This document shows positions 1 to 37,682 of a stretch of 37,682 bases of DNA, in pieces. Both the position numbers and the translations under genes were made by a program. This DNA comes from a virus, in IMG/VR virus record IMGVR_UViG_3300042296_000620, positions 1 to 37,682 of that record, one strand, 5' to 3'. Each line of letters opens with the position of its first letter. Within the stretch, counting starts at the first letter, position 1. A model generated the notes under the pieces. That model did no database searches. It was not told the DNA's origin and saw only the letters and a program-made list of their open reading frames with translations.

Positions 1-189
1 TGTCTTGAATACTCACTTGAGTGGGAGCCTTGGGGTATTTGGGGAGGTTTGGATGAGCAAGAACGCGCGCAACTTCGCTGGTCCCGAAAATTGAATCTGG
101 GGCGTGAGGGGCGTATTGTTTTCAAAGGAGTCGGATTGCGTGATGCAAACGGTGGAGACTTTCTTATGGAGCAAGCGGCTAAACGATGA
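1..189 (+). CDS. WhiB-like transcriptional regulator, C-terminal part (5' end outside window)
   Basis: Frame 1 is open from the first base to a TGA at 187-189 and encodes 62 residues. It begins CLEYSLEWEPWGIWGG and continues LDEQERAQLRW. A Cys followed by a GIWGG turn and an ER-containing helix is the C-terminal half of the WhiB (Wbl) family. These are small actinobacterial and actinophage proteins that hold a [4Fe-4S] cluster on four Cys and act with the housekeeping sigma factor; the Cys at residue 1 would be the fourth ligand. The first three Cys lie outside the window. The tail after GIWGG is about 45 residues, basic in places (RWSRKLNLGREGR), fitting the DNA-contacting part. Its stop overlaps the next start (ATGA), so it is probably co-translated with the primase-helicase. 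Family confident; regulated genes unknown. Confidence 0.8.
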   Translation, partial: CLEYSLEWEPWGIWGGLDEQERAQLRWSRKLNLGREGRIVFKGVGLRDANGGDFLMEQAAKR

Positions 190-1916
190 CGCATGCCCAT
201 ACTGACGAGTTTCTCTCTCGGCTCAATGGAGTAAGGGATACACCTAACGGTTGGGAAGCACGCTGTCCATGCAGGAACGATGACGACAATCCATCTCTTT
301 CTATTTCAGAAGACGCAAAGACAGGAAACATTCTTGTCACGTGCCATCGGGGCTCTCCGTGCAGTACGAAAGAAATTTGTGAATCTGCTGGCGTAACACT
401 TGCTGCTTTATTCCCTCCACAAAAACGTACAAACAACACTAAAGCAAAACTTGACTTAGTAAAGACATACGACTATATTGATGAGAGCGGTGAGTTACTG
501 TTCCAAAAACTTCGTTACATAGACTCTGATGGTAAGAAAACATTTCGTCAACGCAAGCCTGATGGTCAAGGTGGATGGGTTTATGCGCTAGGCGATACAC
601 CGAAGATTCTTTACAACCTTCCAGCAGTGAAGCAAGGAGTAGCAGGTGGCTATCCAATCTGGGTTGTTGAGGGAGAGAAAGACGCCGACACTCTCATTGA
701 AATAGGAATCATCGCAACAACAATGCCGGGCGGGGCTGGTAAGTGGCTTGACATTCATACAGAAGCACTTGCAGGAGCAGAAGTAGAAATCATTGCAGAC
801 AATGACGAGCCAGGAATCGCTCACGCAAAACTCGTGCTGTCAGAGTTGACAAAGGCTGGTTGCGTAGCGAACATTTGGGTCGCACCAAAAGGCAAAGATG
901 TAACTGAGTACCTTGCAATGGGTGGTTCACTTGATGACTTCCTTGCACTAGAGATGGATAAACCAACTCCATCGCCGGCAGTAGAACCCGTGGCGGTCCC
1001 GCCAACGAGTGACGCCTTCTCTCAAGCGAGAACAAAGTTGGAGGCTTTACTTGTTAGAACAGACCTCACGCCACAACAGATTCTTATCAAGGCACAGGAC
1101 ATTGCCCTCCTCGCTTCTAGGGACAAGCCAGTTGACTTCGGTCGCTTGGTTGATTGGGATTCATTCATCAACGAAAGTGCCGACGACTCATACGACTGGG
1201 TAATTGAAGACATTCTTGAGCGTGGCGAACGAGTAATCGTTGTTGCAGCCGAAGGTGTTGGTAAAACAATGCTTGCACGACAAGTAGCAATCCTCTCAGG
1301 TTGTGGCATCAACCCGTTCACTTATCAAAAGATGAAACAAATCAGAACGCTGACTGTTGACTTGGAAAACCCAGAGCGCATCATTCGTCGCACAGCATCT
1401 TCAATTCTCAATACGGCATTGGACAGGGGGTACACAACTAAACCCACTGCTCAACTGCTGGTGAAGCCATCGGGACTGGACCTCATGAAAGCAGAGGACA
1501 GAATGATATTAGAGACGGCTATTGAAGAAGCAAAGCCAGAACTCCTCGTCATGGGACCTTTGTATAAAGCATTCATTGACCCAGGTGGTCGCACATCTGA
1601 GTCTGTCGCAGTAGAAGTCGCCCGTTACTTAGACCATGTTCGTGACGTTTACAAGTGCGCACTGTGGTTAGAGCATCACGCTCCATTGGGAGAGAGTATG
1701 ACTAACAGGCAGATGCGTCCGTTTGGCTCCGCTGTGTGGTCCCGTTGGCCCGAGTTCGGTATTGCCCTCACTCCAGACCTCACAGGCGGTGGACCTCACG
1801 TCTATGATGTGCGCCATTTCCGAGGTGCTCGTGATGAACGCCCATTCCCAACTAAAATGAGGAGAGGCAAATTGTTTCCGTTTGAAGTGATGGAGTTTGC
1901 TAAGGTGAATAGATGA
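186..1916 (+). CDS. Bifunctional DNA primase-helicase (zinc finger, TOPRIM, RecA-like ATPase)
   Basis: A 576-residue replication protein. The N-terminus has a Cys cluster (C27, C29, C53, C59) resembling the CHC2 zinc finger of DnaG-type primases. A TOPRIM domain follows, with VVEGEKDADTL (catalytic Glu about 162) and the DND metal site at about 205-207. After a linker near 260-330 comes a RecA-like/AAA_25 NTPase with Walker A AAEGVGKT at about 354-361, a hydrophobic strand ELLVMGP as Walker B, and WLEHHAP in the place of a DnaB/RepA motif. Such proteins prime and unwind at phage forks. The start is fixed by the ATGA overlap with the WhiB-like gene. The stop overlaps the next gene's ATG in the same way, giving a coupled replication operon. 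The helicase half resembles RepA more than classical DnaB, so strand-unwinding activity is inferred. Confidence 0.88.
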   Translation: MTHAHTDEFLSRLNGVRDTPNGWEARCPCRNDDDNPSLSISEDAKTGNILVTCHRGSPCSTKEICESAGVTLAALFPPQKRTNNTKAKLDLVKTYDYIDESGELLFQKLRYIDSDGKKTFRQRKPDGQGGWVYALGDTPKILYNLPAVKQGVAGGYPIWVVEGEKDADTLIEIGIIATTMPGGAGKWLDIHTEALAGAEVEIIADNDEPGIAHAKLVLSELTKAGCVANIWVAPKGKDVTEYLAMGGSLDDFLALEMDKPTPSPAVEPVAVPPTSDAFSQARTKLEALLVRTDLTPQQILIKAQDIALLASRDKPVDFGRLVDWDSFINESADDSYDWVIEDILERGERVIVVAAEGVGKTMLARQVAILSGCGINPFTYQKMKQIRTLTVDLENPERIIRRTASSILNTALDRGYTTKPTAQLLVKPSGLDLMKAEDRMILETAIEEAKPELLVMGPLYKAFIDPGGRTSESVAVEVARYLDHVRDVYKCALWLEHHAPLGESMTNRQMRPFGSAVWSRWPEFGIALTPDLTGGGPHVYDVRHFRGARDERPFPTKMRRGKLFPFEVMEFAKVNR

Positions 1917-2530
1917 GCAAACAAAATAAGGTCATGACGAGAGAGTTCCTCGCAGAGAGAGACCTTCGTGTGTTCAAAATGCGACAGGCTGGTGTATCCA
2001 CCCATGAAATCGCAAGAAGATTTGAGATGTCCACAAGCGGCGTTAATCAGGCTGTAAGACGCCAATTAGAGAAGATGAACAAAGAAGCCCTCCTTGCCTA
2101 TCCAGAGGTCTTACGGATGGAACTGGAGCGTCTGGACAACCTTCAGTCGGCAATCTGGCCCATGACACAGCATCGTAAGGTCAAGATGGATGATGGAACC
2201 GAAGTTGCAGTAGAACCTGACATGAAGGCAGTCCAACAGGTTTTGTCAATCATTGATAGACGAACAAAACTACTCGGAATGGAATTGAGTAGTAGTGGCA
2301 CTAACGTCAACATAGACATCAGAAGTAGTGAGACAACAATCAACGCAACTCTTGCTGGTGCAGCGCAGAGTCCCGCTGCTATTGACGCCTTTGACCCTGA
2401 AACCGAAGCAAGACAACTGCTGGAAATCATGGGTTCTTCTGGCGTACTCCCATCTGCTACTGTGATGGCAATACTACAACAAGCAAAAAATGACGACATT
2501 ATGGATGCGGAAGTAATCGATGAGCGGTGA
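1913..2530 (+). CDS. HTH DNA-binding protein, possible terminase small subunit
   Basis: 205 residues. Residues about 15-50 form a clear helix-turn-helix (RVFKMRQAGVSTHEIARRF followed by MSTSGVNQAVRR), like resolvase or sigma-70 region 4 type HTHs. A long helical segment follows containing ERLDNLQSAIWPM and later IDRRTKLLGMELS. A conserved RRTKLLG block after an HTH is common in small terminase subunits and in other phage HTH proteins. The last 70 residues are acidic and low in complexity. It overlaps the primase-helicase stop by ATGA and the following gene by 11 nt. No large terminase is next to it in this window, which weakens the terminase reading. A replication-associated DNA-binding protein is the alternative. 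Confidence 0.6.
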   Translation: MSKQNKVMTREFLAERDLRVFKMRQAGVSTHEIARRFEMSTSGVNQAVRRQLEKMNKEALLAYPEVLRMELERLDNLQSAIWPMTQHRKVKMDDGTEVAVEPDMKAVQQVLSIIDRRTKLLGMELSSSGTNVNIDIRSSETTINATLAGAAQSPAAIDAFDPETEARQLLEIMGSSGVLPSATVMAILQQAKNDDIMDAEVIDER

Positions 2531-2831
2531 TGACCAAAACAACATGGAAGCGGCTCTTGCAAGAGAAGTTGCTACTGGAACATCTATCTCCGCAGAGTTG
2601 TCACCAGAGACTGGTCCTGCCGACAAAACAGTCCTTGTGCGCCTAACTGAGGCTGACAGGGAGCGTTGGAAGCAGGCTTCAGAGACTGTCGGTAAGACGA
2701 TGTCTCAGATGATTCGTGATTCTGTCAACAAGTTTGTTGGGGACACTTTGGATTGTCCACACCCAATCAACATGCGTCGCTACTACCCGTGGTCGGAGTT
2801 CTGTTTACAATGCGGGACGAGACTCCGTTAG
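2520..2831 (+). CDS. Small ribbon-helix-helix-like protein with C-terminal zinc knuckle
   Basis: 103 residues. The middle (about 36-75; DKTVLVRLTEADRERWKQA then TMSQMIRDSVNKF) has the strand-helix-helix pattern of ribbon-helix-helix DNA-binding or plasmid-stabilisation proteins. The C-terminus has CPHP and then CLQCGTRLR, which could bind one zinc ion. The first 30 residues are acidic and probably disordered. The start lies within the last codons of the preceding gene, so translational coupling is likely. The role is unknown; a DNA-binding accessory factor of the upstream replication operon is the simplest inference. Confidence 0.7.
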   Translation: MSGDDQNNMEAALAREVATGTSISAELSPETGPADKTVLVRLTEADRERWKQASETVGKTMSQMIRDSVNKFVGDTLDCPHPINMRRYYPWSEFCLQCGTRLR

Positions 2832-2998
2832 AGACGGGACCTAAGAAGGTCTCGCTGAAGGTTGCCTCTTATCGGTATGCGGCTTGTAGAAAATGCCCAT
2901 ACATGAAGAAGTGGAAGAAGACCTGCAAGTTATGTGGTTGCTTCCTGCTGACCAAGGTGGAGTATGAGATGGAGTCCTGCCCGATAGGTAGATGGTAG
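2810..2998 (+). CDS. Small Cys-rich zinc-binding protein (DUF6171-like)
   Basis: 62 residues if started at ATG 2810. It contains CRKCPYMKKWKKTCKLCGC and later SCPIGRW. The CxxC, CxxCGC and CPxxxW arrangement matches a small zinc-binding family widespread in tailed phages, which I recall as DUF6171. The frame is open further upstream, but the extra N-terminal residues would be read across the preceding gene's zinc-knuckle codons and look like a shadow. ATG 2810 gives the usual compact length and a 22-nt overlap with the preceding gene. Function unknown. Confidence 0.7.
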   Translation: MRDETPLETGPKKVSLKVASYRYAACRKCPYMKKWKKTCKLCGCFLLTKVEYEMESCPIGRW

Positions 2999-3012
2999 AA
3001 TTCATCACCCCT

Positions 3013-3020
3013 AGGAGGTG
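3013..3020 (+). promoter_or_regulatory. Strong Shine-Dalgarno that sets the start of the small membrane protein
   Basis: AGGAGGTG lies three bases before ATG 3024. A GTG within this motif (3018) is in frame but cannot be the start because it lies inside the ribosome binding site. The surrounding 14-mer CCCCTAGGAGGTGA (3008-3021) recurs exactly on the minus strand before the HicA-like gene. Confidence 0.75.
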
Positions 3021-3023
3021 AAC

Positions 3024-3203
3024 ATGACCATCATTATTTGCTTTTTACTAACATTGTCGATAGTATTAAACTTGTACTTAGTAAAGACAGTAAGGCAACA
3101 CGAAGTTTTACTAGAGAAGCATGCTAATCAGATTTTTACTCTCACCCTGATAGCAAAGGTGCTTGGTAAATCAAAGAAGAAGTCAGGCTCTAACTCTTTC
3201 TAG
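3024..3203 (+). CDS. Small single-pass membrane protein
   Basis: 59 residues starting MTIIICFLLTLSIVLNLYLV, one hydrophobic segment of about 18-20 residues at the very N-terminus. A charged, partly helical tail (about 22-50) and a Lys/Ser-rich end (KSKKKSGSNSF) follow. The short positive tail would remain cytoplasmic if the N-terminus faces out. The start is chosen from the strong Shine-Dalgarno at 3013-3020. The stop runs 14 nt into the 3' end of the convergent minus-strand gene. It could be a holin-like or host-membrane protein, but nothing specific supports a function. Confidence 0.6.
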   Translation: MTIIICFLLTLSIVLNLYLVKTVRQHEVLLEKHANQIFTLTLIAKVLGKSKKKSGSNSF

Positions 3204-3957
3204 CGTTTCTTCCCGCGTTCTTAGCCTTCTCTGTATTTCCAACGAATTGATTGCCCTGATTACTTCCTTGGACTTTCTTTCTATTCGTCGCTGACCTCTG
3301 AGCAGGTGTAAGACGAGACCAAGCACTAGCAGGGAGATACCTCCGAGTGCCACCTTTACGAATCGCTGGTTTGCCATCTGATGTGGTCCATTTCTCTCTG
3401 GTCCACTTTTTGAGCGAACGCTGTATCTTTCTGGGCTTACCCGTGTAGCCCCCACCTGCTTTTCGGTACTCAAGAGCAAGTAACTGTGCTTTTCTGGCGG
3501 ACCACTGCCCCGGGTTTCCGCCTTTGTCACCAGCCATAATTCTGTTCTTGATGCGCTCACGAAGTTCGGGCTTGGTGTAGCCCCCTTCTTTGAAGTCAAT
3601 ATCAGGCGCGTTTGATAGGAAGTCTTTTGTAGTTGTGTCTACCCATGCGAGAACCTTGCCCTTGACTGTGTCTCTATTTACAATGCCTGCTTCTCTAAGG
3701 AGTTCTTGGAAGTGGTCTTCACCTTTCAGCGGACCAGCGTCAACATTGCTGTAGCCAAATCGGTTGACAAACTGCGAAGGAGTGAAGTATTGGTTTTCTA
3801 ACCACTTTTCCCAATAGTTCTGAAGATTTTCGTCCCTATGGTAGACAGTGTACTCACCCTCTGTGTCATTGTTTTCCGTCTCATAGATGAACAGAGTTGA
3901 CGGGGCTCCAGAGTCTAGTGAGTTTGGACCAACAAGAAAATAATACTTTGATGACAT
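3190..3957 (-). CDS. DUF5872-like phage protein
   Basis: 255 residues. The C-terminal 135 residues carry YTKPELRERIKNRIMAGDKG, then GQWSARKAQLLALEYRKAGG, WTREKW, and RYLPASAWSRLTPAQ. This pattern matches the family I know as DUF5872, found in phages and some large viruses, function unknown. The N-terminal half (about 1-120) is not recognised and contains aromatic-rich stretches (YYFLVGPN, YWEKWLENQYF). The tail is basic (NRKKVQG, AGRNARKS), suggesting nucleic-acid or capsid contact. It starts at the base where the giant gene's stop lies, so it is probably the last gene of that transcript. A related style of short basic domain occurs in the 22687-23382 gene. Confidence 0.75.
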   Translation of the reverse strand: MSSKYYFLVGPNSLDSGAPSTLFIYETENNDTEGEYTVYHRDENLQNYWEKWLENQYFTPSQFVNRFGYSNVDAGPLKGEDHFQELLREAGIVNRDTVKGKVLAWVDTTTKDFLSNAPDIDFKEGGYTKPELRERIKNRIMAGDKGGNPGQWSARKAQLLALEYRKAGGGYTGKPRKIQRSLKKWTREKWTTSDGKPAIRKGGTRRYLPASAWSRLTPAQRSATNRKKVQGSNQGNQFVGNTEKAKNAGRNARKS

Positions 3958-6900
3958 TATTTGTATCCAAATTTCAAATATTTAAACAATTCCAAAAAGT
4001 CTTCATCCGACATTGATGCTACTTCATCTAGTCTTGAAAACACTGCTTTAAGCCTATTGTCATATTCCTCAGACAATTTTCCAAGATAATCCATGTCGGG
4101 CCATTCGCCGTCTTCGTGGAGTGATATCAGTTTATCGACTGCCTGATTCATTGCTTTCACAATGTCTGCCTTCTTCTGCTCTATGTCGGCTCTGTAGTCA
4201 GCAAGGATACTAGGCATGATTGCTATCAATTCTGCTCGTGTCATATCTTCAAGAATCTTCTCATACTGGACAGCGTTCCATCCTATCTGAGACGACACTC
4301 CACCCTTTAAATCAAACTTGTTGACTCTGCTGGTCATGATTTGTCCGTGGTCTATTGGGATAATAACTCTTGTTCCATCACTCTGGATAGATGTTAAAAA
4401 GTTATTTGGGTTTCTATCTGTATTAGCAAGTATTGCGTCAAGAAGAAGCATTCTAATTGCTGATTCTTTGCGCACTGTCATAGGTGCGTAGTCGTCAGGA
4501 TAACGTATTCTGTTGTATCTGTTCTGAGCGAACTCTACTATTAGTGCTGCTCCGCCATTCTTATCTCCTGCGCCACGAGTGCTTCTCTTCACAACCCTTG
4601 TTGCCCCGGGTTCAAAGCCAAGTGCTTGGAGAACCGCTTGACCAACAACCTCGTTTACTATTCCTTCTGGAGCATCAGCAACGGCGGTCTCTGTGATTGG
4701 GAATGGTGATGTCCATTCTCCGTACTTGTCATCTTCTGGTGCCATAAACGAAGCCTCAAACTTTATTCCGAAGATAAGGTTTGTTCTTCTATCTTTGATG
4801 CGCATCATCCCATGGGCGCCTCCACCTCCTCCCAACCATTCAAACCTTCCGTCAGGCTTTGAGAATCTCCATCCAGACCTACGTTCCCCTGGAACATTTT
4901 CTGCGTTATTAAGAATGGCTTCAATAGCATGGGCATCTGGGACTTCAGACAAGTTGCCACCGTCTTCAACGAATGCTACTGAAGCACCTGGTGAGTCAAG
5001 AACCATCTTCTTGCCAGTTCTTGGGTTTATTACCTCAACTCCTTCTGGAACAAAAACCTGGACCGTATGACCTCTTTCGTCCGCTGTGAACATGTCGGCT
5101 TCTGGTGCATTGTCTATAACTTCAATATTATGCGTACCCTGTTTGAAGTCCACTGCCCTTGAGGCAAACCCTGCTGGTTTAGAAGTTTTCTTTTTTGGGG
5201 AAAGGTGTACGGCATCAGCAATTGCTATCTCGTCACGCACTTCTGGTTTCACATCCTGAAGGGAGAGTCTACTGATTGATGCGAACCCAGTAGGACGGGA
5301 CTCCAGTGGTGAACCATCTTCCCTAAGTGCTGGAGTCTTATCTATTTCAGATTCTAAAAGGTCTATAAGTTCAAAAAGGTCACCTTCATAGTCTGTAATC
5401 AGTTGCATAAGTTCGCCAGTTGGACTCATTTTGATATCATGATTTACAGCGTTGAGCGCATCTTCAAGCACATTGCTCTGTTCTCTTGTAGCAAGACCAA
5501 TAGGACCCGCTAAGTAGTCAGTCATTATCTTTCCTAGCAACTCTTGAATCTCTCCTTTTGTGAGCAATTCTTGCAGTTCTGGTTGTCTAAATAATGAAAG
5601 TACTGCAAGAGCATTTGCGTATTCACCGTGTCTATCAAACCCTCGTCCAATTGCAACATGACCTACTGCTTCGTGCAGTGCATCAAACGCTTCAATAAGG
5701 CTGTTGCCTATAGCACTTTCTCCGTCAAATAGAGAACCAATATAGAGTGAAGCCCACGATTCGTTTCCAGACAAAACCATTAATTCGTCGTCTAAATCCA
5801 ATTCTTCAGGATTTGTTCTTTCGCCGTACTCTTGTCTTTCTGTTGCATTTATTAGCGGTAGCAGTTTTTCAAATGCCCATTTATTAAATTTTTGATAACC
5901 AGTGTTCTCGTCAGTGCGTTGTTGGATACCTCGTCTGTATAACGGATTGTTTCCTTCTTTTAGTCTCTTTACAAACTCGTTAATGGTCGCATTGCTTGGA
6001 ATCTCAATCTTTGACCAGTCTCTTCTGTCTGTTAAAAGCCTAAAGAAAACTGGGTGTGGGTCAGCCATAATCATTGGAACATCGTCTGCGCTGATTACTA
6101 TGCGTATTGAGTCAAGAAGTCGGGACTTGTGCTCATCAACACCTTTAGCCATCTTGTACTTTCTGAAAGTGCCATTTGATATTGATTCAAGAGTGCGCTG
6201 GAATGCTTCTTTCGCTATTCTTGCAGCCTTACCCGTGAGGCCCATTTCTTTAGCAATCTCCGCGCCAGTTTCTGAGCCAGAATCTGTGAGGTCCATTTCT
6301 ACCAAACGACGTGACTGACGCACTATGTCGTTAGCAACAATGCTTGCTCTCTCGTCACGAGTTGCGCTGGCAAAACCTCTGCTATTGGCTGAGTCATGTA
6401 CTCTTCCAGTGTCTAAAAGGGCAATTAACTCTCTCAGTTCGTCGTCCGTGGCCACACCCTCTAAAACCCTGGTCATGCGAAACTGCCTGTTGATGGCATT
6501 CTCTGTGTTGTTTTCAAGCCAATATACATTGAATCTATTATCAAAACGAGAATACTCTACACCGTGAAACCATTTTGCTTTCATACGAAGAATGGCAGAT
6601 TCTGGTATGTCGTTCTCTTCAGACCATCTATCCATCATAGAAAATATCGCCAACATATTTGCCCATTCACCATGCCTATCAAACCCACGACCGATTGCTG
6701 CATGACCCCAAAGGTCGTGTGCATTCAAGAAGTCTTCTTCACCAAAAAAATCAAGTATGCCAGCAGTTTCATTCATGTTAAATAAAGATTTAAAGTAAAT
6801 AGTAAATCCCGTCGGAACGTAGCCACCACCATAAATACTACTACCGTCCGATTCTGCACCTGGTGGCACGGGATGCCTGTCTGCTATTGCTCTCCACTTT

Positions 6901-9900
6901 TCCATTAACCATGTAGAAAAACCAACAATATTAAGTTTTGTTTCGTCAACCGAAGGGGAAGGTTCTGCTGTTGTTCTGTATGGAAAGTCAATGCTTTCAG
7001 TAACTTCCAATCTTTCTCCCACTTTTTCAAGAAAGTTTATTATTTCTAACTGACTTTCCCTAGACGGGGCAAGCACAGTAGACCAGTCCCTCTTGTCTGG
7101 AATCTCGTCTACCACTAGTGGGTGGGGGTCTGTTGTTATAAAAGGGACGCCGTCTTCAATACGAACCCTTACCGAGTCAATAATTCTTTGTCTTTGCTCT
7201 TGTGTTATTGCTGGGTTTACGAGAAGTGCTTCAAGTTCTTCATAGTCGGGAAGAAGCCGAGAAAGCACTTCTTTTTCATTTTCAGTTAGTTCTAGTTCTT
7301 CTACTATCTGTTCGTTTGTTTTTCCACGTGGATTAACAGCGTCTGTGCGAGAAGCAAAGCCAATTCTTTTTTGAATAGAATCAATAACTTTTATTTCTTC
7401 TGCGTTATTTAAACTAGCCAACCGTTCATCTGACCGTGTTCTTGAGCGAGATACGGATACGAAACTGCCCTTTGGATTTACGACACGACCTTCGTTTACG
7501 CCACTCCACTTAGCATGCTGTCTATCGGCTATTGCCAGGAGTGCGTTTCTCTCCATTGTGGCTATTGTGTTAGAGAAGGTAAAAGGTTGTTGGTTGTTTT
7601 CATTTGCTGCAAGATTGCGTTCACCATTTCCGTCGGTGTAGTTGTTGAATTGTTCAAATTGCTTATGTGGTTGTGAAGCATGAATAGTTCCTGGTGGTAT
7701 GTCAAGGTCCCTTGCAACAAGACGGACTGCATCGTCGAATCCAGAAGTCTCAGCATAGTGAGGACCACCAGCAATACCGAGTGTATTGTATTCAGTTTCC
7801 ATCAGTTCTCTAGTGATTGCTTTTCTGTCCTCACCCTTTTCTACTTTTCTAACCTTTGCTTTGGGAAGTTTTAATCCTTTTCCTTGCTTGGGAGTAAAGT
7901 ATGTGTCAATGGCGTACAGGTTGTCTAAAGACTCAATGCCGTTAGCGTCAATGACATCCTGAAGCGGGACCGTGATTAGATAGCCACCTTCATCTCCTTC
8001 GGTCCAGAACATATGCTCCTCAACGGCGTGGTTCAGGGTGAAGTGGATAGTCTCTCTGTCCACAGGAAGATATTTACTGGCAGGGTGGATAATAAGATTG
8101 CCTTCATCGTCATACTCTGGAGGGAACTGACTCCAACGAACAAGCACAAGGTTTTCTGGTGACACTTTAGCGTCAGCAATCTCTTGCTCGCTAATGTCGC
8201 CACCGTAGTAACCGTCTGTGTTCTTGCGTCTTACAGCGGCAATTCTTGTTTGAAGAGACTTGATGGCCCCACGAACACCTGCGTCAGAAAGTCTTCCATC
8301 AAAAGTTTCTCTCTCTTTATCCATCTCTTCTTGGCGTTTTTGCGCTATAAGAGCACGGCCCTTTTCTGCATATTCTTTAAACTGCTTTTCTGCTTCTTTG
8401 TCACCTTTGGTTGCTGCATAAAGAAGAGCACTTATCTCCGTGCCGTTGTGATGGTTGTAGCCACTCCCTGTTTCAAACAGGTAAGTGTCTGCGTATATCC
8501 AGTCAAGAGCCATCTCTTCACCCTCTGGTGTGCCACGCTCTAGTCCCGTTATCACGTAGGGGTTTAGTTCAATTACATTGATACCCGTGGTGTCAAGACC
8601 GTGTCTTTCTTCAATACCAAAAGCAACTTTCTCACCGTCAATTTCATAGACATTTGCCTGGACAATGGTTCTAGAAGTCTCAAACTCTCCCCACTCGCCT
8701 TCATCTGCTTTAGTTGAGATAACTGTTGGGTTAAATCGTTCCGTAACTCTCTTGTCTGTATTTATTGTGCTGGAAGCAAATCCCGATGCTTTACTAAAAT
8801 TTAGAGTTTCTTCTGTTGTTACTTCTGCAGTCATTGCTCTGCGCAATCTCTTGCCGAGTTTCTGGTAGTGGTACACGTCACCATCAGTAGCATCACGCGA
8901 CGATGGGTCTCTCTTTATTCTGTCACTGATTAAATCCATGATTACATTCATGATGTTCATGCCATCAGCGTGAGTTATCTCACCATTGTTGAGTTTCTCA
9001 AGCATTTTGTCTACCCATACATCGTCAAGAATTTCACGATTGGTACCGGGAATCATTCTGTCTGCGATGTATTCACGGTTATCTTGGAGCATGCGTATGG
9101 CGGACTTAGCAACACGACGCTCTGGGGTAATTCTGCGACTAAACGCCATATTGGCGTCACTTACAGATGCAAATCCTGGCAATCCACGCTTATCCATTGA
9201 GGAAACAGGTATTGCTGATAGGAAATCCATCTGTTCTTCAAACTTGATTCTGTCCTCTCTTGACATACCGAGAACAGGCAGTACTGGGTCTGTATTGCCA
9301 CCGAACATGCTGCGAACTACGTCTTTCGCAACTGTGTCCATCTCTTCGGTGATGTTCCCATACTCTGGGTCGCCGTCTTTGAGAACCATGCGCCGTTTGT
9401 TTAGTTTTTCTAGTTCTTTCATCCCTCTATCGGTAAGTACCTCGTAACGGATAGAAGACATGGCATCAGTGGGGTCAACATTCATCCATTCACCAGATGT
9501 TGTATCAAACACGTCGGTGTGTTCAATTTCTATTACCGGAATACCGTTTCGTTCACCCTTTGATATGACTTTGAATTTGCCACCCGTGATGCTTTCAATA
9601 GGTACATCTCTCCACTCGCCATTACGGTTTGTGTTTTCAAGGAGATTACTGTTCATCACCTTTGCTCCTATGGACAGTTTGATGACGGCAGAACTATCTC
9701 CACTACCCCTGTTGGTTACCATGTCTGGATTAAAGAAGTTGGGTGAGAACGAAGATAGAGGCATGGAGATTGTGTCACCAATAGATGCGCCAAGAATGTC
9801 CGAGTCTTGCTCTACTGCATTAACGGCATGGTAGAGAGGCATAGATGAATAGGAGTCACCGTCTCTGATTTCGTCAAGTATGCGATTAGTCTTTGATGCT

Positions 9901-12900
9901 GTTGACCTAATAGAAGAGAGCATTCTCTCGTCCAGTTTTGATACGCCTCTGCCTGAACGAATAGCGTTAATCTCTGTGTTACCAGGCATGGAAAGAGGGT
10001 TGTTTCTACTTGGCTGTACACCCATCATCATACGTGACATCTGCTGAATACCGTAGTGGGACTCTGACGCCCACTCGGTGTAAGCGCTTGACAGGTCTGG
10101 CATGAACTTGTCGCCAGGGATAGTAAATGTATAGTCACCAATCTCAAAATGCGTATGACCACGCTCGTCTCTCGTTGATTTGATAACCCGTGATGCTCTG
10201 TCGTCGGTTGAGCGTGAAGAAATGACGTTACCAAGCGTGTTGGATGAGCGCTTTATAACAGTGGCGCGAGCATGTTCAACTTTCTGCGTTCTAGACGCAA
10301 AACCACCACGCGTTTCCCAAGGAATATTGGTTATGTTGGTGTCAAACGGGTCACTGTGTTCACCGAGAACATACAGTAGTGCTGCTCTCAACTCTGGGGT
10401 GATGTATTCATCTCTGTAATCAGAGTCGGGTTGAGCCATTTGGATGTTGAGTTCAGCCCATGTTTCCTGTGGGTTCTTCTGTGCGTACTGACCAGCAAGT
10501 GTGGAAAAAGGAAGTGATGAGTCACCGAAAATGTCTGGGAAATCTGTCGCAAAGTCCTGCCAAACGTCTTGATTGATTCCTGGTTCGTAACCAAAGAACA
10601 TCGCCATTGGCTGAACCTGAGACATGTCATAGGGACTAACGCCATAGTTGACCATTATGTCTTCTACCTGCACACCAGCAGCGTTTGCAATAGTGGCGAT
10701 TCTTGTAATTCCTCTGGTGTATAGTTCTTGACCGTAGTCGTTCATTCTTTGTGTTATTTCTGCAACTTCTGGTGAATTAGGTCCATAAATAGCCTGAGCC
10801 TTGGTTACGGCTCTTCCCATAAAGTGAGAAAGATTGCTTACGTCGCGATGTGATTCTGGTACTGGGATAATTGACAAAGACCCAGGCGACAAGAACTCTT
10901 GTGCAAACTCAACACGGGCTTCTGCTTCGTCTCTTGAAAGGTCTGGGAAAAAGTATGCGTACCTGCTGTCTCTGTTGCCACCAAACCGATAAAGGTCTTT
11001 TTTGGTAACACCACCCCTTATGGCTACTTCATCTCGTATGTCTGGGACAATGGCAAGACCTTGTTTGGGACCGAAGAGACTAGAAAACCACCCATGAGCC
11101 CATTCGTGAATTATCGTTCCTTCAAGGCTTGTACCAAAGTTTGAAATAAGAAACCTTCCGTACTTATCTTTTTCAGGGAATGGACGGAGTTCCCCAGGAG
11201 TTTTACCAACACCCATAAGCACACGGCGTGTTCTTCCAAATTTTGGTGGTGGAGACTTTTGTGGGTCCCAAACACCACGCCATTCACGGTGATGCATGTT
11301 CATAACCATGAATAGGCTTCCTACGCAGTAACCCATAACGCCAGGGTTGGCGACAGAACCATCAAACAACGCCTGCATAACTTCTTGTTCTGCTGACAAG
11401 TTTGTGCTTGTGAACGGGTATGTCATGGCTTCAATTCTTGCGCCATTCATGGAACGGATAGGTATCGGCGTACCGTTCTCAAGAGCGTCTCTGTACTTAC
11501 GCACAGCGTTTCTATCTGTTGGAATCATGGGCAAAGAACCGAATCTGCGCACCTGCCATAAGAATTGTGGAGATTCGTCTAGCGCTTTCTCAATCCACTT
11601 CTCCATTTGAGATACACCCTCTGGTGAGAAGTCAAAGATGTCGGTATCTAACATCTTGGAAAGAATTGAGCGCATGGCTGCCATAGTCATTGTGTCTGGG
11701 TTTCTATTGCCAGCAAGGAGATTCATAAGCGCTAAGTTCACGGCGTCTTCTCTCGTGCGTGGAACAATTGCTTGCGCTATCTCTTTGGGTGTTGCGTCTT
11801 TCAGCCAGTTAGACCCATCAAGGGGTGATGGACTACTTCCGTCAAGCGCTGCTGCAAGGTCTCGTGTGCCGTCTTCGTTTCTCTTGATGCTTAGTGAGGC
11901 AAGACCCGTAGGTCTTTGCATCGCCTGCGTCAGGTCTACTTCTGTCGTTGTTTCCTCACGAGTTGGGAAGGTCACATGCATCTTTATGTCTTTTACCAAA
12001 GCAGGGCTGACACGAGCCATCTGTTCAGCATCACCACTGACCCATGCTGCGTACCCTTCAGCAAATGTTTCTGCTGGGTTTTGCTGTCCATACTGACTCA
12101 ATACATGAGGTGGACCGTTCTCCCAATCAAGCGCCCCACTGCTGTCTATCGCATCTCTTATTTCCTCAACTTGTAGCCAGCGTTTATCAGCAGCGTCGTA
12201 GTTGTATCCAGGGTTTTCTTTACGAAACTTCTTCCACTTTCTTTTCATACGCCACCCGTTGCCCTCGCCCCAACTCATGCGCCAATACCACATTGCTAAG
12301 TAACGAGTTTCCCTATCGGGGTGAAGGTTTGAGGACAAGTAGTTTACAAAGTGACCGAATTCGTGGAACAAAATACTTTCTGGTTTCCAGTTTCCGTTTG
12401 ACTCTAGATACCACTCTGTGCCAGCGAGTTTTTTACCTTTGCCTGCGCGCGCATCGTCAGGGTTTTCTAGAGGTGTTGGGTCTAGGGATAGTTTGTTCAT
12501 TGTGATAAACAATGCCCCAGTGCTACCGTTGAAGATTGCGCCAGGCACTACTTCACCCTTGGTTACGAATAGTGGTGGCATACCAAAGTCTCTTACGTGG
12601 CTTAAGAACTCAGGGCTGTTGTTCAGTGCCTCTGAAACCATGTTCCGTAAACCCATAAGGGCTTCCTCGGAGAAGTCAAATACTTCCTCTGGTTTTACTT
12701 CGCCTTTATAACGACGAGCCTTTCTAAGGACTCTGTTGTAATTGCCTGCCATTTTCTTATCAATGTGAAACTTCAAGCGTTTTAGTTCTAGGTTTACTTT
12801 TTCCGATGGGGTCATTCCCTCTGTATCAACATCAAAGTAGCCAGGACCTGATAAGTCAAACATCCACTGTGACCATGCTTCTAGTTCTTCGCGTGCTTTC

Positions 12901-14270
12901 TCTGGTGTGGATGGAACAACAGCATCAACAATGTCCTCTATTGACTTATCGTCAAACCACCTAGTGCCAGGGAGTGTTACAGAAGCGAATCCTTTGTCGG
13001 TGGTTTTTCTACCCGTGATGGTTCGGAGGATTTCTGTACTTCTATTATCAGTTCTTGGGTCCAAGATACTTTCAGTAAAAAGTTCAGCAACCATTTCTGA
13101 CGGTGAAGTTAGGGCGTACTTAGAGGGTGGCACTATTCCGTCAGGTTTGACATAATCCTCTATGTTGTATTCGTCATCTGGGTCTATGTCTGTATGACCA
13201 CTAGTGAGAAGGGTAGCCAAGTCATACCATTCTATTGGTAAGTCGTAACGATTTATGTTGTTTGGGTCGCTTAGCCAGTTCCACGGTGAGTTGTTTATGA
13301 CATACAACATCTCTCTGACCTTTGGGTCAGGGTGGTTGTAAGAAGCATAAGAGAACAGGTAGTGACCGTATTCGTGTATGAATGTGCTCACCATAAATTC
13401 GTCAGAAGCAAAGTCATCTGGCAATAAGTCAGATAGTTTGTCTATGTCGTCACCAAACAAACGAGACAACACGGAAGTATCCATACTGCCTTTGCCTCTC
13501 CTCTTGCCACCCGTGTATTCGTCTATTCCTTCTTTAGACAGGGTCATGAGCATGTGTTGCGTCATTGCTCCTGATACCTCAGGCTTATTCTTTCGTGTCA
13601 CCATTGGTGGTATGCCGAATCTATCTATCAGTTCTCTCATCTGAGGATTGTTATTGAGAGCATCTACTAACACCTTGCGAGTATTGGCTACCGTCTCTGG
13701 CGATAAGTCAACACCAAGCAACGATTGTCGTGTCTGTGAAAGAAGGTCGTCTACACTGGCATAGATTCTTGGTAGACCACGAGTGCTTGCGTGTATCGCA
13801 ATGTACGACAGTAGGTCGGCAGGGTTATCAGGTACTGCTACCTCTGCTATCTCCTCATTGGTCTTACCTACTGTCCAGTTCTGATAGTCATCTCCCCATC
13901 TACCCGTGGCACTTGCGAGCCCCCTTGCTAACGAGGCAATGTTGGACAATACGGCTGGTCTCTCAAAGGGCGTGCTGTCCTGTACAACACCATCGCCGTC
14001 ACCATCGTATGCGTTGGGGTCATACACTGCTTGCCCTCGTGCTATCTGACCGAGGTTAGAACCTAACGCCTTGACCTCTATGTCGCGTAACGGTTGCGAC
14101 TTTATGCGTCGCTTTGCGCGCGCTGATTCATCAGGGTCAATGTCGTAAGAGAAGGGCATTGATTCATTGTAGAACACGGCACAGTGGTGGTGCGTAGAGA
14201 CTGACGATTTCATCTCCGATACCCAAACCCACCGACCCAGAGTGGGTAATACATCGTGTCGTGCGTACAT
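3957..14270 (-). CDS. Giant modular polyprotein: three zincin modules, duplicated His-rich module, ART-like region, HipA/PI3K-like kinase
   Basis: About 3437 residues, over a quarter of the window. Residues about 80-107 carry DPNAYDGDGDG and VVQDSTPFERPA, shared with two capsid-operon proteins. GFAS or GLAS junctions near 120, 427, 787, 1321, 1698, 1829, 2303, 2631, 2994 and 3033 divide it. Zincin modules: HEYGH at 299-303, HEFGH at 636-640, HEWAH at 1055-1059, each with a later Glu motif (SPSEMVAELF, NPAETFAEGY, NPQETWAELN) suited as third zinc ligand. The 1322-1700 region (PLYHAV, later SSFSPN) weakly resembles an ADP-ribosyltransferase. Two homologous modules (about 2303-2630, 2631-2994) contain HDLWGH or HEAVGH followed by GRGFDRHGE. 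The C-terminus (about 3034-3437) has GIKFEAS, ANTDRNPNNF and PIDHGQ, like HipA/PI3-kinase catalytic loops. ATG 14270 lacks a clear Shine-Dalgarno; Met20 or Met38 are alternatives. No signal peptide. Polyprotein processing and virion packaging are inferred. Confidence 0.85.
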   Translation of the reverse strand: MYARHDVLPTLGRWVWVSEMKSSVSTHHHCAVFYNESMPFSYDIDPDESARAKRRIKSQPLRDIEVKALGSNLGQIARGQAVYDPNAYDGDGDGVVQDSTPFERPAVLSNIASLARGLASATGRWGDDYQNWTVGKTNEEIAEVAVPDNPADLLSYIAIHASTRGLPRIYASVDDLLSQTRQSLLGVDLSPETVANTRKVLVDALNNNPQMRELIDRFGIPPMVTRKNKPEVSGAMTQHMLMTLSKEGIDEYTGGKRRGKGSMDTSVLSRLFGDDIDKLSDLLPDDFASDEFMVSTFIHEYGHYLFSYASYNHPDPKVREMLYVINNSPWNWLSDPNNINRYDLPIEWYDLATLLTSGHTDIDPDDEYNIEDYVKPDGIVPPSKYALTSPSEMVAELFTESILDPRTDNRSTEILRTITGRKTTDKGFASVTLPGTRWFDDKSIEDIVDAVVPSTPEKAREELEAWSQWMFDLSGPGYFDVDTEGMTPSEKVNLELKRLKFHIDKKMAGNYNRVLRKARRYKGEVKPEEVFDFSEEALMGLRNMVSEALNNSPEFLSHVRDFGMPPLFVTKGEVVPGAIFNGSTGALFITMNKLSLDPTPLENPDDARAGKGKKLAGTEWYLESNGNWKPESILFHEFGHFVNYLSSNLHPDRETRYLAMWYWRMSWGEGNGWRMKRKWKKFRKENPGYNYDAADKRWLQVEEIRDAIDSSGALDWENGPPHVLSQYGQQNPAETFAEGYAAWVSGDAEQMARVSPALVKDIKMHVTFPTREETTTEVDLTQAMQRPTGLASLSIKRNEDGTRDLAAALDGSSPSPLDGSNWLKDATPKEIAQAIVPRTREDAVNLALMNLLAGNRNPDTMTMAAMRSILSKMLDTDIFDFSPEGVSQMEKWIEKALDESPQFLWQVRRFGSLPMIPTDRNAVRKYRDALENGTPIPIRSMNGARIEAMTYPFTSTNLSAEQEVMQALFDGSVANPGVMGYCVGSLFMVMNMHHREWRGVWDPQKSPPPKFGRTRRVLMGVGKTPGELRPFPEKDKYGRFLISNFGTSLEGTIIHEWAHGWFSSLFGPKQGLAIVPDIRDEVAIRGGVTKKDLYRFGGNRDSRYAYFFPDLSRDEAEARVEFAQEFLSPGSLSIIPVPESHRDVSNLSHFMGRAVTKAQAIYGPNSPEVAEITQRMNDYGQELYTRGITRIATIANAAGVQVEDIMVNYGVSPYDMSQVQPMAMFFGYEPGINQDVWQDFATDFPDIFGDSSLPFSTLAGQYAQKNPQETWAELNIQMAQPDSDYRDEYITPELRAALLYVLGEHSDPFDTNITNIPWETRGGFASRTQKVEHARATVIKRSSNTLGNVISSRSTDDRASRVIKSTRDERGHTHFEIGDYTFTIPGDKFMPDLSSAYTEWASESHYGIQQMSRMMMGVQPSRNNPLSMPGNTEINAIRSGRGVSKLDERMLSSIRSTASKTNRILDEIRDGDSYSSMPLYHAVNAVEQDSDILGASIGDTISMPLSSFSPNFFNPDMVTNRGSGDSSAVIKLSIGAKVMNSNLLENTNRNGEWRDVPIESITGGKFKVISKGERNGIPVIEIEHTDVFDTTSGEWMNVDPTDAMSSIRYEVLTDRGMKELEKLNKRRMVLKDGDPEYGNITEEMDTVAKDVVRSMFGGNTDPVLPVLGMSREDRIKFEEQMDFLSAIPVSSMDKRGLPGFASVSDANMAFSRRITPERRVAKSAIRMLQDNREYIADRMIPGTNREILDDVWVDKMLEKLNNGEITHADGMNIMNVIMDLISDRIKRDPSSRDATDGDVYHYQKLGKRLRRAMTAEVTTEETLNFSKASGFASSTINTDKRVTERFNPTVISTKADEGEWGEFETSRTIVQANVYEIDGEKVAFGIEERHGLDTTGINVIELNPYVITGLERGTPEGEEMALDWIYADTYLFETGSGYNHHNGTEISALLYAATKGDKEAEKQFKEYAEKGRALIAQKRQEEMDKERETFDGRLSDAGVRGAIKSLQTRIAAVRRKNTDGYYGGDISEQEIADAKVSPENLVLVRWSQFPPEYDDEGNLIIHPASKYLPVDRETIHFTLNHAVEEHMFWTEGDEGGYLITVPLQDVIDANGIESLDNLYAIDTYFTPKQGKGLKLPKAKVRKVEKGEDRKAITRELMETEYNTLGIAGGPHYAETSGFDDAVRLVARDLDIPPGTIHASQPHKQFEQFNNYTDGNGERNLAANENNQQPFTFSNTIATMERNALLAIADRQHAKWSGVNEGRVVNPKGSFVSVSRSRTRSDERLASLNNAEEIKVIDSIQKRIGFASRTDAVNPRGKTNEQIVEELELTENEKEVLSRLLPDYEELEALLVNPAITQEQRQRIIDSVRVRIEDGVPFITTDPHPLVVDEIPDKRDWSTVLAPSRESQLEIINFLEKVGERLEVTESIDFPYRTTAEPSPSVDETKLNIVGFSTWLMEKWRAIADRHPVPPGAESDGSSIYGGGYVPTGFTIYFKSLFNMNETAGILDFFGEEDFLNAHDLWGHAAIGRGFDRHGEWANMLAIFSMMDRWSEENDIPESAILRMKAKWFHGVEYSRFDNRFNVYWLENNTENAINRQFRMTRVLEGVATDDELRELIALLDTGRVHDSANSRGFASATRDERASIVANDIVRQSRRLVEMDLTDSGSETGAEIAKEMGLTGKAARIAKEAFQRTLESISNGTFRKYKMAKGVDEHKSRLLDSIRIVISADDVPMIMADPHPVFFRLLTDRRDWSKIEIPSNATINEFVKRLKEGNNPLYRRGIQQRTDENTGYQKFNKWAFEKLLPLINATERQEYGERTNPEELDLDDELMVLSGNESWASLYIGSLFDGESAIGNSLIEAFDALHEAVGHVAIGRGFDRHGEYANALAVLSLFRQPELQELLTKGEIQELLGKIMTDYLAGPIGLATREQSNVLEDALNAVNHDIKMSPTGELMQLITDYEGDLFELIDLLESEIDKTPALREDGSPLESRPTGFASISRLSLQDVKPEVRDEIAIADAVHLSPKKKTSKPAGFASRAVDFKQGTHNIEVIDNAPEADMFTADERGHTVQVFVPEGVEVINPRTGKKMVLDSPGASVAFVEDGGNLSEVPDAHAIEAILNNAENVPGERRSGWRFSKPDGRFEWLGGGGGAHGMMRIKDRRTNLIFGIKFEASFMAPEDDKYGEWTSPFPITETAVADAPEGIVNEVVGQAVLQALGFEPGATRVVKRSTRGAGDKNGGAALIVEFAQNRYNRIRYPDDYAPMTVRKESAIRMLLLDAILANTDRNPNNFLTSIQSDGTRVIIPIDHGQIMTSRVNKFDLKGGVSSQIGWNAVQYEKILEDMTRAELIAIMPSILADYRADIEQKKADIVKAMNQAVDKLISLHEDGEWPDMDYLGKLSEEYDNRLKAVFSRLDEVASMSDEDFLELFKYLKFGYK

Positions 14271-14428
14271 ACATTATTTATTTACTAAGAGAGTGTCGTG
14301 AATGTTCTAACGAGTTGTGTTATGACGGTTGTCAATAGCATTGTCGTTGTGGGGCGTGTTCGTTAGGCAGTATCACGAGGCGTTCACGAGGGCGTTCGCA
14401 CCTACCTCACGAGAATGATTAGGGAATG

Positions 14429-14451
14429 ACGAGAGAATGGACGAGAGAATG
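14429..14451 (+). repeat. Two 12-bp iterations of ACGAGAGAATGg
   Basis: ACGAGAGAATG occurs at 14429-14439 and again at 14441-14451, with related CACGAGAATG just upstream (about 14408). Same period as the next repeat block. Confidence 0.7.
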
Positions 14452-14457
14452 CTGTAT

Positions 14458-14490
14458 GTCGTACCCAGCGTCGTACCCAGCGTCGTACCG
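14458..14490 (+). repeat. Tandem 12-bp repeat GTCGTACCCAGC, about 2.8 copies
   Basis: Copies start at 14458, 14470 and 14482; the third is truncated and diverges after GTCGTACC. The period equals that of the neighbouring ACGAGAGAATG repeats, as expected of protein-binding iterons. Confidence 0.8.
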
Positions 14491-14526
14491 AGAGGGGTAT
14501 GCCCTATGCCTCGGGGGGTATGCCTC

Positions 14527-14542
14527 GTTAGGTGTGCCTAAC
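14527..14542. repeat. Perfect inverted repeat GTTAGG-TGTG-CCTAAC
   Basis: A 6-bp stem with a 4-base loop inside the non-coding region. No T-run follows, so it is not an ordinary terminator; a protein-binding or single-strand initiation hairpin is possible. Confidence 0.6.
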
Positions 14543-14568
14543 CGTTTCGTAAAGAGACTGTGTGTGCC

Positions 14569-14577
14569 TGTGGATAA
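14569..14577 (-). promoter_or_regulatory. Consensus DnaA box TTATCCACA
   Basis: The plus strand reads TGTGGATAA, the exact reverse complement of the bacterial DnaA-box consensus. It is the only perfect copy I noticed in this non-coding region. A single 9-mer can arise by chance, but its location among iterons supports a role. Confidence 0.55.
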
Positions 14578-14699
14578 AGGGGGTGTAAGGCGTGCCTATC
14601 GGTTTGTCCCCAGCCCCCTCAGCCCCGAAACTTTTTCCGAGGCGTCGCAGGCGTGGGGGGAGCAGTGCGGCAGTGAATGACTTTCCCCAATCTCTGGGA

Positions 14700-14711
14700 A
14701 GATTTATCTAA
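14700..14711. promoter_or_regulatory. Operator-like palindrome AGATTTATCTAA, copy 1
   Basis: AGAT-TT-ATCT is an inverted repeat. The same 12-mer recurs at 15249-15260, so the copies flank the nuclease gene (14719-15198) on both sides. This copy is just beyond the nuclease stop codon. Possibly a repressor site; function inferred only from symmetry and repetition. Confidence 0.35.
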
Positions 14712-14718
14712 GAATCCC

Positions 14719-15198
14719 CTACAAAGCGGTTAAGTGGTTCTTGTGCAACAACCTCGTGCGAGTTGGGTCGTAGTGTGCAGGTTCTGCGAGGTCCCAAGCG
14801 CTGTCATAGTCAAGCCAGCCCCATATGTCTACTTGTCGGAACTCAGGAGGCTCAGGGCGTGCTGCGAAGAGGACTAAGCCTTTGCCGAGTTGATGCTGGC
14901 GTACGGCTGTTGTTTCTCCTGTACGGACGCGCCTCACCTCTATGTTGCTCCCTACATCTGGAACATCCCTGTATCTGGCGTGTTCTGACTTGTGCCATAC
15001 ATGGCCGGACCAGTAACGGTTTGTTGCTTTTGCGACCGCCAATTCGCAAATCGCTGATGCGACCTGTGCAGTTCGGTCGTCTTCCATTAGTTCTTTTTTG
15101 TAGTGAGAAGCGTCGTTTTTGTCCCAGTTAGCGGCAAATCTCGCTATTCCGACATTACAAGCGTGTACATATTCCCAGGGTTCTAACGTAATAAGCAT
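14719..15198 (-). CDS. PD-(D/E)XK-like phage nuclease
   Basis: 159 residues. A helix with ASAICELAVAKATNRYW (Glu52) is followed by DVPDVGSNIEVRRVRT (Asp81, Glu87, then Arg89 where Lys is usual). The C-terminal part (GLVLFAARPEPPEFRQVD and WGWLDYDSAWDL) is recognisable from actinophage proteins of this kind. The Glu, Asp and E-x-R/K pattern on a helix and strand is that of the restriction-endonuclease-like fold, so a nuclease role in recombination, repair or host DNA breakdown is likely. ATG 15198 has no strong Shine-Dalgarno; AGGGGT lies about 10 bases upstream. It is a single minus-strand gene, divergent from the metallophosphoesterase. Substitution of the usual Lys makes catalytic activity less certain. 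Confidence 0.65.
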   Translation of the reverse strand: MLITLEPWEYVHACNVGIARFAANWDKNDASHYKKELMEDDRTAQVASAICELAVAKATNRYWSGHVWHKSEHARYRDVPDVGSNIEVRRVRTGETTAVRQHQLGKGLVLFAARPEPPEFRQVDIWGWLDYDSAWDLAEPAHYDPTRTRLLHKNHLTAL

Positions 15199-15276
15199 GA
15201 CGGCATGCTACCCCTATAAATATAAATATACGCTGTGTTGTTGCAGATAGATTTATCTAATGCTATGGTATTTAGC
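15199..15276. promoter_or_regulatory. A+T-rich divergent intergenic region with probable promoters
   Basis: This 78-base gap separates the minus-strand nuclease from the plus-strand metallophosphoesterase. It contains a run of TATAAATATAAATATA (about 15215-15230), which could supply -10 elements on both strands, and operator-like copy 2 just upstream of the plus-strand start. Exact promoters cannot be assigned. Confidence 0.4.
15249..15260. promoter_or_regulatory. Operator-like palindrome AGATTTATCTAA, copy 2
   Basis: Exact match to 14700-14711 and here part of a longer symmetric TAGAT-TT-ATCTA. It lies 17 bases upstream of ATG 15277, a position where a bound repressor would block the metallophosphoesterase operon. 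Confidence 0.4.
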
Positions 15277-15783
15277 ATGAATATTAGAACTTTTGTAGTA
15301 GCAGACACGCACTGGGGGCATGAAAGCGTTTGTCAATTTTCTACTAAACACGGCGACAAGTTGCGCCCCTGGGATAGTGCCGACGAGATGGACGAGATGA
15401 TGATTCAGTTGTGGAACGAAACTGTTCGTCCCAAAGATAAGGTCATCCATCTTGGGGATGTCGCAATGCGCAAAGAACATGTAAAAACAATGTCAAAACT
15501 TCATGGTAGGAAACTTCTTGTTAAGGGAAACCACGACTGTTTTGATTTGGCTACTTATGCACCGCATTTTTATGACATCGCAGGCGCTTTGTCTATTGAC
15601 CGCTTTATCCTGACACATATTCCTGTTTCTTCACATCAGAAGTACCGTTATAAGGGAAACATTCATGGTCATCTGCATTCTGAATCACTAAATGACCCTT
15701 GGTACCAGTGTGTTAGTGTTGAGCAGACAGATTTTAAACCAGTTCTTTTCGAGGAGGTGAAGGCGCGTTATAGCGTTTTGTAA
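15277..15783 (+). CDS. Calcineurin-like metallophosphoesterase
   Basis: 168 residues from ATG 15277. All family motifs are present in order: DTH (D10, H12), GD (D61), GNHD (84-87), a His in FILTHIPVS and GHLH (131-134). These bind two metal ions and hydrolyse phosphodiesters or phosphomonoesters. The small single-domain form resembles phage and bacterial YfcE/MJ0936-type phosphoesterases; the physiological substrate is unknown. The frame is open upstream to a GTG at 15235, but that extension would swallow the palindrome and looks unlike the family. ATG 15265 is another candidate; none of these starts has a strong Shine-Dalgarno. The stop overlaps the next ATG (TAATG), opening a chain of coupled small genes leading to thyX. 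Confidence 0.9.
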   Translation: MNIRTFVVADTHWGHESVCQFSTKHGDKLRPWDSADEMDEMMIQLWNETVRPKDKVIHLGDVAMRKEHVKTMSKLHGRKLLVKGNHDCFDLATYAPHFYDIAGALSIDRFILTHIPVSSHQKYRYKGNIHGHLHSESLNDPWYQCVSVEQTDFKPVLFEEVKARYSVL

Positions 15784-15959
15784 TGGACAAGATAACATTT
15801 AAATTTTGGCTAGATAGGTCCGGCGAACTAGAAGAAGACCGCAATAAGTGGAAAAATATTGCAAAGCGACTCGCTAATCCACTTCATGACCCTAATTGCG
15901 AATACGCAGTTCAGTGCTCTTATTGTGACGCCTTAAAGGCAGTTGAGGAACTTAGATGA
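15783..15959 (+). CDS. Small hypothetical protein with CxxC pair
   Basis: 58 residues, starting MDKITFKFWLDRSGELEEDR and ending with CEYAVQCSYCDALKAVEELR. Three Cys in the C-terminal third (C-x6-C-x2-C) could bind a metal. It is coupled at both ends: TAATG with the metallophosphoesterase stop and ATGA with the next start. That makes a real gene likely despite the short length. No family recognised. Confidence 0.6.
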   Translation: MDKITFKFWLDRSGELEEDRNKWKNIAKRLANPLHDPNCEYAVQCSYCDALKAVEELR

Positions 15960-16147
15960 ACGAAGAACATTCCTTTAAGCAGAAACCCAGAGATGTGGCA
16001 ACTCAGCAATACTTGATTGCCTACATTAGGGAACTTGAAGACAAGATTCGCGATTTGCAAAAGCGCATTCATGAGGCTGCTCATAAACTTGAGTCATCAC
16101 AGAATGAAAGAGAATACTGGCAGAATATTAATGCGAGACAGCAATAA
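15956..16147 (+). CDS. Small coiled-coil protein
   Basis: 63 residues. From about residue 17 onward it is a continuous charged helix (IAYIRELEDKIRDLQKRIHE then LESSQNEREYWQNIN) with heptad-like spacing of Ile/Leu, typical of a short dimeric coiled coil. It overlaps its upstream neighbour (ATGA) and its stop overlaps the following ATG (TAATG). Function unknown; small phage coiled coils often bind host proteins. Confidence 0.6.
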   Translation: MNEEHSFKQKPRDVATQQYLIAYIRELEDKIRDLQKRIHEAAHKLESSQNEREYWQNINARQQ

Positions 16148-16260
16148 TGGGAATTATTAGTATTGTTTCGGACCTTGAGTTCTTTTTTAAGTTATGGATA
16201 TACGGAACCCTTGCTTTCCACTACATAAATAAAAAATTGCTTTTGACTATTTCAGTTTGA
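16147..16260 (+). CDS. Very small hydrophobic protein
   Basis: 37 residues beginning MGIISIVSDLEFFFKLWIYG, mostly hydrophobic and aromatic, so it could sit in the membrane. The start is coupled to the preceding stop by TAATG. It ends 22 bases before thyX. The region is A+T-rich, so the frame may be fortuitous; the coupling is the main support. Confidence 0.4.
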   Translation: MGIISIVSDLEFFFKLWIYGTLAFHYINKKLLLTISV

Positions 16261-16282
16261 TTTAACCAAAGCAGGAGAAAAA

Positions 16283-16972
16283 GTGCTTCATGTAGATTTA
16301 CTAGATAACGGGTTTGTCCGTTTAGATGGCTATATGGCTGACGATATGTCTGTCGTAAATTCGGCCAGGGTTAGTTTTGCGCAGAACGAAGATGACAAGG
16401 CCGAACTCACAAATGCTGACAAAGGTCTTATCAACTTTTTGATGCGTGAGCGTCACGGAACCCCTTTTGAGCACAATTCTTTCCGGTTTCATGTGAAGTG
16501 TCCTGTTTTTGTTGCCAGAGAGTGGTTTCGTCATCGGATTGGCTCGTTTAACGAGTTTTCTGCTCGCTACTCAGAGGTTCCTAACGAGTTTTTTGTTCCT
16601 GAATTAAGCGTTATTAGAACGCAAACAGGAAAACCGGGGGCTTACATGTTTGAGCAGGTTGATATGGAAGTGGCGATGCGTTCAAAGAACTCTATCCATG
16701 AGGCTTACAAGGCCGCCTATAAGTCCTACATGGAAATGATTAACGACGGCGTAGCCAAAGAACTGGCTCGTGTTGTTCTTCCAGTCGGGATGTATACACA
16801 GTTTTATTGGACGGTTAATGCCCGTTCAATTATGAATTTCTGCTCGCTACGGAGCGCTGAAACAGCACAAATGGAAATTCGTAATTACTCTGTTGCTGTT
16901 GAGCAAATGTTTAGCAGCGTAATGCCTGTAACCGCCAAAGCCTGGTTGGACAACAGTAGGGTTGCTCCCTAA
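16283..16972 (+). CDS. thyX: FAD-dependent thymidylate synthase ThyX
   Basis: 229 residues. The ThyX signature RHRxxSxNExSxRYS is present as RHRIGSFNEFSARYSEV (starting about R83). An upstream HGTPFEHNSF block and a downstream RSAETAQMEIRNYS block also belong to the family. The enzyme makes dTMP from dUMP using methylene-tetrahydrofolate, FAD and NADPH, supplying thymine for phage DNA. Length is normal for the family. The start is GTG 16283, supported by AGGAG at 16273-16277 with five bases between. Together with nrdJ downstream it gives the phage its own deoxynucleotide pathway. Confidence 0.97.
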   Translation: MLHVDLLDNGFVRLDGYMADDMSVVNSARVSFAQNEDDKAELTNADKGLINFLMRERHGTPFEHNSFRFHVKCPVFVAREWFRHRIGSFNEFSARYSEVPNEFFVPELSVIRTQTGKPGAYMFEQVDMEVAMRSKNSIHEAYKAAYKSYMEMINDGVAKELARVVLPVGMYTQFYWTVNARSIMNFCSLRSAETAQMEIRNYSVAVEQMFSSVMPVTAKAWLDNSRVAP

Positions 16973-17007
16973 AATAACCAACCAGGACCAACAAAGAAGG
17001 GAAAATA

Positions 17008-17211
17008 ATGTCAAAATACGAGTTCGGTTCCACTGGAATACAGATTAAAGGTAACGATTCTTATCATGTTGTAAAAGTTTACGACAAAGATGAATGGCTT
17101 TTATTGCGCAAACGAGATGACAACTACTATCAAGCAGCATCCTTCGCTTCACCCGATGAAGCGCGTTCTTTTGTTAATGCTTGCGATTTGGTACTAAAAA
17201 AAGTACAGTGA
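17008..17211 (+). CDS. Small hypothetical protein
   Basis: 67 residues (MSKYEFGSTGIQIKGNDSYH and onward), alternating strands in the first half and a helix with SPDEARSFVNACDLVLKKV at the end. It looks like a compact alpha/beta domain. A GAAGGGA purine run about 8 bases before the ATG serves as ribosome binding site. It sits between thyX and tRNA-Arg. No family recognised. Confidence 0.6.
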   Translation: MSKYEFGSTGIQIKGNDSYHVVKVYDKDEWLLLRKRDDNYYQAASFASPDEARSFVNACDLVLKKVQ

Positions 17212-17218
17212 CCACATT

Positions 17219-17291
17219 GCGTCGGTGGCCAAATGGATAAGGCAACAGACTTCTAATCTGTAGACTGTAGGTTCGAATCCTACCCGACGCG
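17219..17291 (+). tRNA. tRNA-Arg(UCU)
   Basis: A full cloverleaf of 73 bases. The acceptor stem GCGTCGG/CCGACGC pairs perfectly, the D arm is GCC/GGC, the anticodon stem ACAGA/TCTGT has loop CTTCTAA (anticodon TCT), and the T arm is GTAGG-TTCGAAT-CCTAC. The discriminator is G and no CCA is encoded. It reads AGA, rare in high-G+C actinobacteria. Confidence 0.95.
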
Positions 17292-17295
17292 CAAA

Positions 17296-17583
17296 TTAGG
17301 AAACTAGTTCCATCCCAAGTGGTAAAACTTTCATGCTTCTCGCAACGCCCTGAGAAACGATAATGAGTTCTTGTTCCTCCATTTTGGAAAGAACTTTGTG
17401 CGCAGTAGACGTAGATGAAACACCTATTGCCGGCATGATGTCTCTAATGCTCGGTGCATAGCCGTTTTCTTGTGAAAATTTTACAATAAAACTAACTACT
17501 GCAGTCCTTCGCTCTGATTCAACTCGTGATTCCGCTTCAGACCGAGTTTCACCTGGAATTCTGTTTAACTTTGTTTTTTTCAT
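17296..17583 (-). CDS. LexA-type winged-helix protein without peptidase domain
   Basis: 95 residues. Residues about 30-80 (VVSFIVKFSQENGYAPSIRD, then GVSSTSTAHKVLSKMEEQEL) follow the LexA DNA-binding domain: a helix, GYxPSxRDI, xxGVSSxST, then the wing. LexA's C-terminal autocleavage domain is absent, so this is a stand-alone DNA-binding protein, perhaps a phage repressor or a competitor at SOS boxes. The N-terminus is basic. It overlaps the upstream HTH gene by 35 nt, the last gene of a three-gene minus-strand unit. Confidence 0.75.
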   Translation of the reverse strand: MKKTKLNRIPGETRSEAESRVESERRTAVVSFIVKFSQENGYAPSIRDIMPAIGVSSTSTAHKVLSKMEEQELIIVSQGVARSMKVLPLGMELVS

Positions 17584-17890
17584 CGTTAATTACTTTTCTC
17601 CTTAATTTTTGCTTATCAATTTTTCGTTGATAACGTATTTGTTCAACAATCTCCATCATGTAGACAGCGATGTGATACTCGGGTCCCCAAATAAATGAAG
17701 GGTGTAGGCCAATTTTATTAGCAATATGTTCGGCATCTTGAAGGGTTAAGCCGTTCCTGCTCCACCCGTACATGCGTTTTTTGTGGACTCCTACAAGATT
17801 TTCAAGTTCGGTCAATCCTGTATCTGGATACATCTTCCATATGGCATCAAAGGACAAGAGAGGTATAGGTAGTTCTCTATTATCCGTCAT
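17549..17890 (-). CDS. Helix-turn-helix DNA-binding protein
   Basis: 113 residues. TELENLVGVHKKRMYGWSRN followed by LTLQDAEHIANKIGLHPSFI and WGPEY is a small HTH of the type seen in many actinophage and actinobacterial regulators, where the WGxEW ending is common. The C-terminal 40 residues are strongly basic and helical (RYQRKIDKQKLRRK). Its start overlaps the HicA-like stop by ATGA, so the two are co-translated. It may be the regulator of this small cluster. Confidence 0.7.
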   Translation of the reverse strand: MTDNRELPIPLLSFDAIWKMYPDTGLTELENLVGVHKKRMYGWSRNGLTLQDAEHIANKIGLHPSFIWGPEYHIAVYMMEIVEQIRYQRKIDKQKLRRKVINDEKNKVKQNSR

Positions 17891-18102
17891 ACGGACTTCA
17901 ATTCAACGCCATACAGTTTTCTGAATTGGCTCTTGATTGCCTTAATTGACTTAGGTGTGCCGTGCGTCATATAAACACGCCCACCGATTGAGTCTGGTGG
18001 GTACAGTTTGTAGACGCCTCTTTTTGTCTGCTCAACACGGAAGCCGATTGACTCAACTTCTTTAATTATGGCATTCATTTCCTTGATACCGTGATTTTTC
18101 AT
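17887..18102 (-). CDS. HicA-like small protein
   Basis: 71 residues from ATG 18102 (MKNHGIKEMNAIIKEVESIG). The order helix, GFRVEQTKRGVYKLYPPD, then a strand with MTHGTP and a final helix is that of the HicA/YcfA double-stranded-RNA-binding-like fold, whose cellular members are mRNA interferase toxins. The usual catalytic His has no obvious equivalent in the strand position, so activity is doubtful. A GTG two codons upstream is in frame but lies within the Shine-Dalgarno (18106-18113), so ATG 18102 is preferred. No HicB-like antitoxin follows; an HTH gene takes that place. Confidence 0.6.
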   Translation of the reverse strand: MKNHGIKEMNAIIKEVESIGFRVEQTKRGVYKLYPPDSIGGRVYMTHGTPKSIKAIKSQFRKLYGVELKSV

Positions 18103-18104
18103 CG

Positions 18105-18118
18105 TCACCTCCTAGGGG
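18105..18118 (-). promoter_or_regulatory. Shine-Dalgarno in a duplicated 14-mer before the HicA-like gene
   Basis: The minus strand reads CCCCTAGGAGGTGA, identical to 3008-3021 on the plus strand. AGGAGGTG ends three bases before ATG 18102 and fixes that start. The CCTAGG core is palindromic, so it might also be a protein-binding site. Confidence 0.6.
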
Positions 18119-18185
18119 ACGATTGAAACATATCTAAGGTTTACGGGATAAACAACCCCGATGCGAACAAATTTTCGTAGAAAAT

Positions 18186-18458
18186 CTACTTCTTAAGAAA
18201 AGCGAGGATTTTCTTGAACCAAGACTTATTGGATACTGAAGAAATGACTTCTGAAATCTCGGCTACTACCTCTGGGTCAATTGTGATTTCTGCGATGTCA
18301 TCAATCTTGACTACATTCTCTTCAATCTTCACTTTTGCTGGGCGTCCTGGCTTTTTTGCCGGAGCCTTCTTTGCAGCAGCCTTCTTTGCAGCAGGCTTCT
18401 TAGCCGCTGTTTTTTTTACTGTTGTCTTTTTCTTGGCTTGGGCTTTTTTCTGTGTCAT
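18186..18458 (-). CDS. Ala/Lys-rich AT-hook nucleoid-like protein
   Basis: 90 residues. Residues 1-35 are a Lys/Ala/Pro repeat (KKTAAKKPAAKKAAAKK) like histone H1 tails and actinobacterial HupB tails, followed by KKPGRPAKVK, an AT-hook core (GRP flanked by Lys). The C-terminal half is acidic then hydrophobic (EVVAEISEVISS, WFKKILAFLKK). Such proteins bind the minor groove of A+T-rich DNA and may coat phage or host DNA. AGGACAGGAC precedes the ATG. Low-complexity composition makes family assignment loose. Confidence 0.7.
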   Translation of the reverse strand: MTQKKAQAKKKTTVKKTAAKKPAAKKAAAKKAPAKKPGRPAKVKIEENVVKIDDIAEITIDPEVVAEISEVISSVSNKSWFKKILAFLKK

Positions 18459-18528
18459 GTCCTGTCCTGTGTTATTGTAAATTGTGGTGTACCTACAAAC
18501 TATAGCACCCTTCTACTAGTGTGTCTGT

Positions 18529-19158
18529 ATGGACGGTTTTTACCCAGACGAATTTTCAAAAATAGCGTTGGCGCTTACATCTGCGCAAATGGCTAAAAAG
18601 ATTTTTATTGAAGAGTCAGGCATTGGTGAAGACCTTGCTTTTAATTTCATAGGATGGAAAGACGGCAGGATAGTAACAATCTGTCAAATAAGTCAAAAAC
18701 ACATGAAAGACCCCCCGGTAGAGAGGCTTCAGAGATGTGCGTCAATGCTTAGGATGATTCGTGGTTTTTGGAGCGTGGATAGCATTACCATGGTTGCAGA
18801 GGGCTACTGTTCTCCAGATATTGAAAAAACTCGCGGTCTAGACCTTTCCAAGGCTTTTCTTGACGACACAACTGGAGTAAGTGAATGTGTCACCGTAACG
18901 CACGCAGAAGGTGATGATGTGGGCGGTGCTGAACTAACCCTTGTTTCCACCTCGTATAAATATAGACTCAATAGAAGAGCGGTATTTGAACCAATAACCG
19001 TCTATCCAAATGGCGCAGTTAATGTGTTAAGAGATAAAAGTTTTCCAGCGCTTCTCTATAAAATCGTAAGCGAAGATTACGATTCTGAATACATGGACGA
19101 AGACGAGACTGCAGAAGCAATCAATAATCTTGGTTTTCACTTGCAAGTTTTCTATTAG
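18529..19158 (+). CDS. Hypothetical phage protein
   Basis: 209 residues, not recognised. Predicted as an alpha/beta globular protein with no signal peptide or membrane segment. Features: a helical start (FSKIALALTSAQMAKKIFIE), a strand-rich centre with FIGWKDGRIVTICQ, and an acidic C-terminus (SEDYDSEYMDEDETAEA). No Shine-Dalgarno is visible before ATG 18529; the 70 bases upstream form a divergent promoter region with the AT-hook gene, so the transcript may be nearly leaderless. The stop abuts tRNA-Ile on the opposite strand. Confidence 0.65.
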   Translation: MDGFYPDEFSKIALALTSAQMAKKIFIEESGIGEDLAFNFIGWKDGRIVTICQISQKHMKDPPVERLQRCASMLRMIRGFWSVDSITMVAEGYCSPDIEKTRGLDLSKAFLDDTTGVSECVTVTHAEGDDVGGAELTLVSTSYKYRLNRRAVFEPITVYPNGAVNVLRDKSFPALLYKIVSEDYDSEYMDEDETAEAINNLGFHLQVFY

Positions 19159-19232
19159 TCCCCGGTCAGGGAATTGAACCCTGCTGCGGGTGCTTATAAG
19201 GCACCTTGCGTCAACCAGACGCATCACCGGGG
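19159..19232 (-). tRNA. tRNA-Ile(UAU)
   Basis: The minus strand folds with acceptor CCCCGGT/ACCGGGG (7 bp), D stem GCGTC/GACGC, anticodon stem GGTGC/GCACC with loop CTTATAA (anticodon TAT), and T arm CAGGG-TTCAATT-CCCTG. The discriminator is A and CCA is not encoded. Position 8 is G instead of the usual U, a slight oddity. It would read AUA directly, without the lysidine-modified CAU tRNA that bacteria normally use. Confidence 0.85.
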
Positions 19233-19248
19233 GTGGTAATATTCTTTA

Positions 19249-19557
19249 ATGATTGATGGCCCTCCAGAAAAAGAATTATTGTCTGGCAATATAACAATTC
19301 ACCGAGCGACTCGTCAACCATGCCCTGTTTGCGGACATCCTACAGGTGACTGCGTTGGAGAGTCAGGACCACCAACAAGAATAGTTGGCTTAACTGGTGG
19401 CGTAATAGAATCTCTTAAAGATAAACAGACAATTCTCGTAGAAGAAAACATTTACGAAGAAAGACAAATTACCCCCTTTACAAAAACAAAAGTAATTCTG
19501 CATCACAAAGGCTCCTACGTGACCCTTGAGCAGGCAAAAAATTTGGGTATTGCTTAG
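19249..19557 (+). CDS. Small zinc-finger-like phage protein
   Basis: 102 residues. CPVCGHPTGDC (about residues 25-35) is a compact zinc knuckle seen in small proteins of many actinophages. It is followed by a flexible PPTRIVG segment and a strand/helix region (TKVILHHKGSYVTLEQAKNL) resembling a short C-terminal binding domain. It lies immediately upstream of nrdJ on the same strand. Function unknown. Confidence 0.65.
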   Translation: MIDGPPEKELLSGNITIHRATRQPCPVCGHPTGDCVGESGPPTRIVGLTGGVIESLKDKQTILVEENIYEERQITPFTKTKVILHHKGSYVTLEQAKNLGIA

Positions 19558-19626
19558 ACGTATATTTTTTAGCGGTAGAGGTATCATGGGTATCTCTTAG
19601 CCGTCACTATAGAAAGTTGCAATACC

Positions 19627-21672
19627 GTGTCACCTATTTTTTCCTTCCGCCTAAACGAAGATTTTCTTGCTGGATATAGGTCAAAACAAGCACCTTTTGG
19701 TTATAGAGACGCTGGCGAAAACTCTGTAGGAGAAATTACTTTTCTTCGTACATATTCTCGTTTAAAAGAAGACGGAACAAAAGAAACGTGGGTTGACGTT
19801 TGTGAACGGGTTATCAATGGAATGTATTCACTACAGAAGGACCATTGCAAAACAAACCGTCTTCCTTGGAATGATGCAAAAGCACAGGCCAGTGCAAAAG
19901 AAGCGTTTGACCGTTTGTTTCAATTAAAGTGGACTCCACCAGGTCGTGGTTTGTGGGTAATGGGCACACCTCTTGTGAATGTTCACAAAAACTCTGCCGC
20001 TTTGCAGAACTGTGCATTTGTTTCAACTTCAGAAATGAATAAGAACAATCCAGCAAAGCCTTTTGGTTTTCTTATGGAAGCATCAATGCTTGGTGTTGGT
20101 GTTGGATTTGACAACAAAGGCGCTGACAAAGATTTTACTATCTATGAACCAACAAAGCCTGTAGTTGTTGAGGTAATTGAAGATAGCCGTGAAGGATGGG
20201 TTGCTTCACTTATTTCTATTATTAACTCTTATTTAAAGCCAGAGCAGAGCCCTGTTGAGTTTGACTATTCACTTATTCGCCCTGCAGGAACGCCTATTAA
20301 AACATTTGGTGGTACTGCTGCTGGACATGCTTCTCTTGAGCGTCTTCATAAGCACATTCGTTCAATGTTTAAAGGTCGCAATGGTGAAAAGTTAACCAAA
20401 GTAGACATTGCTGACATTGGAAACATGATTGGTGTTTGCGTTGTCTCTGGAAACGTACGTCGCTCTGCTGAACTTCTTATTGGCAGTCTTGATGACCAAG
20501 AATTCCTTAACCTTAAGAACTCTGCTGTATTTCCTGAGCGCAACTCTTATGACCCAGACGCTCCAGGATGGGGATGGATGTCAAACAACTCTGTAGAAAC
20601 ATCTGTTGGAAAAGACCTTTCTGGAATTGTTGAAGGAATCGCACTTAATGGAGAGCCAGGAGTTATTTGGCTTGACATGTCTCGCAAGTACGGTCGTCTT
20701 GCTGACCCTGCAAACAACAAAGACTGGCGTGTTGCTGGATATAACCCATGCGCAGAACAGTCTCTTGAGTCATATGAATGTTGCACTCTTGTTGAGACAT
20801 ATTTAAATCGTCACGATTCTCTTGATGACTACAAGCGCACATTAAAGTTTGCTTATCTTTATGCAAAGACCGTAACTCTTCTTCCTACACACTGGGAAGA
20901 AACAAACGCAATCATGCAACGCAACCGTCGTATTGGAACATCAATGTCAGGTGTTGCAAACTTTGCTGACAATGTAGGAATGCCTGTTCTTCGCGAATGG
21001 ATGGATACTGGCTACAACACAGTAAAGGCGTATGACGTTTCATACTCTGAGTGGCTTGGGATTCGTGAGTCAATCAAGATGACAACAGTTAAACCTTCTG
21101 GAACAGTTTCTATTCTTGCTGGTGAGTCTCCTGGGGTTCACTGGACACCAGGTGGGAAGTTCTTCAATCGCGCAATTCGTTTTGCCAACGATGACCCAAT
21201 GCTTCCGCTTTTTAAGATGGCTAAATACCGTGTTGAACCAGCATCTGAATCACCGGACACAACATCTGTTGTGTTCTTCCCAATTAAGTCAGACGCTATT
21301 CGTTCGGAAAATGATGTAACAATTTTTGAAAAGATGTCACTAGCAGCAGCCGCTCAACGTTACTGGTCCGATAACTCGGTATCAGTTACAATTTCTTTTG
21401 ATGCAGAAAAAGAAAAGGAACATGTGGGCACTGTACTCCATATGTATGACGGTCAACTTAAAACGGTTTCGTTTTTGCCGCAAGGCAACTTTACTTATCC
21501 GCAAATGCCGTATACGCAGATAACCGAGGAAGAGTACACAGAAGCCACCAAGGACCTTTTCCCCATTGATTTTTCTGGTGTTTATGCAGGAATGGCAGCC
21601 GATGCAATCGGAGAGTCTTACTGCACAACGGATTCCTGCGAAATTAGATTAATTAAGGACAATCAGGGATAA
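19627..21672 (+). CDS. nrdJ: Class II (adenosylcobalamin-dependent) ribonucleotide reductase
   Basis: 681 residues. The active-site NPCAEQ motif (C375) with flanking SLESYECC, an earlier NCAFVS Cys (C129), the phosphate-binding VKPSGTVSILAGESPGVHW segment and a C-terminal redox pair (C666, C671 in CTTDSCE) define a B12-dependent ribonucleotide reductase of the monomeric triphosphate type. It converts ribonucleotides to deoxyribonucleotides without a separate radical subunit or oxygen; the cobalamin comes from the host. It is slightly shorter than bacterial enzymes (about 700-740). No ATP-cone is seen at the N-terminus. The start is taken as GTG 19627, with only a weak GAAAG upstream. It pairs with thyX to feed phage DNA synthesis. 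Confidence 0.95.
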   Translation: MSPIFSFRLNEDFLAGYRSKQAPFGYRDAGENSVGEITFLRTYSRLKEDGTKETWVDVCERVINGMYSLQKDHCKTNRLPWNDAKAQASAKEAFDRLFQLKWTPPGRGLWVMGTPLVNVHKNSAALQNCAFVSTSEMNKNNPAKPFGFLMEASMLGVGVGFDNKGADKDFTIYEPTKPVVVEVIEDSREGWVASLISIINSYLKPEQSPVEFDYSLIRPAGTPIKTFGGTAAGHASLERLHKHIRSMFKGRNGEKLTKVDIADIGNMIGVCVVSGNVRRSAELLIGSLDDQEFLNLKNSAVFPERNSYDPDAPGWGWMSNNSVETSVGKDLSGIVEGIALNGEPGVIWLDMSRKYGRLADPANNKDWRVAGYNPCAEQSLESYECCTLVETYLNRHDSLDDYKRTLKFAYLYAKTVTLLPTHWEETNAIMQRNRRIGTSMSGVANFADNVGMPVLREWMDTGYNTVKAYDVSYSEWLGIRESIKMTTVKPSGTVSILAGESPGVHWTPGGKFFNRAIRFANDDPMLPLFKMAKYRVEPASESPDTTSVVFFPIKSDAIRSENDVTIFEKMSLAAAAQRYWSDNSVSVTISFDAEKEKEHVGTVLHMYDGQLKTVSFLPQGNFTYPQMPYTQITEEEYTEATKDLFPIDFSGVYAGMAADAIGESYCTTDSCEIRLIKDNQG

Positions 21673-21714
21673 TTCCGCACACAGGGGTACCCATGATGTA
21701 TTATTTACTTTAAG

Positions 21715-21726
21715 CGCCGAACGGCG
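21715..21726. repeat. Short hairpin CGCCG-AA-CGGCG downstream of nrdJ
   Basis: A perfect 5-bp inverted repeat in the 80-base gap between nrdJ and the next gene. No T-run follows, so it is more likely an RNA-processing or regulatory hairpin than a terminator. Confidence 0.3.
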
Positions 21727-21752
21727 AATTAGGTCCCATACAGGAGAAAACA

Positions 21753-22139
21753 ATGACGGCAATTATTGCACCACAGACAATCACACTCACTATTCCAGGA
21801 ACACTCTCAACGAGCAGTATCGTAAGCGTGGCAATGCCTTTCAAGGGCGTCATCACTGGTGCTTACTTGGCAGTTACAGGTGCCCCTGCAGGTTCAGCAC
21901 TTACAGCAGACCTTAAGGTTGGCGCAGATGTCGCAGCAGCCTTCTCAATCGCTGCTGCTGGTTACTCAGACGAAGGAACACTCACTGCAGCAAATGTTGA
22001 CTTCGCTAAGGGCGACCTTGTTCACCTTGATGTTTCAGCAGTTGGCTCGGGTACAGCAGGAACTGGCGCAACTGTAGCGTTCACTGTTTCTGAAGTATCA
22101 GACGCAACTCACATCCAGGCTGCTGGCGTAAACGACTAA
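21753..22139 (+). CDS. Small beta-rich probable virion protein
   Basis: 128 residues, rich in Ala, Gly, Thr, Ser and Val with almost no charged helices. Regular alternating strands (ITLTIPGTLSTSSIVSVAMP, GAYLAVTGAP, TVAFTVSEVS) suggest a beta-sandwich like phage head-decoration or fibre-tip domains. A good AGGAG lies 8 bases before ATG 21753, as expected of a highly expressed gene. It sits alone on the plus strand, ending at a strong terminator that faces the structural block. The decoration-protein role is inferred from composition and expression signals only. Confidence 0.55.
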   Translation: MTAIIAPQTITLTIPGTLSTSSIVSVAMPFKGVITGAYLAVTGAPAGSALTADLKVGADVAAAFSIAAAGYSDEGTLTAANVDFAKGDLVHLDVSAVGSGTAGTGATVAFTVSEVSDATHIQAAGVND

Positions 22140-22169
22140 TCAATTACTCAATTACTTTTCTAAGTAGTT

Positions 22170-22210
22170 GCAAAACCCCCGCTCCGTACAAATAGGGGCG
22201 GGGGTTTTGC
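22170..22210. terminator. Strong bidirectional intrinsic terminator
   Basis: A 16-bp stem (GCAAAACCCCCGCTCC with its complement at 22195-22210, one G-T pair) and a 9-base loop. A-run and T-run flank the G+C core on both strands. It serves the converging ends of the beta-rich protein gene (plus) and the late minus-strand block. Confidence 0.92.
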
Positions 22211-22231
22211 TATCCCAAGGTAGCGGGAAAT

Positions 22232-22687
22232 CTAGTCTTCTTTTTGGCTTTCCTTAGTGGTAGGCCCGCCGACCACCCAAGCGTCACAGGTGCGCTCTGA
22301 GTGGCATTTAAAGTCAAATGCTTCGCAGTAACCAATCTTGCCAGCGTCAATAACATCCCATGCTGAACCAGATTCATTACCAAGACCGGTTTCAATACAA
22401 TCAAGCATTCTTGGAGTTCTAATAAACAGAATACAGTTGCCACATTTTTGTTTCTTGGCTTCTGTTTCAGACACGTCCCACCTGTCGCCCTTTTTCTTCC
22501 AGAATCCATCATTTGGCTGCTTTGGATTAAGTGGTCCGTATCCAGCAGTATCAATCGCCTTTTGACGGTTCTTGATGTTTACTTTTATGCTTTGAGTTGC
22601 TGGAGGGCATTTTTGTTCGGCTTTTACTTCGGTGTTTTCAAACCTAAAGCCTTTAATTTCCCCGATGTAGTTTCCCCATGTAGTCAT
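22232..22687 (-). CDS. Cys-rich phage protein with MTTWG-type N-terminal tag
   Basis: 151 residues. It starts MTTWGNYIGEIKGFRFE, the same style of N-terminus as the 35048-35668 protein. Residues about 80-140 hold six or more Cys: CGNC, MLDCIETG, GYCEAFDFKC, RTCDAWVVGG. This Cys pattern recurs in phage proteins of unknown function and could bind zinc or an Fe-S cluster. It is the last gene of the minus-strand run and is followed by the terminator at 22170-22210. Metal binding is inferred. Confidence 0.7.
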   Translation of the reverse strand: MTTWGNYIGEIKGFRFENTEVKAEQKCPPATQSIKVNIKNRQKAIDTAGYGPLNPKQPNDGFWKKKGDRWDVSETEAKKQKCGNCILFIRTPRMLDCIETGLGNESGSAWDVIDAGKIGYCEAFDFKCHSERTCDAWVVGGPTTKESQKED

Positions 22688-23382
22688 TACTTGGACTTCT
22701 TTTGCTTCTCGTACCTATCAAGCATTCTTCTGCCCTTAGCAGCAAGCCTGGAGGCGTCTGAGGCGTCTTGAGGAACAGGTTCTCCCCATGCTGCGGCGGA
22801 AAGTGCAAGGCGCGTAGGACGTCCCTTGTCGTCTTTCATGGGACCTGAAGGATTTGTAAAAAATCTTGTCAAGAACGAGCCCTTACGACGCAATTTTTCA
22901 GGAGTATCGGCTGCACCCATGACTCCTGGCTTAAGGTTTGCGCCTTCTGTTCTTTTGAAGTGCTTACGACCAGCGGCAGTTAGTCCACCTTTAGGGTCTT
23001 TTAGTTTTGCGCCCTTAGTATCAAGCCAGTTTTTTCTAGCATGAAACCTAGTCACTTGTTCGTTAATTGATTTCTTTTGTAAAGGTTCGCCGCTGTAAGA
23101 AACAGCCAACCACTTAACTTGAGCAATGTGTCCTGCTGGTGTTGAGTCTTCAAAATGTCTTCTAATCCAAGATTCTCTTAGTTCAAGAATTTCAACTTCT
23201 TCTGGAGTCTCTGCAACCCCACCTTTTTCATAGATAGACATAAGAACTTCATTGACATAGTCACCCTTTGAGCCTCCGCCTATAGACCAAAGTTCTGGGT
23301 AGTTGCTCTTTAGTTGCTTTGCGTATTCAGGGTCAAAAAAAGGCCATTGACTATCCGAAAAAGAAATTATTGCGTCATCCAT
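22687..23382 (-). CDS. DUF6321-like phage protein
   Basis: 231 residues from ATG 23382 (MDDAIISFSDSQWPFFDPEY). The C-terminal 110 residues, with GLTAAGRKHFKRTEGANLKP, then RRKGSFLTRFF and ALSAAAWGEPVP, match the family I know as DUF6321, function unknown and frequent in phages. The N-terminal half is unrecognised; SIGGGSKGDYVNEVL is a short Gly-rich loop. An upstream ATG at 23403 is in frame but gives a longer overlap with the preceding gene and no better ribosome binding site. The domain is highly basic, as is the DUF5872-like protein's. Confidence 0.75.
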   Translation of the reverse strand: MDDAIISFSDSQWPFFDPEYAKQLKSNYPELWSIGGGSKGDYVNEVLMSIYEKGGVAETPEEVEILELRESWIRRHFEDSTPAGHIAQVKWLAVSYSGEPLQKKSINEQVTRFHARKNWLDTKGAKLKDPKGGLTAAGRKHFKRTEGANLKPGVMGAADTPEKLRRKGSFLTRFFTNPSGPMKDDKGRPTRLALSAAAWGEPVPQDASDASRLAAKGRRMLDRYEKQKKSK

Positions 23383-23626
23383 TAGATTTACCCATAAGAG
23401 CATTCATTTCGTTTTTAGTTCTCATGCCCTCAGGTGTATTGGGGTCAAGGTCTGGTCTATCTTCACCGAAAACTGCTTTATAGGCTTCGCGTACTGGAGT
23501 ATCTCCACTAAGTGTTGATGCAATAATTTGAAAGTCTGTTACTTTTTGAGCAAAAGCATCAAGTGCTTTCTTTGACTTGTTAATTGCTTCCTCTTCAGGA
23601 CTATCTGGTTCTGCATTGTGAAGCAT
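23375..23626 (-). CDS. Small acidic hypothetical protein
   Basis: 83 residues, helical and charged (SPEEEAINKSKKALDAFAQK) with a Pro/Asp-rich C-terminus (DRPDLDPNTPEGMRTKNEMN). No family recognised. It overlaps its downstream neighbour and begins at the stop codon of its upstream neighbour, so it is part of a coupled run of small late genes. Confidence 0.6.
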   Translation of the reverse strand: MLHNAEPDSPEEEAINKSKKALDAFAQKVTDFQIIASTLSGDTPVREAYKAVFGEDRPDLDPNTPEGMRTKNEMNALMGKSNG

Positions 23627-23820
23627 TAGATTTCACGCTCTCTCTGCTTCTCGGCTATAACCCAGGGGTTTCGTGGATTGGCACCAGGATTTGAATTTTT
23701 TGAACGCTCAAGAAACTCTTCAAACTCTTCTTCATTAAATCCGTTTGGTTTTAATTCAGATTCAAAAAATCTAAGAAATTCCTTTTTTGATTTTAGGGTT
23801 TCCTCATTCGGGGTAGTCAT
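23626..23820 (-). CDS. Small charged hypothetical protein
   Basis: 64 residues, rich in Glu, Lys and Phe (FLRFFESELKPNGFNEEEFE), ending in a PRNPWVIAEKQRERE helix. Predicted soluble and helical; not recognised. It overlaps the preceding 54-codon gene by 17 nt. Confidence 0.55.
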   Translation of the reverse strand: MTTPNEETLKSKKEFLRFFESELKPNGFNEEEFEEFLERSKNSNPGANPRNPWVIAEKQREREI

Positions 23821-23968
23821 ACTCGTCCTTGTCCGTTGCTTTCTTTTTGAGTGGCAATTTTATGCCATTATCTAGTGCCCAATCTTCAAACTCTTCAGGA
23901 ACACCGCGCGAGTTTTTAGCATACTTAGCGTACTTCTCAAAATGGTCGTCATTTTCTCTTTTAGACAT
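23804..23968 (-). CDS. Very small charged protein
   Basis: 54 residues: MSKRENDDHFEKYAKYAKNS, then RGVPEEFEDWALDNGIKLPL and a Lys/Asp-rich tail. The composition resembles its downstream neighbour. Overlapping arrangement and continuous strand support a real gene. Upstream bases 23969-24033 hold a TATACT-like element on the minus strand that might be a promoter. Function unknown. Confidence 0.5.
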   Translation of the reverse strand: MSKRENDDHFEKYAKYAKNSRGVPEEFEDWALDNGIKLPLKKKATDKDEYDYPE

Positions 23969-24033
23969 TGCTATAGCCAATACCTGTTCATGGTACTAGT
24001 TTAGTATAAAAATACAAGACCCCTGAGAACTCT

Positions 24034-24582
24034 CTAAATTGCGTCTATGATTAGGTGCACTCGGTCTTCGTCTCCACTATTCTTGACACCATGGTGTCTT
24101 CCTACGTTATCTACAATCCATATTTGGCCAGGCTTTAGGTTCTTTGATTCATCACCAATGGTAAATATACAATTTTCATTGGTTATCACTGGAACGTGTA
24201 TTCTGTGAGTCTGGCTATGGATTTTTGCGGTTAATGGATTTCCGACATCTTTATGTTTGGGAATAGTTGTTTTTGCCCTAAGTCTTGCCAGTATTGCTTG
24301 TTGAATTTTTACTTCTCCAATTGTTTCCATCGTGGCAAGAACGACTTCATCTAGATACTTACTAAATTGTCTGTAATGTTCGTGCACTACGTCCGAGTTG
24401 AGTTTTTGCATTACGTCATAGACCAATGGGATGGTGTCAGTATTACCCCCTGCTGCACCGCCAATCTTTTTACGTTGCACGTATTTCAACCAGTCTTCTG
24501 GGGTTAGGGACGAGACATCACCGAGAAGTTCATTGAAAGATGGCATGTCTCCAATAAATTTAAACGCATCGTTTTCTTTCAT
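24034..24582 (-). CDS. Aspartyl/asparaginyl beta-hydroxylase-like 2-oxoglutarate Fe(II) oxygenase
   Basis: 182 residues from ATG 24582. The double-stranded beta-helix signatures are present: IPKHKDVG (His-x-Asp iron ligands), RIHVPVITNENCIF, GQIWIVDNVGRHHGVKNSG with the second ligand His, and EDRVHLIID with the 2-oxoglutarate-binding Arg. These enzymes hydroxylate Asp, Asn or other residues in proteins using 2-oxoglutarate and oxygen. Start chosen at Met13 of the longest frame: the earlier codons run through the terminator at 24597-24648, and GGGAAAAG precedes ATG 24582. It lies directly downstream of the capsid gene, so a virion protein may be the substrate; that is inference. Confidence 0.85.
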   Translation of the reverse strand: MKENDAFKFIGDMPSFNELLGDVSSLTPEDWLKYVQRKKIGGAAGGNTDTIPLVYDVMQKLNSDVVHEHYRQFSKYLDEVVLATMETIGEVKIQQAILARLRAKTTIPKHKDVGNPLTAKIHSQTHRIHVPVITNENCIFTIGDESKNLKPGQIWIVDNVGRHHGVKNSGDEDRVHLIIDAI

Positions 24583-24596
24583 AACTTTTCCCATAT

Positions 24597-24648
24597 ATAG
24601 CAAAAACCCCGCCCGCACCGTTTAAAGGCACAGGCGGGGTTCCGCTAT
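24597..24648 (-). terminator. Intrinsic terminator after the major capsid gene
   Basis: On the minus strand AACCCCGCC pairs with GGCGGGGTT (arms 24633-24641 and 24605-24613) followed by a TTTTT run; outer ATAGC/GCTAT pairs extend the stem. It begins six bases after the capsid stop codon, so it should end or attenuate the structural transcript. Confidence 0.85.
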
Positions 24649-24653
24649 GTTAG

Positions 24654-26015
24654 TTATTCTCCGGTAGGAGCGCCGTCGAAGTCAACCTTTACGAAGGACT
24701 CTGGACGCTTTACTGCAAGAGCGAGACGCTGTTCTGCGAGCACAACGATTGCGTTGCGAACGAAGAAGTCTGAGTGCTGCTCTGAAATACGGATTGAAGC
24801 CTGCTCACGGTCGTACAACTGTGCGCCTGTACCGAATGCGCCGACAAGTGCGGTGCCTTCTGGAATTGCAGGAGTCTCAACGACTGGCAAACGCCATACC
24901 TTTGGCTCACCACCCATTGCAACTGAAACTGCAACGAGGTACTGGCCATTGCCATCCTTGGTCAACTCAATGTCTTCCCAATCGTTCGGGTGAAGAACGA
25001 CGCCGGATGGCTCGTAGTAAGCGAGGAACGACAGGGTTGCGGCGCGACGGATTGCGTCTGCCTTTGTGTCTGACATTCCTGGGGTTGCTGAGTAAGCACC
25101 GTCTGACCATGCGTATTCCTGGATACCAGTGGTGTTAAGAACACCGGTAAGGTTTTCGCCAGTTCCATCGCCATTGAGGATTTGTGCATCTTCTTGAAGA
25201 CGGAGACCGTACATCAATTCGTTGTCGATGATTGAACGCAACTGTGGCTCGTCTGCAAGGACGTTACGGTGTGCTGCTTCCCAGTGAGCAATGGTGCGTA
25301 CTGGAGCCTGATGGCCTTCAAAGACCATGCTTGACTGTGGCTTGGCAGCGAAAGCAGTGTTTCCACCGTTACGCTCAGCAACTGTTCCTGCGTTATTTGT
25401 TCCGCCGCCTGTTGCGGTGAAACCGAGCATACGGAAGTATTCAATAACTGCAGCAGTTGTGGTGCGGCTTGGGAACAAGTCACGAACGCGCTTTACACGC
25501 TGTGGCGACATGACCATTGGGTCACGCTGGATTGAACCGAACTGAGCATCTGCACCACGGCCCAATGTGCCTGATGGAAGTGCTGAGTAAACGTCCTTAA
25601 CGCTGAATGCGCCGTGAGTTGTGAGTGATGCTCCAAGTTGGAATGGAGAAGGCATGTTTGCGCCATTCTTTCCACCTTGAAGTGTCTTGAATTCTGGTGA
25701 GTTGAGGAACAAGTCGCCGATTGAGTATGAAGAACCGAGGCTCTTTACGCTGTAACCTGCGGCTGCAGCAGTTGCGATTGATTCAACAGAAGCCTGTGAA
25801 CCCCACTGGTCTACTGTGTTCATTGCCTCAAGGCCCTCAATGAGGCCCTTAAGTTCTTTGATATCGGTCATGTTCTTATCGAACGCACTCTTTTGCTGAG
25901 TAGAAACAACAACGGTTCCGTCCTCAATTTTGAATGAGTCTGCAATCGCCTTGTTATCGGCCATCTTGGCGCGAAGTGCTGATTGCAATTCTGTAAGTCT
26001 TGCTTGGTCTGACAT
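24654..26015 (-). CDS. HK97-fold major capsid protein
   Basis: 453 residues. The N-terminal 110 residues are helical and charged (LTELQSALRAKMADNKAIAD), like a scaffold-type delta domain, usually removed during maturation. The shell domain follows: VKRVRDLFPSRTTTAAVIEY (N-arm and E-loop side), GVVLHPNDWEDIELTKDGNG (P-domain spine helix) and the C-terminal EQRLALAVKRPESFVKVDF typical of HK97-type capsids. A strong Shine-Dalgarno CAGGAG lies about 6 bases before the ATG, and a terminator directly follows, as expected for the most abundant virion protein. No separate prohead protease is visible nearby, so the delta-domain cleaving enzyme is outside this window or belongs to one of the large proteins. 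Confidence 0.95.
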   Translation of the reverse strand: MSDQARLTELQSALRAKMADNKAIADSFKIEDGTVVVSTQQKSAFDKNMTDIKELKGLIEGLEAMNTVDQWGSQASVESIATAAAAGYSVKSLGSSYSIGDLFLNSPEFKTLQGGKNGANMPSPFQLGASLTTHGAFSVKDVYSALPSGTLGRGADAQFGSIQRDPMVMSPQRVKRVRDLFPSRTTTAAVIEYFRMLGFTATGGGTNNAGTVAERNGGNTAFAAKPQSSMVFEGHQAPVRTIAHWEAAHRNVLADEPQLRSIIDNELMYGLRLQEDAQILNGDGTGENLTGVLNTTGIQEYAWSDGAYSATPGMSDTKADAIRRAATLSFLAYYEPSGVVLHPNDWEDIELTKDGNGQYLVAVSVAMGGEPKVWRLPVVETPAIPEGTALVGAFGTGAQLYDREQASIRISEQHSDFFVRNAIVVLAEQRLALAVKRPESFVKVDFDGAPTGE

Positions 26016-26063
26016 TTTGTCTCCTGATTGGAATTGGATTGTTTTTTTGGATGTTCAAACGGC

Positions 26064-26119
26064 CCAGGTAAGCACCAAGCCCTATTGAGAAATAATAACG
26101 CTATTTATGGTGCTCCTGG
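26064..26119 (-). promoter_or_regulatory. Inverted repeat in the capsid gene leader
   Basis: In the 118-base gap upstream of the capsid gene, CCAGG-TA-AGCACC (26064-26076) is complementary to GGTGCT-CCTGG (26109-26119) apart from a 2-base bulge, with a 32-base A+T-rich loop. The structure would form in the capsid mRNA leader, or in the tail of the upstream transcript. No T-run follows, so it is not a standard terminator; a stabilising or processing hairpin is plausible. Confidence 0.4.
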
Positions 26120-26133
26120 CGTAAGTATTAAAA

Positions 26134-26373
26134 TTATTCTGTTTCTTTACTATCCCTGTCTAAGGAATCAACAATTGCCATAATTGTTTCATCTGCGCCA
26201 GTTGAGTTTTTGAGGACGTCTTCCAACATGGCTTCAAGGTTTTCGCGTAGTTTTTCTAGTTGGTCAACGAACTCTTTGTCGCCCGCCACTGAGTAAGCGT
26301 TTATTAAAACATCAAGTTCGTCTATGTTTTTTCTAAGTGCCGGCATTTTTGCGTCGTTGTTATAGGTTGTCAC
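26134..26373 (-). CDS. Small helical protein upstream of the capsid gene
   Basis: 79 residues, all-helical and acidic (LRKNIDELDVLINAYSVAGD, QLEKLRENLEAMLEDVLKNS). It starts with GTG at 26373, overlapping the preceding stop codon by one base (TAGTG). Position next to the capsid gene and helical, acidic nature would fit a small scaffold or capsid-chaperone role, but nothing specific shows this. Confidence 0.6.
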   Translation of the reverse strand: MTTYNNDAKMPALRKNIDELDVLINAYSVAGDKEFVDQLEKLRENLEAMLEDVLKNSTGADETIMAIVDSLDRDSKETE

Positions 26374-29300
26374 TAGTTTCCTCTTAGTTGTTTTATTTGA
26401 ATTCCTGGAAAGGCGCTCTTAATTACGCTAACCCAAACTGCCCGCGATATTGACGGCATATAGTTTACAAGTATATCAATTGTTGACGAATCTATTTTAA
26501 CAACATCACTTCCAGGAGCACCTCTTTCCAAAGCCGTTGAGGTAATCATTCTTCCAATTTCTGCAATGAGTTCATGTATTCCATAACGAGCGTAAGCAGA
26601 GTATTTCTTTGCTTCATCGTCCGAAACACCGCCACGGTCGTCAATTAAAGCCTGAATCAAGTCTGGTGAAAAAATACTGTCAAGCAAATCTGGCACAATT
26701 CCATTAATGATTAAGTCTTTTCCTGCCCTATCTTGAAGTCTCATGGATACGGCCTGCCGAGCCTGTTTTAGGGCTTCCTTATTTGACATTCCACTATTTT
26801 GTTGCATGATTGTTTGTACTAAATTTTCAATGAGTATTCTTTCAACGTCTTCTAATACTGATTTCTCATCTGGGTATATTTTTTTAATTCTTTTTTCTGG
26901 GTCGCCAAGCAAATCATTAAGACCCGAGAGATAGTCTCTTAGTCTTTTGTCTCGTGCTTGAGTATCTGCAGCAAGCGTTATTGCATCTAAATAATGAAAC
27001 CACTCATGCCTTAAGGTGGTCTGGACGGTATTTTCTTTTTTGTTTTCAATAGTGGAGCCGATTGCTTCAAACTTTCCGTCTATTAGTGTTTTTTCACTAA
27101 TAAGAACCATTCCTAATCCAGGAGAATGAAGACCAGAAGTTCCTTTGTCTTCCAGCGAAGAGCCAGTTAGGTCGTTTTTTCCACCAACATAAAAAGGCAT
27201 TCCAAATTCCTCAATAAGGTTTCTAAAAGATTCATTGTTTAATATTTCTTCCTTAAGAACGTCTCTAAGAGACGTTTGCAAATCATCTCTATAACCAGCC
27301 TTTTTCAATAAATCCGCTAGGTATTTTTCTGACGGATTCATACTTGATACTCGTGCAAATTCCATATGGGGAAGAGTTTTAATTATGCGAGCGGCAAATT
27401 GTTCCATTGTCTCATTTGGGTCCTTTATAGGGACATAAATGTCAAGTACCTTGTCTACGTCTTCAGGAGTTAAAAGTTTTACTTTAAGAGAAAGTTTTCC
27501 AATTGAAATAGGGGTTCCATCTGGCGCATTGGGCATGTAAGTTGTTGCGCGCATTCTGGATGTAAGTTTTTCGGTTAAAAATGCCGATATATTTCGTGGA
27601 TTTCCTTGAGCATCTTTTGTGAAGTAATCTGTTATTTTTTGAGCAAAAAGACGTAATTGCAATTTAGTTGTTAAAAGTGCAGTTGAGTCATTTTTTAAAG
27701 AAGCATTTGTTCTTGATGTTGGAGAAACACCAGATGGCGATGTGGTTGTTGGTTTTGTTTTTGGCGGAGTATATCTTCCACCTTTTTTATTTTTTGAACT
27801 AGAAGCATTGCCCATAAACTCATCTGATTCTTTTAATGCTTCACGCTCCCCATCAGAAAGAACATTTCCTTCTCTTACTTTGGGCGAAAGTTTATTTCCA
27901 TTCATAAACTCATCAAGTTTTTTCTGGTCCAATACGTCAAATTTTCCATCTTTAAAAGACGCAATTAATCTTGGCGGTTTTCCTTGTTCTACATTGTTGT
28001 CCCATATGTAGAATTCGTCTACTTCACCGTTTGATACGGCATCCGAGACCATTCGTGGGATAGAGCGAGCAAAATGACTTGTTTGGTCTGGAATTTTTCT
28101 TCCATCTATTTTTTGGCGCTCTTGGATTCTTTTTGATGCTTCCTCTGCTGGAACATGCACCCAATGAGCAACAACCCTGTCGCCGTTTTGTCTAGCCTGA
28201 GCAATTATTGCTCGCTGTCTTGTTGAGCCAGCACCAGTTGCAACAATGTCCATGCCTTCTTTGCGTGAATCATCCATGGTTCTTTGAGCAGACCTAAGTG
28301 ATTCCTCGTGAACCATTGGTGCCCCAGCGCCATCGTTGTAGCCCGTTAATCCAAGTTTAATAAAGTCTGGGTCAACATGGGCTGCTTCTGTTCTGCCAGG
28401 AACAATGCCCTGAACAACAAGATGCTCATCAAGAACTGTTGATTTGCCACCGCCAGTAGTTCCTCCGACTAAATAAGTAGTTCTTTGTTTTTTGTTTTTG
28501 CTTGAAGGTTTTACTAGTCCCCTAATAATTTCACCCATTTTGCGCCCACCAAGATTCCTGAATGGGTTTGTTTCAGATGCGTCTGGATTTTCAAGCCCGT
28601 CAATTTTGATTGGCTCTGGTTTTATAGGTTTTGAAACAGAAGAAAATCCGCGCGTACTTCTGGAAGAAGCGCCAAAGTTTTCTATTGGCGTACCAGTTAG
28701 TTTTTCGCGCTGCTTTGGCGTGGTTGTGTCAAACCATTTTCCTACAGATGCAAGAGAAATGCTAGACATAGGCTTTTCGGCGTCTTGAGGTTTTGGAACG
28801 CCAGGAAGTGCAGGTCTTTGGAAAGCGCTTCCATCCTGAAGCATTCCATCCCCATCCCCATCTTCTGCTTTAGGGTCAAATCTCTGAGTTAGCGTTCTTG
28901 CAGAAAATCTTGATACTCCAGATATTTTTGGACCAATTGCTTTTCCAATTATTTCCTCTACGAGACTCTTTTTTCTTTTCTTTAATTCATTTGAAAGAAT
29001 AGTTCTAACTACTTTTTGAGTTCTTTTATCTTGGTTATGTCTACCAAGTGCAGTCATGCCAGTGAGGTTGTTGTAGTCAGTGAGATTTGTGCATGGCATC
29101 CATACAATCTTTCCTGATTTAGAAATTCTTCTACTGATGCCGATGCATCCAATTTGTTGCGCTCTTCTTCTTGCGGATTCAATGTCAATAAATACGTCAT
29201 CGTCGTTATCTCTAGGCGAGTATGCAACCTGAGCGCTTTTTGTGGACACTGAAGCGCCGTAAGTCATAGGTGGTACTGACCCGCCATTTACTAGGTTTGC

Positions 29301-29603
29301 TGAATTTCTTGGAGAAACAAGACCGCCGTTGTTAAGTGATTCAACTCCAAAAACTCTTCTCTCGCTAAGTTTTTCCCAACCGTCTCTTCTTTTTTTGCCT
29401 TTTTTCTTTCGTCTTTTAGAACGCTCATTCATGTCGTCTAGCGTCATGCGAGACTTAATAGATTGAGGTTGGGTAATTGCTAAGTACTGCTTAATTGACG
29501 AACATGGAATCCATTCGCCATGAGAGTTTTGGTGCGCGCCAAAGCATCCAATTTGCGCCGCTTGCTTAATCGCAAGCAGTTTGGATACAAACCCGTTTTC
29601 CAC
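26373..29603 (-). CDS. Multidomain capsid-operon protein: IGC/PC motifs, DGDGDG signature, zeta-toxin-like kinase, zincin
   Basis: 1076 residues from GTG 29603. Two copies of an IGCxGxH...W-I/M-PC motif lie at about 18-34 and 150-171. DPKAEDGDGDG and MLQDGSAFQRPA follow at about 242-266, and RGFSSVS at about 318-324. Next is a P-loop domain with GGTTGGGKST (about 378-387), HVDPDFIK, and HWVHVPAEEASKRIQERQ, the pattern of zeta toxins (UDP-N-acetylglucosamine kinases) and related polynucleotide kinases. After a low-complexity Ser/Thr/Pro linker (about 590-640) comes a zincin module with EEFGMPFYVGGKN and HEWFH at 866-870, homologous to the giant protein's modules. It sits in the capsid operon between small coupled genes. 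Kinase-like fold and zincin motif are visible; toxicity, substrates and virion packaging are inferred. The GTG start keeps the first IGC motif. Confidence 0.85.
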   Translation of the reverse strand: MENGFVSKLLAIKQAAQIGCFGAHQNSHGEWIPCSSIKQYLAITQPQSIKSRMTLDDMNERSKRRKKKGKKRRDGWEKLSERRVFGVESLNNGGLVSPRNSANLVNGGSVPPMTYGASVSTKSAQVAYSPRDNDDDVFIDIESARRRAQQIGCIGISRRISKSGKIVWMPCTNLTDYNNLTGMTALGRHNQDKRTQKVVRTILSNELKKRKKSLVEEIIGKAIGPKISGVSRFSARTLTQRFDPKAEDGDGDGMLQDGSAFQRPALPGVPKPQDAEKPMSSISLASVGKWFDTTTPKQREKLTGTPIENFGASSRSTRGFSSVSKPIKPEPIKIDGLENPDASETNPFRNLGGRKMGEIIRGLVKPSSKNKKQRTTYLVGGTTGGGKSTVLDEHLVVQGIVPGRTEAAHVDPDFIKLGLTGYNDGAGAPMVHEESLRSAQRTMDDSRKEGMDIVATGAGSTRQRAIIAQARQNGDRVVAHWVHVPAEEASKRIQERQKIDGRKIPDQTSHFARSIPRMVSDAVSNGEVDEFYIWDNNVEQGKPPRLIASFKDGKFDVLDQKKLDEFMNGNKLSPKVREGNVLSDGEREALKESDEFMGNASSSKNKKGGRYTPPKTKPTTTSPSGVSPTSRTNASLKNDSTALLTTKLQLRLFAQKITDYFTKDAQGNPRNISAFLTEKLTSRMRATTYMPNAPDGTPISIGKLSLKVKLLTPEDVDKVLDIYVPIKDPNETMEQFAARIIKTLPHMEFARVSSMNPSEKYLADLLKKAGYRDDLQTSLRDVLKEEILNNESFRNLIEEFGMPFYVGGKNDLTGSSLEDKGTSGLHSPGLGMVLISEKTLIDGKFEAIGSTIENKKENTVQTTLRHEWFHYLDAITLAADTQARDKRLRDYLSGLNDLLGDPEKRIKKIYPDEKSVLEDVERILIENLVQTIMQQNSGMSNKEALKQARQAVSMRLQDRAGKDLIINGIVPDLLDSIFSPDLIQALIDDRGGVSDDEAKKYSAYARYGIHELIAEIGRMITSTALERGAPGSDVVKIDSSTIDILVNYMPSISRAVWVSVIKSAFPGIQIKQLRGN

Positions 29604-29608
29604 AGTAG

Positions 29609-29944
29609 TTAGAAGATGCCACTCGGCAGGTCTTCGTCATTCATGGTGTCGTTGTTTTCACGACCCTCTAATTTGAGAACTGCTTTTTGGGCTTCTTCTG
29701 GGTTGCCCGCGTATCTCTTCTGATAAAGACGAGCCTCTTCAAGGTCGTCTTCCCATTTTGCGTCTATTGTCGAAAACATGCGGTCATAAGCGTTGTCGTC
29801 TTTTGCATTAGCAAGAGCAAGTATTCTCCCTGTTTCTTTCTGAACGTCTGCCTTAAACTCTTTTCTCTTTTTAAGAGAAGTGGTAAATGGCGGCCAATCA
29901 AGAATAAGTGAATAATCCTTGTGTTTTTGCATAAACTCTTCCAT
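29609..29944 (-). CDS. Small hypothetical protein of the structural operon
   Basis: 111 residues, helical and charged. It begins MEEFMQKHKDYSLILDWPPF and contains FKADVQKETGRILALANAKD and EEARLYQKRYAGNPEEAQKA. No family recognised. The gaps to its neighbours are 2 and 5 bases, so it is firmly inside the operon. Proteins of this size between large head proteins may be chaperones or head-tail components; unproven. Confidence 0.65.
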   Translation of the reverse strand: MEEFMQKHKDYSLILDWPPFTTSLKKRKEFKADVQKETGRILALANAKDDNAYDRMFSTIDAKWEDDLEEARLYQKRYAGNPEEAQKAVLKLEGRENNDTMNDEDLPSGIF

Positions 29945-29946
29945 TT

Positions 29947-32900
29947 TTAACTCGCTTTCTGGGTGTCGTAGATTTCTTTCATTCTATCCCCGGACATTGC
30001 TTCGTCAACAATGGCTAGAGCACCTCTGTTGAACCAAACGATAGGAGAAGTACCTTCATGGTCTACGCCGTCGTATCCATAAATCATGGCTGCATAATGC
30101 TCGTCTTTTGCGGTAATTGACTGCATGTATTTGATTGCGTCCCATAGTTCCTGCCTCATTGCTGGAGGTGCAGTTTCCATGTATTTAAAGAAGTTTGAAG
30201 CCAACTGCCCTGCTTCTGTAGACCAAATTGGGTCGCCATCTGCGAGTGCTTTAGAAATTGCAGCCTTTAGTTCCTTTACCAGGTCTTGTGGGTCCATGTC
30301 CTCAGCCCCCTGTGTGCCGCCACCGATTCCAGAAAGCGCTTTACCTATTTGGCCCCACACTTTTCCGTGCTCTGACTGAAGATTTGCGGCTTCTGATATT
30401 TTCAACACTCTTGCTTCTGGGGAAATAAGACCGAGCGTTCCTTGGTTGTAGGCGAGATATCCGTCCCATCCACTACCTGGTCTAGACCAATATTCTCCAG
30501 GACCGTACGCAGCACCACCTTCACCAGTGATAAATCTTTCCGTGTCTTCAATGTAGTCCTGAATCCATCCGAGTGCGCCCGCCTCGTTGTTTGCGGGTGG
30601 TGGTGGTGTTCCGTGACCACGCTGAATTACCTTCCAGCCTTGACCAGCAAGGTATTCGGCATCCGCTTCGGTAACGGGGGTAGCAAGGGCGTTGTATCCC
30701 TGAGTAGTCCACACGTTTCCTAGTTCCCTACCAGCGTTTTGACCTTTTTGTTCCTGAAGTAGTTCAAGTGCTCTTGGGTCGTCTTTTCCTCTGAAAAGAA
30801 CCGCAAGTTTTTGAATTCCTTTTTCGTTAACCTGTGGAACTCCGCCTTTTCCGGTGCCAAAAATTGTTGGGTTAGCGGCTTTTGTCTTGTCAATAAGTGC
30901 ATTGATGTCAGACTCGCTTGGACCGCCCTTGAATTTGCGCTTAATTCTTCTTGCTGTTCTTGCAAGTTTTCTTCTGGCTCTTTCTTTCGCTCCAGGAGCG
31001 TCTGGTCTTGATGCATCAAGACCACGAACCGTACCTCTTTTTTGTCTACGCAATTCCCTTTTACGACGAGCCTCTTCAGCATTGTCAAAGACCCTGTCAG
31101 CAAATGCTTTTAGTTTTCCGCTCTTTTTTGCACCAATTAATGCTCGTTTTTTTCCTGCTTGCGCTTCTTCAAATCCAGAAAAATAAGAAGATTCAGCCTT
31201 AAGGTCTAGCAGTGGCTCTGTTTTAGGGTTGTCAAAAGGACTCACAAATGGAGATTCTTCGCCCTTCTTGGGCTTTGAAGAAATACCTGCTGAATGAGTT
31301 TTTCCAATTGCTGCTCTTCTTGATGTAGTAGAAAGATGCTCAACAAGGCTCCAGTCATCTGTTTCAGCCATTGAATCGAAAACCATCAAGTCTTCCACGG
31401 CGGAAGTAAATTGTAGTTTTTCTGCTTCAAGTTTTTTTATTTGACTTTCCAGTCCTTTTATTTGTTTATCATCAACACCTGGAGTGAGGGCTGACTTAGC
31501 GCTTTCTGCAGCGTTAATTTCGTTATCAATTTCTTTTCCTATTTTGTCAGAAAGTCTTATGAACGAACTGAGTGCTTCACCAGCAACTCTTGAGTCTTTG
31601 GTTACAGGATTTCCGTCAGCATCTAATTTTTTGATGCCTCTTCCTTTTTGACCAACGAACGTACCCCACCATGTCCCCATTCCTGTATCGTCGGGAATCG
31701 CCTTAACCCATTCCTGAATCTGCTCGTAGCGTTTCTTTAGGTTCTCTTTGACAATTTCTTTCTGTTTGTCATCAAGACTTTCGTGGAACTTGCCGTCTGT
31801 ATCTTTCATTTTGTCAACACCAGGACGGCGTCTAACAACTGCTTTACCAGAGCGTGATGCAAAACCTTCAACCTGACGCTGAGTTCTGGCTTCAGAAACT
31901 CTTCTTGAAACAGACCCGGATTGAGAAGGGGGTCTTGGAGGAGAAATTTCTGGCTTTTCAATTCTTGGTTTCCCACCTGGTTTTCTCGGTGGAGGCGGCT
32001 TTGGACCAGAAGTGTTCGTCATTACTGTTCTCTTGGGTGGAGTCCCTGGAGCAGTAGTCATCATTCTTCTTTTAGGCGGAGTTCCAGGAGCAGTAGTCAT
32101 CCTTCTTCCAGAAGGTGGTTTTGGAGAAGATGACGTGGAGCGTAGCGGCGTATTTTTAATCCAGGCGCGCATTGCAGCAGAAACATCAACAGCACCACCA
32201 GTTGCACGGTCGTTAACGCCAGGAATTGCTGGCCGCTGGAATGGCGTGCCTTCTTGAACAATGCCGTCGCCGTCACCATCCCATGCTTTAGGGTCAAAGT
32301 TTGCTGTTGCTGCACGACCTGCTCTTCTGGCAATTCTTGAGCCAGAACCAATGCTGTCTCCAATTCCTTTTACGGAGACCCCATCTTCAAGGCTCTTGGT
32401 TTCCAATCTGGAAACGCTTCCCATTTTTGTACGCTCAATGCCGTTTGAAACAATGGCCGACTTGAGGCGCATTCCAATTCTTCTTTCAGAAGAACGTCCA
32501 ACGGTCGTGTCTACACGTTGTCTTAGTGATTTGTTTTGCTCACTATCGGGTGCTGCGTTATACATCCATTTGTCAAAGTTGAAAGCATAATTATTTGCTC
32601 TGGCTTCATGAAGGAAACTGCCTTCTTTTATGCTGCTTCTAACATGAAGACACTTGTAGGAAACTGCTGCGGAATACTGATAAGCAGTAAAGTAGTTAAT
32701 CGGTGTATCAACAACTGCTGGAACCCTTGATTCTGATTTGACTCTTGTTGAACCAGCGTGTCTATAGGCTTTTGATTTTACAAAATTAGAGGCGGAACTT
32801 TCACCGTAACCAAATGTGGTAATAAGCGATTTCATATCCGTGTCTGTAACGGTCTTAAATGGTCCCTGAATTATTCCTGCTGGAATCTGCGACTCTCCGA

Positions 32901-33048
32901 GGCTCTTTGATTCAACCGAGTTTGCCCACTGTGCCCACTCCCTGCCCTGTCCTTCGTATCCGTAGTACTTAATGCCGTATTCGTCTTGTACAGCAATAGC
33001 AAATTTCTCATTGCGTAGTGCATCAAATAGTGTAGAAATTTGTTTCAT
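29947..33048 (-). CDS. Multidomain capsid-operon protein with DGDGDG signature, GFAS junction and ADP-ribosyltransferase-like C-terminus
   Basis: 1033 residues. The N-terminal 240 residues are unrecognised, beginning MKQISTLFDALRNEKFAIAV. DPKAWDGDGDG and IVQEGTPFQRPA occur at about 251-275. A Pro/Arg-rich linker with a 13-residue tandem repeat (TTAPGTPPKRR) follows, then GFASRS at about 395. A coiled-coil region (about 500-560) and a very basic stretch (RRKRELRRQKRG, ARRKLARTARRIKRK) come next. The last 230 residues have RGHG (about 808), AAYGPGEYWSRPG, GYDGVDHEG and NRGALAIVDEA, which fit the R, G-x-G-x-Y and NR order of ADP-ribosyltransferase-like exoenzyme domains. ATG 33048 overlaps the upstream stop (ATGA) with GGAG before it. 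Enzymatic activity and target are unknown; the catalytic Glu is not clearly identifiable. Confidence 0.8.
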   Translation of the reverse strand: MKQISTLFDALRNEKFAIAVQDEYGIKYYGYEGQGREWAQWANSVESKSLGESQIPAGIIQGPFKTVTDTDMKSLITTFGYGESSASNFVKSKAYRHAGSTRVKSESRVPAVVDTPINYFTAYQYSAAVSYKCLHVRSSIKEGSFLHEARANNYAFNFDKWMYNAAPDSEQNKSLRQRVDTTVGRSSERRIGMRLKSAIVSNGIERTKMGSVSRLETKSLEDGVSVKGIGDSIGSGSRIARRAGRAATANFDPKAWDGDGDGIVQEGTPFQRPAIPGVNDRATGGAVDVSAAMRAWIKNTPLRSTSSSPKPPSGRRMTTAPGTPPKRRMMTTAPGTPPKRTVMTNTSGPKPPPPRKPGGKPRIEKPEISPPRPPSQSGSVSRRVSEARTQRQVEGFASRSGKAVVRRRPGVDKMKDTDGKFHESLDDKQKEIVKENLKKRYEQIQEWVKAIPDDTGMGTWWGTFVGQKGRGIKKLDADGNPVTKDSRVAGEALSSFIRLSDKIGKEIDNEINAAESAKSALTPGVDDKQIKGLESQIKKLEAEKLQFTSAVEDLMVFDSMAETDDWSLVEHLSTTSRRAAIGKTHSAGISSKPKKGEESPFVSPFDNPKTEPLLDLKAESSYFSGFEEAQAGKKRALIGAKKSGKLKAFADRVFDNAEEARRKRELRRQKRGTVRGLDASRPDAPGAKERARRKLARTARRIKRKFKGGPSESDINALIDKTKAANPTIFGTGKGGVPQVNEKGIQKLAVLFRGKDDPRALELLQEQKGQNAGRELGNVWTTQGYNALATPVTEADAEYLAGQGWKVIQRGHGTPPPPANNEAGALGWIQDYIEDTERFITGEGGAAYGPGEYWSRPGSGWDGYLAYNQGTLGLISPEARVLKISEAANLQSEHGKVWGQIGKALSGIGGGTQGAEDMDPQDLVKELKAAISKALADGDPIWSTEAGQLASNFFKYMETAPPAMRQELWDAIKYMQSITAKDEHYAAMIYGYDGVDHEGTSPIVWFNRGALAIVDEAMSGDRMKEIYDTQKAS
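32036..32113 (-). repeat. In-frame tandem repeat, 39-bp period, two copies
   Basis: The block GGNGGAGTNCC with GGAGCAGTAGTCAT recurs 39 bases apart, encoding two 13-residue copies of TTAPGTPPKRRM within the Pro/Arg-rich linker. Such linkers are prone to copy-number change. Confidence 0.7.
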
Positions 33049-35048
33049 TTTTTTTCTCCGAAGATTTCAAGGAGTATGTTCTTACTGTTCTCATAGTTGT
33101 TAATTCGTATATCTATGATTCTTCCAACAATGTCAAGATGCACTTTTTCAGCGCCAGACAGACGGCCGTCACTGTAAAGACGTGATTTTAATTGTGTAAA
33201 ATTAAACTTCCTTGCTCTTAATAATAAAGCGTCAATTTCACGTCTGAATGCAAGTTGTTGCTGTTTCTGTAGTTTTTGGAAATATTGTAGGTATTTATCA
33301 TTTCCAGGAGAACTAAGGAAATCCTTAATTGTCATCTTTGTTCTCTGGGTAATTTGAATCTTGTCAAGGTCAGTAAGGGCGGAAGTGTAGTTATTTGTTA
33401 GTACAGGACGGACGTTTTCTCCATTAGACACTGGAACAATTGAGCCTGGGTCCCTCATTCTCTGGTCTGTAATCCAGTCAGAAACAAGCATCTTGGCAAC
33501 ATCTCCGGGTTCGTAGTCGGAAAATGTCTTTCTTCTATCTACTTGATACCCACGGATAATGTTGCCTGGGTCTTCTATTAAATAGTCTCTCTTTGAGCCA
33601 GTCCCAGAGAAGAATACATCTGGAGACTCAAGACCAATAAATTGCTGGAAGTCAGAAGCAACCCTTTGGCCTATATGTTCATTGTCGGAAGAAGACTTAT
33701 GCATAATGTACCTAAATCCGTTTGGACCAGTTACAACACTCCGCTTAGCGTCAAGTTTCTGCAACTTAAAGACATTGCTCTTTGAGATTGCTTGACCAAG
33801 GATTGCTGGGTCAATCTCATTAAGACTCTTTCCAGCAGATATTGCATTTACCGCTTGGTCAAGGTCTGTTATCTGCTTGCCAACCTGCGACTCGCTATCG
33901 TTTGAACGGAGCGATTCGGCAAGCGGCTTTGCCTTCTTGCCCTTTCCAAATACTTCATCTGCCCACCTTGGTACTGAACGACCGTTTTTGGACACAACTT
34001 CGTTAGGGTTGTTTATGTTGTTAAAGTTTTCTGAATAACCGATTCCGTCGCCAGTTTGATTGACTACTTCTTTAAGTCGTGCAGTTGGGTCGTTTGTAAC
34101 ATCTATTTTTGCAGCAGAGTTAACTGTTCTGCCTAGTTTTCTTCTTTCACCAACAGTCAGAGGTCTCTTCTTCTCAAGATTAAGACTTGAGCCCCCAGGA
34201 AGAACATAAGTTAATTTGGTTACCCCAGTATTGGATAAAAGACCTAACTCCTGTCCACCAATTTCGTCAACACTCTGAACAGAGAGAAGGTATGTAGCGC
34301 CTTCCATGTCTCTGTTGTCTGGAATCGCGCGTAAAACTTGTGCTGCGACTACTGGCTCAAGAACAAACCCGTCTTTTCTAACCATTCTTACGACTGGCTT
34401 ATCTGCTCTTCCAATTTCTGATACCAAATTTTTTGCCGCCGCCAATGCAGCAGGTCTATTTTCATTGCCGACTCTAGGAATCTGAGGTCTTCTAGACTGA
34501 ACAATGCTTTCAGGCATTGGCTCGCCAGTGATGGGGGTTGAAGATGTCGTGGCTGGAGCAGCAACTCCTCTCGCAAGTCTTCTTATTGCACCAATGGCAA
34601 GACCTAAAGCGGAAGGAATATCAAAAAGTTTTGCTCCGCATGTAGACATTCTGTTGTCAGTGAATCTTCCGCCGTATTGATAGCCCTCTGGGCATCTTGA
34701 TGTACCGTCGCCTCCTGGGCGTCTGCCGGGAATATTTGGCTTTCCTGGAGTCAATGCTCTCCATCCAGCAGAACGTATAGGACTTCTTACGGCACCCATA
34801 TTTCCGGGAATAACTACAGAACCAGCCGCTCCCAATCCTTGTCCTATCGTGCTGTGCGTTCCAATAAGGCCAACTTTTATACCGTATTGTCTAGTTACTC
34901 CAGAACGCTTTGATAGCGCTTTAAAATCAACGACGTTTTGGTCACCATTAAGACGTTTTTTAATAATAGAAAACCCTTGCCGTGCACTTTTTGTGCCGAC
35001 AAAAGAAACTCTTCTTTTTACGTATTTTTCTTCTGGGATACTAAACAT
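33045..35048 (-). CDS. Structural-operon protein with CPxGxxxGGRF motif and kinase-like C-terminal half
   Basis: 667 residues. The N-terminal 150 residues contain RCPEGYQYGGRFTDNRMSTC and GAKLFDIPS (about 117-145), a Cys/Gly pattern I associate with actinophage structural proteins. Residues about 440-600 (RYIMHKSSSDNEHIGQRVAS, FIGLESPDVFFSG, LVSDWITDQRMRDPGSIVPV, VLTNNYTSAL) parallel the order of the HipA/PI3K-like kinase at the giant protein's end: a Lys-bearing strand, a helix, then D-x-x-x-x-x-R-x-x-N/D-like loop. The catalytic residues are not well conserved here, so it may be a non-catalytic relative. The C-terminus is helical (LYSDGRLSGAEKVHLDIVGR). Coupled to both neighbours by ATGA and TAATG overlaps. 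Confidence 0.65.
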   Translation of the reverse strand: MFSIPEEKYVKRRVSFVGTKSARQGFSIIKKRLNGDQNVVDFKALSKRSGVTRQYGIKVGLIGTHSTIGQGLGAAGSVVIPGNMGAVRSPIRSAGWRALTPGKPNIPGRRPGGDGTSRCPEGYQYGGRFTDNRMSTCGAKLFDIPSALGLAIGAIRRLARGVAAPATTSSTPITGEPMPESIVQSRRPQIPRVGNENRPAALAAAKNLVSEIGRADKPVVRMVRKDGFVLEPVVAAQVLRAIPDNRDMEGATYLLSVQSVDEIGGQELGLLSNTGVTKLTYVLPGGSSLNLEKKRPLTVGERRKLGRTVNSAAKIDVTNDPTARLKEVVNQTGDGIGYSENFNNINNPNEVVSKNGRSVPRWADEVFGKGKKAKPLAESLRSNDSESQVGKQITDLDQAVNAISAGKSLNEIDPAILGQAISKSNVFKLQKLDAKRSVVTGPNGFRYIMHKSSSDNEHIGQRVASDFQQFIGLESPDVFFSGTGSKRDYLIEDPGNIIRGYQVDRRKTFSDYEPGDVAKMLVSDWITDQRMRDPGSIVPVSNGENVRPVLTNNYTSALTDLDKIQITQRTKMTIKDFLSSPGNDKYLQYFQKLQKQQQLAFRREIDALLLRARKFNFTQLKSRLYSDGRLSGAEKVHLDIVGRIIDIRINNYENSKNILLEIFGEKK

Positions 35049-35668
35049 TAATCTTTTTCTGTTCCGTCGTATTCGACTTCAATTGTTCCGTCTTCTGATT
35101 CGCCTTCTTGTGCCCAGTTTTTGGTATCTGAAAGCATTTTATAAAATTCTTGTTCATCGGACGCAAATGTTTTTGCCACCAATGACGCGTGGCTTTCGTC
35201 TTCTTGGGTGATTACATCATCATAGTTATTATCGTCCATTGATGCGGACTTGCCATCTGGCTTTGCCATGTTTGCAATTCTTTTGGAAAAGTCATCATCT
35301 GACCATAATGAGCCATTGATTCCTTTTTTAATCTTTCTGCGGCAGTTCTTCATACCTGGATGATGACATCCTTCGTTTGGCCATAGACCAGTTGTTTCAT
35401 GATGGAGCCATGCGCAAATGTTATTCAAGGGATATAATTCTGGGTGGTCGGCAAGAATGACCTTACAACGGCGGAATCCACCTTCTCTTTTCATGATTGG
35501 ACGCCAATAACGGAGAAGACGCTCAAGGTTTCCTCTTCTTGGTCCACGACCCTTCATCACGTCGCCAGTAAACTTTTCTTGCGGAATGCCAATTATTGCG
35601 TCTTGCGGTGCCTTTTGTTCAAAGACAAAACCTTTAATTGGTCCGGTGTATTCACCCCATGTGGTCAT
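35048..35668 (-). CDS. MTTWG-tagged phage protein with conserved LRYWRPIM block
   Basis: 206 residues. The first 20 residues (MTTWGEYTGPIKGFVFEQ) match the start of the 22232-22687 protein. The centre (RGNLERLLRYWRPIMKREGG, then FRRCKVILADHPELYPLNNI and CAWLHHETTGLWPNEGCHH) is a block I recognise from actinophage proteins encoded near capsid genes; its function is not known to me. Four Cys/His-rich positions could bind zinc. The last 80 residues are acidic and disordered (NYDDVITQEDESHASLVAKT). Coupled by ATGA to the preceding gene and by TAATG to the next. Confidence 0.7.
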   Translation of the reverse strand: MTTWGEYTGPIKGFVFEQKAPQDAIIGIPQEKFTGDVMKGRGPRRGNLERLLRYWRPIMKREGGFRRCKVILADHPELYPLNNICAWLHHETTGLWPNEGCHHPGMKNCRRKIKKGINGSLWSDDDFSKRIANMAKPDGKSASMDDNNYDDVITQEDESHASLVAKTFASDEQEFYKMLSDTKNWAQEGESEDGTIEVEYDGTEKD

Positions 35669-36105
35669 TTTGTCTCCATTTGAATTGGCAAAGTCTTCAT
35701 TGTTTTTGCCCTAACTATTGATGTATTTTGAGTCTCTAAAAGCGATTTAAATTCAGAAATTCTGTAGTTGATTGATTTAGCCTTCATCTTTGATTTTAGA
35801 ACATCTGAGACAATCTGAACACCAGATAGCATGTGGTCAGATATTTTCTGGGTTTTATTTACAAAAACCCTATTCCATCTATCTTCATCAGGCCCTTCTG
35901 GGTGTTCGTTATCCCAAAGAAATTTATGAAAACTAGTTGATTTAATCGGCTTTAAAGTATTTGACCTAGATGCCGTTTTCCAAAAGTTGACAACTTTCGA
36001 AGTTTCCCCATTAGATATAACACCATCTGAGTCTTTGCTTTTTGCGTCAATAATATAATAAAACTTTTTTTCCGAGTCTATTGTTCCTACAAATACGGAT
36101 TTCAT
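35665..36105 (-). CDS. Hypothetical protein of the structural operon
   Basis: 146 residues, basic, with an N-terminal strand pair (SVFVGTIDSEKKFYYIIDAK) and helical C-terminal half (ISEFKSLLETQNTSIVRAKT). HKFLWDNEHPEGPDEDRWNR is a notable central block. No family recognised. It overlaps both neighbours by four bases (ATGA). Confidence 0.6.
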   Translation of the reverse strand: MKSVFVGTIDSEKKFYYIIDAKSKDSDGVISNGETSKVVNFWKTASRSNTLKPIKSTSFHKFLWDNEHPEGPDEDRWNRVFVNKTQKISDHMLSGVQIVSDVLKSKMKAKSINYRISEFKSLLETQNTSIVRAKTMKTLPIQMETK

Positions 36106-37682
36106 GATGCAACCTTTTCTGGCTTTTTGCTTGCTTTTGATGGTGCAACTTTTTCTATTATCCCACGTACTTCCATCTTTGCAAGCATGCGCAGGGCATC
36201 AATACCTGTTTTGGGATTTGGAGGAAGTGTTGCCCATGTTCCTTCAGCCATTATGTCAATTCCATTTTTGTTGGTAAAGATAACTTCCGGTATACCAAAT
36301 GAAATTAACCTATCTCTTAACTCTATTGCTGATTCAACCTGCAGAAGATAAGTCAGATATTTAGGATTGTATCCTCCGCCTAACAATCCACCTTTGTCAA
36401 AAAAGTCTTTGATTTCTGAATCCGTTTTTCCACGTTTTTTTAATTCTGAAGAGATTCTATTTTTTCCAGCAAACGGATGAGACTGAGACATCGGTTTCTT
36501 TTCTATCTCAAATATTGAAACTGGAATCTTAATATGCTCTATGTCATTGAGGCTTATTTCTCCGACTAGAAACGCTTCAAAATTTTCTTCACTATTGTTC
36601 TTCAATACTTGAGAATAGTCTTTTTTAATTTTTGCTTGGATTGCTAAAATTATTGAATCTTTGGCTTTTTCGATTCCATTCATTACGTCGCTAAAAATTG
36701 TCATAACAATTCTTTTTTGGCTGTCGTCGGTAAGCATTGAATATATTCCGTTTGTTTCATAACTGTCAGAACGACCGTAACCAATACGGTTTGCATTTTC
36801 CGACCGAATAATAACCTCTATGCCTCTTCCGTAGTCAGCAAACTCTTCTGAGCCAATTTTTGTTCCTGAAGCATAAAGAGATTGCTCTACTGAATTTGTA
36901 TAGAATTCATGAATTATTTCTACTGGTGTTAGCGTAAATTCTACAGAAGCGTTTTCTCCACCAATTATTTTGTCTCTATTTAATTTCATTGCTGACAGCA
37001 TTCTGCTATCTACGTCAACATTTGCAATTCTTCCAGAAGTTAAAAAATCTTGAAGAGAAGTCTTTGACATAGAAATTCTCGTTCTTCTATCAATTCCCCC
37101 AAATATTGAACCTGCTATTCCAATCAATGAAGAATATATACTCTGAACACTGTTGGTAATTAAGTAGTTGTTTAATTTAGTGTCTGATACAAACAGTTCT
37201 TTTTCTGCTTCTTGTTTAATCTCTTTAATTGCGTCGGTCATTGATTTTGTAAATAAATCATAATACCTATTTACTTCAACTTTTTCTCCATTAACGTATA
37301 CGTAGTTTTCATTAAATAACGCATAACCCATTTCTTTAGCGTCTCCAATTATTGTTTCTGCTTTTTCTAAAGTAATTTTTGAAATATCAGAATTTGCAGA
37401 GTTTTGAGACGAAATCATTTCATCACGTTTTGCTTTTTTGTATTTGTCTGCAGTTGTAGAAAGCAGTTTTTTAACTCCCTCATCGGTTGTCTTTTTCATA
37501 GACTTAATAAGGTTTTCTTCGGCTTTCTTCATGTAGTCAATTGCTGAAGTTTGTTCAGTAACTTCGGCTTCAACTACTCCATTTTTGTCAACGTTTGTAA
37601 TCTTCATTTTTCCTGGTGGAATCATGACTTCACCAGATTCGTCTACTTTTGCTTTTGAGCCAGCAGGAACAACAACCCTGAC
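36102..37682 (-). CDS. Large structural-operon protein, 5' end outside window; ART-like segment at the edge
   Basis: The frame is open to the right edge: 19 codons precede the first in-window Met (37625) and no Shine-Dalgarno is seen there, so the gene very probably continues beyond 37682. The first visible residues, VRVVVPAGSKAKVDESGEVM and IPPGK, resemble the last strands of ADP-ribosyltransferase domains (E-V/I-L-x-P-x-G). The remaining 490 residues are helical: a coiled region (about 30-75), a Gly-rich hydrophobic stretch (SLIGIAGSIFGGIDR, about 165-180), FTLTPVEIIHEFYTNSVEQS with HEFY (not HExxH), and a C-terminal ISFGIPEVIFTNKNG, which recalls the FGxPxxxT motif before the zincins. It ends in a basic tail. 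Fold assignments are tentative. Confidence 0.65.
   Translation of the reverse strand, partial: VRVVVPAGSKAKVDESGEVMIPPGKMKITNVDKNGVVEAEVTEQTSAIDYMKKAEENLIKSMKKTTDEGVKKLLSTTADKYKKAKRDEMISSQNSANSDISKITLEKAETIIGDAKEMGYALFNENYVYVNGEKVEVNRYYDLFTKSMTDAIKEIKQEAEKELFVSDTKLNNYLITNSVQSIYSSLIGIAGSIFGGIDRRTRISMSKTSLQDFLTSGRIANVDVDSRMLSAMKLNRDKIIGGENASVEFTLTPVEIIHEFYTNSVEQSLYASGTKIGSEEFADYGRGIEVIIRSENANRIGYGRSDSYETNGIYSMLTDDSQKRIVMTIFSDVMNGIEKAKDSIILAIQAKIKKDYSQVLKNNSEENFEAFLVGEISLNDIEHIKIPVSIFEIEKKPMSQSHPFAGKNRISSELKKRGKTDSEIKDFFDKGGLLGGGYNPKYLTYLLQVESAIELRDRLISFGIPEVIFTNKNGIDIMAEGTWATLPPNPKTGIDALRMLAKMEVRGIIEKVAPSKASKKPEKVAS

Follow-up and report, generated by a model that had tools for sequence, protein, structure and literature searches.

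True polyproteins, from which a viral protease frees several separate proteins, are characteristic of eukaryotic RNA viruses, and the maturation cleavages known from tailed phages mostly trim propeptides or degrade scaffolds. The viral fragment analyzed here (37,682 bases, hereafter the window) encodes on its minus strand one unbroken frame of 3437 aa (P0001; 3957..14270), along which the tetrapeptides GFAS and GLAS recur. This raises the question of what purpose is served by a short peptide that is repeated within one giant protein, and which enzyme, if any, recognizes it. An earlier note on this DNA had proposed either a processing site or a recombination-prone linker.

Junctions and modules of the giant protein

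The P0001 frame is real, as it is also present at full length in L001, L002 (90%), L003 (81%) and L007 (62% identical). GFAS is its commonest tetrapeptide (8 observed versus 0.05 expected), and with two copies of GLAS the total for G[FL]AS reaches 10, against 0.15 expected from composition. Across the header-bearing proteins of the window, described below, 11 sites were counted, compared with a mean of 0.34 and a maximum of 3 in 200 shuffles, and no site was found in the window's 25 proteins shorter than 600 aa. All ten P0001 sites sit at module borders. The earlier note had reported both the ten copies and their place between modules, and both observations were borne out, the listed positions being within 3 residues of the exact ones. 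Besides R, V, S, A and I, which the note had given as followers of the motif, L also occurs.

GLAS is found at residues 117 (13911..13922) and 789 (11895..11906), the latter being GFAS in L002, L003 and L007. GFAS is found at residues 427 (12981..12992), 1323 (10293..10304), 1699 (9165..9176), 1830 (8772..8783), 2304 (7350..7361), 2632 (6366..6377), 2995 (5277..5288) and 3034 (5160..5171), all on the minus strand. The site at residue 2632 is shifted in L002 and L003 along with a module change. Together, the ten sites delimit 11 predicted pieces of 119, 310, 362, 534, 376, 131, 474, 328, 363, 39 and 401 aa.

Several of these modules could be related to known domains. Modules 2-4 (residues 120-1325; 10296..13913) contain one HExxH each (HEYGH, HEFGH and HEWAH) and may be zincin-like; SprT-like Pfam matches were weak, came from 4 of 12 members and lay under the Pfam cut-off, and the fold search gave no confident match for these modules, just weak zincin-type ones at E>1. 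For module 5 (residues 1326-1701; 9168..10295), a low-confidence model resembled ADP-ribosyltransferases (ARTs) in the PDB (best E=8e-4) and phage ARTs in a viral library. The C-terminal module 11 (residues 3037-3437; 3960..5162) is PI3/PI4-kinase-like (PF00454, E=7.8e-7). A sequence search of modules 1-7 against solved structures gave nothing convincing. P0001 thus combines a kinase-like PF00454 module, an ART fold and HExxH modules, that is, at least two catalytic domains of conflict type, with the ART and HExxH assignments to be read as weak evidence.

The earlier note had suggested structure prediction as a check of whether GFAS lies in disordered linkers. AlphaFold2 models of residues 1290-2330 and 60-1240 (overall pLDDT 52 and 62) placed all seven modelled sites in linkers of low confidence, mostly between units at pLDDT 70-89: ~30 at residue 117, ~33 at 427, ~24 at 1699, ~28 at 2304 and ~27 at each of 789, 1323 and 1830, a range of 24-33 that, given the low overall confidence of the models, stems partly from shallow alignments. 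Pooling of 214 sites revealed that flanks within 8 aa are biased towards disorder (z ~7); for the window sites alone the bias is marginal (p=0.03).

Two further window proteins bear the motif, one as GFSS and one as GFAS, as the earlier note had recognized for this capsid operon. The second polyprotein (1076 aa; 26373..29603, minus strand) has its GFSS at residue 319 (28638..28649, minus strand), and the third (1033 aa; 29947..33048, minus strand) has GFAS at residue 395 (31855..31866, minus strand) followed by another module. In all three proteins, the first motif is preceded by a header of the type FDPxAxDGDGDGxVQxxTPFxRPA. This is YDPNAYDGDGDGVVQDSTPFERPAV in P0001 (~residues 83-107; 13950..14024, minus strand), just ahead of the first site, and lies at ~28797-28889 and ~32218-32301 in the second and third polyproteins. 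By sequence, the header resembles a Ca-binding loop. Its DNA pattern was recovered from at least 118 stretches in IMG/VR, many of them in motif-bearing giants and others in small proteins without the motif; header and motif are therefore separable. Such small proteins (~80-200 aa) occur in L049, L051, L064, L071 and L043 without a GFAS-type motif, sometimes with the header as a tandem pair or at the very C-terminus. The header may be an independent mobile element that binds capsid or tail.

In the second polyprotein, a DUF3721 at the N-terminus lies ahead of a zeta-toxin-like P-loop kinase module (PF06414, E=2e-10), which directly follows GFSS, and an HExxH-type module comes after it. The window also encodes an HK97-type major capsid protein with an N-terminal delta-like domain (24654..26015, minus strand; 93% identical to that of the 118 kb relative G006), a tRNA-Arg (tct; 17219-17292) and a tRNA-Ile (tat; 19158-19232).

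Phage-specific spelling and exchange of modules

To place the motif in a wider context, G006, G007, G008, G009 and G010 were taken whole or nearly whole for comparison. Relatives with a 69-94% identical major capsid protein encode several giants with ~20-30 sites, and each phage uses one spelling throughout: GFAS/GFSS, GLAS, GLRS, GMRS, GLSS, GMAS or [P/A]LGSR. These were among the most over-represented peptides of the respective phages, with 28 GLAS in G009, 16 GLRS in G007, 19 GMRS in G008, GFAS plus GFSS in G006 and about 21-22 LGSR-type sites ([P/A]LGSR) in G010. Counts in header proteins greatly exceeded chance (20 versus 0.89 in G006; 22 versus 0.81 in G009), and those in small proteins of motif-bearing relatives were at chance level. 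No strong repeated motif was found in G015 and G016. Spelling agreement across separate proteins was 0.398 within a phage versus 0.057 between phages (permutation p=0.0002). The earlier note had missed these phage-specific variants, along with the leader header and the adjoining S78 polyprotein described below.

When the sites were aligned on the conserved Ser (P1'), P5 was often Arg, P3 was Gly except in G010, P2 was F, L or M and P1 was A, S, R or G; Ser was often followed by R/S/T and then T/S. These preferences look like the specificity of an enzyme and correspond approximately to the consensus R-x-G-[F/L/M]-[A/S/R]-S-[R/S/T]-[T/S], in which the cut would probably fall before the conserved Ser. 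Spelling can differ even where capsid proteins are ~93% identical, as between the window and G006 (GFAS/GFSS) on the one hand and G009 (GLAS) on the other. The S78 polyprotein ends in a conserved module; at the junction ahead of it, the motif reads GFSS, GFAS, GLAS, GLRS or GMRS depending on the phage, and the residues upstream are unrelated.

Comparison of relatives further revealed that modules are exchanged at the motif. L007 retains most P0001 sites at the same borders but has a different module order with GFAS retained: module 8 of the window follows module 10 there and is flanked by GFAS on either side. A 55% identical copy of module 6 (residues 1702-1832; 8775..9167, minus strand) starts right after GFAS in the S78 polyprotein of L220 (537-666). 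Module 7 (residues 1833-2306; 7353..8774, minus strand) has a homologue (33%, E=8e-39) in G007, where it forms the C-terminal module of another giant and stands behind GLRS. In the same manner, the G006 giant and a 1744-aa protein of G009 end in modules that are 57% identical, preceded by GFSS in G006 and by GLAS in G009. Overall, 15.9% of homology ends fell within 10 aa of a motif, compared with 6.4% by chance and a maximum of 11.8% in 1000 shifts. To judge by these comparisons, transplanted modules adopt the local spelling. One unit of the capsid operon is joined in one phage and separate in others: the C-terminal unit behind GFSS in the 1938-aa protein of G006 is a gene of its own in G009 (616 aa) and in G007. 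This case concerns a single unit, and the gene start does not fall exactly at the motif.

The S78 protease and its polyprotein

A candidate enzyme is encoded in the relatives. In 10 of 16 relatives, an S78 prohead protease (PF04586) was found, which also matches the PHROG head maturation protease (E=1.4e-26). It stands at the N-terminus of a protein of 1.7-4.0 kaa, ahead of the header and then 6-17 motif sites. Its catalytic His and Ser are invariant in the relatives' sequences, and its gene lies upstream of that for the capsid protein in G006-G011, the relatives in which the two were mapped to the same strand. A scan of IMG/VR with the S78 domain returned at least 588 relatives, many with the motif. 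Among 34 distinct S78 ORFs longer than 1300 aa, 31 had one tetrapeptide of the motif class significantly repeated, in nine spellings. Window and G006 are colinear. The gene truncated at the right end of the window (36102..37682, minus strand) matches the last 520 aa of the 1938-aa G006 polyprotein, whose gene in G006 lies close downstream of that for the S78 polyprotein. From this colinearity, the S78 polyprotein of the window phage is expected just past the contig end.

The link between protease and spelling was examined column by column. In 20 distinct S78 sequences, no column cleanly separated the spellings, and the best columns had exceptions. A candidate rule, by which Q (Ala) or E (Arg) before EWSIG, beside the catalytic Ser, sets the spelling, was clean in the first 20 sequences and failed with more, since L252 combines E with 12 GFAS and L226 combines Q with six GLRS. 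S78 domains that are 85-90% identical can go with different spellings, and those at 90-95% share a spelling more often.

Further results concern the range of substrates. The capsid protein is the usual substrate of an S78-type protease. At the expected N-terminal site of the capsid proteins of the relatives and the window, no phage-specific motif was found; most have S[L/V]K-S/G. Tail-associated-lysin-like proteins of 1331-1558 aa (G009, 89119-93672; G006, 10811-15487; G007, 53628-57623) carry the motif in the spelling of their own phage, both near residues 21-43 and near 575-618. It suggests that recognition is not confined to the head, and a model restricted to the prohead would be incomplete.

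Processing model, alternatives and known systems

Based on these findings, we hypothesize that the motif is a processing site in the linkers of modular virion polyproteins with S78 as the likely enzyme, a reading in which we have fairly good confidence as a whole. The part that we hold most firmly is proteolytic cleavage at the motif, at a site specific to each phage. Spelling, embedded protease, module swapping and disordered linkers all agree with the processing site proposed in the earlier note, while cleavage itself is what we infer from them. The assignment of S78 as the cutting enzyme is somewhat better than an even bet in our judgment. In the proposed sequence of events, the giants would enter the prohead through their N-terminal leader and DGDGDG header. 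During head assembly, the S78 domain would free itself and cut the other giants at the motif. P0001 would then yield ~11 pieces, including the HExxH modules, the ART-like fold and the kinase-like module, which would be packaged and ejected with the DNA, as precedents from T4, P1 and SPN3US suggest. Packaging and injection of P0001-type proteins would be in line with the header that they have in common with capsid-operon proteins.

The motif might also be cleaved by metallopeptidase-like HExxH domains of the polyproteins themselves rather than by S78. P0001 has three such modules and neighbouring giants have more, the capsid protein lacks the motif that the tail-lysin-like protein carries, and zincin-like peptidases have been proposed by Iyer et al. 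2017 to process polyvalent proteins (PMC5512222). We nevertheless regard these domains as an unlikely source of the cuts: their zincin assignment is weak (SprT-like, under the Pfam cut-off), S78-type enzymes are established assembly proteases whose own polyprotein bears the motif from just past its header, and cleavage at short linear motifs is known from related prohead proteases, one of which prefers Ser at P1' (PMC10052503). It is a little less probable still that the motif stays uncut and acts, repeated between modules, as a docking or cargo peptide for a packaging adaptor or the inside of the capsid. Short linear motifs that sit in flexible linkers and differ from phage to phage would co-vary with a partner either way; a docking peptide would have no need, however, to occupy nearly every border in up to 17 copies per protein or to follow module boundaries in swaps, and the spelling changes between phages with ~93% identical capsid proteins.

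Two further explanations, a neutral linker and a DNA-level site, are bounded by the nucleotide sequences. The 12 window sites are 12 different DNA 12-mers, in which Gly is encoded by each of its four codons and Ser by TCN as well as AGY, and codon diversity is similar in G006-G010, which indicates that selection acts on the peptide. This also disfavours the idea of a neutral linker, favoured on structural grounds and multiplied within each phage as modules were duplicated. Such a linker would fit the lineage-specific spelling and the more frequent sharing of a spelling by close S78 relatives; we consider it very improbable, since one spelling is common to non-homologous modules and separate genes, and orthologous junctions change spelling while their flanks vary freely. 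The recombination-prone linker of the earlier note, taken as the protein scar of a DNA-level recombination or shuffling site, is already contradicted and hardly credible: each site has its own nucleotide sequence, and a DNA-level repeat at the junctions is ruled out as there is no conserved nucleotide sequence there. What remains of that idea is that modules do swap at motif borders during evolution.

Cleavage by prohead proteases at short motifs or in unstructured stretches has been described before. In T4, gp21 recognizes L/I-X-E, cuts after it and divides core proteins into several pieces; its relatives in giant phages use A-X-E and S/A-X-E sites and cut many head proteins. Substrates of these proteases include injected proteins, Alt among them (PMC9026906). 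SPN3US gp245 prefers Ser at P1' (PMC10052503), and HK97 is cut at K103/S104 within an unstructured stretch (PMC10275583). T4 gp21, phiKZ gp175 and SPN3US gp245 are thus alike in pairing a serine protease with a short motif in many head proteins, some of which are cut multiple times. Their motifs are L/I-X-E or S/A-X-E and mostly serve propeptide removal (PMC9026906, PMC10052503), whereas G-[FLM]-[ARS]-S would part many folded modules of one chain.

The nearest cultured relatives are actinobacterial phages. Gordonia phages Gray, GMA6 and DalanDe and Brevibacterium phage Cantare encode an S78 domain ~40-45% identical to that of the present group, of which ~residues 1-176 alone align, next to the gene of a capsid protein that is ~46-49% identical; header and repeated motif are absent from the proteins examined. 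In the Gordonia, Brevibacterium and Streptomyces phage relatives examined, the protease was present and the motif was not found. DalanDe gp27 (L202, 14937-19838) has its S78 protease behind ~1100 extra, motif-free N-terminal residues and represents a culturable case of a protease-containing fusion. Streptomyces phage Gilgamesh gp48 (L203, 2657-16531) is an unannotated protein of 4624 aa between the portal and capsid genes, with no clear repeated junction motif. A host assignment from GTDB genomes was discarded, as its four matches were to unrelated MAGs and probably represent mis-binned viral contigs. Outside phages, the maturational protease of herpesviruses, assemblin, cuts between Ala and Ser, as GFAS would be cut; it acts on the scaffold and on itself, not on effector polyproteins. 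Assemblin is a relative of the prohead proteases (PMC7411985).

The polyvalent proteins of phages come closest in overall concept. Iyer et al. 2017 describe large multidomain proteins, likewise with ART and HExxH domains, that are likely packaged and injected, with release by peptidases proposed; these are likened to RNA-virus polyproteins, and DdrB of phage P1 is processed (PMC5512222). Processing is ascribed there to embedded peptidases, and no recurrent junction motif appears in the passages covered (PMC5512222). Here, by contrast, a single motif that varies from phage to phage runs across several proteins, one of which is headed by an S78 protease. The earlier note's statement that no phage polyprotein of this layout has been described stands in the sources searched, and P0001 had no match in 50,697 phage records; the general idea of injected multidomain phage proteins that peptidases process has nevertheless been published (PMC5512222).

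The sequence evidence points to a class of phages that stores many effectors in few long genes, with a cut code specific to each phage. On balance, we lean towards the view that widespread uncultured phages possess a private cleavage code, formed by a polyprotein-borne prohead protease and a matching junction peptide, in which modules are mobile as cassettes if they are locally spelled. Such a code suggests how these genes shuffle domains so freely. If true, it predicts the N-termini of dozens of uncharacterised phage proteins, the motif borders give units for structural and functional work on the effector modules, and the co-evolution of a protease with its own multi-gene set of substrates becomes directly testable.
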